Assembly: GCF_029360665.1 (NCBI RefSeq)
Contig: NZ_JARDUB010000004.1
Span: 186,001 to 250,000, forward strand
DNA from: Eudoraea chungangensis
GTDB taxonomy: Bacteria > Bacteroidota > Bacteroidia > Flavobacteriales > Flavobacteriaceae
Reading direction: 5' to 3'
DNA length: 64,000 bases
The notes beneath the pieces were generated by a model. That model searched no databases, was not told where the DNA came from, and saw nothing but the letters and a program-made list of their open reading frames with translations. Positions 1-64,000 of this stretch are shown piece after piece. The position numbers were made by a program, and so were the translations under genes. Each line of letters begins with the position of its first letter. Positions within the stretch are counted from its first letter, which is position 1.

Positions 1-1
1 A

Positions 2-682
2 GAACTTGGTGATCTTCTTTTCGACTCTGAAGTAGGGCATAATATTAGCCTAAGTTTTCAGAAGAAAAAAGAAGCCTTTGGCTTTTCAATTAGCCCTTAC
101 AGCAATTCAATAAACAATTTTATTGTGCTAGAGCCAACAGGAATTTCACAGACCATAAGGGGTAATTTTCAGGTTTGGGAATACAGACAAACCAATGCGC
201 AGATGCTGGGGATTGATGTAGATGCCTCGTACGACTTTTATCGCAATTTTGGCTTTTATAGTCAATTTGCACTAGTAAAAGGGTATGATGTTGAAAAAGA
301 CGAGCCTCTCATAAACCTCCCAGCCGCAAATTTTAAAAATGCCTTAGTATACCAGAATCCAAAGATTAACAACTTATGGCTGCAACTTCAAAGTGAATAC
401 GTTTTTCGACAAAATGAATACCCCGACAACAATTTTGAGGTGTTTGTTCCAGAAACAGGAACCACAGAATTAGTAGATGTAAGCACTCCACCGAATGCCT
501 ATCATCTGTTAAATTTTAATTCTAATATAGACTTTACTTTAAACCCAAAATCAACACTTTCAGTTGGTTTAACTATTGCAAATATTTTTAATACCTCCTA
601 CCGAAACTATCTGAATAGACTACGATATTACGCAGATGACCTCGGCAGGAATTTACTATTGAATATTAAATTGAATTATTAA
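2..682 (+). CDS. TonB-dependent outer membrane receptor, C-terminal part (truncated by window edge)
   Basis: The reading frame is open from the first bases of the window, so this is the last ~226 residues of a longer protein; the GTG at 125 is internal. The sequence is an alternating beta-strand pattern rich in aromatic residues and ends in the typical receptor terminus, with a late motif NRLRYYADDLGRN followed by a final strand LLLNIKLNY that ends in an aromatic residue, as outer-membrane barrels do. Family knowledge: such receptors import iron complexes, heme, zinc or other ligands using TonB energy. The plug domain and ligand are outside the window. The lipoprotein gene 34 bases downstream is probably co-transcribed. 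Confidence 0.85.
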   Translation, partial: ELGDLLFDSEVGHNISLSFQKKKEAFGFSISPYSNSINNFIVLEPTGISQTIRGNFQVWEYRQTNAQMLGIDVDASYDFYRNFGFYSQFALVKGYDVEKDEPLINLPAANFKNALVYQNPKINNLWLQLQSEYVFRQNEYPDNNFEVFVPETGTTELVDVSTPPNAYHLLNFNSNIDFTLNPKSTLSVGLTIANIFNTSYRNYLNRLRYYADDLGRNLLLNIKLNY

Positions 683-716
683 ATAAAAACAAATTTTAAA
701 TAAAAATTATATTATT

Positions 717-1271
717 ATGAAAGCTATAAAATTTTTATCCATTATCGCACTTACAGGACTTGTGTTAACTTCTTGCTCGGATGACGATGATGCTCCGGAA
801 ATCATCAATGAAGAGGAGTTAATTACCACCATGACGGTTACGCTAACACCCAGTACTGGAGGCACAGCAATTACTTTGGTTACAAGAGACCTTGACGGAG
901 ATGGTCCTGATGCTCCTTTTATAGACGTATCTGGTAATTTAACAAGTGGTGCAACTTACAATGGTAGCATCGTCTTATTAAATGAGACAGAGAGTCCTGC
1001 GGAGAATATTACGGAAGAAGTAGAAGAAGAAAGTGACGAGCACCAATTCTTTTTTACTCCCGGGGGCGGCTTAGATGTAACTACTACCTACTCTAATTTT
1101 GATACAGCCGGCAACAATTTAGGGACAGAATTTAGTCTGGTTGCCGGAGCGGTAAGCTCAGGTACTTTGAGTTTTACCCTAAGACATGAGCCAACGAAAC
1201 CAAATAACGACTTAAGCGACGCTGGCGGAGAAACAGATATTGAGGCTACTTTTGACATAGAGATTCAATAA
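717..1271 (+). CDS. surface-exposed lipoprotein next to a TonB receptor
   Basis: 184 residues. A lipoprotein signal peptide ends in LTSC, and the mature protein starts C-S-D-D-D-D, which resembles the acidic lipoprotein export signal that sends flavobacterial lipoproteins to the cell surface. The rest is an acidic, probably all-beta domain with a glutamate-rich stretch (about 99-108) and no cysteine or catalytic motif that I recognise. It lies 34 bases after the TonB-dependent receptor gene and ahead of a strong terminator, so the pair forms an operon end. Inference: it is an accessory ligand-capture lipoprotein for that receptor, possibly for metal or heme. The exact function is unknown. Confidence 0.75.
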   Translation: MKAIKFLSIIALTGLVLTSCSDDDDAPEIINEEELITTMTVTLTPSTGGTAITLVTRDLDGDGPDAPFIDVSGNLTSGATYNGSIVLLNETESPAENITEEVEEESDEHQFFFTPGGGLDVTTTYSNFDTAGNNLGTEFSLVAGAVSSGTLSFTLRHEPTKPNNDLSDAGGETDIEATFDIEIQ

Positions 1272-1292
1272 GAAAAATCATTTAATTCCATT

Positions 1293-1333
1293 AACCGCTT
1301 CTTTTGATGTTTAATAAAAGAAGCGGTTTTTTT
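1293..1333 (+). terminator. rho-independent terminator of the receptor/lipoprotein operon
   Basis: A perfect 13-base-pair stem (1293-1305 with 1316-1328) closes a 10-base loop and runs into a T tract. It starts 21 bases after the lipoprotein stop codon. Confidence 0.9.
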
Positions 1334-1643
1334 GTGTTCTCTTTTTGTTTCTGCAGCGGCCCCTATCCAAAGTTTGATTAAAGAAATTGGGGATTAGGTT
1401 TTATTAAAAAAAACTCAAGAGCCTAAAAGAAGAATCTTGGGCCAACATTTTTGCTCCAAAGCGTTAATGGAAAAAGTTTATACCAATCTGATTATAAAGA
1501 AAGTCCTTTGGAATAAAGAACTTCCTTTTTTAATATATTCTTATTGATGGCTTTTTTCTTATCTTAACCATCTATAAGCTACTATTGGTAGCAATAGATA
1601 AGACCATTAGCTAACTAGCAACCAATAATTTAAAACCCAATCC
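1334..1643. other. 310-base intergenic region without a recognised feature
   Basis: No open frame, RNA gene or repeat stands out between the terminator and the esterase gene. No clear TAnnTTTG promoter box was found before the esterase start. Confidence 0.5.
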
Positions 1644-2522
1644 ATGAAAAATTTCTTTCTATTCCTTTTTGCCTTCTGTTTTAGTACTGTATTAGTAGCA
1701 CAAAGCAAGCTTCTGGAGAGTTTAAGTATGAAAAGTGAGCTCTTAAATACGGAGGTAAAGTATTCTATTTACTTACCTGATGGTTATGAAGATTCACAAC
1801 GATACTATCCTGTAGTTTACCTTTTAAATGGCTATACAGGAGACGAAACCAGTTGGATAGAGGCAGGTAATATGCAAAGAATTACCGACCAAGAAGTAAA
1901 TGCAGGAAATATTCAGGAAATGATAATTGTTATGCCCGATGGAGACGACAGATTATACATGAACAGAACGGATGGCAGCTATCCGTACGAAGACATGTTT
2001 ATAAAAGAATTACTCCCATTCATAGCAAGTGAATATCGTGTTCGAAAAGGAAAGCGTTATACTGCCCTGAGCGGGCTTTCCATGGGGGGTGCAGGATCCT
2101 TAAAACTAGGTTTAAAATACGACAAGATATTTGGTGTACTTGCGGCGTTTAGCTCTGCTGTTTTTACAGAAGAATCGGTGACAACTTCCGAGCAAGATGC
2201 CATGAACGGGTATGTATCTAAGGCAATGCCGGATATGGTTGGTCTTAAAGGTGAAAAACGTCTAAACAAAAGCTATGAAGAGTACGACGTCCTTCATTTG
2301 GTGAAGACTAAAGACCCCGAGCTATTAAAATCCGTAAAAATATACTTTGATTGCGGAGATGATGATTTTCTTACCCTTGGAAATGCGGAATTACACAAGC
2401 AACTGATTTTAAAACAAATTCCACACGAGTACCGTGTTAGAGATGGAGCACATACCTGGCCTTTTTGGAGAGAATCGCTACCCATTGGTCTAAAATTTAT
2501 AAGTGATTCCTTTTGGAGATAG
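1644..2522 (+). CDS. secreted esterase of the esterase D / feruloyl esterase-like alpha/beta-hydrolase family
   Basis: 292 residues with a signal peptide of ~20 residues (cleavage after VLVAQ). The alpha/beta-hydrolase nucleophile elbow G-L-S-M-G-G places the catalytic Ser at 146. The charge-relay Asp is probably in CGDDD (240-242) and the His is 270 in DGAHTW. The family includes carbohydrate esterases such as feruloyl and acetyl esterases, S-formylglutathione hydrolases and enterochelin esterases; the secreted form suggests an ester on an extracellular or periplasmic substrate. The gene stands alone, with no polysaccharide-degrading neighbour, so the substrate cannot be inferred. It is convergent with the next hydrolase gene. 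Confidence 0.85.
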   Translation: MKNFFLFLFAFCFSTVLVAQSKLLESLSMKSELLNTEVKYSIYLPDGYEDSQRYYPVVYLLNGYTGDETSWIEAGNMQRITDQEVNAGNIQEMIIVMPDGDDRLYMNRTDGSYPYEDMFIKELLPFIASEYRVRKGKRYTALSGLSMGGAGSLKLGLKYDKIFGVLAAFSSAVFTEESVTTSEQDAMNGYVSKAMPDMVGLKGEKRLNKSYEEYDVLHLVKTKDPELLKSVKIYFDCGDDDFLTLGNAELHKQLILKQIPHEYRVRDGAHTWPFWRESLPIGLKFISDSFWR

Positions 2523-2585
2523 TTATATAATCCTCCAGAGGCGCGGCTCTGTTAATCTCTTAATCCAGGATGGGGCGTGTTAGTC

Positions 2586-3872
2586 TTAAAAGACTTCATC
2601 TAGCCAATGATTCACTATTTTATAATAGTCCTTGTGAACTTTTGCCCAATAAGGAAAATCCGATTCCCCAACATAGTACATAGAGTGATTGGCATCTTCT
2701 AAAAGAACCTGCTGAAAATTTAACCTGGCATCCGAATTAATATGAGTGGCAATTATAGCATGACTTTCGGGGGGAATTATTTCATCCTTTGTACCTTGTA
2801 GCAGAAGTAAGTCTTGCTTTATTTTATTAAAATATGGCAAGGGGGAATACGTTAATTTAGGGTCTGTCACCACTTCGTCTAAATTTGGCACCCAGACACT
2901 TTCAAACCACGGCTGCTGTTCTTCCAAAGCCAGTCTTTTGGTCAGTTCTTCCTTAGAGATCGTACCCCCAATATATTGAAAAACCATCTTTTGCATCTCT
3001 GCCGCAACTTCCACTTCTTCTCCTAATTTAGCCCTGTTATTGTTTTTCCATGCATTGATGTCGCTTTCTAGCAAACTAGATCCTGGGCAACTAACTACTA
3101 TGCCAGCATGAAGTCCGGGTAAAACGGAGAGTAGATATGGCACCTTTGTAGCGCCCTGGCTACTACCTTTAATGGCTATACTATCTAAACTTATGCCGGT
3201 AATCTTGGAAAAATATTCTATTGACTTTGTATCGTCGGAAAGCAATTCTTTCATGCTTGCAACCTGCCAATTTCCACTAGAGTTACCAGTACCTCTTTTG
3301 TCGTAATGAAAGGTTGTATATCCTCGCTGGGCAAATAATATTGCCTCTGCTCTTGATCCACTACGGTCACCACCCCCAGAAGAGGTTAAGAAAATTAAAC
3401 CTTTACCATTAGGTTTATTGGGTGAATATATAGTGCCTTCAAAGTCTAATTTCATGTTGCTAAATCGTATGTCCTGAACGGAATAGGTCTTAGCGGTGGT
3501 TGAAGGGATCTCCAAAAGCTGGTAAGGAAATACTTCTCCATTCACCACCAAAAGCCCTTTTAGCTCTTCTGTTATAGGGTCCCATTTGTTTTTAAATTGA
3601 TAGGTATATCGATCACTTTGAAGAAGAAAAGACAGAGAATCTTTATAAACCTCTATATTCCGTGCAGGGATTCCAATAGCATTCTGTTGTAAACTACTGA
3701 AGCTTACCATCCAATCATCCGAATCCCTTTGAACTTCCAAACTAAGATCTACCTTAAAATTCCCCTTTTGAAAAGTACCTGAATAAATACCTGGCCTAAT
3801 TCCGTCTTCTACCTGGCAAACTCCAGTAAAAACAGCAATTGTAAGTACCAAAAGACATAAGTGATATTTCAT
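2586..3872 (-). CDS. secreted alpha/beta hydrolase (serine aminopeptidase S33-like)
   Basis: 428 residues with an N-terminal signal peptide (about 1-19). Residues ~25-125 form a beta-rich N-terminal domain that is common in secreted Bacteroidota hydrolases. The hydrolase domain follows, with the oxyanion/strand motif DKRGTG (191-196), nucleophile elbow G-S-S-Q-G (Ser238), catalytic Asp363 in QGTKDEIIP and His396 in EDANHS. All three members of the triad are present, so it should be active. The family contains prolyl peptidases and acyl esterases, and the substrate is unknown. It is transcribed alone, convergent with the esterase gene. Confidence 0.85.
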   Translation of the reverse strand: MKYHLCLLVLTIAVFTGVCQVEDGIRPGIYSGTFQKGNFKVDLSLEVQRDSDDWMVSFSSLQQNAIGIPARNIEVYKDSLSFLLQSDRYTYQFKNKWDPITEELKGLLVVNGEVFPYQLLEIPSTTAKTYSVQDIRFSNMKLDFEGTIYSPNKPNGKGLIFLTSSGGGDRSGSRAEAILFAQRGYTTFHYDKRGTGNSSGNWQVASMKELLSDDTKSIEYFSKITGISLDSIAIKGSSQGATKVPYLLSVLPGLHAGIVVSCPGSSLLESDINAWKNNNRAKLGEEVEVAAEMQKMVFQYIGGTISKEELTKRLALEEQQPWFESVWVPNLDEVVTDPKLTYSPLPYFNKIKQDLLLLQGTKDEIIPPESHAIIATHINSDARLNFQQVLLEDANHSMYYVGESDFPYWAKVHKDYYKIVNHWLDEVF

Positions 3873-4158
3873 ATTATGCTATTTAATAAAGTAAGGAAGG
3901 TCTTATAGTTACAAACACCTCTCTTAAAGGAGACTACTACAACGGGTTTATGTTACAATTTATTCAAAAATTTATTCTACCAAATTGGCTTAATACTCCG
4001 ATCAATAAGGACTAACACCAATTTTACAATTAAAAAAAATAAAGGATTCCTGAATACTAAAAAAATATTTAGGATATTGTAAAGAGCAGCAAAATACATA
4101 AACCTTTGGTTATGCTATTGTTGTAGTAATGGTACTTTAAACTAACCTAAACACAATT

Positions 4159-5046
4159 ATGGAATTAATTATAAGTAATTTAAATAAGACTTATGCCAAT
4201 GGTGTACACGCCTTAAAAGATGTGAACTTAACCATACCCCAGGGGATGTTTGGCCTTTTAGGGCCAAATGGAGCCGGGAAATCTTCGCTAATGCGTACCC
4301 TTGCTACCTTACAGGAAGCCGATTCAGGAAGCGCTACCTTCGGAGACATTGATATACTAAATGACAAAAAAAAGGTTAGAGAAATATTAGGCTATCTCCC
4401 GCAAGAGTTTGGAGTTTACCCCAAAATAAGTGCCATCAATATGCTTAATCATATTGCTAGTCTAAAAGGAATAGCCAATAAAGGTGAACGTAAGAGCCTT
4501 GTAGAGTCTCTTTTAGTAAAAACCAATCTTTGGCAATTTCGAAATCGGAGTCTGGGCACGTATTCTGGGGGTATGAAACAACGCTTTGGCATAGCGCAAG
4601 CTCTTATCGGAGACCCTAATCTTATTATTGTAGACGAACCTACTGCAGGTCTGGATCCGGCAGAAAGGGTTCGCTTTCACAATCTTTTAAGTGAAATTGG
4701 CGAAAATACTGTGGTAATACTTTCCACGCATATTGTAGAGGATATTTCTAACCTCTGCAGTAATATGGCCATTATCTGTCTTGGGGAGGTAGTAGCGAAA
4801 GGGAATCCCAGCGAATTAACTAAAGAAGTTGCTGGTAAAATTTGGAAAAAACCTGTCGATAAAAATGAACTGGCGGCCTATCAGAAAGATTTTCAAGTTA
4901 TTTCCACCCATTTAAAAGCCGGTCAGACCATTATTCATGTTATTAGTGAAGAACAACCCCACGCCTCATTTGAAAAAAGTAAAGCGAATCTAGAAGATGT
5001 CTATTTTGCGGAAATCACTTCGCGCATGGAGGCCATTGTTGATTAA
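4159..5046 (+). CDS. ABC transporter ATP-binding protein
   Basis: 295 residues. Walker A is GPNGAGKSS near residue 36, the ABC signature is YSGGMKQR, and Walker B with its catalytic glutamate is LIIVDEPTAGLDP, followed by the switch histidine in STHIVED. The C-terminal ~70 residues after the nucleotide-binding domain are typical of the CcmA/NatA-like group. The permease gene starts 26 bases downstream, so the pair should form one complex in the inner membrane. A poor TTTG...TACTTTA promoter match lies about 30-50 bases upstream. The cargo is unknown. Confidence 0.92.
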   Translation: MELIISNLNKTYANGVHALKDVNLTIPQGMFGLLGPNGAGKSSLMRTLATLQEADSGSATFGDIDILNDKKKVREILGYLPQEFGVYPKISAINMLNHIASLKGIANKGERKSLVESLLVKTNLWQFRNRSLGTYSGGMKQRFGIAQALIGDPNLIIVDEPTAGLDPAERVRFHNLLSEIGENTVVILSTHIVEDISNLCSNMAIICLGEVVAKGNPSELTKEVAGKIWKKPVDKNELAAYQKDFQVISTHLKAGQTIIHVISEEQPHASFEKSKANLEDVYFAEITSRMEAIVD

Positions 5047-5071
5047 GTTCCATTCACTAAAACAAAAAATA

Positions 5072-8000
5072 ATGTTTAGACAGATATATTTATTTGAATT
5101 AAAGTATAGACTAAAACGACCGGCCACATGGGCATACTTTGGAATTCTCCTGGTTTTCGGATTGATTGTAGCTATTGGGGGAAATGGACCAGTCTCTGAA
5201 AAGGTCTTTGTGAATTCCCCTATTGGTATAGCTACTATGCTTATTACCATTAGTATTTTTGGAGTAATGTTGGCAAGTGCTATAATGGGTGTTCCTATTT
5301 ACAGGGATATAGAACATAAAACAGAAAATTATTATTTCACCTATCCCATTAGTGAAAAAGGATACGTTCTGGGTAGGTTTTTAGGTTCCCTTACCATCCT
5401 GTTTTTAATTAGTCTTGGATTTCATGCTGGGCTTATTGCTGGTTTTGCTATTGGTCCTTACGCAGGGTATGTAGAACCAGAACGATTTACAGATTTTCAT
5501 TTGTCCTACTATTTACAGCCAACATTTATCCTTTATTGGAGTAATTTTTTCGTTTCGGGAAGTATCTTTTTTGCCCTTGTAGCCCTAACCAAGAGAATTA
5601 TGCTGGCTTATGCCGGAGGAGCCATACTCTTTATCACCTACCTGGTTACCTTAACGCTTACACAAGATATTGAGAATAAAGATTTAGTAAGTCTTTTTGA
5701 TCCCTTTGGCTTTGGCACCTATTCAAATGTCATCGATTACTGGACCCCAGAAGAACAAAATACCAAAACAGTTCCAATTACCGGAATGTTAGTATGGAAT
5801 CGTATACTTTGGGTGGGGATAGGCCTACTTGCCTTGCTATATACCGTATTTAAATTTGATTTTCAACGTTTCCTCAACCGAAAATACAGCACTAAAAAAG
5901 TTAAAATACAGAATGAGACTGTAAATGTAAGTGCTGTTTTGGAAAGAATTCCGAGCGTAGAAAAAGTATACTCTAAAAGTTTAAACCTTAAAATACTTCT
6001 GGATTTAGCGAAAATGGAAGTTAAAAATATTGTAAAAGACAACTTCTTTATTGCAATATTAATAGCGGCAACGCTTTTTCTGTTTTTTGATGGTTGGTAT
6101 GGCTTTCCGCTTTATGGGACTCCTTCCCTCCCTACAACTTATTATATGTTAGAGGTGAAGGATTTTAACTTTATCGTCCTGATGTTTGTTCTAATTGTCT
6201 TTATGACAGGGGAAGTGATGCATAGAGAACGAGGTGTAAACTATGATCAGATTTTTGGATCCCTTCCTATTCCAAATGGTGTGATCTATGGTTCCAAGTT
6301 TTTAGCGCTCATTTTTATCAGCTTTTTGTTGGTAAATTTAGTCTTAGTAAGTGGGGTTTTTAACCAAATCACCAAAGGGTATTACGACTTTAAATTCGGT
6401 ATGTATTTTACAGATTTATACCTTATTGAGTTTCCGAAGTATATCACCTTTGTAATGCTCGCATTTTTCGTGCATTCGGTGGTAACAAAAAAATTTATTG
6501 GCCATGTGGTCGCCATTGCCATTTGGACCCTCCTTTTTGCCATAAACAGTTTTATGGATGTAGACAATAACCTGTATTTATATGCCTACGCACCCGGTTA
6601 CACAATATCAGACATGAATGGCTTTGGGCATTTTGGAACTGCACTTTTTTGGTTTAGAATATATTGGCTGGCGTTCGGTGGCTTATTGGCGTATTTAGGT
6701 TTTCTACTTTGGAAACGAGGTACAGATACTGGAAGAAAATCCCGGTTACGCTTAGCCAAAGGGAGGTTGAACAAGGCTACCATCTCTACTATGATAATAC
6801 TGGCGGCAATCTGCTTAGGTAGCGGACTCTACATAAATTACAATACGAAAACTATAAATAACTACCAAACCGAAAAAGCCGGTACCATAGCCAGTGCTGA
6901 ATACGAAAAACAACTTGGCAAATACAATAGAATTGATCAGCCCAAAGTTGTGGATGTTAAATTAGAAGCGGATCTTTTCCCTGAAAATCGGAGTGCGACC
7001 ATAAAAACAGTTTACAAACTAGTAAATAAATCAATCAGGCCCATAGATTCGTTACATTTAAATTGGGGTAGTCCGGGAATATTTCACAAGGAAGTAGAAG
7101 CCTTTAAGATAAATGGAAGAACGCCAGTACTTGGACGGAAATATGAGGATTTCAATTATGAAATATATGCATTGGGCACCAGAATGAACCCAGGAGATAC
7201 CTTGGTTATGGAGCTTACCGTTACAGGCAGCTTTAAAGGCTTTCCCAATGAAGGAAGTGGAAGACAAATAGTCTACAATGGAACTTTTATGGATAATTCA
7301 TTTTTTCCTTCGTTTGGATATGATACGCAAGAAGAACTGACAAGTGATCAGGACAGAAAAAAATACGAACTCCCAACCAAAGACTATAGCCTTCCCTCAC
7401 AGAACGATGGCTGGGGCCTTAAAAACCTTCTTTTCAATGACGATGCAGACTATGTTACTTTCGAAGGGACAGTCAGTACAGCCCCCGATCAGTTGGCTAT
7501 AATGCCTGGGTATTTGCAAAAAGAATGGGAAGAAAATGGACGTAAATATTACAGCTATAAAATGGAAGGCGACCTAGACTTCTTTTATAATATTTCTTCT
7601 GCCAGATACGAAATATACAAGGAGGTTTGGACCGGTAAAAATGGCAAAAAAGTGAATATTGAGATTTTTCACCATCCCGAACACACCTATAATATTGACC
7701 GCTTTGTTAAGAGTGTAAAGCATTCCTTGGATTACTTTTCAGAAAATTTTGGTCCTTACCAATACCGCCAAATACGGATTATGGAATTTCCGCGTTATGC
7801 TGGTTTTGCCCAATCATTTCCCAACACAGTTCCTTTCTCGGAGAGTTTTGCCTGGGTAGGAAATTTTAGTGACCCTGAAGATTTAGACTATGCCTATTTT
7901 GTTACCTCCCATGAGGTAGCCCATCAATGGTGGGCTCATCAGGTAACTCCATCAGCAACTAGGGGTGCCAATCAAATTTCAGAATCAATGGCCGAATATG

Positions 8001-8716
8001 CAGCCTTGATGGTAATGAAAAAAGAATATGGTAGAGATGCCATGCAACGCTTCCTAAAAGAGGAATTGGACGATTACCTAAGGGGTAGAGCCAACGAAAG
8101 TAAATTTGAAAAAACACTACTAGACAATGATAATCAGGCATATGTCTGGTATCAGAAAGGTGCACTTATTCTATATGCCCTGCAAGATCTAATAGGGGAG
8201 AAAACCTTAAACAAAGGTTTTGAGCGTTTTGTTGATTCTGCATTGTACAGACAAAAAGCACCTTTTGCCACAAGTCTGGAATGGTATGATTATATTAAAT
8301 CGGTCACCCCAGATTCTATAAACTATTTTTTAGAGGATAGTTTTGAAAAAATAACCCTTTATTCTAATAAAACCAGTGAAGCCATCTATAAAACCTTGGA
8401 AAATGGTAAATATGAAATCACTATTAATATAGAAAGTTCAAAAAGTTATTTCGACGGGAATGGAAAGCTCTTGGATTCCCCTCAAAATCCAAATCTCATA
8501 GAGATTGGTGTCTTTGGTGAGGACAAGAAAAATAAGGCTGGGATGACCATTAAATCCCCAATAATCCTAGAAAAGAAGTGGATAAAACCAGGGAAAAGTA
8601 GTTTTACCTATGTAGTAGACAACCTGCCCTTTAAGGCTGGAATTGATCCATATAATAAGATGATAGATAGGATTCCGGACGACAACCTGGTGACTATTGA
8701 GGAATCTTCCGATTAA
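5072..8716 (+). CDS. ABC permease fused to an M1-family metalloaminopeptidase
   Basis: The ATG at 5072 is preferred over an in-frame start at 4997 because it removes a 50-base overlap with the ATPase gene and begins directly with the membrane domain; this gives 1214 residues. The first ~570 residues hold two blocks of six or so hydrophobic segments separated by a soluble loop, a duplicated ABC-2-type permease. The C-terminal half is an M1 peptidase: zinc-binding H-E-V-A-H at 947-951 with a following WW, and a likely third ligand Glu971 in ISES. Such fusions are known in Bacteroidota and sit beside an ABC ATPase gene, as here. Inference: peptide cleavage is coupled to transport. The GAMEN-type substrate motif is not obvious. 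Confidence 0.88.
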   Translation: MFRQIYLFELKYRLKRPATWAYFGILLVFGLIVAIGGNGPVSEKVFVNSPIGIATMLITISIFGVMLASAIMGVPIYRDIEHKTENYYFTYPISEKGYVLGRFLGSLTILFLISLGFHAGLIAGFAIGPYAGYVEPERFTDFHLSYYLQPTFILYWSNFFVSGSIFFALVALTKRIMLAYAGGAILFITYLVTLTLTQDIENKDLVSLFDPFGFGTYSNVIDYWTPEEQNTKTVPITGMLVWNRILWVGIGLLALLYTVFKFDFQRFLNRKYSTKKVKIQNETVNVSAVLERIPSVEKVYSKSLNLKILLDLAKMEVKNIVKDNFFIAILIAATLFLFFDGWYGFPLYGTPSLPTTYYMLEVKDFNFIVLMFVLIVFMTGEVMHRERGVNYDQIFGSLPIPNGVIYGSKFLALIFISFLLVNLVLVSGVFNQITKGYYDFKFGMYFTDLYLIEFPKYITFVMLAFFVHSVVTKKFIGHVVAIAIWTLLFAINSFMDVDNNLYLYAYAPGYTISDMNGFGHFGTALFWFRIYWLAFGGLLAYLGFLLWKRGTDTGRKSRLRLAKGRLNKATISTMIILAAICLGSGLYINYNTKTINNYQTEKAGTIASAEYEKQLGKYNRIDQPKVVDVKLEADLFPENRSATIKTVYKLVNKSIRPIDSLHLNWGSPGIFHKEVEAFKINGRTPVLGRKYEDFNYEIYALGTRMNPGDTLVMELTVTGSFKGFPNEGSGRQIVYNGTFMDNSFFPSFGYDTQEELTSDQDRKKYELPTKDYSLPSQNDGWGLKNLLFNDDADYVTFEGTVSTAPDQLAIMPGYLQKEWEENGRKYYSYKMEGDLDFFYNISSARYEIYKEVWTGKNGKKVNIEIFHHPEHTYNIDRFVKSVKHSLDYFSENFGPYQYRQIRIMEFPRYAGFAQSFPNTVPFSESFAWVGNFSDPEDLDYAYFVTSHEVAHQWWAHQVTPSATRGANQISESMAEYAALMVMKKEYGRDAMQRFLKEELDDYLRGRANESKFEKTLLDNDNQAYVWYQKGALILYALQDLIGEKTLNKGFERFVDSALYRQKAPFATSLEWYDYIKSVTPDSINYFLEDSFEKITLYSNKTSEAIYKTLENGKYEITINIESSKSYFDGNGKLLDSPQNPNLIEIGVFGEDKKNKAGMTIKSPIILEKKWIKPGKSSFTYVVDNLPFKAGIDPYNKMIDRIPDDNLVTIEESSD

Positions 8717-8780
8717 TCACAAAGAAGTCTTATCTACTTTTATTCCTAAAAATATATTACCAATAATAAAACCTAATACC

Positions 8781-10271
8781 ATGAAACCATCCAAAAAGTC
8801 GCGCAGAGAATTTTTAAAGAAATCCTTAACAGCCTCCGCAGGAATAAGCATTGTGCCAAGTTTTGCCATAAGTGGTCTTGGACATAAAGCGCCGAGTGAC
8901 AAACTAAATATTGTTGGTATAGGGGTTGGCGGGAAAGGAATGCACAATCTAAATGCCATGAATTCTGAAAATATTATTGGCTTATGTGACATCGATTGGA
9001 ACTTTAGCAAACCTTGTTTTGATTTATTTCCAAGGGCAGCAAAATTTTACGATTGGCGAAAAATGTTCGAAGATCTGGGTCCTTCTATCGATGGGGTAGT
9101 TGTAGCTACTGCAGATCATACCCATGCAGCCATTGCCGCCACTGCTATGACTATGGATAAACACGTTTATTGTCAAAAGCCACTTACCCACTCAATCTAT
9201 GAGTCGCGATTATTGACAAAATTAGCAGAAAATTATAAGGGAGCTACCCAGATGGGAAATCAAGGTAATTCTGGCGATGGAGTACGACAATTATGTGAAT
9301 GGATATGGAATGGAGAAATTGGAGAGGTAAAGGAGGCACATGCCTGGACCGATCGTCCTATCTGGCCTCAAGGACTGGAACGTCCGAAGGAAAAAATGCC
9401 AGTTCCAAAAAATTTTAATTGGGATCTGTTTATTGGTCCGGCCAAAAAAAGGCCTTATCATGAGGTATATACCCCATGGAACTGGAGAGGATTTTGGGAC
9501 TTTGGCACAGGGGCATTTGGAGATATGGCTTGCCATGTCATGGATCCTATTTACAGGGCTTTAAAGCTCAAGTACCCCATTGCTATCTCCGGGAGTTCTA
9601 CCAGCTTAAATACAGAAAGTGCTCCGAATGCGGAGAAAGTCCGTTTCGATTTTCCCGCCAGAGAAGCGATGGCAAAGTTGCCACTACCAGAAGTGCAAGT
9701 GCACTGGTATGACGGTGGGCTCTTACCAGACAGGCCAGAACTACTCGCTGATGGGGTTCCTTTATTAAGAGATGGCTTAGGGGGATGTATGTTTATCGGG
9801 ACAAAAGATACACTGATATGCGATAGTGGTGGATTTAACCCAAGATTATTATCCGGAAGGGTCCCAAAGGTAACCCCCTACCTTCGCAGAATCCCCGACA
9901 TGGTAAAATATATAGACGGACCTCATGAACAGGACTGGATTAGGGCGTGTAAGGAATCCCCTGAAAATAGAGTTAATGGATCTGCCCATTTTGGGTATGC
10001 AGGTCCCTTTAATGAAATGGTCCTACTGGGAGTTCTTGCCATTAGGTTACAAGGACTCAACAAAACCCTCGATTGGAATGGGGAGGCCATGCGCTTCACC
10101 AACATTTCAGAAAACGATACCATGGAAGTCATAGAATCTTTTCATTTCGATCGCAAAAATGGAAATCCCAACTGGGATGTTAAAAGACTTGAGATAAATG
10201 CCTACCAAGCTGCTCGGGAGTTCATTAAGCACACCTATCACAATGGATGGTCTTTACCTTCTATGGGCTAA
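8781..10271 (+). CDS. Tat-exported Gfo/Idh/MocA-family oxidoreductase
   Basis: The ATG at 8781 is chosen (496 residues) because it puts the twin-arginine signal SRREFLKK at residues 6-13; an upstream in-frame start would overlap the previous gene. The N-terminal Rossmann fold has NIVGIGVGGKG for NAD(P), and the family Lys-Pro motif is present as CQKPLTHS, in place of the common EKP. The C-terminal half is the alpha/beta substrate domain. Family members oxidise or reduce sugars, inositols and glycosides, and some Tat-exported Bacteroidota members are NAD-dependent glycosidases. It follows the permease-peptidase gene by 64 bases but need not share its function. The substrate is unknown. Confidence 0.85.
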   Translation: MKPSKKSRREFLKKSLTASAGISIVPSFAISGLGHKAPSDKLNIVGIGVGGKGMHNLNAMNSENIIGLCDIDWNFSKPCFDLFPRAAKFYDWRKMFEDLGPSIDGVVVATADHTHAAIAATAMTMDKHVYCQKPLTHSIYESRLLTKLAENYKGATQMGNQGNSGDGVRQLCEWIWNGEIGEVKEAHAWTDRPIWPQGLERPKEKMPVPKNFNWDLFIGPAKKRPYHEVYTPWNWRGFWDFGTGAFGDMACHVMDPIYRALKLKYPIAISGSSTSLNTESAPNAEKVRFDFPAREAMAKLPLPEVQVHWYDGGLLPDRPELLADGVPLLRDGLGGCMFIGTKDTLICDSGGFNPRLLSGRVPKVTPYLRRIPDMVKYIDGPHEQDWIRACKESPENRVNGSAHFGYAGPFNEMVLLGVLAIRLQGLNKTLDWNGEAMRFTNISENDTMEVIESFHFDRKNGNPNWDVKRLEINAYQAAREFIKHTYHNGWSLPSMG

Positions 10272-10426
10272 CTATACTGTATTAAGACGGAATTATTAAA
10301 ATCCTAATGAGTGAGGTTATATATAATGGACATATCCTAATATAAAAAACTATAAAACGCCAGACATAGGTTAAATCTTAGTCTATAATAAAGGGTACTT
10401 AGAAGATTATTTCAATCTTTTAATTT

Positions 10427-11701
10427 TTAAAAGTAACTGAAAAGTGCCACAACGCCGTTGTAAGAAATTATGCAAGAAAATATTAAAGAAGCACCTAAAC
10501 CCAGATTTATCCAAAGACTTGTTCTGTAGTTTTTCATTATTTCCCTGTTGTTTATAAGTAGTAAAATTCCAAAAATAACTAGCGGTAAAACAAAAACATT
10601 GAATACCTGTGATACAATTTGCATTTCTATAGGATTAGCACCAAAAACAGGAACAATAAGGGCAAACAAACAGGCAATAGCCGTTATAACCCTAAACTGC
10701 CGGGAGTTTGTATCTAACTTTCCAGATTGATAATCTGCTAGAAGGATAGGCGCTATTAACAAACACGGGAAAATGGAAGACAGACCTGCACTAAGCGTTC
10801 CAAAGAAAAACAGGGTCAGTGCAAACTTTCCGGCTATGGGCTCCAAGGTATTTACCATATCCAACACCTTGGTAACTGGCTCCCCTTGATGAAAAAGAGC
10901 TCCACTGGCCACGGCCATAACCGAACCACTTATTATAAATACCAGTACAGCAGCTATAATGGCATCTTTTTTCTGCTGTTTTAAGTTATGAATCGTCCAA
11001 CCTTTACCCTGTACAAAGAGCGGGCGTGATAAGAATGTAGCCGCCGCCATGGTAGTACCAACAAATGCTGCCACCATCATTTTGCCACCTTCAACTGCAG
11101 GAATAGAAGGCACAAGACCTTGTAAAACCTCTATTGGCAATGGATAAACCATAAATAAAGACACAAGAAAAGAGAGCCCCATTATGGTAACAAAGACTAC
11201 CAAAATTTTTTCAAAGAAAGTGTATTTACCTACGAGTAATAAGGAATACATGACGGCTATAACTACAATAGCAATGATTAGAACACTCTCGTACCGTACT
11301 CCTTCCAATTGGGGAAAATAGATAAGAAATATTTCAAAAAGGATATTTGCTGAAATACCCAAAATACCCATTAAGGAATTCCATTGACCAAAAGATATCC
11401 CAACAATAATAAGGATAGCGATAATTTTACCACCCCTGATATGCTTTTTAAAACTAAATAAGGCCGTTTCACCTGTAATCAGTGTATAATTACCATAAAC
11501 ATACATTAACAAACCAGAAAATATACAACTTATCAGGAGTACCCATAATAATTGCATCCCATACGTACTTCCTGCCACTATCATTGAAGTAACGCTTCCG
11601 GTACCAATAGTATATCCTATGGCAAATATTCCCGGGCCAAAAGCCAAAATTAATTTTAGAAACTTTTTGAAAAGAGAATTTGAAGGTTTGTTTTCATTCA
11701 T
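10427..11701 (-). CDS. NRAMP-fold transporter lacking canonical metal-binding residues
   Basis: The ATG at 11701 (424 residues) is preferred to a TTG two codons upstream. About 11 hydrophobic segments fit the NRAMP/LeuT-like fold. The TM1 motif that binds metal in classical NRAMPs (DPGN) reads G-T-G-S at 33-36, and in TM6 the MPH motif reads M-A-A at 218-220, so the acidic and histidine ligands are gone although the methionine remains. The annotation as a divalent metal transporter is therefore doubtful. The gene is co-oriented with and 81 bases downstream of the KDPG aldolase gene, so it may be the last gene of the uronate operon. Substrate unknown. Confidence 0.75.
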   Translation of the reverse strand: MNENKPSNSLFKKFLKLILAFGPGIFAIGYTIGTGSVTSMIVAGSTYGMQLLWVLLISCIFSGLLMYVYGNYTLITGETALFSFKKHIRGGKIIAILIIVGISFGQWNSLMGILGISANILFEIFLIYFPQLEGVRYESVLIIAIVVIAVMYSLLLVGKYTFFEKILVVFVTIMGLSFLVSLFMVYPLPIEVLQGLVPSIPAVEGGKMMVAAFVGTTMAAATFLSRPLFVQGKGWTIHNLKQQKKDAIIAAVLVFIISGSVMAVASGALFHQGEPVTKVLDMVNTLEPIAGKFALTLFFFGTLSAGLSSIFPCLLIAPILLADYQSGKLDTNSRQFRVITAIACLFALIVPVFGANPIEMQIVSQVFNVFVLPLVIFGILLLINNREIMKNYRTSLWINLGLGASLIFSCIISYNGVVALFSYF

Positions 11702-11782
11702 AATCAATGTCTAGTGAGTAAACCAGGGGATATTATAGTATCGGAGAAAACTCTTTGGATTTATAAAAAAGTTCCTCTTCTA

Positions 11783-12451
11783 TTAATTCCGTAATTCGGC
11801 AATTAGTGCCAAGGTAGAACTAACCCTTTTCTCTAAAGAAATAAAATCCTTATTCGCAAGAATTTCCTTACTGATAAGTTTTGAACCCATGCCAACGCAT
11901 ACTACGCCAGCATCGAACCATGCCTTCAAATTAGCCTTATCCGTGCTAACTCCGCCGGTTGGCATTATACTTGTCCATGGTTGTGGACCCCTAATTGCCT
12001 TAACAAATCCAGGTCCGTAAATATCGCCAGGAAAAAGTTTTATTATTTCGCAGCCCATTTCTTCTGCCCTATTTATTTCGGTTAATGAACCACATCCAGG
12101 TGACCATAATACCTTACGCCTATTGCAAACTATGGCGATATCTTCTCGCATAGAAGGTGTTACAATGAAATTGGCACCCATCTGTAAATAAAACGAGGCC
12201 GCCGCAGCATCCGTAATAGAACCAACACCCATTATTAGTCCGGGAAGCTCCTCTAGCGCATATTTATTAAGCTGAGAGAAGACTTCAAAGGCAAAATCTC
12301 CTCTAGCAGTGAATTCTATTAGTCTAGCACCTCCTTTGTAGCAAGCTTTTAAGACTTTCTTACCCAATTCTACGTCGGGATGGTAAAACAAGGGTACCAT
12401 TCCCGTCTCACGCATTACGTTTGCAACCTGAATCCTTGTGTACTGTGCCAT
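11783..12451 (-). CDS. kdgA: 2-keto-3-deoxy-6-phosphogluconate (KDPG) aldolase
   Basis: 222 residues, the usual length. It is a class I aldolase that splits KDPG into pyruvate and glyceraldehyde-3-phosphate. The catalytic base Glu46 is in IEFTARG, the Schiff-base Lys138 is in IIKLFPGD, and phosphate-binding MPTGGV lies near 163-168, all at expected positions. It lies 10 bases after the KDG kinase gene, completing the last step of alginate monouronate breakdown. Family members may also cleave 4-hydroxy-2-oxoglutarate. High confidence in the family and in the pathway role. Confidence 0.95.
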   Translation of the reverse strand: MAQYTRIQVANVMRETGMVPLFYHPDVELGKKVLKACYKGGARLIEFTARGDFAFEVFSQLNKYALEELPGLIMGVGSITDAAAASFYLQMGANFIVTPSMREDIAIVCNRRKVLWSPGCGSLTEINRAEEMGCEIIKLFPGDIYGPGFVKAIRGPQPWTSIMPTGGVSTDKANLKAWFDAGVVCVGMGSKLISKEILANKDFISLEKRVSSTLALIAELRN

Positions 12452-12461
12452 TTAAAACAAT

Positions 12462-13502
12462 TTATCTTACTACTCTTCCAGAAGCATCGCCCCCCATTAA
12501 TTTTTGTACCTCATCTACGGTAACTAAGTTCGCATCGCCTTTTATAGTATGCTTTAAACAAGAAGCGGCTACTGCAAAATCTAGGGCATTCTGATCGTCC
12601 TTAGGATACTTAAGCAAACCGTAAATTAGTCCTCCCATAAAAGAATCACCCCCACCTACTCTATCAACAATATGGGTGATTTGATACTGTCTGGTCTCAT
12701 ACATTTTCTTGCCGTCATATAACACTCCTGCCCAAGTATTATGAGAGGCTGAAATGGATCCCCTAAGTGTTGTAATCACCTTTTGTGCTCTTGGAAATTT
12801 TTCCATCATTTGTTTACAAACAGATAAAAAGGCTTCCGCCTTTACGTCGTGTCCTTGCTTCGTTATGTCTAATCCTTCTGGTTTAATATTAAAGTGTTTT
12901 TCAGCATCTTCTTCATTACCCAAAATTATATCACAATAGGAAGTCAATTCTGTCATAATTGCCTCCCGGTCACCCCCATATTGCCATAATTTGGCACGAT
13001 AGTTTAAGTCTGTCGAAATAGTAATTCCCCGTTTACTGGCTGCTTTAACTGCTTCTAAACAAACATCTGCCGCATTTTGGGATATTGCTGGTGTGATTCC
13101 CGTCCAATGGAACCATCCAGCGTCCTTAAAAACTTCGTCCCAATCTATCATCCCTAATTCAATTTCGGAAATAGCAGAATGTGCCCTATCGTAAACTACT
13201 TTGCTTCCCCTACTTACAGAGCCAGTTTCCAGAAAGTAAATACCAAGTCTATCTCCTCCGTAAATAATTTTTTCTACGCCAACACCTCTTTTTCGCAATT
13301 CCATGAGGGCACATTGCCCTATGTCATTGTTAGGCAATCGTGTAACGAAGTCTACGGGTACACCATAATTTGCCAAAGACACGGCCACATTAGATTCTCC
13401 ACCCCCGTATATAACATCAAAACTGGTTGTTTGGGAAAACCGCAAAAAGCCTGGAGGGGCCAAACGCAGCATTATTTCTCCAAAGGTTACTACTCTTTTC
13501 AT
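12462..13502 (-). CDS. kdgK: 2-keto-3-deoxygluconate (KDG) kinase, PfkB family
   Basis: 346 residues. PfkB sugar kinase with N-terminal GGGESNVA (33-40), substrate motif DLNYRAKLW (165-173), the magnesium/phosphate motif GNEED (195-199), TLRGS near 245-249, and C-terminal anion-hole motif DRVGGGDSF with catalytic Asp286. It phosphorylates KDG to KDPG, which the aldolase gene 10 bases downstream then consumes. The upstream SDR gene ends 19 bases before its start. It shares strong sequence similarity with the second PfkB gene at 25565-26566 but keeps every family motif, so it is the better candidate for the working kinase. Confidence 0.94.
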   Translation of the reverse strand: MKRVVTFGEIMLRLAPPGFLRFSQTTSFDVIYGGGESNVAVSLANYGVPVDFVTRLPNNDIGQCALMELRKRGVGVEKIIYGGDRLGIYFLETGSVSRGSKVVYDRAHSAISEIELGMIDWDEVFKDAGWFHWTGITPAISQNAADVCLEAVKAASKRGITISTDLNYRAKLWQYGGDREAIMTELTSYCDIILGNEEDAEKHFNIKPEGLDITKQGHDVKAEAFLSVCKQMMEKFPRAQKVITTLRGSISASHNTWAGVLYDGKKMYETRQYQITHIVDRVGGGDSFMGGLIYGLLKYPKDDQNALDFAVAASCLKHTIKGDANLVTVDEVQKLMGGDASGRVVR

Positions 13503-13521
13503 CTTAGTCTTATTTTTTATA

Positions 13522-14274
13522 CTAAATTCCTAGCGCCTGACCGCCACCTATTTGGATTGTCTCGGCCGTAATAAATGAGGCGTCGTTACTTGCCAAAAAC
13601 GAAATAACGGAAGCTACATCTTCTGGCTGACCCAACCTCCCTAGCAAGATATTGTTTTTCCATGAAGCAAAGACCTCTGGTTTTGTTGATTTTATTTGGG
13701 CATGAAATGGAGTGTCTATGGTACCTGGAGAAACGGCATTTACCCTTATCCCATATTCAGCAAGATCTTTTGCCAAAGCCCTAGTTATAGAATGAACACC
13801 CGCTTTTGACGTCCCATAGATTCCTGCTCCCGGTCCACCGGCCGTCCATGCGGCATTGGATGTAAAATTAATAATTGAACTGTTTTCTCCTTTTTTAAGA
13901 TAAGGTATTGCCGATCTTGAAGCAAAAAATACAGAATCCAGATTAAGTGCCATAACTTTTCTGTAGAACTCGGTAGACATTTCTTCAAACCTCGATCTGC
14001 CGCCCAATCCGCCGGCATTGTTAACTAAGACATCTATTCGTCCATATTTTTCTCCTATTTTTTTAATATTTGCGCTTACCGCTTCATCATTGGTAACATC
14101 AAAACCATAGTATTCCGCATTTATTCCTTCTTTGGCAAGTTCTTCAACTCTTTTAGCACCTATTTCATCTTCAATACCGTTTAACACAACAGTATATCCG
14201 TCTTTACCTAGTCTTTTTGCTACCTGGAAACCGATACCTCCGGTTGCTCCTGTTATTACTGCTACTTTATTCAT
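13522..14274 (-). CDS. SDR-family reductase, probable DEH reductase
   Basis: 250 residues. Classical short-chain dehydrogenase: nucleotide motif TGATGGIG (8-15), NNAG (85-88), and catalytic Asn111, Ser139, Tyr153 and Lys157. In alginate catabolism an SDR reduces 4-deoxy-L-erythro-5-hexoseulose uronate (DEH) to KDG, and this gene sits in front of KDG kinase and KDPG aldolase genes, with 19- and 10-base gaps, after the MFS gene (51 bases). The position gives the inference. Cofactor choice (NADH or NADPH) cannot be read safely from the sequence. A second SDR of the same class lies at 21778-22542. Confidence 0.88.
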   Translation of the reverse strand: MNKVAVITGATGGIGFQVAKRLGKDGYTVVLNGIEDEIGAKRVEELAKEGINAEYYGFDVTNDEAVSANIKKIGEKYGRIDVLVNNAGGLGGRSRFEEMSTEFYRKVMALNLDSVFFASRSAIPYLKKGENSSIINFTSNAAWTAGGPGAGIYGTSKAGVHSITRALAKDLAEYGIRVNAVSPGTIDTPFHAQIKSTKPEVFASWKNNILLGRLGQPEDVASVISFLASNDASFITAETIQIGGGQALGI

Positions 14275-14325
14275 TTAGATTCTTGTTTTATTTTTTGTTA
14301 TATATTTTTTAATCAATTTATTTTC

Positions 14326-15612
14326 TCAATACGCTCTGGCATCTACTATTTTCACTTTTCTGATAAAAAAGAATATTGCTAGGACTGCAAGAATTACAGA
14401 AATTGTGATTGCCACAAATGCGGGTATATATGAGCCTCCTTTTGTAATTTGTCCAATGAACCAATTCATTATCATTGGGGATACTGCAGCAACTGTACCG
14501 GCTAATCCGGCTAATGTCCCTACAGATGGCCCGCTTAATAAATCGCTTGACAATGTTTGGATGTTACCGATAGCAAATTGAAAGCCAAATAAGGCAACAC
14601 CTGCCAGATAAATGAAGGTCATAAAATTCGTTTCTTTAACGAAAAGAATTATACCCACGAATCCTATGATTATTAAAGCACTTCCTAATACAATGCTTAA
14701 TTTCCTTCCCACATCCACTGAACTTCTTTTAATGGCCTCTTCCGTAAACATACCACCTAAAATACTGCCAGCAGCGGCCATCAAATAGGAGATCCACATG
14801 GTATTACCAATTTCTTCAATACTTAGATTGAACTTTGAATTGAGATAGATGGGCATCCAGCCAGCAAAGAACCACCAAATAGGTTCAATAAAGAAACGGC
14901 ACGACAGTACGCCCCAAGATTCCTTGAAACCCAGTATTTTTGCTAAACTCAAACTCTTACCTTCAGTTTCCTCAGTTTCAACCGCATTTCGCGCATTATC
15001 ACTTAAAATGAACTCACGTTCTTTCTCAGCAATCCATGGGTGGTTTTTAGGGCCAGTTTTATTCAATATTAACCATGGAATAACCCATAGTAAGCCAGCA
15101 AGTCCTAGTATAACATATGTTGCCTTCCAACCAAATTTCGAGTAAAGGAATACTATAATGATTGGTGCTATTACGTTCCCTATAGATGCACCAGAATTGA
15201 ATATGCCTTGTGCCAGAGCTCTTTGCTTGGCCGGGAACCATTCACCATTACTTTTTACGGCACCTGGCCACAATCCTGCTTCTCCTATCCCCAAAAGACC
15301 TCGAACTAAAGACAGCGATATTATGCCTTTGGCGAAGGCATGAAAAGCAGCTGCAAGAGACCAAACAATAATAGAGAGAGTAAATCCTATTCGAGTTCCA
15401 ATCTGATCGTACAATCTTCCTGAGAGAAACTTACTTAAGGCATATGCCGCCATGAAAATATTTAAGAGAAATGCATAGTCGGATTTGTCCATTCCTAAAT
15501 CCTCCCCCATTTGTGGCCACAACAGTGCAAATGCTGTTCTATCTATGTAATTAATGACAGTTGCAACAAAGATTAACCCAATAATCCACCATCTTAGTCC
15601 TTTAACTTTCAT
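14326..15612 (-). CDS. MFS transporter of the anion:cation symporter type, probable monouronate/DEH importer
   Basis: 428 residues with 12 predicted membrane segments. The loop after TM2 carries G-R-L-Y-D-Q-I-G-T-R-I-G, the MFS signature, and the N-terminus has NYIDRTAFALLWP, which resembles hexuronate transporters of the ACS subfamily. It is the first gene of the MFS-SDR-kinase-aldolase operon, so its job is probably uptake of unsaturated or linearised monouronates across the inner membrane. No TGGTNNACCA operator was seen in the ~220 bases upstream. Confidence 0.9.
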   Translation of the reverse strand: MKVKGLRWWIIGLIFVATVINYIDRTAFALLWPQMGEDLGMDKSDYAFLLNIFMAAYALSKFLSGRLYDQIGTRIGFTLSIIVWSLAAAFHAFAKGIISLSLVRGLLGIGEAGLWPGAVKSNGEWFPAKQRALAQGIFNSGASIGNVIAPIIIVFLYSKFGWKATYVILGLAGLLWVIPWLILNKTGPKNHPWIAEKEREFILSDNARNAVETEETEGKSLSLAKILGFKESWGVLSCRFFIEPIWWFFAGWMPIYLNSKFNLSIEEIGNTMWISYLMAAAGSILGGMFTEEAIKRSSVDVGRKLSIVLGSALIIIGFVGIILFVKETNFMTFIYLAGVALFGFQFAIGNIQTLSSDLLSGPSVGTLAGLAGTVAAVSPMIMNWFIGQITKGGSYIPAFVAITISVILAVLAIFFFIRKVKIVDARAY

Positions 15613-15835
15613 ATTTTCTTTATTTAAAAGGGTTTGGTGCTAAAATTATCCACAGAAACACCTTTAGCTATAAAATCAGATTCCAGATTCGTTAGCATTT
15701 TCAAGACTTTTCAATAATATAAGGAGTAACTTATTCAATTAAAGCTGAAAGATTCTCATCGTAAATTCGATTTGATAAAATTTCCCTCCAACGGTAATTC
15801 ATGTGATCATAAGTATTTTGTTAATACTCACAATA

Positions 15836-16546
15836 TTATTCTTCATTTATATTATAGCAATATTGGTACAACATTTTAAAGTGTACCTTCATTTTTTCTT
15901 TTGCCAAACGTGGGTTTTGTTGTTCAATCGCGGAATAAATATCCTCGTGTTCCTGCATTCCTTTAAAGGCCTGGTCTACATCACAGACATGATATTTTTC
16001 AAAATTGGTTAAAATACCCGGAGTTATAATAAGCATTAATCGATTCATAGTCCTATTACCAGAAGCTTTAGCAATAGCTAAATGAAAAAGTAAATCTTCC
16101 TGTACTGCATCTTCACCATTTTTCACCTTAACATTATACGCATCCAGATAAGTCCGCATTGAAATGAGATCATCCGCTGTACGTCTTAATGCAGCCAATC
16201 TTGCAGTTTTTAATTCCAATAGTATTCTAGTCTCCACCAAGGATTTAAAGTTAGGATCTTCTAAAGTCAATATGTCCTCTATCATTCCATTCATAGCGGT
16301 AACGCCAATATTTGCTACAAAAGTCCCACTTTGAGGGATAGACTTCAATATTCCATAAAATTCTAAATTTTGTATGGCTTCTCTAACATTACTTCTACTT
16401 ACACCAAACTTTTCTGAAAGCGATCTTTCCGAAGGCAACTTATCCCCAGGTTCCAGATTCTTGTAATTAATAAGATTACGAATCTCAGAAATTATAGTGT
16501 TTTGAATTTCACGATTCTCACTTTTAGTAAAGACTTCTAATTTCAT
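15836..16546 (-). CDS. GntR-family (FadR/FCD subgroup) regulator of the alginate locus
   Basis: The ATG at 16546 gives 236 residues; a TTG three codons upstream is less likely. The N-terminal winged helix (about 15-80) contains the classic GntR run PGDKLPSERSLSEKFGVSRS and REAIQNLE; the C-terminal ~150 residues are the helical FCD effector domain. FadR-type regulators bind TGGTNNACCA-like palindromes and respond to small acids. Such palindromes lie 25 bases upstream of this gene and in three promoters of the locus. A GntR repressor called AusR is known for alginate control in Zobellia galactanivorans; this is a likely counterpart. The effector is probably DEH or KDG (inference). Confidence 0.9.
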   Translation of the reverse strand: MKLEVFTKSENREIQNTIISEIRNLINYKNLEPGDKLPSERSLSEKFGVSRSNVREAIQNLEFYGILKSIPQSGTFVANIGVTAMNGMIEDILTLEDPNFKSLVETRILLELKTARLAALRRTADDLISMRTYLDAYNVKVKNGEDAVQEDLLFHLAIAKASGNRTMNRLMLIITPGILTNFEKYHVCDVDQAFKGMQEHEDIYSAIEQQNPRLAKEKMKVHFKMLYQYCYNINEE

Positions 16547-16570
16547 AGATATCAATTTTTAATTCAAAAT

Positions 16571-16580
16571 TGGTTAACCA
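16571..16580. promoter_or_regulatory. single operator palindrome upstream of the GntR gene
   Basis: A perfect 10-base palindrome, TGGTTAACCA, lies 25 bases before the regulator start codon. It matches the tandem sites upstream of the lyase and susC genes, suggesting autoregulation. A weak -7 match (TAAATTTA on the minus strand) lies 11 bases upstream of it. Confidence 0.65.
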
Positions 16581-16640
16581 GACTAGTTCGCTAAATTTAG
16601 AACAAATAGATCTAACATAAAAACTACTTAGTTTTAATTA

Positions 16641-16676
16641 AGGAATACCGGCCCTTTTAATAGGCCGGTATTACCT
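16641..16676 (-). terminator. hairpin terminator after susD
   Basis: A perfect 10-base-pair GC-rich stem (16644-16653 with 16663-16672, loop 9) lies about 125 bases after the susD stop, followed on the minus strand by a T-rich stretch. It separates the susCD transcript from the regulator gene. Confidence 0.7.
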
Positions 16677-16798
16677 ATTGTAAAAAACTAACTCAAACAA
16701 CTATTATTATATTCTTTCATTTCTAATCAATTTATCTCCAATACAAAAACTCTTAGCTCGATGTACATTTATTTAGAGAGACGAGCTGAATATTACAA

Positions 16799-18139
16799 CT
16801 AGTACCCAGCGTTTTGCGTAATCACACCGTCGGTTGCAAGAATTTCTGAGATAGGAACAGGAAATACATAGTAATTAGGATTTACAGCTTCTCCAATTTC
16901 AGCATCAACAGCTCCTGTTCTCACCAAATCAAACCACCTATGTCCTTCAAAGGCCAACTCTAGTCTTCTTTCATCTAGAATAGCCTGTCTAACCTCAGCT
17001 TGCGAACTTGCCGTTCCTGTTAAACTATTTAAACCTGCTCTCGTTCTTATGTCATCCAGCAAGGGAAGCACTGTTGAAGCCGGAGCACCATTTTCGTTGA
17101 GGGCTTCTGCATATAATAGAATTATATCTGCTAACCTCATTTCTATCCAGTCATGTTCAGCACCTAGGCCTCCATCTTTAGGAAATTTTATAGCGGTAGT
17201 TCCCTCTGCACTAAGCGTAACAGCTCTTCTTAAATCGGTTCCTCCACCATTTAGATCACTGGCATCAAAAGCAGCAACTAAATCAGGGTCTACAGGAAAA
17301 TCAGATTTGGAATCATCTCCAACAAACCAGTTCCAGAAGCGAGACGCAAATGCATATTCATCTACTATAGAACCTACTATTTGTGTTGAAAAAATAATCT
17401 CTGTATTACCAGCCTCGTAGGCGGCACCAAAAATTTCACCATAGTTGGGTATTAAGCTTATACCCGCCGCTGCAGCTCCATTTACAACTGCGGCTAGATG
17501 TTGTTCAGCACTTCCATAATTACCCATGGAGGCATATACTTTCCCTAATAATCCCTGAGCTGCAAGTTTGGATGCTCTACCATCTACAATTTCAACTCCT
17601 AAGGCTGCTATAGCATCGTTCAAATCAGGAATGATAACATTGTTGTAAACCTCAGTGGCTGGTTGCCTTACTAAAATTGAGGTATCTGTTAGGCTTGGTT
17701 CAGCCGATAAATTTACCGTAACATCTCCAAACACCTGCACCAATTTAAAGTAAGCCAGGGCTCTCAAAAATTTAGCTTCTCCTATTTCCTCAGCATCGGA
17801 AGAGTTTTCAATTACAATATTCGCACTTAATATTGATTTATATGAAGCCGTATAGAACGGGCCAAAAAATTGATCCTCCATGTCTGTTAAATCACTATTA
17901 AATCTATCAAACGCAGGATATGGCTCTTCGAACATAAAAGCATTGTCCGATCTAAATTCGCCCATAACAGCCATTGGTGTAACAGATGCAAGCTGGTAGT
18001 AATACGCTGCGTTCAAAACTCCAGCAAAATCTTCCAATGAATCTGAACTAGCGATGTTTGGCGGGAATTGATCCAAATCATTATCACATGCTGTAAATAA
18101 CAGCAAGGATCCTAATACTAATCTATATATTGTTTTCAT
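16799..18139 (-). CDS. susD: SusD-like surface glycan-binding lipoprotein
   Basis: 446 residues. The lipoprotein signal ends in LLFTAC with Cys18 followed by DND. The alpha-helical TPR-like SusD fold is evident: FLRALAYFKLVQVFGDV in the first half, and the C-terminal hallmark DERRLELAFEGHRWFDLVRTG with the closing YYVFPVPISEI. It sits on the cell surface as the lid of the SusC channel and binds the glycan. It follows susC by 11 bases. The lyase context makes alginate oligomers the likely ligand (inference). Confidence 0.95.
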   Translation of the reverse strand: MKTIYRLVLGSLLLFTACDNDLDQFPPNIASSDSLEDFAGVLNAAYYYQLASVTPMAVMGEFRSDNAFMFEEPYPAFDRFNSDLTDMEDQFFGPFYTASYKSILSANIVIENSSDAEEIGEAKFLRALAYFKLVQVFGDVTVNLSAEPSLTDTSILVRQPATEVYNNVIIPDLNDAIAALGVEIVDGRASKLAAQGLLGKVYASMGNYGSAEQHLAAVVNGAAAAGISLIPNYGEIFGAAYEAGNTEIIFSTQIVGSIVDEYAFASRFWNWFVGDDSKSDFPVDPDLVAAFDASDLNGGGTDLRRAVTLSAEGTTAIKFPKDGGLGAEHDWIEMRLADIILLYAEALNENGAPASTVLPLLDDIRTRAGLNSLTGTASSQAEVRQAILDERRLELAFEGHRWFDLVRTGAVDAEIGEAVNPNYYVFPVPISEILATDGVITQNAGY

Positions 18140-18150
18140 TTTTTACTTAT

Positions 18151-21100
18151 TTAAAAATTAACATTTAAACCAAACGTATAGCTTCGAGCAATAGGGCTTG
18201 CACCAACCTGTACTCCGTAGGTAGTTGGACCCAAATAACCACCATTTGTAATCTCAACACCTTCAGGGTTATAAGAGGTATAATTACTGCCCCACAGATA
18301 TAATAAGTTAGTGGCTGCAACGTATAGTCGTACAGAATTAATGCCTATCTTGTTTATTACATCCGGATCAAGTGTATAACCTATTGTTAAATTTCTCAGC
18401 GCTACGTAAGAAGCATCTTGTATCATAGCGTCTGTTTGCCTTCTGTTCCCTATGTAAAACTCTCCATTGTTATCCGCAATACCGTCATCGTTAACATCGA
18501 AAGTATCTACCAGTCTTCCACTCCATTGTGACTCATAATAAAGTGGGTCTATGTTATAGACCTCACCTCCGTGAGATCCCTGGAATTGGAAGGACATATC
18601 AAAATCATGTAATTTTATTGAACTATTCAATCCCCAGTAAAAATCAGGAGTATTTTGACCTATTTTTACCAAATCTCCGCCATCCTCTACACTTTTTGTA
18701 TTGTCAATAACACCATCTCCATTTTGATCAACCACATAGGATTCTCCAGTGGTATTGTTTGGATGTCTTGTACCATCTTCTAAATAGATCATTTCAACAT
18801 CTCCAATGGTCTCCAATCCCCACATTTCTCCAATTTCTCCACCTACATAATTTCTAAATACAGGACCTCTACCACTTTGGCCATAAATCGTTTGAGGTAA
18901 TTCTTCTAGACCACCCAAATCTGTTATTTCTGTATTTACGGTTGATAGGTTAGCTCCCAGGCTCCATGTAAAATTCTCCTTACTGAATATTGTTGTATTC
19001 AAGTCAAATTCTACACCTGAGCTTCTTACATCCCCTGAATTCAAGACTATTGAAGTAGTACCAAGTACCTCAGAAACACTTTGATTAATCAACATATCCT
19101 CAACGTCCGAAGTATAATAGTCTACACTTAATCGCACACGGTTACTGGCAAAGCCTAAATCAATCCCGTAGTTTCTCTCTGTATTGGTTTGCCATGTCAA
19201 ATCTGGATTAGCCACATTCGACGGAATTAAGAATCCTGTTCCATAAATAGTTGCTTGCGGCTCTAGTAGACTAAGTGCATCGTAAGAACCTAAAAATGAT
19301 GTGGTTCCTAAAGACCCTGTACTAAATCGTGGCTTTATTAAACTGATGGCATCAGAGTTGTACCAAGACTCATTATGTATATTCCAACCTGCCGAAAGCG
19401 CCGGGAATGTTTCATACCTATTATTCTCTCCAAAACGGGAATCTCCATCTCTTCTAAGGGAAAAAGAAAATAAGAATCGATTATCATAGGCATAGTTAAC
19501 TCTTCCAAAAAGACTTTCCCTTACCCTAGTCTCATCTCTTTCTGTAACGGTAATATCCGCCGGATCAAATAAATTGAAATTTTGAATGTCCGTATCTGGT
19601 ACATTAACGGCATTCAAAGCAGTTCCATTTAATTTGGTAGTTTGAAATTCAATCCCACCAACAGCCGAAATATCATGTTTACCATATGTTTTGGCAAAAT
19701 TTAAAGTAGTCTCACTTACAACAGTGCTTACTTTTAAATCTGTTTGATCCATATAAGTCTGACTGGTTCTAGCCCTGGAGTCAAATCCAAGTAGTCTATG
19801 CTGATAGAATTGTGTGTCCGTAATATCTCCCCCTAATACGGTTTTTATATTGAAGCCGTCAATAAATTCATATTGCAAAAAAGTGTTAACATTGGCGTAA
19901 TATGTTTTTTGCCAACGATCTGTATTATCCAGTTTAGTCGCGGGACCTGCATCTCCAGACCCTCCAATACCATTATTTGCTCTTCCATAATGCCAGTCTT
20001 GTGCCGACATCCCTGGCTCTAACTCATAAATACTGCTCGCTTCATAAGTTGATCCTCTGTAACCATTGTCGAATGGTGCCAGGCCAAGAGCTTGTGCCTC
20101 TTGATCTAGCTGCTGAACAAATGCAATAGACTCTTCCGTGTGGTAAACCGGATGTACACCATAAGCTCTTAATAAATCTCGCATGTCATGACCAAGTATC
20201 TTTCTATTGGATGTAAATCCATTAAGACTTATTCCTGTCTTGAACTTCTTACCCAATTTTGCCTCAATATTTGCCCGAGCATTCATCCTTTCAAAACTTT
20301 CGGTGATCATTATTCCTTTTGTATTTTGATAGCCAACGGATGCAAAGTAGTTTACATCATCGCTTCCTCCAGTTACACTAAAGTCGTGACTCGTTGAACT
20401 ACCATTTCGAAATAACCAATCTTCCGGACTTATGGCACCAGGCGAATTTTCGTAAGCGTTTAATCTGTATTCCACAAATTCTGGATCTATTTGTGAAAGA
20501 TCCCAATTTCCTGCGGCAATCTCATTTCTTGAAATAGCAGCCCATTCTGGACCTGATTTAAGAATATTTTTACGGTATTTACTAGAGAAACTAGTAAAAT
20601 TATTGTAGGAAAAACTAGCTTTCCCTGTTCTTCCTTTTTTTGTGGTTACCAAAATAACCCCATTGGCACCCCTAGAACCGTAGATGGCAGCCGATGCAGC
20701 ATCTTTTAGCACTTCTAAACTCTCAATGTCGTTTGGATTAACTGTTGATAGATCTCCAGAAATTGGATAACCATCCACAACAATTAATGGGTTAGAATCT
20801 CCACTAATAGAGGAGGCTGCCCTAACCTGAATTTTTGGAGCAGCACCAGGAGAACCATCCTGCTGTTGAATCAAAACACCAGGCAACTTTCCACCTAAGG
20901 CGTCATCCACCCGAGTGGCTTGTATTGCCGCGATATCACTTCCGTCTACCTTGGCAACAGCACCCGTCAAAGATGATTTCTTACGGGTACCATAACCAAT
21001 TACAATTACTTCATCAAGCTCTGAGGTGTCTTCCTCCAAGCTTATGTTAACTGCAGTTTGATTAGTAATTGCAATGGTCTGTGAAGCAAATCCGATATAC

Positions 21101-21324
21101 GAAAATGTTAATGATTCGCCACTTGTAACACTGATAGAGTAATTACCATCAAAATCTGTCTGCACCCCCCTCGTCGTGTTCGTCACAACAATATTTACGC
21201 CAGGAATTGGAACATCATCCGAGGCAGACACTACCGTACCCGATACGGTAAATTCATTTTGAGCCATTAACGGAATGCTAAAAACCAGCAATCCAATTAA
21301 GGCCAAGTACGTTTTAAATTTCAT
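18151..21324 (-). CDS. susC: SusC-like TonB-dependent transporter for alginate oligosaccharides
   Basis: 1057 residues. Signal peptide (1-21), a carboxypeptidase-regulatory-like domain (about 24-105, containing GVNIVVTNTTRGVQTDFDG), TonB box region (DEVIVIGYGT), plug domain with IVVDGYPI and EVLKDAASAAIYGSRGANGVI, the SusC signature, and a long beta barrel ending in SYTFGLNVNF. Together with SusD it imports oligosaccharides through the outer membrane. The promoter with three tandem operators lies about 340 bases upstream, leaving an unusually long leader. The substrate is inferred from the flanking PL6/PL7 and KdgF genes. Confidence 0.96.
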   Translation of the reverse strand: MKFKTYLALIGLLVFSIPLMAQNEFTVSGTVVSASDDVPIPGVNIVVTNTTRGVQTDFDGNYSISVTSGESLTFSYIGFASQTIAITNQTAVNISLEEDTSELDEVIVIGYGTRKKSSLTGAVAKVDGSDIAAIQATRVDDALGGKLPGVLIQQQDGSPGAAPKIQVRAASSISGDSNPLIVVDGYPISGDLSTVNPNDIESLEVLKDAASAAIYGSRGANGVILVTTKKGRTGKASFSYNNFTSFSSKYRKNILKSGPEWAAISRNEIAAGNWDLSQIDPEFVEYRLNAYENSPGAISPEDWLFRNGSSTSHDFSVTGGSDDVNYFASVGYQNTKGIMITESFERMNARANIEAKLGKKFKTGISLNGFTSNRKILGHDMRDLLRAYGVHPVYHTEESIAFVQQLDQEAQALGLAPFDNGYRGSTYEASSIYELEPGMSAQDWHYGRANNGIGGSGDAGPATKLDNTDRWQKTYYANVNTFLQYEFIDGFNIKTVLGGDITDTQFYQHRLLGFDSRARTSQTYMDQTDLKVSTVVSETTLNFAKTYGKHDISAVGGIEFQTTKLNGTALNAVNVPDTDIQNFNLFDPADITVTERDETRVRESLFGRVNYAYDNRFLFSFSLRRDGDSRFGENNRYETFPALSAGWNIHNESWYNSDAISLIKPRFSTGSLGTTSFLGSYDALSLLEPQATIYGTGFLIPSNVANPDLTWQTNTERNYGIDLGFASNRVRLSVDYYTSDVEDMLINQSVSEVLGTTSIVLNSGDVRSSGVEFDLNTTIFSKENFTWSLGANLSTVNTEITDLGGLEELPQTIYGQSGRGPVFRNYVGGEIGEMWGLETIGDVEMIYLEDGTRHPNNTTGESYVVDQNGDGVIDNTKSVEDGGDLVKIGQNTPDFYWGLNSSIKLHDFDMSFQFQGSHGGEVYNIDPLYYESQWSGRLVDTFDVNDDGIADNNGEFYIGNRRQTDAMIQDASYVALRNLTIGYTLDPDVINKIGINSVRLYVAATNLLYLWGSNYTSYNPEGVEITNGGYLGPTTYGVQVGASPIARSYTFGLNVNF

Positions 21325-21471
21325 TTGTCATCGTTTTATTATTAGTAGTAAAGTTTAGTCGATATATAAAAATATACCTTGATAGAAGTTGTAAGTAACT
21401 TTATCGATTTTCAACTCCAACTAAAAACAATTTTCATGGAAAGTCAGCAAATTTTGCTATTTTTGAAAATA

Positions 21472-21567
21472 TGTTTATAGTAAAGTATAACATGTATTGA
21501 GTATTACTTCCTTCCAAAATGAAGTAATAAAATTTAAAAGGATAGGCGTGCACCTGTCCTTTTTTTT
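21472..21567 (+). ncRNA. candidate antisense small RNA in the susC leader
   Basis: On the plus strand, opposite the susC 5' leader, a TATTTTTG box (21458-21465) is followed by a 9-base-pair hairpin (21502-21510 with 21521-21529) and then an 11-pair hairpin (21536-21546 with 21553-21563) running into seven or more T. The second hairpin is continuous only on the plus strand (a G-U pair there is an A-C mismatch on the minus strand). No good -33 box is present. It could instead be an attenuator of the susC mRNA. Speculative. Confidence 0.3.
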
Positions 21568-21638
21568 GTTTATATGGGAACTAGTTTCATAAGATCGTTC
21601 AGTTTGTTTATTAGTTAATTGTTAATTCATGTATTTAT

Positions 21639-21703
21639 TGGTTCACCACACTGGTTTACCAAATTGGTTTACCAAATATATGTTATTTCTTCGTTAAAAA
21701 AAA
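21639..21703 (-). promoter_or_regulatory. susC promoter with three tandem GntR operators
   Basis: Three TGGTNNACCA palindromes at 21639-21648, 21652-21661 and 21665-21674 are spaced exactly 13 bases apart. The minus-strand -7 box TATATTTG (21673-21680) shares its last two bases with the third operator. A weak -33 (TTTT instead of TTTG) falls 19 bases further at 21700-21703. Transcription would start inside the operators, which fits repression. The leader to the susC ATG is about 340 bases. The rest of the gap to the SDR gene (21704-21777) is AT-rich and holds nothing else seen. Confidence 0.75.
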
Positions 21704-21777
21704 TTTAATTAAAAATTTAACATTCTCGGCTATTAAAGTTTTGAAAATGAGCACATGACATTCTTTTTCGTTCGCGG

Positions 21778-22542
21778 TTACATGTTATAAACACCGCCAT
21801 TGATATCAAGGGTAGCGCCTGAAATAAAGCCATCATATTCTGACGCCAAATATAAAACCGCTCTTGCCACATCATCTGCATTACCGGCCCGTTTAATAGG
21901 AATATTCGCTGTTGTCTCTGCCGCTGATTCTTCCGTTGTATGGGTATTATGGAAGGAAGTACCCAAGATAAGACCAGGAGTAACTGCGTTGACCCGTATT
22001 CCCTTTGGACCCAACTCTGAGGAAAGCGCCCTGGTAAATGTTAGTATGGCACCCTTGCTGGTGGAATAGACCAACGAACCTGGATGTCCTCCCTTGCGCC
22101 CGGCAAGCGATGCCAAATTAACAATACTGCTGTTCTCATTTTTTGCCAGATGTGAAACGGCAGCTCTAGTAACAAACATCATAGAAGTGAGGTTGATATC
22201 CATTACCTTTTGCCAGAATTCCAATGTCATTTCACTTAACATTCTTCGTGCCACAAGTGAACCGGCGTTGTTAATCAATATGTCTAATCCTCCAAACGCT
22301 GCCACCGTTTGTTCAACCAAAATATTTGCATCAGCTTCTTTTGTTAAATCTCCTCCAATAGCCACCGCTTTTTGTCCTTTACTAATAGCATAAGAGGTCA
22401 ATTGCTCTGCCGTATCGGAACTGGAAAAATAGTGAATGGCAACATTGGCGCCACTATCAATAAGGTGTTTGGTGATTGCCTCCCCAATTCCCTGAGCACC
22501 CGCAGTAATAAGTACGTTTTTTCCGGTTAATTTAATGTTCAT
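21778..22542 (-). CDS. second SDR-family oxidoreductase of the alginate locus
   Basis: The ATG at 22542 (254 residues) is preferred to a GTG 12 codons earlier. SDR motifs: TAGAQGIG (13-20, a slight variant of TGxxxGIG), NNAG (91-94), Ser145, Tyr159 and Lys163, and a C-terminal LDINGGVYNM. It resembles KduD/glucose dehydrogenase-type enzymes. It lies 90 bases after kdgF and is probably co-transcribed with it, so it acts on DEH or a related uronate ketone. Whether it duplicates the reductase at 13522-14274, uses the other cofactor or acts on another isomer is not visible. Confidence 0.88.
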   Translation of the reverse strand: MNIKLTGKNVLITAGAQGIGEAITKHLIDSGANVAIHYFSSSDTAEQLTSYAISKGQKAVAIGGDLTKEADANILVEQTVAAFGGLDILINNAGSLVARRMLSEMTLEFWQKVMDINLTSMMFVTRAAVSHLAKNENSSIVNLASLAGRKGGHPGSLVYSTSKGAILTFTRALSSELGPKGIRVNAVTPGLILGTSFHNTHTTEESAAETTANIPIKRAGNADDVARAVLYLASEYDGFISGATLDINGGVYNM

Positions 22543-22632
22543 ATTCTCTAGATAAAGCTTTTTTTTCCAATCCTGCACTCATTAGGTTTTCCTAGAAGAA
22601 TCTACCTGGGTGCAGCTATTTTTGTTTCGATC

Positions 22633-23004
22633 CTATTTATCTTTAAAGTAAGATACCGCCTCACCACTTAAAAAATCTTCTCTTACCGGGCTAAATGTGT
22701 CAATTAACATCCCTTCTTCCAAACAGACTGCACTATGCAATAAATTAGGTTCAATGTAAACCCCATCTCCTGCTTCAACAATTTTCTTTTCACCATCAAT
22801 TTCAAATTCAAACTTTCCGGAAACGCAATAGGTAGCTTGGGTGTGAAAGTGTTGGTGAGGAGCGCCCAATGCTCCTTGCTGGAACTTCACTTTTACCATC
22901 ATGATTTGGTTATCATAGCCTAAAAATTTTCTCGATACTCCTCCTCCAAGTTCTTCCCACTCTAATTCTTTTGAAGTAATATACTTTTCACTAAATCTTT
23001 GCAT
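22633..23004 (-). CDS. kdgF: KdgF, cupin that converts unsaturated monouronates to linear ketonised form
   Basis: 123 residues, a single cupin domain of the usual KdgF length. Metal ligands are His50, His52, Gln56 and His90 (in PHQHFHTQ and LLHSAV). The conserved catalytic tail DTFSPVREDFL provides Asp102, Phe104 and Arg108. The enzyme opens 4,5-unsaturated uronate produced by alginate or pectin lyases on the way to DEH. Here it sits between the PL7 lyase and an SDR. The 262 bases upstream contain no clear promoter; one imperfect operator-like sequence lies at 23113-23122. Confidence 0.93.
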   Translation of the reverse strand: MQRFSEKYITSKELEWEELGGGVSRKFLGYDNQIMMVKVKFQQGALGAPHQHFHTQATYCVSGKFEFEIDGEKKIVEAGDGVYIEPNLLHSAVCLEEGMLIDTFSPVREDFLSGEAVSYFKDK

Positions 23005-23266
23005 AATTTAACTGTCTTTTCTATTTGAAATTTTCAGGACCTGTCTATTAACAATCCTGCCTACCGCTCTTTAATTTATTATGTTTTTTCTCTACCCTTG
23101 TTACTAAGATACTGGTCTCCCAATATGTCATACTCTTTAATACTATTCTACCCTTTCCTGCAACTTAATTGCTAGCACTTACCAACAGACCTCTGCCAAA
23201 TGCCCGTCCTGCCTGAAATATTATGCTTCATCTTTTCATCGAATAATTAGACAAATTCTAAGATCA

Positions 23267-25318
23267 TTATATATTAGGTTTCGTACCAGGACCTACTGTC
23301 GCTTCTCTAAACCATACTTCGGTATAACAGCCATTCTCATACTGCTTGGTGATATCACCATTATAAGTTTCTGCACCCGTAGACCAAACCATATTTGTTT
23401 TAGGGCTTTTGCCGTTGGTTTGGTTATACGCCCCTTGTTTAAAATATCCGAGTTCTCCACTATAGGCCGTTGCACGTTCGGTTCCATCTTGCCCAATAGG
23501 CACAAAGAGTTGCTGCACTTGAGCGGGTAGATCCGATTTTTCCTGAAACTCGGAGACGATAAGGTTTTTAGTAAAGGTTCTGGTCTTATGTCCTTCACTG
23601 GAGAATGTAAGATACATGATACCCTCGTATACATTTACCTCATAACTAAATTCTTCCCCCAATTCTATACCATCTTCCGGTTCCGGAGGATAGACATTTG
23701 GCCCCGTCCCAACAACCGACAAATCATTTCCCCATACTGCGGTGGAAAAGTCCCACCTTCCAGAATTATCATTATCTGCGGTATTGATTTCATAGTTCCA
23801 AAATACAGATCCTTTATTATGGCCTGGAAATTTTTTATAAAATATCTTTAATGGCTCATTTTCATGTCCTTCACCACTGTGAATTTGGCCAATAACCGTT
23901 GCAAAAGAAGCCGGAACCCTGGCATCACCGGAAACAGAAACTTGCATTACCTTGCAGGTCCCGGTTAATTTACCCCCTTGTTCTGGCGTCCAATCTCTTT
24001 TTTCATGCAATTCAGTTCTTGTATTGCTAGAGTTTTTCGTAGTTACTCCTGAATTTGGAGTTTTATAGACCACCCAGCGCCTTGTACCGTCAATAACGGT
24101 ATAGAAAAAATCTTTATGTTCGTAGTTGCTGATATCTTCAACCTCAGTCCCGTCTCCCATCCATATTTTAAACTTATCCATAAATGGAATCACCTCATTA
24201 GGATAGACCGTTTTGGCGCTCAAGCCATCATTCGCTTGAAAATACCCGCCATTGGATATAGCGTCCTCGCTGATTGTAATATTTGCCTCTTTAAACCAAA
24301 CTTCCGCATAATTCCCATCTGCATATTGTTTTTCAATATCACCCCCATGGGTTTCGGCCCCAGAACACCAGACTCTGTTTACTTTAGGATCTTTACCGTT
24401 CGTTTGGTTATAGGTTCCCAATTTAAAAAATAAGCCCTCATCGGCATATGCCGTTTTACGTTCTAATCCATCCTGACCAATAGGTACAAATAATTTCTTA
24501 ACCTGTTCTGGTATGTTTGAGCGTTCCGTATATTCAGAAGAAATGAGATTTTTAGTAAATGTTTTGGTTTCATGACCTTCGCTAGTAAAAGTTAGATACA
24601 TCATTCCATCTTTAATCTCAACCTGATAACTGAATTCTTCACCTAAAGCAATCCCATCCTGTGGTTCTGGCGGATACGTATCTGCCTCCGTCCCTACTAC
24701 AGAAAAGTCATAGCCCCAAACAGGATACGAATAATCCCATCTACGGGAGTTATCATCCCCGGCAGTATTGATTTCATAATGCCAGAAGACGGAACCTTTG
24801 GTATGACCAGGGAATTTTTTATAAAATATTTTTAATGGTTCATTTTCGTGGCCATCTGCACTATGAATTTGGCCAACTACAACAGAGTACGTAGCCGCCA
24901 CCCTTGCATCTCCTGTAGCGGATACCTGCATTACTTTTAGCGTAGCGTTCATTTTGGCCTCCGTTAGCGGTGTCCACTTTTTTAATTGGGCCAGTTCAGT
25001 TCTTGTATTATTGGAAGTGCCATGAGTATTTCCCGCATTAGGTGTTTTAAATACTACCCAGTCAGCCTTCTCATCACTGGCAGTGTAAAAGAAATCTTTG
25101 TTTTCATAATCTGTTGCCTTACCAACATTAGAGCCGTCCCCTAAAATCAAATTCCAGTGTTGAAAAAAGGGAATAATATCATTTGCTTTTTTTGCGACAG
25201 TAGTACTCCCATCGGCTTTTTCAACATTTTGTTTATTACTTCCATCGCCGCAACTATTTAAAAATAAAACTGCCACTCCGCAGAACAAATAATGTATTAA
25301 AGTTGATTTATAATTCAT
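23267..25318 (-). CDS. two-domain PL7 alginate lyase lipoprotein
   Basis: The ATG at 25318 gives 683 residues and a clean lipoprotein signal (LNSC, Cys23); a GTG seven codons upstream is unlikely. Two PL7 (alginate lyase 2) domains follow in tandem, about 45-345 and 372-672. Each has the three family motifs: RTEL (106-109; 434-437), QIH (150-152; 478-480) and the catalytic-Tyr strand FKLGTYNQ (Tyr303) or FKQGAYNQ (Tyr631). Both domains keep the Arg, His and Tyr, so both look active. It is probably anchored at the cell surface and cuts alginate by beta-elimination. The promoter with two operators is at 25401-25452. Confidence 0.93.
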   Translation of the reverse strand: MNYKSTLIHYLFCGVAVLFLNSCGDGSNKQNVEKADGSTTVAKKANDIIPFFQHWNLILGDGSNVGKATDYENKDFFYTASDEKADWVVFKTPNAGNTHGTSNNTRTELAQLKKWTPLTEAKMNATLKVMQVSATGDARVAATYSVVVGQIHSADGHENEPLKIFYKKFPGHTKGSVFWHYEINTAGDDNSRRWDYSYPVWGYDFSVVGTEADTYPPEPQDGIALGEEFSYQVEIKDGMMYLTFTSEGHETKTFTKNLISSEYTERSNIPEQVKKLFVPIGQDGLERKTAYADEGLFFKLGTYNQTNGKDPKVNRVWCSGAETHGGDIEKQYADGNYAEVWFKEANITISEDAISNGGYFQANDGLSAKTVYPNEVIPFMDKFKIWMGDGTEVEDISNYEHKDFFYTVIDGTRRWVVYKTPNSGVTTKNSSNTRTELHEKRDWTPEQGGKLTGTCKVMQVSVSGDARVPASFATVIGQIHSGEGHENEPLKIFYKKFPGHNKGSVFWNYEINTADNDNSGRWDFSTAVWGNDLSVVGTGPNVYPPEPEDGIELGEEFSYEVNVYEGIMYLTFSSEGHKTRTFTKNLIVSEFQEKSDLPAQVQQLFVPIGQDGTERATAYSGELGYFKQGAYNQTNGKSPKTNMVWSTGAETYNGDITKQYENGCYTEVWFREATVGPGTKPNI

Positions 25319-25400
25319 TTTACAGTCTGTATTAATCACATGTTAATGTAGGAATGGTCCTGTGTTAGCTTTTGAAAAAGCTCTTTTTATTTATAATAAT

Positions 25401-25452
25401 TGGTTTACCAGTTTGGTTTACCAAAAATACATATATAAATTTGATTAGCAAA
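25401..25452 (-). promoter_or_regulatory. PL7 promoter with two tandem GntR operators
   Basis: TGGTTTACCA occurs at 25401-25410 and 25414-25423, 13 bases apart. The minus-strand -7 box TATTTTTG (25422-25429) overlaps the second operator by two bases, and a -33 TTTG lies at 25449-25452 with an exact 19-base spacer. This is a strong Bacteroidota promoter with its start inside the operator pair. The leader to the lyase ATG is about 100 bases. Confidence 0.85.
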
Positions 25453-25564
25453 TTTTTAACATAAAATCGATCTACAGTATTACAAATTATCCATGATCAA
25501 GGATTTTATAAACCAATTATTGGCTTAAGCTAATAATAAAAAGAGGCATACTATTTTTCGTAGA

Positions 25565-26566
25565 CTATCTTTTTATTGCTCCGGAAGTATCTCCATCCAT
25601 CAAATTTTTTACATTATCCAAGGAAACCATATTTACATCCCCTGGAACTGTATGTTTGAGGGCACAGGCGGCGGAAGCAAAAGCCAAGGCCTGTTTGTCG
25701 TCATAGTGTAACAGACCATAAATTAGACCCGCGGCAAAGGCATCCCCGGTACCAACGCGGTCTATGATGTGCGTAATATTAAGCATGTCACTTTTAATAT
25801 ACGCTTCCCCGTTCCACATCTTCCCTTGTATTTGGTTATGGGAAGCACTCAAGGTTCTTCTTGTTTTTTTAATCACTTTCCTGACATTGGGAAAAAGGTT
25901 GATGAGCGCTATGGCCAAATCCTGAAACTTATCTTTCGGTTCACCTAGGCCGAACATTTCACGAATACCTCTGCTACTGCTAATCACTACATCACAGTGC
26001 TCTACCAAGGTAGGAATTACCTCTTGCATTTTTTTTCCGTACTTCCACATATTATTTCGAGAATTGATGTCTCCTGAAACCATAATACCTAATTTATTTG
26101 CTGTTTTTATGGCTTCTAAACAACTTAAATAAGCCCCTTCCGAAATGGCCGGCGTAATTCCGGTCCAATGAAACCAGTCGGCATCTTTAAGTACATCTTC
26201 CCAATCTAACATGGAAGGCTTTATCAAGGAAAAAGAGGATCCTTCTCGTTCATATATTACTTCGCTAGGTCTGTGAACGGCGCCTTTTTCAAGAAAATAC
26301 TTTCCCAACATATTGTCACCATAAATAACATGTTCCGTGCTTAGCCAATGTTTACGTAAAAACTGGGTGGCCGCTTTTCCTAAGGCATTATCAGGAAAAC
26401 GCGTAACATGGGCTGCCTTCATTCCAAGATAGGCACAGGATATGGCCACATTTGCCTCCCCTCCGCCGTATACGAGCTCGAAAGAAGTGGCCTGCGAAAA
26501 TTTTTTATAGCCTGGTGGGGACAAACGCATCATTACTTCCCCAAATGTGATTACTTTTTTAGGCAT
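25565..26566 (-). CDS. second PfkB-family KDG kinase-like protein with degenerate motifs
   Basis: 333 residues, closely similar along its length to KdgK at 12462-13502. It keeps GGGEANVA, WTGITPAIS and DRVGTGDAF with catalytic Asp275. However, the Mg/phosphate motif GNEED of the first copy is replaced by SSSRG (196-200), the substrate motif DLNYR reads DINSR, and the TLRGS strand reads KTRRT. It lies 5 bases after the PL6 lyase gene and is in the operator-controlled operon. It may be a kinase with altered substrate, a weak enzyme or a regulatory pseudokinase. It is not frameshifted. Confidence 0.85.
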   Translation of the reverse strand: MPKKVITFGEVMMRLSPPGYKKFSQATSFELVYGGGEANVAISCAYLGMKAAHVTRFPDNALGKAATQFLRKHWLSTEHVIYGDNMLGKYFLEKGAVHRPSEVIYEREGSSFSLIKPSMLDWEDVLKDADWFHWTGITPAISEGAYLSCLEAIKTANKLGIMVSGDINSRNNMWKYGKKMQEVIPTLVEHCDVVISSSRGIREMFGLGEPKDKFQDLAIALINLFPNVRKVIKKTRRTLSASHNQIQGKMWNGEAYIKSDMLNITHIIDRVGTGDAFAAGLIYGLLHYDDKQALAFASAACALKHTVPGDVNMVSLDNVKNLMDGDTSGAIKR

Positions 26567-26571
26567 ATTTT

Positions 26572-28890
26572 CTAATACATTAACTTAAGTGGTAGATTTT
26601 CCTCAACTATTAATTCTCCAGAATTTTCAATAATATTATTGGAGTGTATATTGTTCTTGGCACCCCATAAACGTGCCACCAATTTGACCCTATTATCTAT
26701 AAATTTATTGTTATATAGACTAACATTTATAATCCCATAGGTATTGAGCAGAATTCCATTTTCTTTTCGAGTTCCACATTTTGTGAAGGTAGAATTTGTC
26801 ACTTCCAGATTCCCTCCCACCGTAGACTCATCGTAACCCCCTCGATAATAATCGATTACATTTTTAGGAATCCCTTCAAAATAACAATCGGAAATTATTA
26901 TGTTTTCCGCATTATAATCGCCTCGGTCGTCATTTTCCTGGGAGAGCTCAAGACCATTATTACAATTTAGCAGTTCCGTAGACTTCATTGTAATGTATTC
27001 TGAAAAAGCAAATTTGTATCCTTTCAGGACATAGTCAAAGTTTACTATTTTAGAATCTACTACCTCTAAATTGTACAGACTAGACATATTTTCTCTAAGC
27101 GGGGCAAATGCGAAGTTCTCCCCATTCCCTTCTAGTATAACGGCTACTAAGGTGAGTTCACCTTTTGGATTCATTTCGAATGCAGGAGTTTCTGCTTTTC
27201 CGGTATACCTCAGGATAGCCTTATTACTCTTGTCTGAAGAAGCTATGGTTATTTTCTTACCAATTTTTAATACTGAGTTTAGCTCATATCGGTCAGCTGT
27301 CAAAAGGATTGTATCACCAATGGCAGCATTCTCTATTGCCAATTCCAGTTCTGAGGTGGAGCCTGCATAAAGATTATTGGCACTATTATTCACAGTAGTC
27401 GACAGTGGGTACCATCCTGGGCCATATTGGGAGGTATCCATAACATTAGTCTGTTTTTCTGGTACTCCCACAACGGCTCCGACGGCATTCTTCTCCCGTG
27501 AGTTGCCGAAGAGATCTTGTGAAATCAATTCGAATTCAAAACCATTATATGTTTCCATATTTGGTTGATCATTTGTTGGGATTAAAATTTTATCCTCTAG
27601 TGTAAAAAGAGAAAAATCCTCTTGCTTAAATGCTGATTCGTGTCGGAAGAATGTCCCCTGATTATTTATCAAATTGCTCTTAAAAGTGATACCGTCTAAC
27701 GAATCGTGCGCAACTACGGGTTGTTCATCTGCATGTTCATTATAAATAAGATTATTCGCTACAATAGTCCGAATGGGCCTTTCTGAGCGGATTTCGGAAG
27801 CCGGCAACACATCTCTTTGATCAACATTAGAACCCACACCAAATTGCCAAGGCGATGTGCAATTAATCCAAGAATTATACGCCACAACGACATCCGTCAC
27901 CTGTATGTACCGATTCAATGGGGATTTTGGAATTCCGTTCATCACAGCAAGCGGACTTCTGAAAACCTTTCCTTTTAGATTATAGAAATAATTATTGGTT
28001 ACCCAATGCCCAGTCCCGATTAAACGTACACCGCCTATTTGCTCAGATTCGGTATCTCCTATAAAGTAGTTACTATCAATTATACAATAGTTCCCATGTC
28101 TCGTAACCAGCGAGCCTTCACTTTTGTAAAAAATATTATTCCGGAACTCATTAAAATTTGTTTTACTTGAAATAACCTCAACTTCACCATTACATCTTTC
28201 AAAAAAATTATTGGCCACCAAGGTATAACTAGGTGCCATGGAAGTAAAACTGTTTCCAAGCTGAATGGTCTCTGCACTTGGCCCACCTTTCGGTGGTCGC
28301 GGTCCAAAATAATTGTATCTTATTTTATGGTAATTCTTTATATTTTTATTTCCTGCCAAATCAACCCTGATGGTAGGTCCTCTATTAGATTTTCCAGCTA
28401 GGTAGCAGTGATCTAATTCATTATGGCGACCCTTAAACTGCACCCATAGATCTGCGTAGTTTCTTTGTGATTTATTGAAATCTATTATCACACAATCGGT
28501 TATCCGCGAATGGTTGGCCACCGTATCTTGGTTAATTGCGAATTCGATAACTGCTTCGGAAGGAGATGAACCTCCAGTGAAGAATAAGCCATTAACCTTC
28601 AGGTACTCCCCCCCTAGTTTCAAATCGGATTGTCCTACAATAAATACCTTCCCGGGAGTCTCTGCTTTTAAGGTTATTGGCGCTTGTTTCGTTCCATAAC
28701 CGAGTAATCGGATTTCAACATCCTTCCAATAGCCATTAGCCATAACAATTTCAGTTCCAGGAGTTGCATTGTCAATAGCACTGTTCAATTCAGTAATATC
28801 TTTTACATATATACTTTTGGAACCCTGTTTGTTATCACAAGAAAATAATAACAAAATTATGCTTAGTAGCACGAAATATCTTTTTATCAT
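26572..28890 (-). CDS. PL6-family alginate lyase lipoprotein (chondroitinase B-like)
   Basis: The ATG at 28890 (772 residues) is chosen because it starts MIKRYF with a normal lipoprotein signal ending LLFSC (Cys18); an in-frame ATG at 28908 adds six acidic residues. The first ~480 residues are a right-handed beta-helix with PL6 motifs NGEVEVISSKT and SLVTRHG, giving the catalytic pair Lys243 and Arg264, 21 apart as in characterised PL6 enzymes. A second beta-helix domain from ~507 starts with a sequence resembling the first domain but lacks the pair. It is an exported lipoprotein degrading alginate by beta-elimination. It forms an operon with the small kinase before it and KdgK-like after it. 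Confidence 0.93.
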   Translation of the reverse strand: MIKRYFVLLSIILLLFSCDNKQGSKSIYVKDITELNSAIDNATPGTEIVMANGYWKDVEIRLLGYGTKQAPITLKAETPGKVFIVGQSDLKLGGEYLKVNGLFFTGGSSPSEAVIEFAINQDTVANHSRITDCVIIDFNKSQRNYADLWVQFKGRHNELDHCYLAGKSNRGPTIRVDLAGNKNIKNYHKIRYNYFGPRPPKGGPSAETIQLGNSFTSMAPSYTLVANNFFERCNGEVEVISSKTNFNEFRNNIFYKSEGSLVTRHGNYCIIDSNYFIGDTESEQIGGVRLIGTGHWVTNNYFYNLKGKVFRSPLAVMNGIPKSPLNRYIQVTDVVVAYNSWINCTSPWQFGVGSNVDQRDVLPASEIRSERPIRTIVANNLIYNEHADEQPVVAHDSLDGITFKSNLINNQGTFFRHESAFKQEDFSLFTLEDKILIPTNDQPNMETYNGFEFELISQDLFGNSREKNAVGAVVGVPEKQTNVMDTSQYGPGWYPLSTTVNNSANNLYAGSTSELELAIENAAIGDTILLTADRYELNSVLKIGKKITIASSDKSNKAILRYTGKAETPAFEMNPKGELTLVAVILEGNGENFAFAPLRENMSSLYNLEVVDSKIVNFDYVLKGYKFAFSEYITMKSTELLNCNNGLELSQENDDRGDYNAENIIISDCYFEGIPKNVIDYYRGGYDESTVGGNLEVTNSTFTKCGTRKENGILLNTYGIINVSLYNNKFIDNRVKLVARLWGAKNNIHSNNIIENSGELIVEENLPLKLMY

Positions 28891-28939
28891 TTCAAAATTT
28901 TCTAACATTATAGAATAATAAACTCATTACAACTTATGG

Positions 28940-29440
28940 TTACCAGTATTTTCTGGCCATATATTTTAAGATGGTATCTACAATTTCTTCTTCCGAGTAA
29001 GTCATATCAATAGTCAAGGCCCACTTTGGGATTTCAAGTGTTTCAAAATCCGATTTAAGTGCTGAAACGGGTCGATCAGAAGCACTATTTATTTTTAATC
29101 GCTGGGCAGCATTTTCAAAAGTATCGTTCATAAATACCCAATCTAGTGGATGGTCAATATTTGCAGTTAACCTTTGACGATGTTCTTTCTTCAATATCGA
29201 ACATGAAACTACACAACCCTTTAGAGTCGATTCCCTCACTATCAATTCCTCGACGGAAGTCAACCATTTTTCTAAATCTATATCCGGCGGTAGGTTTCCA
29301 TCCGAAATATCATTTTCCATAAAAGGTCTGTCAACATCAAAGAATGGAACTTCCAGTCTTTGTGCTAATTTCTGACCTACAACGCTCTTACCTGTACCGC
29401 ACACTCCAACAAGGATGACTATATAATTATTATTTGCCAT
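28940..29440 (-). CDS. gluconokinase/shikimate kinase-like small P-loop kinase
   Basis: 166 residues. Walker A is GVCGTGKS (12-19), followed by FFDVDRP and CSILKKEHRQRL, which resembles the S-A-L-K-x-x-Y-R-D strand of gluconate kinases. The HP..N..KM substrate segment of true gluconokinases is not present. It is the first gene of an operon with the PL6 lyase and KDG kinase-like genes, behind an operator-controlled promoter, so it should phosphorylate a sugar acid made from alginate or act on a related substrate. The exact substrate is unknown. No signal peptide, so it is cytoplasmic. Confidence 0.75.
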   Translation of the reverse strand: MANNNYIVILVGVCGTGKSVVGQKLAQRLEVPFFDVDRPFMENDISDGNLPPDIDLEKWLTSVEELIVRESTLKGCVVSCSILKKEHRQRLTANIDHPLDWVFMNDTFENAAQRLKINSASDRPVSALKSDFETLEIPKWALTIDMTYSEEEIVDTILKYMARKYW

Positions 29441-29454
29441 ATTATATTTAAAAT

Positions 29455-29506
29455 TGGTTTACCAGTTTGGTTAACCAAAAATACTTATATTTGTAAGACT
29501 AACAAA
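29455..29506 (-). promoter_or_regulatory. promoter of the kinase/PL6/kinase operon with two tandem operators
   Basis: Operators TGGTTTACCA (29455-29464) and TGGTTAACCA (29468-29477) are again 13 bases apart. The minus-strand -7 TATTTTTG (29476-29483) overlaps the nearer operator by two bases, and the -33 TTTG (29503-29506) is 19 bases away. The arrangement is identical to the PL7 promoter. The same operators lie upstream of the divergent plus-strand gene. Confidence 0.85.
29486..29493 (+). promoter_or_regulatory. -7 box of the divergent isomerase/RraA operon
   Basis: TATATTTG matches TAnnTTTG. A TTTG sits at 29466-29469, 16 bases upstream, inside the operator pair, so the regulator would cover the -33 region of this promoter. 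The distance to the ATG at 29558 is about 65 bases. Confidence 0.55.
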
Positions 29507-29557
29507 TTTTTAAGACAAAAAGCAGTAAATATTCTCTAGAACTAACCACAGAAGTAA

Positions 29558-30517
29558 ATGACTAAGGCCGATTACAACAGAAGAAGATTTATGAAATTAT
29601 CCGCCGCAACTTTGGCGGCTGTTCCTCTTATGGGGTTTGAAAACACCGTATATAGTACCTTAACACCTCCGTCTCAGGACATAGAGGTATACCTATTTTC
29701 GAAACACCTACAGTTTCTAGGTTTTAAGGATATGTCGGAGGCCGCAGCCGAGATGGGTTTTAACGGACTTGATTTGACTGTACGTCCAAAAGGACATGTT
29801 TTACCCGATAGAGTAACGGATGATTTACCCAAGGCGGTAGACGCGATGAAGAAATTTGGATTAGCTCCTAAACTCATGACAACCAATGTAGTGGATTCAA
29901 CTAATCCAGTACAGCTTCAAATTTTAGAAACTGCCAGCAAATTAAACTTCACACATTATCGAACAGGTTGGTTAAAATATCCGGAGGATAAGAATATAGT
30001 AGCAAGTCAGGCAATCTTCAATCAGCAGTTCCGTAACCTAGCTATTGTAAACAAAGAATTAGGATTAATCGGTGGATATCAAAACCATACCGGCAAGCAC
30101 GTTGGTGCGCCTATTTGGGACCTGCCGCCCATTCTAGATAATGAAAACAATAAATTCATGGGGTGCCAATATGATATTAGGCACGCTGTGGCAGAGGGAG
30201 GTGGCAGTTGGGAACTCGGTTTAAAACTGGTTGCTCCGTTGATAAGATCTATCGTTATTAAGGATTTTAAATGGGGTAAAGTAGATGGCAAATGGAAACC
30301 TATAAACGTACCGCTTGGTGAGGGTATGGTAGATTTTACGAACTATTTTTCCTTACTAAAAAAATACAAAATTAAAGTACCTGTTTCCCTGCACCTAGAA
30401 TACGATTTGGGAGGAGCGGAGCATGGAGCTTCTACTATTTCAATGGATAAAAAGGAAGTCTTCAATCAAATGAAAAAAGACCTTTCTTTTTTACGTGCTA
30501 AATGGGCAAACGCCTAG
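29558..30517 (+). CDS. Tat-exported sugar phosphate isomerase/epimerase-like TIM-barrel protein
   Basis: 319 residues. A twin-arginine signal NRRRFMKLS is followed by a hydrophobic AATLAAVPL stretch, so the protein is probably periplasmic or membrane-anchored. The body is a xylose isomerase-like TIM barrel (AP endonuclease 2 superfamily), with GFNGLDLTVRP early, YDIRHA in the middle and LHLEYDLGG near the end, carrying likely metal-binding acidic and histidine residues. It is transcribed away from the PL6 operon and shares its operators. The substrate is unknown; a uronate or ketose derived from alginate is the contextual guess. Confidence 0.8.
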   Translation: MTKADYNRRRFMKLSAATLAAVPLMGFENTVYSTLTPPSQDIEVYLFSKHLQFLGFKDMSEAAAEMGFNGLDLTVRPKGHVLPDRVTDDLPKAVDAMKKFGLAPKLMTTNVVDSTNPVQLQILETASKLNFTHYRTGWLKYPEDKNIVASQAIFNQQFRNLAIVNKELGLIGGYQNHTGKHVGAPIWDLPPILDNENNKFMGCQYDIRHAVAEGGGSWELGLKLVAPLIRSIVIKDFKWGKVDGKWKPINVPLGEGMVDFTNYFSLLKKYKIKVPVSLHLEYDLGGAEHGASTISMDKKEVFNQMKKDLSFLRAKWANA

Positions 30518-30538
30518 TAAGTTACCAAACAGTATAAT

Positions 30539-31258
30539 ATGACTTCCATCTCAGATACAACAAGAAAAAAATTAAGCTCGGTCAGTACGGCAACCATCGC
30601 CACATGTCTCTTTAAGAAAGGGCTTAAAAACCAGTTTATACAGGATGTACGACCTTTAAAAAAAGGAAGAGACAATATGGTTGGCGAAGCTTATACCCTA
30701 CGGTACATACCCGCCCGTGAAGATTTGAATCCCATTACAGTATTCCAGGACCCCAAGCATCCCCAACGCATCGCCGTAGAGCAATGCCCCAAAGGTCATG
30801 TAATGGTCATTGACAGCAGAAAAGACGCCCGCGCTGCATCTGCTGGATCTATTCTAGTTACTCGACTGATGATTAGAGGAGCTGCAGGAATAGTCACAGA
30901 TGGTGGTCTCAGGGATTCGGCAGAAATTGCTTCCTTAGCCCTGCCATCCTATCATAAAAAGCCCTCGGCTCCAACTAATTTAACTCTTCATCAGGCTATT
31001 GATATAAATGTTCCTATTGGTTGTGGAGATGTAGCAGTTTTTCCGGGAGATATGGTGGTTGGAGACGATGACGGTGTCATAATTATACCCCATAAATTGG
31101 TTGAGGAGGTGGCAGAGGAATGCGTAAAAATGACACTTTACGAAGAGTTTGTTATGCAAAGGGTGGGAGAAGGACAGGCAATAATTGGCCTATATCCACT
31201 TACCGACTCAGAATGTAAAAAAGATTTCTCGCGATGGTTAGAAGACAAAAATAGTTAG
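30539..31258 (+). CDS. RraA-like / HMG-aldolase family protein
   Basis: 239 residues. The family core is clear: GEAYTLRY (49-56), SAGSILVTRL (101-110) and G-A-A-G-I-V-T-D-G-G-L-R-D with Arg125 and Asp126, the residues that bind substrate and metal in class II 4-hydroxy-4-methyl-2-oxoglutarate aldolases. Family members cleave or decarboxylate 2-oxo acids; others inhibit RNase E. It starts 21 bases after the TIM-barrel gene, so the two form an operon behind the GntR operators. Inference: a non-phosphorylating cleavage of a 2-keto acid derived from alginate. Confidence 0.82.
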   Translation: MTSISDTTRKKLSSVSTATIATCLFKKGLKNQFIQDVRPLKKGRDNMVGEAYTLRYIPAREDLNPITVFQDPKHPQRIAVEQCPKGHVMVIDSRKDARAASAGSILVTRLMIRGAAGIVTDGGLRDSAEIASLALPSYHKKPSAPTNLTLHQAIDINVPIGCGDVAVFPGDMVVGDDDGVIIIPHKLVEEVAEECVKMTLYEEFVMQRVGEGQAIIGLYPLTDSECKKDFSRWLEDKNS

Positions 31259-31275
31259 TTAGGCCAGTAAGCTTA

Positions 31276-31304
31276 GTCCATTGTGAATAAAAAGCACAAC
31301 GGAC
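31276..31304 (+). terminator. hairpin after the RraA-like gene
   Basis: GTCCATTGTG (31276-31285) pairs with CACAACGGAC (31295-31304) with one mismatch. It lies 18 bases after the stop codon but lacks a long T tract, so it is a weak terminator candidate. Confidence 0.4.
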
Positions 31305-31360
31305 AATCTTTAGCCCCCTTGATCCAATAAGTCAGGACAGATTAATTTCTATTTAACCAT

Positions 31361-31714
31361 CTATTGAAGAAGCTCTCCCGACTCTATGGCCTTATGGAAA
31401 TTGGCCTTAACTGTAGGATAAAATCTAAAAAATCGAAACCCATCCTCACGCTTTAAGACAACTTCCACACGGTTTTCTTGGTGGTAGTTAATTTCATGTA
31501 CTACAACCTTCTCCCCTCTGAGTTGCTTATAATTTGCAATAGCTCCCCTTTTAAGAATAAAGTTAGCTCTTGGAAAATTGATATACCTGTATTCCGGAGA
31601 TACTCCTTTTCCAAGGGTAAATACCTCTCCCACCTCAACATTAGTATGGCTATTTTGTCCAAAAAGAGAAAAGGCAGAAAATAACAATATCATAATTATA
31701 CCCTCTTTAATCAT
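31361..31714 (-). CDS. small secreted hypothetical protein
   Basis: 117 residues with a signal peptide (about 1-20, ending FSLFGQ). The mature part is a short beta-rich domain with several basic residues and no cysteine or recognised motif. It is a single gene flanked by an oppositely oriented RraA-like gene and a porin gene. The coding pattern and signal peptide look real, but I do not recognise the family. The 239 bases up to the porin gene show no other feature. Confidence 0.65.
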   Translation of the reverse strand: MIKEGIIMILLFSAFSLFGQNSHTNVEVGEVFTLGKGVSPEYRYINFPRANFILKRGAIANYKQLRGEKVVVHEINYHQENRVEVVLKREDGFRFFRFYPTVKANFHKAIESGELLQ

Positions 31715-31953
31715 AGAAAAAATATTTATTTATTAATATATAGGTTGTTTTTTATGAATTTAATAATTTTAAATCAATTTTCCTTCCAATAAGTTGTTAA
31801 AGTTTAAGAGCATAAAAAAGCTAAGTGGTTTGGTCGAAGAAAATTTAAATGCACTTAAATATCTGTTCAGATTTAGAAATTCTAGTAAATTCCTATGGAG
31901 GTGCTTCTAATAACAGTATTTTATATCTTTAGCGCTTATAGTCTGCAACCTAA

Positions 31954-33162
31954 ATGACAAAACCGGCCCATCTAAAATATCACCTACTTGTTCTTTTTTT
32001 TGGACTAATGGTATTTTCCAAGCTTAGTGCCCAAGAAAAAGTATTGGATTCGAATAAAGTAAGTATTTCCTATGGCTCTAAAGGCTTTCAATTTAAGACA
32101 TTAAACGAACGATTTATGCTTAACATTGAATCCAGGTTTCAATTTAGATTTGCAACCCCCAGCGATCAAAATCCTCTAAATTTTGATGATTTAAAGCTAG
32201 ACAGTCCCCTTTTTAAAATTAATAGAGCACGGCTTAAAGTTGGCGGCAACGCTTTTGAGCCTTGGTTGAAGTATTATTGGGAGTACGAAATAGGACAGGG
32301 AAATCTTTTAGACTTTAGATTAATGATCGAGAAATGGTCTTTTCTTAAGCTTAAGGTAGGCCAGTGGAAAACCTTTTACAATCGTGAAAGAGTTATTTCC
32401 TCTGGAAAACAACAAATGGTAGATCGCTCTATACTTAACAGACCATTTACACTGGATAGGCAGCAAGGAGTTTCTATCTATGGGAGGTTATTCGAAGAGA
32501 GTACCGCGGATATTTCTTATTTTTTATCGGTACTCACGGGTACAGGCCGCGGTAGTTTTGAAAACGACGATGGTAATTTAATGTATGTAGGACGCCTTCA
32601 ATGGAACTTTTTAGGTCGAGAACTAGCCATGGTCGGTTCTGATGTTAGCTATCACGAAAAACCTACTGCCCTCTTGGCTATTGCCGCAGTCACTAATCGC
32701 AGTCAGTTTACTCGTTTTTCTCAGGCAGGTGGAGGACAGTTGGAAGGGTTTGAAGAGGGTATTGCCGGACAATACCGAGTTAAGCAGGCACTTTTGGAAA
32801 CCGCTTTTATGTATCGTGGTTTTTCATGGCAACAAGAATTGCATTTCAAAAACATCTACGACCATGTTAATTTAACAGAAACAGATTTGTATGGGAACTA
32901 TGTACAGGCGGGATATTTTTTTAATAATACCTTCGACTGGTTTCCAAAACCCTTAGAGATTGCAGGCAGACACTCGTTTTACGTGCCAAATAAGTCCTTT
33001 TCACAGGTAAGAGAGGTGGAATATGCCTTGGCTGCAAATTGGTTTTTTGCAAAACATAGAAACAAACTAACCGCAGAGTTTACTTTCTTTGATTTCCAAA
33101 ATATCAGTACAGATGTTCCTGATGGTTGGCGATTTAGGGTGCAATGGGATATTTCCCTTTAA
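31954..33162 (+). CDS. outer membrane porin, phosphate-selective porin O/P-like
   Basis: 402 residues with a signal peptide ending KLSAQ. It is a beta-barrel pattern throughout with FQFKTLNERFMLNIESRFQFR near the N-terminus, KINRARLKVGGNAF, and a terminal strand RVQWDISL. This is the pattern of Bacteroidota OprP/OprO-type porins. Genuine phosphate selectivity is not shown by the sequence. It stands alone, convergent with the 7TM-HD gene. Confidence 0.85.
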   Translation: MTKPAHLKYHLLVLFFGLMVFSKLSAQEKVLDSNKVSISYGSKGFQFKTLNERFMLNIESRFQFRFATPSDQNPLNFDDLKLDSPLFKINRARLKVGGNAFEPWLKYYWEYEIGQGNLLDFRLMIEKWSFLKLKVGQWKTFYNRERVISSGKQQMVDRSILNRPFTLDRQQGVSIYGRLFEESTADISYFLSVLTGTGRGSFENDDGNLMYVGRLQWNFLGRELAMVGSDVSYHEKPTALLAIAAVTNRSQFTRFSQAGGGQLEGFEEGIAGQYRVKQALLETAFMYRGFSWQQELHFKNIYDHVNLTETDLYGNYVQAGYFFNNTFDWFPKPLEIAGRHSFYVPNKSFSQVREVEYALAANWFFAKHRNKLTAEFTFFDFQNISTDVPDGWRFRVQWDISL

Positions 33163-33186
33163 GTACGTAAGATCACAATGTCTTTT

Positions 33187-35235
33187 TCATTCAGGGTACT
33201 CTACCCTGAGATGATAAATATTCGTGAGCTTTTGTTTTAATACTTTCTTTATCTTTTCAATTTCCTTAAATGTAATATTGGCATTTAAGAATTGTTTATT
33301 GTTCATTTGCCCAGCAATGATCTTATCAATAAACTCGTCAATCACCATATAGGTAGGGTTATTCAAGCTTTTAGAAGCTGCTTCAACTGCATCAGACATC
33401 ATGAGTATAGCAGTCTCTTTAGAAAAGGGAATAGGCCCTGGATACTGAAAACTGGCTATTTCAACATCGGGATTATTCTCTTGTTCTTTTTTGTAGAAAT
33501 AATAAACCAAACTTGTTCCGTGATGAGTTCTAATAAAATCTATTACCCTGTCAGGAAGATTATTTTTACGTGCCATTTCTATCCCCTCAATAACGTGGTC
33601 AATTATTATTTTGGCACTTTCTACTGGAGCAATATCGTCATGAGGATTAACATTAGTGATCTGGTTCTCGGTAAAAAAGGTAGGGTTATTCATTTTACCA
33701 ATGTCGTGGTAAAGAGCACCCACTCTTACCAACATAGCGTTGGCACCTATTTCATTTGCCGCGGCTTCCGCCAAATTAGCCACCTGTAAAGAATGATGAA
33801 AAGTTCCTGGTGCTTTATTTGACAGCTCTTTTAATAAACGTGAATTTGTATCGGAAAGCTCCAATAGGGATACATCCGATACCATCCCAAAAACCTTTTC
33901 GTAAATATAAATCAATGGCTGAGCAAACAGGGTAATCATACCGTTTAAAAAGAAAAATCCAAAAATATACCAATTCACATTATCCAGACTTCCTTCATGT
34001 ATAATATGAAAAGCAAAATACCCGACAATATAGATTAAGGTAATCTGACCGACGGAAATAAACAGATTGGCCCTTTTGTACAACTCAGAAACCGTTAAAA
34101 TAGTAACGATACCAGCAATTATCTGTAAAAATATATATTCAAAACTGTTGGGCACAACAAAGCCCAGTATCAATACTGTTAAAACATGCACAAAAAGTCC
34201 GAGACGGGCATCAAAAAACGTTTTTAAGATTAAGGGCATAATACATAAAGGGACCACAAAAACATAGGTCTCATTGTATTTTACTACCAAGGTAGTTACC
34301 AAGACCATTAAAAGAATATTAAAGAATATAAACGTAACTTTGATATTATTTCTAAAGACTTCTGGCCTGTATTTTTTTAAAAACAACAACAGCATCATTA
34401 GCACCAGGGCCACAAGAATAGTATATCCAAAAAGGATAAAATAATAATTATTATCTGTCCATAATTCCGATTCGTATTCTGCTTTCAGAGAATCTAATAT
34501 TTTTAGATTTTCCGCTTCCACAACCTCACCTTTGGCAATGATCAATTTTCCTTCATCTACATTACCCCGTGTCAGGGAAATTTCAGAGAGGGCTTCTTGG
34601 AGTTCCCTCTTTGTTAAACCTTCATCATAGGATACGTTAGGCCTAATTATTTCGAAGAAAAAAGATTTATATTCTGGCTCGTAAGCCTTAAGACTCTTTC
34701 CGCCTAAAACTTTGGAAATGGTGTCGTTTAAGCTCCCCATCTGGTAAAGTTCACTGCTATTAAGTCTTTGTGCTTCAGAATTCTGGACCAGATATATTCT
34801 GTCTTTTAAAATCCCATCATTGGCCTGCACAACTATTCCACGGCTATAAATAGAATCTAACAAATCTTTTGCGACAGATTTTAAAATAGAGAGGGATCTT
34901 GGGTTAAACTTGCTGGGGCTAAAGACCTTAGTAAAACTACTATCAAAATTATCATATACCTCTTTAACGATAACATGGTCGTAAACAAAGTAGTCTATTT
35001 GCTGTGATTCAATTCTCGACCTCTCGGTAAGCATATCCTCTTCTGTCTTCTGAATGGCAAAATCAAATGGTGCATATAGATTCTCGTACTGCCAAGGTTT
35101 ACCTTTTTGAAACTCGTATTTAAACTTGCCTCCTCTTGGGAAAAAGAATACAATGCATCCAACAGTAAGAAGGTAAAGTAGGTATTTGTAAATACGCGAC
35201 CGATTCTTATAAACGCCATCTAAGGTTTTTCCCAT
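33187..35235 (-). CDS. 7TM-HD domain phosphohydrolase (PgpH-type, probable c-di-AMP phosphodiesterase)
   Basis: 682 residues. One N-terminal membrane segment and a large extracytoplasmic 7TMR-HDED domain (about 45-260) are followed by about seven membrane segments, then a cytoplasmic HD domain: HHS at 480-482, H510-D511 in LYHDIGKMNNP, HH at 571-572 and Asp615 in MSDAVEA. All HD metal ligands are present. Characterised PgpH enzymes hydrolyse c-di-AMP, and the domain order matches. It is a single gene facing away from the thiolase gene. The extracytoplasmic ligand is unknown. Confidence 0.9.
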   Translation of the reverse strand: MGKTLDGVYKNRSRIYKYLLYLLTVGCIVFFFPRGGKFKYEFQKGKPWQYENLYAPFDFAIQKTEEDMLTERSRIESQQIDYFVYDHVIVKEVYDNFDSSFTKVFSPSKFNPRSLSILKSVAKDLLDSIYSRGIVVQANDGILKDRIYLVQNSEAQRLNSSELYQMGSLNDTISKVLGGKSLKAYEPEYKSFFFEIIRPNVSYDEGLTKRELQEALSEISLTRGNVDEGKLIIAKGEVVEAENLKILDSLKAEYESELWTDNNYYFILFGYTILVALVLMMLLLFLKKYRPEVFRNNIKVTFIFFNILLMVLVTTLVVKYNETYVFVVPLCIMPLILKTFFDARLGLFVHVLTVLILGFVVPNSFEYIFLQIIAGIVTILTVSELYKRANLFISVGQITLIYIVGYFAFHIIHEGSLDNVNWYIFGFFFLNGMITLFAQPLIYIYEKVFGMVSDVSLLELSDTNSRLLKELSNKAPGTFHHSLQVANLAEAAANEIGANAMLVRVGALYHDIGKMNNPTFFTENQITNVNPHDDIAPVESAKIIIDHVIEGIEMARKNNLPDRVIDFIRTHHGTSLVYYFYKKEQENNPDVEIASFQYPGPIPFSKETAILMMSDAVEAASKSLNNPTYMVIDEFIDKIIAGQMNNKQFLNANITFKEIEKIKKVLKQKLTNIYHLRVEYPE

Positions 35236-35350
35236 GAGAAAGTATATAATTCAAAAATAGAAAATAATAGTGTTACCCTCTCTCTTTTGAGGATGAAACC
35301 GGAGGCATTGCACATAATTTTAGTAATTTCGCCAAATAATTTATCACTAT

Positions 35351-36526
35351 ATGAAAGAGGTAGTAATTGTATCAATGGCTAGGACACCTATTGGCAGCTT
35401 TTTAGGTTCTTTATCTAGTATCCCCGCTCCAGAACTTGGTGCCATAGCTATAAAAGGAGCTATGGATAAGATTAATCTTAAGCCAAATCAGGTAGAAGAA
35501 GTCCTCATGGGTCATGTGGTTCAGGCAGGAACTGGACAAGCACCTGCCAGACAAGCGGCTATATTCGCGGGAATACCAGAGACTGTTCCCTGTACCACAG
35601 TAAATAAGGTTTGCGCCTCAGGGATGAAGGCAATTATGCAGGCTGCCCAATCTATAGCAATGGGTGACACCTCTATTGTTGTTGCGGGAGGCATGGAAAA
35701 TATGAGTCAGATACCCCATTACTTACATATGAGAAAAGGACAGAAATTTGGCGGTGCCAGTCTTCTCGATGGGATGCAAAAAGATGGCTTGGTAGATGTT
35801 TACGATCAAAATGCCATGGGGGTCTGTGCCGATTTATGCGCAGCGGAACACAATTTTACCAGAGAAGATCAGGACAAATATGCAATACAGTCTTATACGA
35901 GGTCGGCAAATGCCTGGAAAGAAGGAAAGTTTGATGAGGAAGTAGTTCCAGTTGAAGTCCCCCAGCGCAAGGGAGAACCCCTTCAAATTTCAGAAGATGA
36001 GGAATATAAAAATGTTTTTATTGAGAAGATTCCTGCACTTAGAGCAGCATTTACAAAAGACGGTACCGTAACTGCGGCAAATGCTTCTACCATTAATGAT
36101 GGAGCGGCTGCCTTAATTCTTATGAGTGCGGAGAAGGCTGCAGAATTAAACTTAGAGCCTCTGGCGAAAATTAGAAGTTATGCTGATGCTGCTCAGGAAC
36201 CAAAGTGGTTTACAACCGCTCCTGCAAAGGCCTTACCAAAAGCACTTTCAAAAGCTGGCATATCTATAGAAGAAGTTGAATATTTTGAATTTAATGAGGC
36301 TTTTGCTGTGGTAGGATTGGCAAACATGAAACTCCTGGGATTATCCGATAAAAACGTTAACATTAATGGGGGCGCTGTTTCTTTGGGACATCCACTTGGC
36401 TGTTCAGGGGCAAGAATAGTAATTACCTTAATGAGTGTGTTAAAACAACAAAAAGCGCGTTTAGGAGCTGCGGCTATTTGCAACGGTGGAGGTGGTGCTT
36501 CTGCCATAATTCTTGAACGAATCTAA
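35351..36526 (+). CDS. acetyl-CoA C-acetyltransferase (thiolase)
   Basis: 391 residues, typical for a biosynthetic-type thiolase. The acyl-accepting Cys88 is in NKVCASGMKA, His347 is in GHPLGCSG, and Cys377 is in AAICNGGGG, so all catalytic residues are in place. It condenses two acetyl-CoA to acetoacetyl-CoA or runs the reverse in fatty acid and ketone breakdown; the direction is not decidable here. The next gene starts 20 bases after its stop. Confidence 0.95.
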   Translation: MKEVVIVSMARTPIGSFLGSLSSIPAPELGAIAIKGAMDKINLKPNQVEEVLMGHVVQAGTGQAPARQAAIFAGIPETVPCTTVNKVCASGMKAIMQAAQSIAMGDTSIVVAGGMENMSQIPHYLHMRKGQKFGGASLLDGMQKDGLVDVYDQNAMGVCADLCAAEHNFTREDQDKYAIQSYTRSANAWKEGKFDEEVVPVEVPQRKGEPLQISEDEEYKNVFIEKIPALRAAFTKDGTVTAANASTINDGAAALILMSAEKAAELNLEPLAKIRSYADAAQEPKWFTTAPAKALPKALSKAGISIEEVEYFEFNEAFAVVGLANMKLLGLSDKNVNINGGAVSLGHPLGCSGARIVITLMSVLKQQKARLGAAAICNGGGGASAIILERI

Positions 36527-36545
36527 ATTAGGTTTTACCGGCTCA

Positions 36546-37292
36546 ATGCACTACGGAATATGTCATCTCAGTTTAATACCTATCAGACTTCAGGCAGAGG
36601 ACTATGAACCTATGATTTCCCAACTACTATATGGAGATCACTTTAAAATTCTGGAAAAAAGAAAATACTGGAGCAAAATAAGGGACGCTTTTGACAAGTG
36701 TGAGGGGTGGATTCGCAACGATCAATTTACAACGGTTTCCAAAGAAGACTACTATAAAATAAGGGAAAACAAGACATATGTATCCGACCTTCTGAGTTAT
36801 ATAAGCAATGAGCAACACCAATTACTACCGATTATAATAGGTTCTTCTCTTGCCTCTACTAAGCTTTTAAAACATCATTATGAGGGTTCCTTTACAACAG
36901 AAAAAGGACCTAAGGACCTTTTTGTAAAAACGGCAATGTACTACCTGCATGCGCCTTATTTATTTGGTGGTAAAACTCCTTTTGGGATAGATGCCTCAGG
37001 CCTGTCTCAAATGGTTTATAAAATCCATGGTTATTCTCTTTTACGAAAAGCTTCAGAACAAGCAACACAGGGGGAAGCCCTAAGCTTTATAGAAGAAAGT
37101 ACGCCCGGTGATTTAGCGTTTTTTGACACCAAAGAGGGGGAAATTAATCATGTAGGTCTTATTATGAAAGACAATTATATCATTCATTCCTTTGGTTCTG
37201 TTCGGATAGACAGATTAGACCATACCGGGATTTTTAATACAACGCTTGGCAAATACACCCATAAACTCAGAGTGATAAAAAAAATCGTATAA
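36546..37292 (+). CDS. NlpC/P60-family protein with the catalytic Cys replaced by Ala
   Basis: The ATG at 36546 gives 248 residues; an upstream TTG would overlap the thiolase gene. The N-terminal ~75 residues are an SH3-like domain (GICHLSLIPIR..., WSKIRD), and the C-terminal ~125 are an NlpC/P60 domain. The normal Asp-Cys-Ser-Gly nucleophile motif reads G-I-D-A-S-G, with Ala150 encoded by GCC, while the catalytic-His region INHVGLIM (His202) is intact. The family cleaves cell-wall peptides; this copy is probably unable to hydrolyse them. Its role could be peptidoglycan binding. Confidence 0.85.
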   Translation: MHYGICHLSLIPIRLQAEDYEPMISQLLYGDHFKILEKRKYWSKIRDAFDKCEGWIRNDQFTTVSKEDYYKIRENKTYVSDLLSYISNEQHQLLPIIIGSSLASTKLLKHHYEGSFTTEKGPKDLFVKTAMYYLHAPYLFGGKTPFGIDASGLSQMVYKIHGYSLLRKASEQATQGEALSFIEESTPGDLAFFDTKEGEINHVGLIMKDNYIIHSFGSVRIDRLDHTGIFNTTLGKYTHKLRVIKKIV

Positions 37293-37328
37293 AAAAAACC
37301 CATTAGTTTTAAGACTAACGGGTTTTTT
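37291..37328. terminator. bidirectional terminator between convergent genes
   Basis: An inverted repeat (about 37297-37307 with 37314-37324, one mismatch) has an A tract on one side and a T tract on the other, and serves both the NlpC/P60 gene and the TPR gene. Confidence 0.88.
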
Positions 37329-37345
37329 AAAATGGTTTAGAAAAT

Positions 37346-38605
37346 TTATTCTCCTAAGAGTTTTTTAACTTTCATAAAGTTTTCTGTATCCCCTAACGCA
37401 CCATAAATATTCTTCAATTGTGTAAGGACACTTTGGTTTCCAGGATTGGTTTTTAAACCTTCCTCTAAAATAGTTGCTCCTTCTCTAAAAAGGTCGTCTT
37501 TTTGTTTCTTTAACTCGTCGTATCTGGCAATATCTGCTTTAGAATTACCAAGACTATTCATTTCATCAATAAAGGCATTTCCTTCATCTACGTAGGTGGT
37601 AGATAAATTCAATTGGGCATTAACATAGCCCGGATTAATTTCAATGGCTTTTCTGTAAGCCTTACGAGCTTCCTCAATATTACCCTGCTGCATATTGATT
37701 ACTCCAATATTATACTGTAAGTCTGGATTATTTGGTTCCATAGCAGCAGCTTCGGACATTAGCATTTTAAACTTGTCTTTGTCTCCTAATTTAAAGTGAA
37801 GATTAGCCTCGTTTAAAACTAAATTAACATCATCTGGGTTACTTTTACGGGCTTTAGAAAAGGCTTCAAGCGCTTTTTCGTCCTGGCCGGTTTGGGTGTA
37901 AATCAATGCCATATTCTTAACAATCTCTGCTTGTTTAGAAGGTGTTTTCTCGTCAATAGGATCCTTATAAGCCCCAGATTTAATCATTAAATCTCTTTGG
38001 GTTTTATCCATTTCTTCCACCTGTCCATTGGCAACATTCGTAGCTTTGTATACTGTACCGCTTCCATCGTATCCAACGTCCATCAACTCTTCGTAGTAAC
38101 CCAAGGCTTTGTCATAGTGTCCTCCATTTACGGCACTACTGGCAGCATAGTACAAATAGACGGTATCCGCAGGACTAATCTTATAACTCATATAAAGTTT
38201 ATCAGAAGCCTCTTCGAATTTTTTATTCCCATTGTCTTCTACTGCTGAATTCACTAAGTCGGCAGACAGGGCTGCTACTCTTTGTGAGGTCTCATCCGTA
38301 TACTTTTTCTTGCCGTTGGCTTCTAGGTCTAACACTTTTTGAAAAGAAGTTGCAGCCTCATTAAAGGCACTGTTATCTCCTTTATTTGCTAAATCTGCAT
38401 AAACCTTCCCTCTCATAAAGTAATAGTCTGCTTGCACCTTTTCATCGGCACCACTCATCATGCCTTCAATACCATCCAAACTGGCCTTGGCAGAAGCAGT
38501 ATCCCCACTTTTCAAGGCTTTATCGGCAGCTTTCAATTCTGCTTTTTGTGAAAATCCAACCATTACACAAAAAATGGTCATAAGAAATAATAATTTAGTC
38601 TTCAT
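37346..38605 (-). CDS. secreted tetratricopeptide repeat protein
   Basis: 419 residues with a signal peptide (MKTKLLFLMTIFCVMVGFSQ). Several TPR units are visible, for example NPDLQYNIGVINMQQGNIEEARKAYRKAIEINP around 293-325, QDEKALEAFSKARKSNPD and a last one near 385-410. It is a periplasmic helical scaffold for protein-protein contacts and has no enzyme motif. It follows gyrA by 33 bases on the same strand, a gene order that may be an operon, but the function need not relate to DNA. Confidence 0.85.
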   Translation of the reverse strand: MKTKLLFLMTIFCVMVGFSQKAELKAADKALKSGDTASAKASLDGIEGMMSGADEKVQADYYFMRGKVYADLANKGDNSAFNEAATSFQKVLDLEANGKKKYTDETSQRVAALSADLVNSAVEDNGNKKFEEASDKLYMSYKISPADTVYLYYAASSAVNGGHYDKALGYYEELMDVGYDGSGTVYKATNVANGQVEEMDKTQRDLMIKSGAYKDPIDEKTPSKQAEIVKNMALIYTQTGQDEKALEAFSKARKSNPDDVNLVLNEANLHFKLGDKDKFKMLMSEAAAMEPNNPDLQYNIGVINMQQGNIEEARKAYRKAIEINPGYVNAQLNLSTTYVDEGNAFIDEMNSLGNSKADIARYDELKKQKDDLFREGATILEEGLKTNPGNQSVLTQLKNIYGALGDTENFMKVKKLLGE

Positions 38606-38638
38606 CTTGTATTTATTAATATTAGTGTTTATTGATTT

Positions 38639-41182
38639 TTAGTTTTCAGTTTCAGTGTCTGTATCGGTACTACTATTATCAATAGCTGTGCCATCTTCCG
38701 TTTTAACCTCGATATCTCTAATGTCTACCTCTTCTAAATTATCTTCATCCTTCATTACTTTGGCTACTGCCGCAATAGAATCATTATCCTTTAGATTAAT
38801 CAGCTTTACTCCCTGTGTTGCCCTTCCCATAGTACGCAGATCGTCAACACTCATTCGGATGGCAATTCCAGATTTATTTATGATCATTAAGTCATCAGAG
38901 TCTGAAACATTCTTAATGGCAACGAGGCCGCCAGTTTTCTCAGTTATCGATATCGTTTTTACTCCCTTTCCACCTCTATTCGTGATACGGTAGTCATCTA
39001 TGCTGGAACGTTTTCCAAAACCGTTCTCAGAGACCACTAAAATCTCATCATCAAAATTATGAACCGATACCATTCCTATTACCTCATCGTCTTCAGAGGC
39101 AAGACTTATTCCTCTAACCCCAGAGGCATTTCTACCCATAGGTCTGGTTTTGCTTTCTTCAAAGCGTATAGCTTTTCCAGATTTTAAACCTAAAAATATT
39201 TGACTGGTCCCTGTAGTGAGTTTGGCTTCTAAAAGCTCATCATCTTCTCGGATATTAATGGCGATAATACCATTTTGTCTAGGTCGTGAATACTGCTCCA
39301 GGGAAGTCTTTTTCACAGTACCCTTTTTGGTGGCCATGATTACGTAATGACTATTTACATATTCTTCATCTTTTAGATCCTGGGTACAAATAAAGGCTTT
39401 CACCTTGTCGTCTTTTTCTATATTTATTAGGTTTTGAATAGCCCTTCCTTTCGAAGTTCTACTTCCTTCAGGTATTTCGTATACTCGCATCCAGAAACAC
39501 TGCCCTTTTTGTGTAAAGAACAACATATATTGATGGTTGGTTCCTACAAATAACTGCTCTAAAAAGTCTTCGTTTCTGGTCGAAGAAGCTTTTTGTCCTA
39601 CACCCCCTCGATTTTGGGTTTTGTATTCTGAAAGAGGGGTTCTTTTAATGTATCCGGCATGAGAAATAGTTATTACTACCTGTTCATCAGGAATCATATC
39701 TTCAATACTCAAATCTCCTCCTGCAAAATTGATCTCCGAACGCCTTACATCACCGTAACGCTCTTTTACTTCTAAAAGCTCGTCTTTAATAATTTGCATC
39801 CTACGATCTTTCTTATCTAAAATATCTTTTAGATCCGCAATAGTTTTAATAATCTCTTCGTACTCGGAACGCAGTTTATCCTGCTCCAGGCCGGTTAACT
39901 GTCTCAATCGCATTTCTACAATTGCTCGGGCCTGTATCTCGGTCAGTTTAAACCTTTCCATTAGATTAGCTCTGGCCTCGTCTGCATTCGAAGAAGCTCT
40001 AATTAATGCGATTACCTCATCAATATTATCAGATGCAATTATTAATCCCTCTAAAATATGTGCTCTTTCTTCTGCTTTTCGCAGTTCATAAGTGGTTCTT
40101 CTCACTACCACTTCATGACGGTGTTCCACAAAATAGTGGATAATCTCCTTCACATTTAGTAGTCTTGGTCTGCCTTTAACCAAAGCGATATTGTTTACAC
40201 TAAAGGAAGACTGTAGGGCAGAATATTTATAAAGCGTATTTAGAACTATGTTTGGAATAGCATCTCTTTTTAGGATGTAAACAATACGCATCCCCTTTCT
40301 ATCAGACTCATCCCGGATAGTTGATATTCCTTCAATTTTCTTATCATTCACTAAATCTGCCGTCTTCTTTATCATGTCGGCTTTGTTGACCTGATAAGGA
40401 ATCTCTGTGACAACAATACACTCTCTTCCTTGTATTTCCTCAAAACTTGCTTTGGCACGCATTACTACACGACCTCTCCCTGTATGAAAAGCTTCCTTCA
40501 CCCCGTCATAGCCATAAATAATCCCACCTGTGGGAAAGTCAGGAGCTTTAATATGGGTTATAAGTTCGTCGATCTCAATGTCATTGTTATCTATATAAGC
40601 AATGGTTCCATCCACCACTTCCGACAAATTGTGAGGAGGCATATTGGTCGCCATACCCACCGCAATACCAGAAGCTCCGTTTATTAGTAGGTTTGGAATC
40701 CTAGTAGGAAGTACCGTTGGTTCTTTTAAGGAATCATCAAAGTTTAGTTGTAAATCAACTGTTTCCTTATCAATATCGGCCAGCATTTCGTCTGCAATCT
40801 TTCGCATTCTGGCCTCTGTATAACGCATTGCAGCCGGGCTATCCCCATCAACTGAACCAAAGTTTCCCTGACCGTCAACCAACATATATCGCAAACTCCA
40901 CTCCTGAGCCATCCTAACCATTGAATCATAGACAGAGGTATCTCCATGTGGGTGGTATTTACCCAAAACCTCCCCCACTATCCTGGCAGATTTTTTATGT
41001 GCGCTATTGGAACGAACTCCCAATTCATGCATCCCGTAAAGGACTCTTCTGTGTACAGGTTTCAACCCGTCTCTGACATCAGGTAAGGCACGTGACACAA
41101 TGACCGACATTGAATAGTCAATGTAGGCAGATTTCATTTCATCTTCAATATTGATAGGTATCAATTTTTCACCTTCGGCCAT
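38639..41182 (-). CDS. gyrA: DNA gyrase subunit A
   Basis: 847 residues. The N-terminal winged-helix domain carries the active-site Tyr121 in [10 protein letters not shown], the quinolone-resistance region includes [10 protein letters not shown] (Thr82 at the position of the usual Ser, Asp86 retained), and the C-terminal domain has six beta-pinwheel blades with a GyrA-box-like TNRGGKG, which separates gyrase from topoisomerase IV ParC. The acidic tail (TDTDTETEN) is usual. Gyrase introduces negative supercoils with GyrB. It is followed by the TPR gene. Confidence 0.96.
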
Positions 41183-41441
41183 AGGAAAATCTTATATTTT
41201 AGTTGTAATTAAATTATCGCGGCAATATACACAAAATGATAGCCTTGAAAGGGATTTCCAAGGAGTTTATTAAAGAATTTATCAACAGGGAATGCCGGGG
41301 TATTCGTTAATAATTAGGTTGTTAATTTTTTTGTAAATCAATGTTTTTTTCGTCATTTAGTTCTAGTTTAACGAATATAGGTATGGTATTTGCCGTTCTT
41401 AAGTAGAGATTTACTAATTTTATTACAGATAAGGATCATAT

Positions 41442-43991
41442 ATGGATGATAATTTTTCACCAAGAGTAAAGGATGTAATTGCTTACAGCAAAGAAGAGGC
41501 ATTAAGGCTAGGTCATGACTTCATTGGCACAGAACACTTAATGTTAGGCTTACTGCGTGATGGAAATGGGAAGGCAATTAGCATCTTGGATGCCTTAGAC
41601 GTGGATTTAGATCACTTAAGAAGAAAGGTTGAAATCTTAAGTCCGGCTAACCCAAATTCTGGGAGTATTCAAAAAGATAAAAAGAATCTGCATTTAACTA
41701 GGCAGGCAGAACGAGCGCTAAAAACAACTTTTTTAGAGGCTAAACTATTTCAAAGTTCCAGTATTAATACGGCACATCTGTTATTGTGTATTTTAAGAAA
41801 TGAAAACGATCCTACTACAAAACTACTTCACAAATTAAAAGTAGACTATGATGGGGTGAAGGATCAGTTTAAATCCATGATAACCAGCGAGGATGATTAT
41901 ATAGACTCTCCAACTTCGGAATCTTTTCCGAGTGACTCGGATGAGCCTACAGAAGGTAAGGAAAGTTCTTTTGGCGGATCTTCTAACCAAAAAGGCAGTA
42001 AGAAGTCCAAAACTCCTGTTTTAGATAATTTTGGAAGAGACCTTACCAGACTCGCCGAGGATAACAAATTAGACCCGGTTGTAGGAAGGGAAAAAGAAAT
42101 AGAACGGGTATCTCAAATATTGAGTAGACGTAAAAAGAACAATCCATTATTGATTGGAGAACCTGGCGTAGGTAAAAGTGCTATCGCTGAAGGTTTGGCA
42201 CTTCGAATTATTAATAAAAAGGTTTCCAGAATCCTTTATGGGAAAAGGGTAGTTACCCTAGACCTTGCTTCCCTTGTTGCTGGCACAAAATACAGAGGAC
42301 AGTTTGAAGAGCGAATGAAAGCGGTAATGAATGAATTAGAGAAAAATGACGATGTTATTCTTTTCATTGATGAAATTCATACCATTGTTGGTGCCGGGGG
42401 TGCCACTGGTAGTCTGGATGCATCCAATATGTTTAAACCAGCCTTGGCCCGAGGAGAAATTCAATGTATTGGCGCTACTACCTTAGATGAGTACAGACAA
42501 TACATCGAAAAAGATGGTGCCTTAGAAAGGCGTTTTCAAAAGGTTATGGTAGAACCTACCACAGTAGAGGAAACCATTGAAATTCTCAAAAACATAAAAG
42601 GTAAATACGAAGACCATCACAATGTTAACTACACGGATGAAGCATTAATAGCTTGTGTAAAGCTTACTAATAGATATATGACTGATAGATTTTTGCCAGA
42701 CAAGGCCATAGATGCCTTAGACGAATCTGGAAGTCGTGTCCATATAATTAACATGGACGTCCCAAAACAAATTCTTGAATTGGAAAACCAACTAGAAGAT
42801 GTAAGGGAATTAAAAAATAGTGTAGTTAAAAAACAACGCTACGAAGAGGCTGCTAAGTTAAGAGATGATGAGAAAAGGCTAGAAAAAGAACTTTCTATAG
42901 CACAGGAAAAATGGGAAGAAGACAGTAAACTGCACAGGGAGACCGTGACAGAAGAGAATGTTGCCGACGTAGTATCAATGATGAGTGGAATTCCGGTGAA
43001 TAGAATAGCACAGACGGAAAGCAACAAGTTGGCCGAATTACCAACCCTGATAAAAGGAAATGTAATTGGGCAAGACGAGGCTGTTGCCAAAGTAGCCAAA
43101 GCAATTCAGCGGAATAGAGCGGGCTTAAAAGATCCAAATAAACCTATTGGCTCTTTTATATTTCTTGGCCAGACAGGAGTAGGTAAAACACAACTCGCTA
43201 AAATATTGGCAAAAGAATTATTCGATTCGGAAGACGCACTTATTCGAATAGACATGAGCGAATACATGGAGAAATTCGCTATTTCACGGTTGGTAGGGGC
43301 CCCTCCGGGATATGTTGGCTATGAAGAAGGAGGCCAGTTAACCGAAAAGGTTAGGCGTAAACCTTATTCTGTAATCCTTTTGGATGAGGTTGAAAAGGCG
43401 CATCCAGATGTTTTCAATATGTTATTGCAAGTTCTGGATGATGGTTTTCTCACCGATAGTCTAGGAAGAAAAATTGACTTTAGAAATACCATTATTATAA
43501 TGACTTCTAATATTGGTGCCAGACAGCTAAAAGACTTTGGTCAGGGGGTTGGTTTTGGAACTGCTGCCAAAAAGTCTCAGGAAGGGGAACACCAGAAAAG
43601 TGTTATTGAAAATGCCCTGAAAAAAGCATTTGCTCCGGAGTTCTTAAACAGAATAGACGACGTGGTGGTATTTAACGCTCTTGAGCGTGAAGATATTCAT
43701 CAAATAATAGATATTGAACTAAACAAGTTGTTTGAGCGTATCAAAGATCTTGGCTATGATTTAAATCTTACTGAAAAAGCAAAAGATTATATCGCAGATA
43801 AAGGATTCGACAAACAGTATGGAGCAAGACCTTTAAAAAGAGCTATACAGAAGTATATAGAAGACTCTTTGGCAGAAGAAATTGTTAATTCTAAACTAGA
43901 AGAAGGAGATAGTATTTTCATGGACTTTGACAAGAAGAAAGAAGAATTGACTATAGAGATAAAAAAAGCCAAAAAGTCTTCAAAAGCCTAA
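41442..43991 (+). CDS. clpC: ClpC-type AAA+ unfoldase of the Clp protease
   Basis: 849 residues. N-terminal Clp-N repeats (about 1-145), first AAA+ module with Walker [10 protein letters not shown] (near 239-247), a UVR-like coiled coil in the middle ([17 protein letters not shown]), a second AAA+ module with GQTGVGKTQ (near 576-584) and the Clp C-terminal D2-small domain. The UVR segment and N-domain fit ClpC rather than ClpB (no long M-domain). It unfolds substrates for ClpP. The upstream 258 bases hold no promoter box I can name. A strong terminator follows. Confidence 0.94.
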
Positions 43992-44014
43992 ATTATTTGT
44001 AAGAATTTGACTAT

Positions 44015-44047
44015 AAGGACACAAGTGATTTGTGTCCTTTTTTTTTG
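44015..44047 (+). terminator. clpC terminator
   Basis: A perfect 10-base-pair stem (44015-44024 with 44030-44039) with a 5-base loop runs into a T tract, 24 bases after the clpC stop. Confidence 0.92.
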
Positions 44048-44191
44048 TGAAATTTTTAAGACGTAAGAATAAGCATACAAATACCAAAATATCCCAACCG
44101 TATAAACGATATATAGGCGTTTAATCTATTTTATTTCTAAATATTTTAACAAGCATCTACTTTCGCTAATGAGCACACTAAACTATATGAA

Positions 44192-44593
44192 ATGAAAGTC
44201 GGACCGACGAAGAAGAAAATCGTAGTCAAAGAATACCAACTAGATATAGGTACCATCCAGGTATACGAAAATTTTATGGTATCGATTTTTGACGAAGGGG
44301 CAACACTCACCTTAGAAAGAGCATATCAGATCATTGGAATTTCTGAAATCCATTTTAGAGATACCAATTTTGGAATAATCAGCCTGAGAAAAAATTCTTA
44401 TGCAGTAGACCCCATAATTTATAGCTACTTAAGAGAATTAAACAATCTAAAAGCCTTTGCCATTGTCTCCGTAAAGGAGGTAGACATGCACAATTTCAAA
44501 ATCGAAAAACTCTTTTATAAAAAGCCCATGAAGTTTTATATTGACTATAACAATGCCTTGGCTTGGGTATTGCGAAGAGTTAAGTCTAAATAG
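44192..44593 (+). CDS. conserved flavobacterial hypothetical protein, SpoIIAA/STAS-like
   Basis: 133 residues, cytoplasmic, no signal or membrane segment. Alternating beta strands and helices with hydrophobic core segments (ISLRKNSYAVDP, AFAIVSVKEVD, KPMKFYIDYNNALAWVL) resemble the small STAS/SpoIIAA fold, but no binding motif is clear. It lies between the clpC terminator and the oppositely oriented nnr gene; the two stop codons are 6 bases apart. Function unknown. Confidence 0.65.
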   Translation: MKVGPTKKKIVVKEYQLDIGTIQVYENFMVSIFDEGATLTLERAYQIIGISEIHFRDTNFGIISLRKNSYAVDPIIYSYLRELNNLKAFAIVSVKEVDMHNFKIEKLFYKKPMKFYIDYNNALAWVLRRVKSK

Positions 44594-44599
44594 AACTCA

Positions 44600-46144
44600 T
44601 CAGTCTTTCTTAGCTGGCTCCTTAGGCGATTGCTCGGGTCCAGCGAGGAGCTCTTTAAATGCCAATCCGAGCGTATTAATAATGGAAGATGCTGTCAGCG
44701 CTTCCAGTCCTAGTTGTGTAGCAGCAATGTCCCCCGATAATCCATGAAGATATACCCCGAATTTTGACGCAAATAGTGGTTCGTATTGCTGTGCTATTAA
44801 CGAGGTAATTATTCCGGCAAGAACATCGCCGCTTCCAGCCGTAGCCATTCCAGGATTCCCACTAGTATTTATGTATATAGAATCTTGATATACCACGGTA
44901 GTATTTGCCCCCTTAATTATAAGTATGCAGGAAGTATCTTTTGAAAATCGCTTCGCCTTATCTAGCTTTTCGAAATCATTATCCCAACTTCCCAGAAGTC
45001 TCTTTAACTCTCCGGGATGAGGAGTAATTACCGTTTTTGACGGTAGGTATGCCAACAAGGATAAGTCCTCGGAAAGAAGGTTTATACCATCGGCATCAAT
45101 AACCAATGGCTGCTTGTTATGCTGAATAAAAGTGGCAAAGGCCATCGCGGTCTTTTTGGATGTACCCATACCCATTCCAATGCCTATAACGGTAGGTGTT
45201 AATTTAAACTCTATTTTACCTATTTCTTTCTCTTCTGTGTCCGTTAACACCATCACTTCCGGTACCCCAAGCTGTAATGGAATATATCCACATTTTGGTA
45301 TATAGGTGGTTACTAAACCACTCCCTGAACCTATACAGGCCCTGCTTGCAAGGCTTACAGCACCGATTTTACCATAACTGCCACCAATTAACAGACTGTG
45401 GCCATAACTGCCTTTATGTGCAAACTTTTCTCTGTACTTATACCTTTGAAGTACTTCCGCTTTATGGATGAGACTTACTTTTGATTCTGTATCCTGCAGA
45501 TAGGTAGGGGAAAGTCCTATATCGAGTACCTCCCACTCCTTACAGTAGACATTTGTATCCGGGAGAAAAAAAATGAGTTTAGGAACCTGAAAACTCAATA
45601 CCATATTTGCTTCGATTATACTCTTAATATGGTCGGTATGCTTATCCATGTAAAGACCTGAGGGTATGTCTACCGAGAGTACATATAGCCGGGATTTGTT
45701 TATACTCTGTATCAAGTTAGAAACCCAGGGATCCGGTTTTCTATTTAATCCTATTCCAAATATTGCGTCGATAATAATTTCTCCAGGGCCAATTATAGGA
45801 AGCTCACTCGATTCATCTATATAGTTAGGCCAAATCTTCCTCTCCTTTAACTTTTTTAAATTTTCTAAAAAATCCTCCGATCTCTTATCACTAAAGTTCA
45901 CTATATAGACTTCAATACTATATCCGTGCTCCCATAAATGCCGTGCCAATGCCAGGCCATCTCCCCCATTATTACCAATACCACAAAACAGATTTATCTT
46001 AAGCGGATTTCCCTCTAAACGAAGATGCAGCCAGTTAAACAATGATAAAGCCGCCCTCTCCATAAGGTCTATACTCTTTATCTTCTGTTCTTTCAGAGTG
46101 TATTGATCGGCTGCGTAAATCTGTTGCGTGTTAAATATCTTCAT
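44600..46144 (-). CDS. nnr: bifunctional NAD(P)H-hydrate repair enzyme (epimerase plus dehydratase)
   Basis: 514 residues. The N-terminal ~215 residues are a YjeF-N epimerase domain (GIGNNGGDGLALARHL near 55-70, IDAIFGIGLNR), and the C-terminal ~290 are the ADP-dependent (S)-NAD(P)H-hydrate dehydratase of the ribokinase-like fold, with TPHPGELKRLLG and GMATAGSGDVLAGII. It repairs hydrated NAD(P)H. The fused form is the common bacterial one. A promoter box lies about 85 bases upstream on the minus strand. Confidence 0.95.
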   Translation of the reverse strand: MKIFNTQQIYAADQYTLKEQKIKSIDLMERAALSLFNWLHLRLEGNPLKINLFCGIGNNGGDGLALARHLWEHGYSIEVYIVNFSDKRSEDFLENLKKLKERKIWPNYIDESSELPIIGPGEIIIDAIFGIGLNRKPDPWVSNLIQSINKSRLYVLSVDIPSGLYMDKHTDHIKSIIEANMVLSFQVPKLIFFLPDTNVYCKEWEVLDIGLSPTYLQDTESKVSLIHKAEVLQRYKYREKFAHKGSYGHSLLIGGSYGKIGAVSLASRACIGSGSGLVTTYIPKCGYIPLQLGVPEVMVLTDTEEKEIGKIEFKLTPTVIGIGMGMGTSKKTAMAFATFIQHNKQPLVIDADGINLLSEDLSLLAYLPSKTVITPHPGELKRLLGSWDNDFEKLDKAKRFSKDTSCILIIKGANTTVVYQDSIYINTSGNPGMATAGSGDVLAGIITSLIAQQYEPLFASKFGVYLHGLSGDIAATQLGLEALTASSIINTLGLAFKELLAGPEQSPKEPAKKD

Positions 46145-46228
46145 AACTGTTCCGGTAATGTTTGCAAAACAACAAACATTTGATAGATCGGGTCTAAACC
46201 AATAGGTAAAAAAGCATTTAGTTTTTTA

Positions 46229-46260
46229 CAAAACTAAATAATAGAGACCAGATGCCTCAA
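46229..46260 (-). promoter_or_regulatory. nnr promoter candidate
   Basis: On the minus strand TAGTTTTG (46229-46236) matches the -7 consensus, with TTG (46258-46260) 21 bases upstream. The -7 box lies within a short inverted repeat, which lowers certainty. Confidence 0.4.
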
Positions 46261-46324
46261 TTGACAAAATTATTCTTAAAAAAAATATCGAATATTGTCG
46301 ACTTGATAAAAATACTAGTAAATA

Positions 46325-46355
46325 TTTGATAAGGAAATCAAAAAAACTACTTTTG
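46325..46355 (+). promoter_or_regulatory. thr operon promoter
   Basis: A TTTG (46325-46328), exactly 19 bases, then TACTTTTG (46348-46355). This is an exact match to the Bacteroidota consensus. Transcription should begin near 46360-46365, just before the leader peptide ATG at 46374, and about 170 bases before thrA. The rest of the 389-base gap (46145-46324) is AT-rich and holds only the nnr promoter candidate. Confidence 0.75.
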
Positions 46356-46373
46356 ATTGCTTATACTGTTTAA

Positions 46374-46472
46374 ATGAAAATCACTAAGAACAATCTTTCC
46401 TTGCAAGTTTTCTTCCAATTTAGCTTTATTCAAGAAGCTACAGGAACTCGCTTTACAACCCCTTTGGGGTAA
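46374..46472 (+). CDS. candidate thr operon leader peptide
   Basis: A 32-codon frame begins 18 bases after the -7 box of the thr promoter. It ends A-T-G-T-R-F-T-T-P-L-G, with four threonine codons in seven residues (positions 23-29). Its last codons overlap a small GC hairpin (46458-46462 with 46466-46470), followed by two palindromes (46472-46483 and 46494-46503) before the thrA ATG at 46534. This is the layout of a threonine-responsive attenuation leader. No terminator with a T tract is visible, so control might act on thrA translation. Too short for routine gene finding. Confidence 0.6.
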   Translation: MKITKNNLSLQVFFQFSFIQEATGTRFTTPLG

Positions 46473-46533
46473 AACTATAGTTTCTTTCGAAAACGAGATC
46501 TCGCTCTATTCTTACCGATTATAATTTATTATC

Positions 46534-48978
46534 ATGAAAGTTTTAAAATTTGGGGGTACTTCCGTAGCCAACGCAAAAAATATTAAACAAGTTAAACAGA
46601 TTGTCCAGAATTTAGAAGGACAAAAAGATTTAGTAGTCGTTTCCGCCCTTGGCGGGGTTACCGATTTATTAGTAAGCACTATTCGTCTTGCGGCTTTGCA
46701 AGATATTAGCTACAAGAAAAGTTTGGCTGAAATAGAAGAAAGACATATTAATACCATCAAGGAGCTTATTCCGGTATTATCGCAAAGTCCTGTACTCAGT
46801 AAGGTTAAGAGTGAACTCAACACCTTGGAAGCATTGGTTGAAGGGGCTTTTTTAATAGGAGAAAATACACCTAAATTAGCCGATAAAGTTTTAGGTTATG
46901 GAGAATTGTTATCCTCCTATATAATATTTGAATACTTTAAGACTTCAGGATTAAAAGCCAATTTTAAGGATAGCCGAGAAATTATAAAAACAGACAGCTC
47001 TTACGGCAAGGCTGTTATTGACTTTCCGTTAACCTATAAGAATATTAAAGTCTTTAAGGATACATTAAAGAATGGCCTAACTGTTTTACCTGGTTTTATT
47101 GCCTCTTCTAAAGACCAAACCTCTACTACTTTAGGACGAGGAGGATCCGATTATACCGCGGCTGTGCTCGCCAGAGGTGTTGAGGCGGAGGTCCTTGAAA
47201 TTTGGACCGACGTAAGTGGAATGTATACAGCAAATCCAAGAATTGTTAAACAGGCCAAGGCTATTCCGGGTATTTCTTATCAAGAAGCTATGGAATTGTC
47301 TCATTTTGGAGCCAAGGTACTTTATCCTCCCACTATTCACCCTGTGCTTTCCAAACATATTCCGATACAAATAAAGAACACCTTTAAACCGGAAGAAAGA
47401 GGTACAACCATTACTAGTATAAATGAAAAAAATGAAAAAGCAGTTAGAGGGTTAAGTAATGTTGATAATATTTCCTTGTTGTCCTTGGAAGGACCGGGCA
47501 TGATAGGAATTCCAGGAATTTCTAAACGGTTTTTCGAGGTGATATCCCAAGCCGGGATAAGCGTTGTTCTGATAACACAGGCTTCCTCGGAACACTCCAT
47601 ATGTGTTGGAATTGCCGACAATGATGCATCCAAAGCAGAACTCGCACTAAATAAAGCCTTTGAACATGAGATTGACCGTCAGAAGATATATCCAGTAGTA
47701 ATTGAAAGTAGCTTAGCAATTGTTGCCTTAGTTGGCGATAGAATGAAGAGTCACCAAGGATTAAGTGGTAAAATGTTTAGTACGCTAGGTAAAAACAATG
47801 TTAATATAAGGGCAATAGCTCAAGGGGCATCTGAACGAAATATTTCGGCGGTAATTAAGATGGAAGATGTAAAAAAAGCCCTAAACACCTTACACGAAGC
47901 TTTTTTTGAAGAGAACATTAGACAACTTAATCTTTTTGTAACTGGAGTAGGAAATGTTGGATCTAGGTTTATTAATCAAATCAAAACTCAGAAAAAGTAT
48001 TTAAAGAAGGAATTGAAGATAAATCCAAGAATTATTGGTTTATCTAATTCGAGAAAGATGGCTTTTGATCCAGATGGGATAGACTTAGAAAATTGGGAAG
48101 ATGCGCTAATGGGTGGAAAAAAGGCAGATAGTCTGGGGTTCTATGAGAACATCATCGCTCTGAATCTCCGAAATAGCATTTTTGTGGACAATACAGCTAG
48201 TGAGAAAATTGCACTCTTGTATAAGAACTACTTAAGACAGAGTATTGCGGTAGTCTGCTGTAATAAAATTGCATGTTCCTCTGCTATCGATAATTATTTA
48301 GAATTAAAACATCTTTCCAGAGAATATGAGGTTCCTTTCCTTTTTGAAACAAATGTAGGCGCAGGCCTACCTATTATTGACACCCTAAAACACCTAATAG
48401 CGTCTGGTGACAGAATTCACAAAATAAGAGCTGTACTTTCCGGGAGCTTAAATTTTGTATTTAACAATTTCGCTAAAGACACCACTTTTGCTGAAATAGT
48501 AAAAAGAGCACAGGAAGAAGGATATACGGAACCAGATCCAAAGATCGATTTAAGTGGGGTTGATGTTATGAGAAAAATTCTCATTTTAGCCAGAGAAAGC
48601 GGATTCGCACTTGATATTACAGATATAAAAAATGAATCCTTCTTATCTGAGCATAGTCTGAGCACAAAGAATAATAAAGACTTTTACGCCTCTCTGCGGG
48701 AGGAAGAGGGTTCTTTCCAGGCCTTGCTTGCCAAAGCAGCTGAATCGGATAGTAAATTAAAATATGTAGCTGAATTTGAAAATGGAAAGGCCAAAGTAGG
48801 TTTAGAGTACATTCCGAAGGGGCACGACTTCTACCATTTGGAAGGTAGTGATAACATTGTTTTATTTTATACGGATAGGTACCCTACGCAGCCCTTAATA
48901 ATAAAAGGCGCAGGTGCGGGAGCTGACGTAACCGCTTCCGGAATATTTGCAGATATAATACGAATAGGTAATTTCTAG
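46534..48978 (+). CDS. thrA: bifunctional aspartate kinase / homoserine dehydrogenase I
   Basis: 814 residues. N-terminal aspartokinase domain (MKVLKFGGTSV, TTLGRGGSDYTA), two ACT regulatory domains in the middle (about 310-460) and a C-terminal homoserine dehydrogenase starting with the Rossmann motif TGVGNVGS at 470. It performs steps one and three of the aspartate pathway and feeds thrB and thrC downstream. The ACT domains indicate threonine feedback inhibition (family knowledge). The thrB gene begins 4 bases after its stop. Confidence 0.96.
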   Translation: MKVLKFGGTSVANAKNIKQVKQIVQNLEGQKDLVVVSALGGVTDLLVSTIRLAALQDISYKKSLAEIEERHINTIKELIPVLSQSPVLSKVKSELNTLEALVEGAFLIGENTPKLADKVLGYGELLSSYIIFEYFKTSGLKANFKDSREIIKTDSSYGKAVIDFPLTYKNIKVFKDTLKNGLTVLPGFIASSKDQTSTTLGRGGSDYTAAVLARGVEAEVLEIWTDVSGMYTANPRIVKQAKAIPGISYQEAMELSHFGAKVLYPPTIHPVLSKHIPIQIKNTFKPEERGTTITSINEKNEKAVRGLSNVDNISLLSLEGPGMIGIPGISKRFFEVISQAGISVVLITQASSEHSICVGIADNDASKAELALNKAFEHEIDRQKIYPVVIESSLAIVALVGDRMKSHQGLSGKMFSTLGKNNVNIRAIAQGASERNISAVIKMEDVKKALNTLHEAFFEENIRQLNLFVTGVGNVGSRFINQIKTQKKYLKKELKINPRIIGLSNSRKMAFDPDGIDLENWEDALMGGKKADSLGFYENIIALNLRNSIFVDNTASEKIALLYKNYLRQSIAVVCCNKIACSSAIDNYLELKHLSREYEVPFLFETNVGAGLPIIDTLKHLIASGDRIHKIRAVLSGSLNFVFNNFAKDTTFAEIVKRAQEEGYTEPDPKIDLSGVDVMRKILILARESGFALDITDIKNESFLSEHSLSTKNNKDFYASLREEEGSFQALLAKAAESDSKLKYVAEFENGKAKVGLEYIPKGHDFYHLEGSDNIVLFYTDRYPTQPLIIKGAGAGADVTASGIFADIIRIGNF

Positions 48979-48982
48979 GATA

Positions 48983-49903
48983 ATGCAAGAAATCAAAATA
49001 TTTTGCCCCGCTACCATAGCTAATATCTCCTGTGGATTTGATGTTATGGGCCTTGCCCTTGCTTCCATTGGTGACGAAATGTTAATACGAAAAACAGATA
49101 ATAGAGGTCTTACAATATCCAAAATTACGGGGCAAAATTTACCCTTAGAAACCTCTAGGAATGTAGCAGGGGTGGCAGGTTTGGCACTTTTAAAGGACTT
49201 GGATTATTCCGGTGGTTTTGAAATTGAAATAAGAAAGAGAATAAAGGCAGGAAGCGGTATTGGTAGTAGCGCAGCGAGTGCAGCAGGAGCTGTTTGGGGA
49301 ATTAATGAACTCCTGGGACAACCTTATTCATCCTTAGACTTAGTTAAATTTGCTATGGAGGGTGAGGCTCTGGCCAGTGGAGTGGCACACGCCGATAATG
49401 TTGCCCCGGCTCTTTTTGGAGGATTTACCTTGGTAAGAAGTTATGATCCTCTAGACGTTGTTGGGTTAAATACTCCCTCAGAATTATTTGCTACCGTTAT
49501 TCATCCTCAAATTGAAGTAAAAACATCCGATTCCAGGAAAATTCTCAAAACCTCGATTACCCTTAAGGATGGGGTAAAACAATGGGGGAATGTTGGAGGT
49601 TTGGTTGCTGGTCTCTTTTTGGAAGACTACGACCTAATCGGCAGATCGCTTGTTGATCATATAGTAGAGCCTATTCGGTCCATGCTTATTCCGGCTTATT
49701 CGGAAGTAAAGGAAGCTACCCTGTCAGCAGGAGCACTTGGCACGGGGATTTCAGGTTCTGGACCATCTATTTTTTCTTTATCACAAGGCGAAAAAAACGC
49801 TAAAAAGGTAGCCAAGGCAATGCAAGATATTTACAACAAAATCGGCGTAGACTATGATATTTATGTATCTAAGGTTAACAAAAAGGGTATATATGCTCTA
49901 TAG
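48983..49903 (+). CDS. thrB: homoserine kinase
   Basis: 306 residues. A GHMP-family kinase with ATP-binding GSGIGSSAASAAG near 91-103 and the C-terminal GTGISGSGPSIFSL. It phosphorylates homoserine. It sits tightly between thrA and thrC. Length and motifs match the family. Confidence 0.95.
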   Translation: MQEIKIFCPATIANISCGFDVMGLALASIGDEMLIRKTDNRGLTISKITGQNLPLETSRNVAGVAGLALLKDLDYSGGFEIEIRKRIKAGSGIGSSAASAAGAVWGINELLGQPYSSLDLVKFAMEGEALASGVAHADNVAPALFGGFTLVRSYDPLDVVGLNTPSELFATVIHPQIEVKTSDSRKILKTSITLKDGVKQWGNVGGLVAGLFLEDYDLIGRSLVDHIVEPIRSMLIPAYSEVKEATLSAGALGTGISGSGPSIFSLSQGEKNAKKVAKAMQDIYNKIGVDYDIYVSKVNKKGIYAL

Positions 49904-49946
49904 AAATGAAAAAGTAATAAAATAACTCTATCCAAAATTCTTTAAG

Positions 49947-51242
49947 ATGAAATATTACAGTTTAGGTGGTAAGGCGCCAGAGGTTTCCTTTAAGGAGGCT
50001 GTAATTAACGGATTAGCACCAGACAAAGGATTGTATTTTCCTGAAACTATTACCCCATTGCCGCAGGATTATTGGAACAATATAGAAAATCTTGAAGATC
50101 AGGAAATAGCCTTTAGGGCTTTTCTACCATTTGTTGAAGGCAGCCTTTCAAGAGAGGAGCTTAAGCGTATTTTAATCAAAGTGTTAGACTTCCCATTTCC
50201 CTTAATAGACCTTGATAAAAACACTGCCATTCTGGAATTATTTCATGGACCTACATTAGCATTTAAAGATGTAGGGGCCCGGTTTATGGCAAATTGTATG
50301 GGGGTCTTCTCAAAAAACAATGAGGAGGAGGTTACCGTATTGGTGGCAACCTCAGGGGATACCGGTGGGGCTGTGGCCAATGGCTTCTTAGGGGTACCCG
50401 GAGTTCGGGTTGTAATTTTGTATCCCAGTGGTAAAGTAAGCGATATTCAAGAAAGACAGCTGACTACCTTGGGAAAAAACATCCATGCCTTAGAAGTAAA
50501 TGGGACTTTTGATGATTGCCAGGCCATGGTAAAAAAGGCTTTTTTAGATACAGAAATCACCGGAAAAAGAAAACTTACATCTGCAAATTCAATTAACGTA
50601 GCCCGTTGGCTACCACAAATGTTCTACTATCTCCTGGCCTTTAAATCCTTAAAAAAGAGGAATATGCCTCTTGTTTTTTCCGTCCCCAGTGGGAATTTTG
50701 GAAATATCTGTGCAGGTATGGTAGCGCATAAGCTTGGAATGCCTGTAAAGCAATTTATTGCCGCTACAAATTCTAATAACACTGTTCCTACTTATTTAGA
50801 GACGCAGAGATATGAACCAAAAAAATCTGTCTCTACTATTTCTAATGCTATGGATGTAGGAGACCCTAGTAATTTCGTTCGTATAGACACGCTATTTGAA
50901 AATAAGTTTCAACTTCTAAAAGATAGCCTTAGTTCCTATTCTTATACAGATACCGAAACAAAGAATGCCATTAAAGAGGTAAATTCAAAATTCAATTATA
51001 TCATGGATCCACATGGAGCCGTTGGATACTTAGGTTTAAAAAAATACCAAAGAGATCATCCGAATACTTTAGGTGTATTTTTGGAAACCGCCCACCCTGT
51101 AAAATTCCTTCAAGTAGTAGAAGAAACTTTGAAAATTAGTATTCCTCTTCCCTCTGGAATTGAAGAATTACTTTTACAAAAGAAAACCTCAAAAAGAATT
51201 AATGACTATAGCGAATTAAAAGCCTACCTACTAGAAGACTAA
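49947..51242 (+). CDS. thrC: threonine synthase
   Basis: 431 residues. PLP-dependent fold type II enzyme with Lys107 in GPTLAFKDVGARF as the Schiff-base residue, and the PLP-binding loop region ATSGDTGGAVANGF. It converts O-phosphohomoserine to threonine. It is 43 bases behind thrB and ends the thr operon. Confidence 0.95.
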   Translation: MKYYSLGGKAPEVSFKEAVINGLAPDKGLYFPETITPLPQDYWNNIENLEDQEIAFRAFLPFVEGSLSREELKRILIKVLDFPFPLIDLDKNTAILELFHGPTLAFKDVGARFMANCMGVFSKNNEEEVTVLVATSGDTGGAVANGFLGVPGVRVVILYPSGKVSDIQERQLTTLGKNIHALEVNGTFDDCQAMVKKAFLDTEITGKRKLTSANSINVARWLPQMFYYLLAFKSLKKRNMPLVFSVPSGNFGNICAGMVAHKLGMPVKQFIAATNSNNTVPTYLETQRYEPKKSVSTISNAMDVGDPSNFVRIDTLFENKFQLLKDSLSSYSYTDTETKNAIKEVNSKFNYIMDPHGAVGYLGLKKYQRDHPNTLGVFLETAHPVKFLQVVEETLKISIPLPSGIEELLLQKKTSKRINDYSELKAYLLED

Positions 51243-51314
51243 TAACCCATAAATCTAAGTTAATCATAAGAAGAGTATCTATTATTTTTCTCTAAATTTG
51301 ACCTGCTTAAAACC

Positions 51315-52406
51315 ATGACAATGAAATCAACAGCCTTGACAAAAATACATGAAGCTCTTGGAGCCAAAATGGTCCCATTTGCCGGATATCTTATGCCTGT
51401 TTCCTACGAAGGGGTAACCATAGAACACGAAACCGTTAGAGAGTCTGTAGGACTGTTTGATGTTAGTCATATGGGTGAGTTTTTAATTGAAGGACCTAAG
51501 GCCTTAGAACTTATTCAGGAAGTAAGTTCTAATGATGCTGCCAAACTAAATATCGGACGAGCACAATATAGTTGCCTTCCTAACGAAAGTGGCGGGATAG
51601 TTGACGATTTAATAATATACAGAGTAAAAGAAGAAACCTATCTTTTAGTGGTTAATGCCAGTAATATAAAGAAAGACTGGGAACACATTTCCAAATACAA
51701 CCAGAAGCACCAGGCGGTAATGCGTAACATCTCAGAGAGCTTTTCTCTATTGGCTATTCAAGGGCCAAAGGCTGTAGAAGCGATGCAGGCCTTAAGCAGT
51801 GTTATTTTAAAAGATATTAAGTTTTATCATTTTGTGGTAGGTGATTTTGCAGGTATTCCTAATGTCATTATTTCTGCAACTGGGTACACTGGTTCTGGAG
51901 GTTTTGAGATATATTGTAAGAATGAGGAAGTGGAACAAATATGGAATAAGGTATTAGAGGCGGGAGCCGCTTTTGGAATTAAGCCTATTGGATTGGCTGC
52001 CAGAGATACACTTAGATTAGAAATGGGTTATTGTCTCTATGGCAACGACATTGACGACACAACTTCACCTTTAGAGGCAGGACTTGGCTGGATTACTAAG
52101 TTCAGTAAAAACTTTGTCAATTCTAAGGCTTTGGAAAAGGAAAAGGAGCAACCATTAGTTAAGAAATTAGTAGGATTTGAATTAGATGATAGAGGTATTC
52201 CTCGGAAAGACTATAAAATTGTTGCAGAGGATGGTAAGGTTATTGGGAGGGTTACTTCTGGGACAATGTCCCCGTCTTTAAATAAGGGTATTGGACTAGG
52301 TTATGTAAATGGAGAAATGGCCATACCAGATACTAAAATATTTATACAAATCAGAAAAAAACAAATTCCGGCTACTATTGTTAAACTGCCATTTTATAAA
52401 AAATAA
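51315..52406 (+). CDS. gcvT: glycine cleavage system T protein (aminomethyltransferase)
   Basis: 363 residues. N-terminal [13 protein letters not shown], folate-binding DDLIIYRV and the C-terminal barrel with [16 protein letters not shown] are all typical. It transfers the methylene group of glycine to tetrahydrofolate. A TAAATTTG -7-like box lies at 51293-51300, 14 bases before the ATG, but without a clear -33 box; read-through from thrC is also possible. Two start methionines are two codons apart (51315 and 51321). Confidence 0.95.
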
Positions 52407-52439
52407 CCTCCATAATATAAATACGAGATAACAGGATTA

Positions 52440-53267
52440 GTGAAAGGAGGAGACAAAAAAGTACTTATTTTAGGTGGCAGTGGCTTTATTGGTCAGGCCA
52501 TTTACAAGGAATTATGCCAATATTACGATACCTACGGGACGTATAACTCTGCGAGAGCCAGTTTTGAAAATAACAAACAATTTGTACGGTATGACCTTCG
52601 GGAAGACGATATTGTTCAAATACTAAATAGGATAAAGCCACAAATTATTATCTCAGCAGTTAGGGGTGATTTTGCTTCTCAGGTTCAAGCACATCAACAT
52701 ATTATTGAATATCTACACCAAAATAAGTGTAAACTGCTATTTCTTTCCTCTGCGAATGTTTTTGATGCCTACAGCAAATATCCTTCTTATGAAAACGATA
52801 AAACGCTGTCGGAAAGCATCTATGGCAGATTAAAAATCCGAATTGAAAATATGCTTTTGCGATTGCCCAAAAGTAAAATGGCCATCCTAAGAATCCCCAT
52901 GGTTTTTGGAAATACTTCTCCCAGAATTAAAGAAATCAAGAAAGCTATTTGGAATAACGAAGCAATAGAGGTTTTTCCAAATCTTGTAATCAATGTAACC
53001 AATGATGACCGTTTATCGCAACAGATTCATTATTTAATAAATAGAAATAAGGGCGGTGTTTATCATTTAGGAAGTTCCGATTTGGTACATCATGATGATT
53101 TTATAAAAGACATTGTGGATCGAATTGGAGAATTTAGTCCAATTTACAAAAGAGTTTTTACCACAAATGAAGAAAGGTATTTAGCTGTATTGCCTAAGGA
53201 AAACAAGCTTCCAAAAAACCTTAGAATAAGTTATCAGGAAATTATAGACCATCATCTGATGATTTAA
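52440..53267 (+). CDS. NAD-dependent epimerase/dehydratase-like SDR protein
   Basis: 275 residues from a GTG start; no ATG lies before the nucleotide motif. The dinucleotide motif GGSGFIGQA (12-20) starts the fold, and SSANVFDAY with YGRLK gives the Ser-Tyr-Lys arrangement of extended SDRs such as RmlD. The substrate is probably a nucleotide sugar or similar. It follows gcvT by 33 bases. The specific reaction is unknown. Confidence 0.8.
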   Translation: MKGGDKKVLILGGSGFIGQAIYKELCQYYDTYGTYNSARASFENNKQFVRYDLREDDIVQILNRIKPQIIISAVRGDFASQVQAHQHIIEYLHQNKCKLLFLSSANVFDAYSKYPSYENDKTLSESIYGRLKIRIENMLLRLPKSKMAILRIPMVFGNTSPRIKEIKKAIWNNEAIEVFPNLVINVTNDDRLSQQIHYLINRNKGGVYHLGSSDLVHHDDFIKDIVDRIGEFSPIYKRVFTTNEERYLAVLPKENKLPKNLRISYQEIIDHHLMI

Positions 53268-53316
53268 GTAGTTATCTTTATATTGTTAGGAAGATCTATA
53301 CTTTAAACAAATTTTT

Positions 53317-53601
53317 ATGCAGAAATACTCAGAAATTGAAATCGCAGAAAAACTAAAGGAATTGCCCGACTGGAATTACGAAGATGGGGCTATTTATAGA
53401 GAGGCAAAATTTGATAGTTTTAAAACCACATTTTCAATAATGACAAGAATTGCATTTGAATGTGAAAAACAGAACCATCATCCGAACTGGACAAATGTCT
53501 ATAATTCCCTCAGTATCCATTTAAACACTCATGATGCCGGTGGGATTACTGAAAAAGACTTTGCCTTGGCAAAAACGATCAATACTATTTTAAACGCTTA
53601 G
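53317..53601 (+). CDS. phhB: 4a-hydroxytetrahydrobiopterin dehydratase (pterin carbinolamine dehydratase)
   Basis: 94 residues, standard length. The active-site run QNHHPNWTNVYNSLSIHL followed by THDAGGITEKD contains His54, His55, Trp58 and His72 of the family. It recycles the pterin cofactor of aromatic amino acid hydroxylases; no hydroxylase lies in the window. Confidence 0.93.
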   Translation: MQKYSEIEIAEKLKELPDWNYEDGAIYREAKFDSFKTTFSIMTRIAFECEKQNHHPNWTNVYNSLSIHLNTHDAGGITEKDFALAKTINTILNA

Positions 53602-53677
53602 TTTAGTTTTCTGAGACAGACTTGTGTCCGTTTTAAAAATTATTAATTTTGTTTCCAACCAAAATCAAAATTCATCT

Positions 53678-54394
53678 ATGGGAAGAGCTTTCGAATTTAG
53701 AAAAGCACGAAAAATGAAAAGATGGTCTGCTATGTCCAAAGCCTTTACAAGGATTGGCAAAGACATAGTTATGGCTGTAAAAGAAGGAGGACCAGATCCT
53801 GACTCAAATTCTAGGTTGCGTGCTGTAATACAAAATGCCAAGGCAGTAAACATGCCCAAAGACAATGTAGAACGCGCCATTAAAAGAGCCAGCGATAAGA
53901 GTCTGGGAGATTATAAAGAAGTTCTATTTGAGGGCTATGCCCCTTATGGAATAGCCATTTTAGTGGAGACTGCAACGGATAATAATACGAGGACCGTGGC
54001 AAATATTAGAAGCTACTTTAATAAATATAACGGAAGCCTTGGCACTTCTGGATCGGTGGAGTTCTTGTTTGATCACAGCTGTAATTTTAGAATCAATTCA
54101 GAAGGTATTGATCCAGAAGAATTAGAATTAGATCTTATCGATTTTGGAGCGGAAGAAGTCTTTGTGGACGACGATGGGATATTGATATACGCCCCTTTTG
54201 AGAGTTTTGGTTCCATACAAAAAGAATTGGAAGGACGTAAGTTAGAAATTCTTTCTTCGGGTTTTGAGAGAATACCCCAAATGACCAAAGCACTCACTTC
54301 AGAAGAAATGGAAGAGGTAGAGAAATTATTGGAAAAAATAGAAGAGGACGACGATGTACAAAATGTGTATCACACTATGAAAGAAGCGCAATAA
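53678..54394 (+). CDS. YebC/PmpR-family protein
   Basis: The ATG at 53678 (238 residues) starts MGRAFEFRKARKMKRWSAMSK, the family N-terminus; an upstream GTG only adds 18 AT-rich codons. The signature GGPDPDSNSRLR and AKAVNMPKDNVERAIKRA are present. Members act as transcriptional regulators or help ribosomes through proline stretches. The acidic C-terminus is usual. Confidence 0.94.
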   Translation: MGRAFEFRKARKMKRWSAMSKAFTRIGKDIVMAVKEGGPDPDSNSRLRAVIQNAKAVNMPKDNVERAIKRASDKSLGDYKEVLFEGYAPYGIAILVETATDNNTRTVANIRSYFNKYNGSLGTSGSVEFLFDHSCNFRINSEGIDPEELELDLIDFGAEEVFVDDDGILIYAPFESFGSIQKELEGRKLEILSSGFERIPQMTKALTSEEMEEVEKLLEKIEEDDDVQNVYHTMKEAQ

Positions 54395-54480
54395 AATTCT
54401 ATTTACGCAAGACACTTACTTTCTGAAAATAAGTAAGGCAATAACCCCGATTAATCTGTAAAGTAAAATTTTTATTTGTA

Positions 54481-55020
54481 CTAAAAGCTATATTCGGCAA
54501 CCTTCCCCTTTACACCTTTATAAAAAGTGTAATATGTTTTTAGATCTGTCTGTAAATTACCAGTGGGGTATTGAGGCTCGGAAATTTTCACTTCCTTTTT
54601 CCCAAAATCAAAAGCTACCATCACTATTGGCACCTTAGCTGTCGATGCAATATAATAAAACCCTGTTTTCCACTCAGAAACTTTCTTTCTGGTACCTTCT
54701 GGGGCAAGTGCAAGACGAAACTCCTGTCTTTCATCAAATATGGCCTTTATTGCTTCCACCTTATTATCGTTTTTTGAGCGATCAATCGGTGCTCCTCCCA
54801 TCCATCTAAAGAACCAACCATAGGGAGGCTTAAAAAGACTCTTTTTTCCGATATAATTTATTTTCTCACCTATTATACTTCGCACTAAAAGACCAATAAC
54901 AAAGTCGACCCAACTAGTATGCGGAACAACAATCACTACACATTTCTTAAGTTTAGGGAAGTCTCCTGTAAACTTCCACCCCATTAAATGGAAGTAAATA
55001 AACTTAGAAATAAACTGCAT
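54481..55020 (-). CDS. PlsC-like 1-acylglycerol-3-phosphate acyltransferase family protein
   Basis: 179 residues. The catalytic HX4D motif is H34-T-S-W-V-D39, and the second block EGTR ends at Arg111. The protein lacks clear membrane spans and is shorter than PlsC of E. coli. It transfers acyl groups onto a phosphate-bearing acceptor; it follows kdnB in the minus-strand cluster with a 64-base gap, so a role in lipid or surface glycolipid building is plausible. Confidence 0.85.
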   Translation of the reverse strand: MQFISKFIYFHLMGWKFTGDFPKLKKCVVIVVPHTSWVDFVIGLLVRSIIGEKINYIGKKSLFKPPYGWFFRWMGGAPIDRSKNDNKVEAIKAIFDERQEFRLALAPEGTRKKVSEWKTGFYYIASTAKVPIVMVAFDFGKKEVKISEPQYPTGNLQTDLKTYYTFYKGVKGKVAEYSF

Positions 55021-55084
55021 GAAATTGTTTTGTATGTTATAAAGGTCCGCTTTGCGCGCCTTTTCTTATTTGTTGGGAATAATT

Positions 55085-56215
55085 TTATATTTTAGAATAA
55101 ATATCACGGATTTTTTCAGGTGAAATACGGGTTTTCCAATCTTTCCCCAAGGCATTTTCCCACAGTGGCGTCATTTTTAATGAAACATTTATCATAATGT
55201 TAAATTGATCCTCAGAAAGTCCTTTACAGATATCTTTTGGTAAATCAATGGCATGTTTGTTTAAAATCTTTTTAAAAGTAGCTACCCCTTCTGGATAAAA
55301 CTCCTGCAAATGCTGAAATACCAAACAATTGGCTAATCCATGACGAATCCCTAAAAGAAATGACAAACCATAACTCAAAGCATGTGCTATTCCTACTTGT
55401 GAGTAAGCTATACTCATGCCACCATGCCATGAAGCCATCATCAGCTTTGCCCTAGCTTCTGAATCATTCAAATTTCCTAAAAAAACGTCCTTACACAAAT
55501 CCAGGGCCTTTTCTCCATAACTCTGACTAAAGGCATTTAAAAAAGTGCCATTTAGAGATTCAATACAATGTATATAACAATCCATTCCTGTATAAAACCA
55601 TTTATTCTTAGGAACCCCCTGTAAAAGTTCAGGATCTAAAATTACCTGATCAAAAACCGTGTAATCAGAATTTATTCCAAGTTTCTTTGTTGGGCCCATA
55701 AGAACAGTGGTTCTAGAAACTTCCGCACCTGTGCCGCTTATTGTGGGTATACCTACATGATAAATTGCCGGTTTATTCACCAAATCCCATCCCTGGTATT
55801 TCACGGAAGAGCCTTTATTCTTGAGCATAATGGCCACTGCCTTTGCCAGGTCCATCACAGTACCTCCCCCAATTCCTATAATTCCAGAAGGTAGTTCTTT
55901 ACAGTTCTCCTTAATGTTGGCAACTAAGGCATCTACCTGTTCCGTTTTCGGTTCCTGTTCAGCACATTGAAAAATAATCCTATCCTCAAAAAGTAATGGA
56001 ATTCTGTTAATTAGACTAGAATTCTTAAAAACATCATCTACCAAATATATCATCGGAGCGTCTACACTCTCCCTCTTCAACATTAGGATATCTCCTAATT
56101 GATCAAAACTTCCTTCTCCAAAAACAACCTTTGGTACCATTGGAAAATTTCGATAGGATGGCTTTAGAATTTGCTTGTCTCTTTCACTATTTATGGTTTC
56201 ATTTTTAAACTCCAT
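55085..56215 (-). CDS. kdnB: iron-containing alcohol dehydrogenase of the KdnB type (Kdo 8-oxidase)
   Basis: 376 residues. GIGGGTVMD (114-122) binds the dinucleotide; metal ligands are Asp212, His216, His278 and His292 (in the AHALSYGLSFLLGIRHGLAN segment). The sequence and the neighbouring CMP-Kdo synthetase gene point to KdnB, which oxidises the C8 hydroxyl of Kdo in making 8-amino-Kdo. The amino-transfer partner KdnA is not in this window. Gap to the HAD gene is 4 bases. Confidence 0.82.
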   Translation of the reverse strand: MEFKNETINSERDKQILKPSYRNFPMVPKVVFGEGSFDQLGDILMLKRESVDAPMIYLVDDVFKNSSLINRIPLLFEDRIIFQCAEQEPKTEQVDALVANIKENCKELPSGIIGIGGGTVMDLAKAVAIMLKNKGSSVKYQGWDLVNKPAIYHVGIPTISGTGAEVSRTTVLMGPTKKLGINSDYTVFDQVILDPELLQGVPKNKWFYTGMDCYIHCIESLNGTFLNAFSQSYGEKALDLCKDVFLGNLNDSEARAKLMMASWHGGMSIAYSQVGIAHALSYGLSFLLGIRHGLANCLVFQHLQEFYPEGVATFKKILNKHAIDLPKDICKGLSEDQFNIMINVSLKMTPLWENALGKDWKTRISPEKIRDIYSKI

Positions 56216-56219
56216 AACA

Positions 56220-56921
56220 TCAATTAAGGTATTTTAAAATATCTGACAAACCATTTAAAGTTAAATAGTTCTTCAGCTTTACATCTCTATCTAATTCTTC
56301 ATGTGCCCATGTGGTATGAAATGGGACATGTACTGCTTTGGCACCTAAGTTAATAATAGGTAAAACATCTGACTTCAGTGAATTGCCTATCATTAAAAAT
56401 TCATCAAGCTCTATTTCAAGGTGTTCCAGTAAATTCTTATAGTTATTTTCTTTTTTGTCGCTTAAAACTTCTACATGGTGAAAATAACTGGATAAACCTG
56501 ATTTCTCTAATTTCCTTTCCTGATCTAATAAATCTCCCTTTGTCAGTACTATTAAACGGTATTTATCATTTAACCTGGCCAAAACTTCTTTAACACCGGG
56601 AAGTAATTCAACTGGCTTTTCTATCATTTCCTTTCCCAATGACAAAATAGCTGCGATGGTATTTTGTGATATAGTGAAATTCGATAATTCCAGGGCCGAT
56701 TCTATCATGGATAACATAAAACCTTTAACTCCATATCCATAAATATCCAGGTTTTTCATCTCCATCTTAAACAGTTCCTGATCTACCTTATTTTTCGTTT
56801 CAAATTTTTCCAAAAATTCGGCAAACCTCTCTTCTGCCTCACGAAAGTAAGTTTCATTGATCCAGAGCGTATCATCCGCATCAAAACCAACTACTTTAAT
56901 GTTACTAAAATCTACATCCAT
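56220..56921 (-). CDS. HAD-superfamily hydrolase
   Basis: 233 residues. Motif I is FDADDTLW (Asp14, Asp16), motif II is LTKGD and motif IV is IGNSLKSDV, with a helical cap between. It could be a phosphatase of Kdo-8-phosphate or of another sugar or nucleotide phosphate; it is longer than usual KdsC and lacks its capless architecture. It overlaps kdsB by 10 bases, tying it to the Kdo cluster. Confidence 0.85.
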
Positions 56922-57643
56922 GCCTTTATTGCCTTTTGTAAATCTTCAGGAGTATCTATCTCTATGCCGCTCACGGTTGTTTCTACCATTTTTATTTTTT
57001 TTCCATATTCCAGGTATCTTATCGCTTCAATCTTTTCCGCAGCTTCTAGGATTTGCATCGGTAACCTCCTAAAATCCATTAAGGCACGCTTACGAAAAGC
57101 GTAAATACCCTTGTGTTTAAAATAAGGAATATCTAACTCCTTTGCCCTTGGAAAGGGAATAGGTGATCTCGAAAAGTAAAGTGCAAAATTGCGGTTATCC
57201 ACAATCACTTTTACCGTATTTGGATTATTTATTTCTTCCCAACTAGTCATTCTAGTCATTAAAGAAGCAAGGTCTATTTCCTTGTCCACATCGTCTTCAA
57301 AAACTTTTAAAACTGCAGTCAGACTTTCCTTGTCGGTAAACGGTTCATCTCCTTGGATATTTAAGATAATATCCACATCCATATCTCTTACCGCCTCTCC
57401 TATTCTATCGCTTCCACAGTCGTGTTCTTCCAAACTCATAATGGCTTTACCTCCGGCAGTTTCTATAGTGTCGTAGATAATAGTACTGTCGGTTACCACA
57501 TAGACTTCGTCGAAAAGTTTTGTTTTAATTGCCGCCTCGTATGTTCTCAGTATCACTGGTTTCCCGGCCAAGTCTTCCATCAATTTCCCCGGAAATCGGG
57601 AAGCAGCATATCTGGCAGGTATCATGGCAATAATTTTATTCAT
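56912..57643 (-). CDS. kdsB: CMP-Kdo synthetase (3-deoxy-manno-octulosonate cytidylyltransferase)
   Basis: 243 residues, typical. N-terminal [15 protein letters not shown] (nucleotide-binding), LNIQGDEPF, and the C-terminal [10 protein letters not shown]. It activates Kdo (or, with KdnB present, possibly 8-amino-Kdo) with CTP for lipopolysaccharide. It lies between the DUF4126 and HAD genes. Confidence 0.95.
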
Positions 57644-57652
57644 GGAAGTGGA

Positions 57653-58225
57653 CTATTTGTTTTTTAGCTTAGGTTGCATTTTTCGATAGATATAAAAGAT
57701 AAAACATAAAATTACAATAACTAGAATTACAGCCAAAATTGGTGCAAAAATAGATGCCGTAGTTACTACCAGGGCGGTGCCAGATTCAACAGTAGATATA
57801 ATTGGATTTGCCAAGCCACCTGTGCTCAGGGAAGAAGTTAAACGCCCGGTGGCAGAAGCTCCCTTTATCGCTGTTGCCGTACCTCCTCCGGCTATAATCG
57901 CTAAAGACCAAGTTACTACCGGGTCTAGATCAGCAATGGTAGATACCATTACTGCGGTTCCTGCTATGCCGGCGAGGGGCAGCGCTGCACTATCTAACAT
58001 ATTATCTACCCAAGGAATAAAATATGCTAATAACTCTATGACGGTTGCTATTCCAAGGGTAATTACCGCAAACATGCTGCCCAGCCATTGCCAGTGTTCG
58101 TTGAGCTCCCAGACCCCAAAATGAGAAGCTAAACTTAATGCAAAAAGTGGCAAAAATATTCTAAAGCCAGCTGATGCAGCAAGGCCAACACCTAAAAAAA
58201 TACTAATTATGCTTTCTGAGGTCAT
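57653..58225 (-). CDS. DUF4126 membrane protein
   Basis: 190 residues with about five hydrophobic segments and a basic C-terminus (RKMQPKLKNK). The DUF4126 family has no known function. It starts 28 bases after the helicase stop and ends 9 bases before kdsB, so it is in the same transcription unit. Confidence 0.8.
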   Translation of the reverse strand: MTSESIISIFLGVGLAASAGFRIFLPLFALSLASHFGVWELNEHWQWLGSMFAVITLGIATVIELLAYFIPWVDNMLDSAALPLAGIAGTAVMVSTIADLDPVVTWSLAIIAGGGTATAIKGASATGRLTSSLSTGGLANPIISTVESGTALVVTTASIFAPILAVILVIVILCFIFYIYRKMQPKLKNK

Positions 58226-58253
58226 CTTATCTAAACTGTAGCACTAAATTAAG

Positions 58254-59693
58254 TCATTCACCTTCAACAAAAAAATCACTTTTAAACCCAACGAGGTATA
58301 ATTGTGATTTGGCTCTTGTTATAGCCGTGTAAAGCCAACGCAAATAATCTTTATCCACTCCATTAGGTAAATAGGGATGTTCTACAAAAACAGTTTCCCA
58401 TTGTCCTCCCTGTGATTTATGAGCAGTAATGGCATAGGAAAATTTAACCTGCAAGGCATTAAAATATTTATTGTTTTTAACCCCCAAAAACTTCTTGTAT
58501 TTGGAAGTTTCATGTGCATAATCTTCCAAAACCTGTTGATAAAGTCTATTGCTTTCTTCATAGGGCAATGAAGGGGAATCTGCCCTGATAGTATCAAGAA
58601 GTAAGACAGTTTCAAAAGGTCTTTGGTTTGGATAATCTACCATTTTAATTTTCACTTCGGCAAACTTAAATCCATATAGCTCTTTAATAGCATAAATCTC
58701 CAAGATTTCAATAATATCTCCGTTAGCAATAAAACCAGCTTCTGAATTGGGTTTTAGCCAGAAGTAATTATTCTTTACCACCATCATATAATCGCCCGGA
58801 GATAATTCGTTTTCTAAAAACAATATCTTATTGCGTATACTTTCATTATAGAGATTAGCTCTTTTATTAGACCTTACTATAAAAACCGTTTCTTCTTTAC
58901 CGTTTTGCTGATAAGCATTCTCTATAGCTTCCTGTATCTCATAGCCGTCTACAAGTCTCACAATATCTTTAAATCCTCTTACATCAAATTGAAAATTAGG
59001 TAAAACGGGGGCCGCCAAATCTGTTCGCAATTGAGTGGCATTAACAAGAATACCAGAGTCTTCGGCCTGCCTTACTACCTCATCCAATTCTAAGACTATT
59101 ACCTCTTTATCATAATTTAGGGCTAGCTTTTGTTCGTCTAAAGCCGGACTAATTAGGAGACGGACAGGAGGCAATTGTGCTGTATCACCTATCAACATTA
59201 GCTTACAATTGAAACCAGAATAAACGTAAGAAATAAGGTCGTCTAACAAAGAACCGTTCTCAAAAAGTTTGGATTCAGATGGTGCGTCGGGTATCATAGA
59301 AGCCTCATCAACTATAAAAAGAGTATTTCTGTGTTTGTTTGGCGCTAGAACAAATTTTATTCCACCGCCCCTTTCCTTTTTAGGGAAGTATATTTTCCTA
59401 TGGATAGTAAAAGCTTCGGTCTTGGAATAATTACTCATAACCTTGGCAGCTCTTCCAGTTGGTGCCATTAAAACCGTCTTAAATGTGGTCTTCCATAAAT
59501 TCTTAACTATAGTTCCTATTATGGTAGTCTTACCGGTACCTGCAAAGCCTTTTAAGAGAAAAATACTTTCTTTATTCTTGGAATGAACATACTCAGAAAT
59601 CTTATATAAAGTAATATCCTGCTTCTCTGTTGGTATATGGACAAAATTGGTCTTTAATATTTCATAAAAGGAAGAAGCTGTAGACAATTTCAT
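58254..59693 (-). CDS. ATP-dependent RecD-like DNA helicase (superfamily 1)
   Basis: 479 residues. Walker A is GFAGTGKTT (49-57), motif II is VDEAS, and the C-terminal UvrD-like block has AITAHKSQGGQWETVFVEH and YTAITRAKSQLYLVG. It resembles the ATPase part of RecD/AddA-like proteins without a nuclease domain. It is likely a 5'-3' helicase in DNA repair; partners are not in the window. It is the first gene of the minus-strand cluster. Confidence 0.9.
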   Translation of the reverse strand: MKLSTASSFYEILKTNFVHIPTEKQDITLYKISEYVHSKNKESIFLLKGFAGTGKTTIIGTIVKNLWKTTFKTVLMAPTGRAAKVMSNYSKTEAFTIHRKIYFPKKERGGGIKFVLAPNKHRNTLFIVDEASMIPDAPSESKLFENGSLLDDLISYVYSGFNCKLMLIGDTAQLPPVRLLISPALDEQKLALNYDKEVIVLELDEVVRQAEDSGILVNATQLRTDLAAPVLPNFQFDVRGFKDIVRLVDGYEIQEAIENAYQQNGKEETVFIVRSNKRANLYNESIRNKILFLENELSPGDYMMVVKNNYFWLKPNSEAGFIANGDIIEILEIYAIKELYGFKFAEVKIKMVDYPNQRPFETVLLLDTIRADSPSLPYEESNRLYQQVLEDYAHETSKYKKFLGVKNNKYFNALQVKFSYAITAHKSQGGQWETVFVEHPYLPNGVDKDYLRWLYTAITRAKSQLYLVGFKSDFFVEGE

Positions 59694-59790
59694 AGAGCAT
59701 CAAAGATAAAGAGGATTTTTGGGTCAAAACCTTTTACGATTAAAAAAAAATTGTAGATTTGTGAAGACCTCTAAACAAAAAATTGACCAA

Positions 59791-60441
59791 ATGAGAACTG
59801 TTTTACAAATAGCACTTTGGATTGTATGTATTATTCTTGGATATCTTATTTATAGATCCGTAACCGGACCGATAGAATTTAAGAAAGTTAAGCAAGAACG
59901 TTTTGCTAAAGTTATATCTAATCTAAAGGACATAAGAAATTCCCAGGAAGCGTATAGAACCGTTAATGGAAAATTCGCGAGTGACTTCAAATCCCTTGTC
60001 TCCTTCGTAGATAGTGGGCAATACACTATCACCCAGCAAAGAGATTCATCCTATATGGAGTACGACAAAGTTTATGGAATTGACATGCTTAAAGAAGTTA
60101 GAATAATTGATACTCTTGGCTTTGTTGCGGTTAAAGACTCTTTATTTAAAGGTGATGATAGATACAAAACCATGATGAATGTACCTTATGCACAAGGATC
60201 AGAAACTTTTGAAATGAAATCTGCTATTATTGATAAACAAGGTTATAAGGCTCCTGTATTTGAAGCCAAGGTTAAAAAAGATGTTATTCTCTACGACCAG
60301 CCAAAAGATCTTTTAAATAGAGAAAATGCTCAAATAAGTGTGGAAGAAGTTAATGGATCCGAAATTAAAGTAGGTTCTCTTAATGAAGTAAGTACCAATG
60401 GTAACTGGCCCCCAATTTATGATAAAAAAGGAGAGAAATAG
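59791..60441 (+). CDS. single-span membrane protein of the DUF3822/rsmD cluster
   Basis: The ATG at 59791 gives 216 residues starting directly with the membrane segment VLQIALWIVCIILGYLIY; an upstream in-frame start adds only AT-rich codons. The periplasmic or cytoplasmic remainder contains ISNLKDIRNSQEAYRTVNGKFASDF, which resembles the N-terminal helix region of type IV pseudopilins, then a beta-rich part. Function unknown. Its end overlaps the DUF3822 gene. Confidence 0.75.
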   Translation: MRTVLQIALWIVCIILGYLIYRSVTGPIEFKKVKQERFAKVISNLKDIRNSQEAYRTVNGKFASDFKSLVSFVDSGQYTITQQRDSSYMEYDKVYGIDMLKEVRIIDTLGFVAVKDSLFKGDDRYKTMMNVPYAQGSETFEMKSAIIDKQGYKAPVFEAKVKKDVILYDQPKDLLNRENAQISVEEVNGSEIKVGSLNEVSTNGNWPPIYDKKGEK

Positions 60442-61234
60442 TCCTATAGAAAATTATAAGAAATTGTCCATTCAGGTTAGCTTGAATGGACTTTCTTTTT
60501 GTATTGTAGATACTATTGCTAATTCTATTTCACAATTCGAACGAATTTCTTTTGAAACAGACGTAACTCCATATGAATTAAAGAAAAAACTAAAATCCTT
60601 TATCACCGAACATAAGCTTTCCTCAGAACTGTATTCTGAAGTCGTCGTAGTCCATAAAAATTCACTTTTTAGTTTTGTCCCCTTAGCCATTTTTGATAGT
60701 AATGAATTGGCCAATTATCTAAAATTCAATGTGAAAATATTGGCTAATGATCATCTTGATTTTGATGAAATTCCAAATTACGATTTAGTCAATGTTTATG
60801 TTCCGTTTGTGAATATTAATAACTACATCTTTGATCTGTTTGGTGAATTTACTTTTAAACATAATGGTACCGTAATGGTCGAGGCTCTTTTAAAAGCACA
60901 TGGACAGACTAATGAGACTATATGTTATGTTTATCTATGCGACAACCAATTAGAAATAACTGTTTTAAAGTCTAAACAACTGCTCTTTTACAATTCCTTT
61001 TATTACAGCTCATTAGAGGACTACTTATACTATCTATTATTTACTATGGAGCAGTTAAAACTAGATCCCGAGGCTATTAAAATGCGCCTATTTGGGGATG
61101 TTGAATTAGAAGATGATTACTATAATGCTACCTACAAGTATATTCAGCATCTTTCCCTATTTATTCCTCCAAACGACCTACTATCCGAAGAAATAGTCAA
61201 GGAAATAGATTTTAATATTCTAAATGCGCTCTAA
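60419..61234 (+). CDS. DUF3822 family protein
   Basis: 271 residues from the ATG at 60419; an in-frame ATG at 60398 gives 278, and I prefer the later one because it begins close to the conserved YKKLSIQVSLNGLSF block. The fold looks like an actin-type (ribonuclease H-like) ATPase of unknown job. It overlaps the previous gene by 23 bases, and its last base is the first base of rsmD, suggesting translational coupling. Confidence 0.82.
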   Translation: MIKKERNSPIENYKKLSIQVSLNGLSFCIVDTIANSISQFERISFETDVTPYELKKKLKSFITEHKLSSELYSEVVVVHKNSLFSFVPLAIFDSNELANYLKFNVKILANDHLDFDEIPNYDLVNVYVPFVNINNYIFDLFGEFTFKHNGTVMVEALLKAHGQTNETICYVYLCDNQLEITVLKSKQLLFYNSFYYSSLEDYLYYLLFTMEQLKLDPEAIKMRLFGDVELEDDYYNATYKYIQHLSLFIPPNDLLSEEIVKEIDFNILNAL

Positions 61235-61779
61235 TGCGAATAATTTCGGGTACCCATAAAGGACGTAAAATAGCTCCTCCAAAAGGACTTCCAGTAAGAC
61301 CCACTACAGATATGGCTAAGGAGGCCATATTTAATGTCTTAAATAATCGCTATCATTTAGACGAAATTTCAGTGCTAGACCTATTCGCTGGGACAGGTAA
61401 TATTAGCTTAGAATTTGCCTCCAGGGGGGTAGATGAAGTTCTCGCGATTGACAAAGATTATAAGTGTTGCGCCTTTATAGCAAAAATATCCAAAGAATTA
61501 GAACTTCCTATTAAGGTTATTAAAACAGATGTTCTGCCTTTCCTTGAAAAGACAAATAATAGGTTTGATTTAATATTTGCAGACCCTCCTTACAGTTTTG
61601 AGGATAAGGATTGTGAGAGCATAAGATCACTAATATTTAAAAAAAATCTATTAAAACCCGATGGCCTCCTGATTATAGAGCATTCTAAATACACAGATCT
61701 CACTAAGCTTCCATCCTATACAGAAGGTAAAAAATACGGGAGTTCTGCCTTCAGTTTTTTTCAGTCTTCAGTAGTTTAA
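61234..61779 (+). CDS. rsmD: 16S rRNA (guanine966-N2)-methyltransferase
   Basis: 181 residues. RIISGTHKGRKI at the start, SAM motif DLFAGTGNISLE and the catalytic FADPPYSF (DPPY motif) are the family marks. It methylates G966 of 16S rRNA. It starts at the last base of the DUF3822 gene. Confidence 0.94.
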   Translation: MRIISGTHKGRKIAPPKGLPVRPTTDMAKEAIFNVLNNRYHLDEISVLDLFAGTGNISLEFASRGVDEVLAIDKDYKCCAFIAKISKELELPIKVIKTDVLPFLEKTNNRFDLIFADPPYSFEDKDCESIRSLIFKKNLLKPDGLLIIEHSKYTDLTKLPSYTEGKKYGSSAFSFFQSSVV

Positions 61780-61820
61780 AAAACCTCGCCAAAAGATTCC
61801 TAAGAACCTAAGGCAAGGTT
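61778..61820 (-). terminator. rnpB terminator (also faces rsmD)
   Basis: Nine pairs, 61782-61790 with 61812-61820 (one G-U on the minus strand), are followed on the minus strand by a T run. The stem is better formed on the minus strand, so it terminates rnpB, and it may also stop rsmD transcription. Confidence 0.75.
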
Positions 61821-61825
61821 GTTTA

Positions 61826-62137
61826 ATACAGGCTATAAGCCGGATTCTGTAACTCCATAAATGGAGCTTCCTTATCATTTATCTAGACTTAGCGTTACCG
61901 CTAAGTTCTATCCGCCTACCCTTCAATTTGGGCGTGCAACCCTCAAACACTGATTTACATGGCGTTGCACCGTATAGAGTTTACCTGATTTCACTACGGC
62001 ATTACCCGTACATTCTTTCTGTTGCACTTGTCCTTCCCATATTAAACACATGGGCGACGGGCGTTACCCGCTATACTGCACTTCGGTGTCCGGACTTTCC
62101 TCACTTTATTTGATAAAGCGCGATAAGGCCGCCTGTA
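61826..62137 (-). ncRNA. rnpB: RNase P RNA
   Basis: On the minus strand the conserved GAGGAAAGTCCGGAC element (62088-62102) lies near the 5' end, and the 3' end carries CAGAATCCGGCTTATAGCCTG. The terminal segments ACAGGC and GCCTGT pair as helix P1. About 312 nucleotides, a normal size for bacterial type A. It processes tRNA 5' ends. The ends are estimated from P1 and the promoter. Confidence 0.95.
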
Positions 62138-62141
62138 AAGA

Positions 62142-62149
62142 CAAAGGTA
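62142..62149 (-). promoter_or_regulatory. rnpB promoter -7 box
   Basis: TACCTTTG on the minus strand matches TAnnTTTG and ends a few bases before the predicted RNA 5' end near 62137. No good -33 element was found. Confidence 0.55.
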
Positions 62150-62279
62150 CAATTTAGTTTAGGGTGTCTAATTACTTTTAGCAAATTATAGCTTCTATTA
62201 TTTTCTTACATTGGCGTTAATTGTTGATAAAAACTATTCATTATTAAGCAAAACAAACACTTTAATAAGGTGCTATTTC

Positions 62280-62287
62280 TATATTTG
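62280..62287 (+). promoter_or_regulatory. dnaX -7 box candidate
   Basis: TATATTTG matches the consensus and lies 49 bases before the dnaX TTG start; no convincing -33 is present. Confidence 0.4.
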
Positions 62288-62336
62288 TAAGACAGCCTTT
62301 CAATAGCTGAAGTAGCCATAAAACAAAAGCAAAGAT

Positions 62337-64000
62337 TTGGAACCCTTTATCGTATCGGCAAGAAAATACAGACCAAAGACATTTAAGGATGTCATAGGAC
62401 AGCAAGCTATTACCAATACACTCCTAAATGCCATTGAACAAAATCATTTGGCACAGGCACTGCTCTTTTGTGGCCCCAGAGGAGTCGGAAAAACCACCTG
62501 CGCACGTATTTTGGCAAAACAAATAAATCAGGATGGGGAAGAACATGGAGAAGAAGATTTTGCCTTTAATATCTTTGAACTAGACGCTGCTTCTAATAAT
62601 TCGGTAGATGACATTAGAAATTTAATTGAACAGGTGCGTATTCCCCCTCAAGTAGGGAAATATAAGGTCTATATTATAGATGAAGTACACATGCTTTCTC
62701 AGGCAGCTTTTAACGCTTTTTTGAAGACTCTTGAAGAACCACCTAAGCATGCCATTTTTATTTTGGCAACTACGGAGAAGCACAAAATTATTCCGACCAT
62801 TCTCTCCCGATGTCAAATTTTTGATTTTAAGCGGATTACAGTTCGAGACGCCGCCGAATATCTAAAATATATTGCAGAGGAACAGGGTATTGAAGCAGAA
62901 GAAGACGCCTTACTCATCATTGCACAAAAAGCAGATGGAGCAATGAGAGATGCACTATCAATATTTGACAGGGTTGTGAGTTTTGCAGGAAAAAACCTAA
63001 GTAGGGCTGTAGTCACAGAAAATCTAAATGTTCTGGACTACGAGACCTATTTTAGTATGACCGATATTTTGCTTGATAAAGACATCCCCAAAGCTCTAGT
63101 CTTTTTTAATGACATACTCGCCAAAGGTTTTGAAGGACATTATTTTATAAATGGCCTAGCATCACATTTTAGAGATTTGATGTTGTGCAAACACAAAGAA
63201 ACTATCTCCTTATTGGATGTTGGTGAATTGACCCAAAGAAAATACTTAGAACAAGCACAAAAAACCTCTAATTCTTTTCTTTTAAAGGGAATTGATTTAG
63301 CCAATACTTGCGACCTAAACTATAAATCTAGCAAAAATCAAAGGCTTTTAGTAGAACTAACCCTAATGAAAATTGCCTCCGTAGAATTCACCTCAGAAAA
63401 AAAAAAATCTGAGAGCCAACTAGGGGTTGGTATAGGTGAGATAAACCTTATTCCTACTGCATATTTTAAAAAGTTGGCGCCCTCGAAAAATGGAAATTCT
63501 ACCCCTCCTCAAATTTCTAATTCGTTTCACGGTAAAGAAAACCAGACCGCGGATGTAATTGAAGACGCTATGGAGATTCAAAATAGTGGCGTCCCCGAAC
63601 CTGTGCTTAAGGAAGAAGTTTTGTTTGAGACTGATAAAAATATAACAGAAATTATTAGCAAACCCGAGACGAGAATTAATATTAGTCCACGTGTAAAAAA
63701 AGTATCTGGTCTTTCATTATCTAGTCTTAAAGCGAAAAAAGAACACGAGTTAAAAAAGATAGAAGTAGTTATAGATGAAGACAACCTTCCTAAGGAAGTT
63801 TTTGAAAAAGAAACTTTTATGAAACTCTGGAATGAATATATCCTTCAACTAAACAAGGATGGAAAAAAAATAATGGCTTCTAATTTAAGCTCTAGTGAAC
63901 CTGAATTAATAAACGAGACCGAAGTTTGGCTTGAAATGCCAAATAGCACCATGAAAACCGAAATTGAAAGAGAGCAGTATCCCTTGCTTAGCTTTCTTCG
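62337..64000 (+). CDS. dnaX: DNA polymerase III subunits tau/gamma, N-terminal part (open at window end)
   Basis: The frame starts with TTG at 62337: an in-frame stop lies at 62319, and the encoded start EPFIVSARKYRPKTFKDVIGQ is the family N-terminus. Walker A is GPRGVGKTT, followed by the DEVHMLSQ box and the sensor-1 LATTE. The clamp-loader core is complete by about residue 345, then a low-complexity linker and the start of the tau-specific part reach the window edge. An A11 tract inside the linker start is described separately. Confidence 0.93.
   Translation, partial: MEPFIVSARKYRPKTFKDVIGQQAITNTLLNAIEQNHLAQALLFCGPRGVGKTTCARILAKQINQDGEEHGEEDFAFNIFELDAASNNSVDDIRNLIEQVRIPPQVGKYKVYIIDEVHMLSQAAFNAFLKTLEEPPKHAIFILATTEKHKIIPTILSRCQIFDFKRITVRDAAEYLKYIAEEQGIEAEEDALLIIAQKADGAMRDALSIFDRVVSFAGKNLSRAVVTENLNVLDYETYFSMTDILLDKDIPKALVFFNDILAKGFEGHYFINGLASHFRDLMLCKHKETISLLDVGELTQRKYLEQAQKTSNSFLLKGIDLANTCDLNYKSSKNQRLLVELTLMKIASVEFTSEKKKSESQLGVGIGEINLIPTAYFKKLAPSKNGNSTPPQISNSFHGKENQTADVIEDAMEIQNSGVPEPVLKEEVLFETDKNITEIISKPETRINISPRVKKVSGLSLSSLKAKKEHELKKIEVVIDEDNLPKEVFEKETFMKLWNEYILQLNKDGKKIMASNLSSSEPELINETEVWLEMPNSTMKTEIEREQYPLLSFL
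63397..63407 (+). other. A11 slippage-prone tract in dnaX
   Basis: Eleven consecutive A follow the G of the Glu354 codon. Adding one A makes the next codons AAA-ATC-TGA, a stop; deleting one gives AAT-CTG-AGA-GCC-AAC-TAG, also a stop within six codons. Either slip would make a short gamma-like protein of about 358-361 residues containing the clamp-loader core. Confidence 0.6.

Follow-up and report, generated by a model that had tools for sequence, protein, structure and literature searches.

The alginate locus within the 64-kb stretch of DNA analysed here (the window) carries three composite promoter-operator modules. With a probability of about 85%, we read these as repressible sigma-A promoters of an AusR-type regulon, with a fourth, attenuated module at gntR and an antisense RNA at susC. 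Among the degraders of brown-algal alginate, marine flavobacteria play a major part. The composite would represent one rigid switch design, shared by roughly one in four of the 397 family genomes sampled, and its specificity should allow candidate alginate regulons to be listed across sequenced Flavobacteriaceae.

All genes of the locus considered here are encoded on the minus strand. The gene gntR (15836-16546) codes for a GntR/FCD regulator of the FadR subfamily, a predicted AusR-type alginate repressor according to its Pfam domains (GntR HTH, 2.3e-19; FCD, 7.8e-23), and sits within an alginate PUL that also encodes SusC/D, lyases and KDG enzymes. The SusC/RagA TonB-linked receptor gene susC (18151-21324; TIGR04056, 2.8e-223) is followed by a susD-like gene (16799-18139), assigned from this position and from weak, sub-cut-off matches to the NCBIfam SusD and NanU models. 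A double-domain PL7 alginate lyase (23267-25339; PF08787 in two stretches) is encoded next to the kinase/PL6 operon. The first gene of this operon codes for a small GntK/SKI-type kinase (28940-29440; PF01202; TIGR01313 at 7.7e-18, below the cut-off), and is accompanied by the genes for a PL6 lyase (26572-28908; PF14592, 2.4e-203) and a PfkB-family kinase (25565-26566; PF00294), which is KDG-kinase-like by position. The PL7 and PL6 matches of the genome are confined to this locus, and a profile search of the genome yielded no PF05426 (PL5/17-type) lyase.

The exact operator TGGTNNACCA occurs at eight sites in the window (starts at 16571, 21639, 21652, 21665, 25401, 25414, 29455 and 29468), all within the alginate locus. 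Three belong to the susC promoter, two each to the PL7 and kinase/PL6 promoters and one to gntR. A search for two tandem operators joined by a 3-bp linker, allowing up to three mismatches, gave five matches in the window, four of them exact, compared to a mean of 0.22 in shuffled sequence. In the 3.73-Mb genome, the tandem pattern with zero mismatches is absent outside the window matches, and one additional copy was found at two mismatches.

The three susC operators, identified by the exact-motif and tandem searches, form a tandem array with a 13-bp period (21639-21674, minus strand), preceded by the -7 box TATATTTG (21680-21673). In the PL7 module (25401-25429, minus strand) the box TATTTTTG (25429-25422) is followed by operators at 25423-25414 and 25410-25401, and the kinase/PL6 module (29455-29483, minus strand) consists of the same box TATTTTTG (29483-29476) with operators at 29477-29468 and 29464-29455. 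In all three promoters the TAnnTTTG box and operator 1 have the bases TG in common, and the operators start 13 bp apart. A TTTG of the -33 type lies 19 bp 5' of the -7 box of PL7 (25449-25452, minus strand) and of kinase/PL6 (29503-29506, minus strand); at susC this position reads TTTT, not TTTG. The two-base overlap, the 13-base spacing and the TTTG exactly 19 bases upstream in two of three cases were all reported correctly in the preliminary description, and the compact repressible design proposed there is compatible with the observed box-operator geometry. Its operator count stands for susC (three) and for PL7 and kinase/PL6 (two), but the single exact site before gntR had been overlooked. 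Since the sigma-A box of F. psychrophilum is described as occupying positions -12 to -5 (PMC9723704), the predicted transcription starts would be ~21668 (susC), ~25417 (PL7) and ~29471 (kinase/PL6), each within operator 1.

The promoter of gntR itself features a weakened form of this arrangement. Its single exact operator (16571-16580, minus strand) is in the operator-2 register and ends 24 bp 5' of the ATG (16546). Upstream of it (16584-16599, minus strand), the box TAAATTTA (16599-16592) overlaps a degenerate operator 1, TAGCGAACTA (16593-16584), which has three mismatches to TGGTNNACCA, the box being in the same register as in the other modules; the start predicted for gntR would be ~16587. 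Among 81 loci, 62 have an exact operator upstream of gntR and 19 upstream regions are without one. The 62 promoters comprise 52 nonredundant ones, of which 44 keep the register. The right half of operator 1, ACCA, is intact in 32 of these 44, and the left half has at least three mismatches in 27. Judged from these alignments, the gntR promoter has retained the register and lost one operator half, namely the half overlapping the -7 box.

The preliminary description attributed the modules to a single regulator encoded by the GntR gene at 15836-16546, and this assignment is well supported computationally by domains, sole FCD protein, operator form and co-occurrence. No FCD protein other than the gntR product was found in the genome, which encodes two GntR-HTH proteins in total. 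Residues D151, H155, H200 and H222 of the gntR product are conserved in no less than 97.5% of the 81 sequences aligned. Operators of the FadR subfamily are described as having 2 nt between GT and AC (PMC4494728), and TGGTNNACCA has this form.

The arrangement recurs across Flavobacteriaceae. In 80 orthologue loci (1.56 Mb, Zobellia not among them), 254 exact operators were counted, compared to 13-22 in three order-1 Markov shuffles; near-identical loci are counted separately here and below unless labelled nonredundant. The spacings of operator pairs up to 60 bp apart were 13 (54 pairs), 26 (21), 39 (1) and 56 bp (1), and the shuffles yielded none. The fused sequence TAnnTTTGG was found in 72/72 susC arrays, 10/10 gntR arrays and 15/18 other arrays, the remaining 3/18 being without an exact -7 fusion; these array sets required steps of 13 or 26 bp by definition, and spacing is tested by the all-pairs count only. 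That AT-rich sequence should have produced such operator-like palindromes by chance has next to no probability. It would fit the merely mild enrichment of TGGTNNACCA at up to one mismatch in the window (30 sites, 20.5 expected), but the shuffles lack any 13-bp operator pairs and the composite with a reversed pattern gave 0 among the matches listed in a search of 397 genomes.

The preliminary description had suggested searching the genome and its relatives for the composite motif. Of the 397 family genomes, 98 contain the strict composite, every one of them with a GntR orthologue; four have the orthologue without the composite (102 with the orthologue in all), and 295 have neither (Fisher 4e-89). 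A relaxed pattern, applied to nine genomes, was present in 3/4 GntR-only genomes and in 0/5 GntR-negative ones; even this pattern is absent from the GntR-positive genome G242 (47% identity). Co-occurrence cannot separate GntR from the rest of the locus, because PL6 without GntR is found in three genomes only. It is nevertheless highly improbable that a different regulator binds the operators and that the GntR gene is a mere passenger of alginate loci. Such a reading could draw on the second GntR-HTH protein of the genome, which has no FCD match, and on the joint distribution of GntR and lyases (91 of the 94 genomes with PL6 have a GntR orthologue). Against it speak the FadR-subfamily form of the operator (PMC4494728), the exact site before gntR itself in 62/81 loci and the role reported for AusR in Zobellia (PMC7874173, PMC8286568). 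In addition, the composite is absent from all three PL6-positive, GntR-negative genomes and from two GntR-negative genomes of the same genus.

Twenty distant composites, mostly far from gntR, were selected by hand, and all 20 lie 39-211 bp upstream of a long co-directional ORF. These ORFs code for PL6 (8) and PL7 lyases (3), SusC-type TonB receptors (2), SKI/GntK-like kinases (2), a kinase-6PGD fusion (1), an Nramp protein (1) and proteins with a secretion-tail domain only (3), so that lyases, SusC-type receptors or kinases follow in 16/20 cases. One of the 20 copies (L136) is situated ~3 kb from a second GntR gene (52% identical), which may be its real regulator. In the genome under study, TTTGGTNNACCA was found 23 times among the matches listed, 12 times in forward and 11 times in reverse orientation, the control giving 10 and 6. 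Outside the locus it occurs at 15 places, 12 of them inside ORFs of at least 100 aa; TTTGGTNNACCA also lies 25 bp 5' of a beta-lactamase-family (serine hydrolase) gene, 101 bp 5' of an isochorismatase-family gene and 331 bp 5' of a 150-aa ORF. Additional targets elsewhere in the genome were rejected, as no alginate gene was seen after the listed matches of the exact TTTGGTNNACCA pattern.

Observed are the motif with its geometry and conservation, its co-occurrence with GntR, the genes that follow the selected distant copies, and the conserved structure and strand bias of the RNA. GntR binding, the start sites, the effector, and the antisense RNA with its action on susC are inferred, and the following picture is proposed. 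GntR/FCD dimers would bind the TGGTNNACCA palindromes stacked every 13 bp. Starting at the -7 box, the stack would reach 20-30 bases into the transcribed region, and repressor and polymerase would therefore be mutually exclusive. A breakdown product of alginate, probably DEH or KDG, would bind the FCD domain and cause release of the DNA. The gntR promoter should be leaky because the operator half overlapping its -7 box is lost. For susC, a second layer is probable, in which a ~98-nt antisense RNA is transcribed from its own promoter within the 344-nt leader and dampens susC via pairing with the leader.

The susC promoter differs from the others by a spacer element consisting of TTAAC (21697-21693) and TAACA (21685-21681; together 21681-21697, minus strand), with a TAAC repeat 11 bp apart. 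TTAAC is present in 59/72 susC arrays, TAACA in 49/72 and both in 48/72, compared to 0/28 of the other arrays. The -33 position of the susC promoters reads TTTG in 4/72 and TTTT in 53/72 cases. The strict spacer element occurs once in this genome at zero mismatches, with seven more places at exactly three, and in 7/199 family genomes, always 0.2 to 16 kb from gntR (distances taken by eye from the listed coordinates). As 49 of these 199 genomes have a GntR orthologue and seven the spacer, most GntR carriers are without its strict form. The extra element and the missing -33 TTTG hint at a further DNA-binding factor at susC. The same two features, the conserved TTAAC...TAACA and the mostly absent TTTG, would fit a GntR protein acting as activator or dual regulator rather than pure repressor. 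We regard this as very unlikely, since operators at or 3' of the -7 box are placed so as to block initiation, the spacer element is unlike the operator, and AusR is reported to be a repressor (PMC7874173, PMC8286568).

The predicted repression by GntR through such operators corresponds to a known type of control. AusR of Zobellia galactanivorans (Dudek et al. 2020) is described as an alginate repressor with single, double or triple operators (PMC7874173), and alginate breakdown products are reported to prevent its binding (PMC7874173, PMC8286568). Like the regulator studied here, it belongs to the GntR family and is associated with an alginate PUL (PMC7874173, PMC8286568, PMC8073546); our comparison follows the descriptions in citing papers and assumes that AusR has an FCD domain. 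The operator numbers are likewise similar (one, two, two and three sites here), and AusR is described as repressing most alginate genes, with targets in several loci. A difference is that the present genome is without a PF05426 lyase and has PL7 and PL6 confined to one locus. The core promoter-operator design is hence of a known kind, matching the Zobellia AusR system as described, and is not new, since a 2020 publication already presented AusR with operators in one, two or three copies. Beyond AusR as presented by the citing papers are the half-operator promoter of gntR, the susC spacer and the predicted antisense RNA. NanR of E. coli, also a GntR-type repressor with repeated sites in the promoter region, is described as binding (GGTATA)3 with three dimers side by side (PMC8012715). 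Its sites are directly repeated at roughly half-turn spacing, with cooperativity via an N-terminal extension (PMC8012715), whereas the sites in this locus are palindromes, 13 bp apart and fused to a -7 box. UxuR-like sites of the FadR subfamily share the TKGT/ACMA boxes and the 2-nt gap from GT to AC (PMC4494728), although that study covers no FadR-subfamily regulator from Bacteroidetes, and no fixed 13-bp arrays appear in its passages on these sites.

The susC leader extends 344 nt from the predicted +1 and overlaps the predicted antisense RNA. On the minus strand, two mini upstream ORFs can be read from its sequence, ATGAAACTAGTTCCCATATAA (21570-21590) and ATGAATTAA (21622-21630). Such a mini-ORF precedes the hairpin in 55/55 susC leaders examined (17/72 leaders are outside this count, and a limit of eight codons was preset in the script). 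The predicted antisense RNA (~98 nt, predicted ends 21470-21567, plus strand) comprises three predicted hairpins (~21470-21494, 21502-21529 and 21536-21563) and a T8 run (21560-21567). It is preceded by the predicted -7 box TATTTTTG (21458-21465, plus strand), which aligns as TAnnTTTG in 45/58 and as TA in 57/58 sequences; a -33 box was looked for at this promoter and not found.

An RNA model at E<1e-8 matched 66 of 98 sources once apiece, on the opposite strand of array-bearing susC leaders; 58 of the 66 matched sequences had gone into building the model. These are 66 of the 72 susC leaders with arrays, the other six falling under the threshold. Five of 63 nonredundant leaders with no clear first hairpin (L048, L062, L068, L072 and L083) had been omitted from alignment A1; of these, L068 was afterwards recovered by the model (4e-9), with weak hits to L062, L072 and L083. 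The leader alignment omitted 3/72 susC leaders shorter than 190 nt. Counted up to the T-run start, the predicted RNA has a median length of 92 (range 71-102) in 56 leaders. By these comparisons, the predicted antisense RNA is conserved in related species.

The same hairpins could act on the sense strand as an attenuator or riboswitch, which we consider rather unlikely. In its favour, the sense strand reads TTTT after the first hairpin, a combination that might terminate transcription weakly; the leader is also more stably folded on this strand than its shuffles (z -2.83), and the mini-ORF stands before the hairpin in all 55 leaders examined. However, the antisense T-run measures 6-10 in 62/67 leaders, compared to 4-5 for the sense strand in 49/67, and the antisense RNA has a fold z of -4.21. 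Among 1044 cells, 13 non-standard pairs were counted for the antisense and 81 for the sense strand. G.U pairs number 69 and 1, respectively, 39 of the 69 stemming from one base pair (30 vs 1 without it). In shuffles that ignore relatedness, the covariation score was reached by 0/500; changes on both sides occur in 2/18 pairs only, which 26/500 such shuffles equalled. The base-pair changes in these alignments are far better accommodated by the antisense strand than by the sense strand. Together with the T-runs, and with the TAnnTTTG box at a fitting place and strand in 45/58 sequences, this led us to drop a sense-strand attenuator as the main reading.

The predicted antisense RNA resembles the cis-antisense RNAs of Bacteroides PULs (DonS family), which are described as 78-128 nt in length and opposite a susC homologue (PMC7366714, PMC10994844). 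The likeness concerns position; the RNA at the present locus is a sequence prediction of ~98 nt, and with its predicted ends the length would be comparable. It differs from DonS as described in belonging to Flavobacteriaceae, to an alginate locus under a GntR regulator and to one conserved family spanning many genera. Among 4227 Rfam models applied to window positions 11000-31000, none gave a credible match to it, and assignment to a known RNA family was therefore rejected; the two hits with E<=1 were under their gathering scores and at other places. We give slightly better than even odds to a two-layer switch in the susC leader of alginate loci from many flavobacterial genera, combining a start site within phased repressor sites, a mini-ORF and an antisense RNA of ~98 nt, so far undescribed, that has a promoter and terminator of its own. 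If so, the RNA would determine the level of leaky transcription beyond which transporter is made, and PUL antisense RNAs would be a control layer common to Bacteroides and marine Flavobacteriaceae. The prediction would thereby extend these RNAs beyond Bacteroides, as a conserved case outside the gut.

The predicted antisense RNA also has a C-rich loop, which reads CCCUCC in most relatives and CCUUCC here, and would face a G-rich complement in the leader.

The exact operator TGGTNNACCA occurs at eight sites in the window, all of them within 16571–29477. Tandem operators with a 3-bp linker were found upstream of susC (three operators), the PL7 alginate lyase gene (two) and the small kinase/PL6/PfkB kinase operon (two), against a chance expectation of 0.22 for the tandem pattern with up to three mismatches in the window. 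In the whole 3.73-Mb genome, the pattern without mismatches is confined to these three promoters. Each array is preceded by a TAnnTTTG box (-7 box), the final two bases of which are shared with operator 1, and two of the three promoters carry TTTG 19 bp further upstream. The preliminary description was thus right in its observation of a composite module in three operons, including the overlap, the operator counts and the upstream TTTG. Its list of operator promoters holds for the three named, while the site before gntR (16571–16580) was left out. Its interpretation is well supported and mostly known already, and the locus contains additional conserved features.

The gene order on the minus strand is kinase (GntK/SKI type), PL6, PfkB kinase, PL7-PL7, cupin, SDR, susC, susD and gntR, followed by MFS, SDR, PfkB kinase and KDPG aldolase. 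The region 15613–15835 between gntR and the latter four genes lacks an exact operator, so these genes may be co-transcribed with gntR or controlled otherwise. The gntR product comprises a GntR and an FCD domain, and no other FCD protein was found in the genome; a second GntR-HTH protein is encoded on another contig. Among 81 aligned regulator sequences, 110 residues are kept in at least 97.5%, including D151, H155, H200 and H222, which we take to be the metal/ligand site of the FCD domain. Outside the locus, a gene of the beta-lactamase family (serine hydrolase) has a single TGGTAAACCA site that starts 25 bp upstream of it (L016, G000:C4:118942).

For comparison, 80 orthologue loci from named flavobacterial genomes (protein identity 73–85%) were kept of 299 relatives found. 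They contain 254 exact operators, compared to 13–22 in shuffles. For operator pairs within 60 bp of each other, the spacing is 13 bp (54 pairs), 26 bp (21), 39 bp (1) or 56 bp (1), and no such pairs occurred in the shuffled loci. With one mismatch allowed and the three arrays of the window included, we counted 100 tandem arrays, located before susC (72), gntR (10), PL7 (8), PL6 (3) and the small kinase gene (1) or unassigned (6). All 72 susC and all 10 gntR arrays keep the fusion to the -7 box, as do 15 of the 18 others; the TTTG 19 bp upstream is present in 4/72 susC, 1/10 gntR and 12/18 other arrays. The susC arrays consist of three (49), two (19) or four operators (4), and that of the window is the only one of the 72 with three exact operators. 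Positions 4 and 7, the innermost of the conserved bases, account for 78 of the 80 mismatches in arrays, which suggests graded affinity among the operators.

The search of related genomes proposed in the preliminary description yielded the strict composite of -7 box and operators in 98 of 397 family genomes; its reversed-pattern control was absent from the matches listed for these 397. A GntR orthologue (E 1e-20 or better) is encoded in 102 genomes, including all 98 with the composite, leaving four with GntR alone and none with the composite alone. A relaxed composite with loosened inner bases, searched in nine genomes only, was found in three of these four, in 0/3 PL6-positive GntR-negative genomes and in 0/2 GntR-negative genomes of the same genus. 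The latter (G104 and G304) have neither GntR orthologue nor composite, hence the alginate locus looks accessory within the genus. PL6 is present in 94 of the 397 genomes, 91 of which carry the GntR orthologue.

Twenty composites, chosen mostly for their distance from gntR, are all located 39–211 bp upstream of a long co-directional ORF. The first genes encode eight PL6 and three PL7 lyases, two SusC-type TonB receptors, two SKI/GntK-like kinases, one kinase-6-phosphogluconate dehydrogenase fusion (L136, with a second GntR gene about 3 kb away), one Nramp transporter and three proteins with a secretion tail only. Such genes behind distant composites are what would be predicted for a trans-acting alginate regulator. 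The GntK/SKI-like kinase of the window (28940–29440, minus strand), first in the PL6 operon, has counterparts behind composites in other genomes (L121, L122 and, as the fusion, L136). An Nramp-type transporter gene (10427–11707, minus strand) follows the KDPG aldolase gene in the window, and in L126 such a gene lies directly behind a composite, hinting at a part in the alginate regulon. Inward-facing -7 boxes flank one triple operator array in L158 (G207:C4:224643–224690) and L157 (G213:C25:69265–69312). Since divergent ORFs lie on either side of the L158 array, its three operators may be common to two face-to-face promoters.

In Zobellia, the GntR-family repressor AusR acts through operators that are single, double or triple, and products of alginate breakdown keep it from binding (PMC7874173, PMC8286568). 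By this comparison, the core of our finding is a further member of the AusR system. Following the sigma-A box of Flavobacterium psychrophilum at -12 to -5 (PMC9723704), the predicted +1 is base 7 of operator 1. The array would then cover about -6 to +17 with two operators and extend to +30 with three. A bound GntR dimer would lie over both the -7 box and the start site, and this block would be reinforced by dimers further downstream. Neighbouring sites 13 bp apart should be rotated by about a quarter turn relative to each other, so that side-by-side packing of dimers is possible, as reported for three GntR-type dimers of NanR on repeats other than those found here (PMC8012715).

An exact operator is present in 62 of 81 gntR upstream regions and absent from 19. 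Removal of redundancy reduces the 62 to 52, and the register is kept in 44 of these. Among these 44 promoters, 27 have at least three mismatches in the left, box-overlapping half of operator 1, 32 have a right half free of mismatches, and in 29 the -7 box ends in TA, not TG. Given the degraded left half and the TA end, we read the gntR promoter as probably leaky and autoregulated.

The susC promoters differ from the others in their -33/-7 spacer, which in the window carries TTAAC...TAACA (TAAC repeated 11 bp apart; 21681–21697, minus strand). TTAAC was found in 59/72 susC spacers, TAACA in 49/72 and both in 48/72, compared to 0/28 other arrays. A search of 199 genomes, 49 of them with GntR, found the strict element in only 7; the element possibly serves a second regulator. 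The susC leader, from predicted start to ATG, measures 344 nt and contains mini upstream ORFs at 21570–21590 and 21622–21630 (minus strand). An ORF of 2–8 codons precedes the hairpins in 55/55 leaders covered of the 72, compared to 28% of letter-shuffled leaders; the peptide varies.

Opposite this leader, an antisense RNA of about 98 nt is predicted (21470–21567, plus strand), which we regard as the most novel of the extra features. Fold z-scores were -4.21 for the 98-nt RNA and -2.83 for the 344-nt leader as sense RNA. Among 1044 cells, the antisense strand shows 13 non-standard and 69 G.U pairs (39 of the 69 from one base pair) and the sense strand 81 and 1, indicating that the hairpins fit the antisense strand better. 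T-runs of at least six are found on the antisense strand in 62/67, and of 4–5 on the sense strand in 49/67. A TAnnTTTG box is fittingly placed on the antisense strand in 45/58 (TA in 57/58). The covariation score exceeds all 500 shuffles, which ignore relatedness; both-side changes occur in only 2/18 pairs, a value reached by 26/500 shuffles.

Antisense RNAs associated with polysaccharide utilization loci (PULs) are known opposite susC genes in Bacteroides. The DonS family (78–128 nt) has a negative effect, and the 32 such RNAs of B. thetaiotaomicron correlate positively as well as negatively with their PULs (PMC7366714, PMC10994844). Our literature search found no alginate or flavobacterial counterpart; one may still be in print. 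Rfam gave no credible match over 11000–31000 of the window. From 58 sequences we built a covariance model, which yielded 66 matches below 1e-8 when run over 98 sources (1.71 Mb); 58 of these matches are training sequences. Each of the 66 came from a different source and lies in one of the 72 array-bearing susC leaders; the best match elsewhere had an E value of 9e-6 (locus L090).
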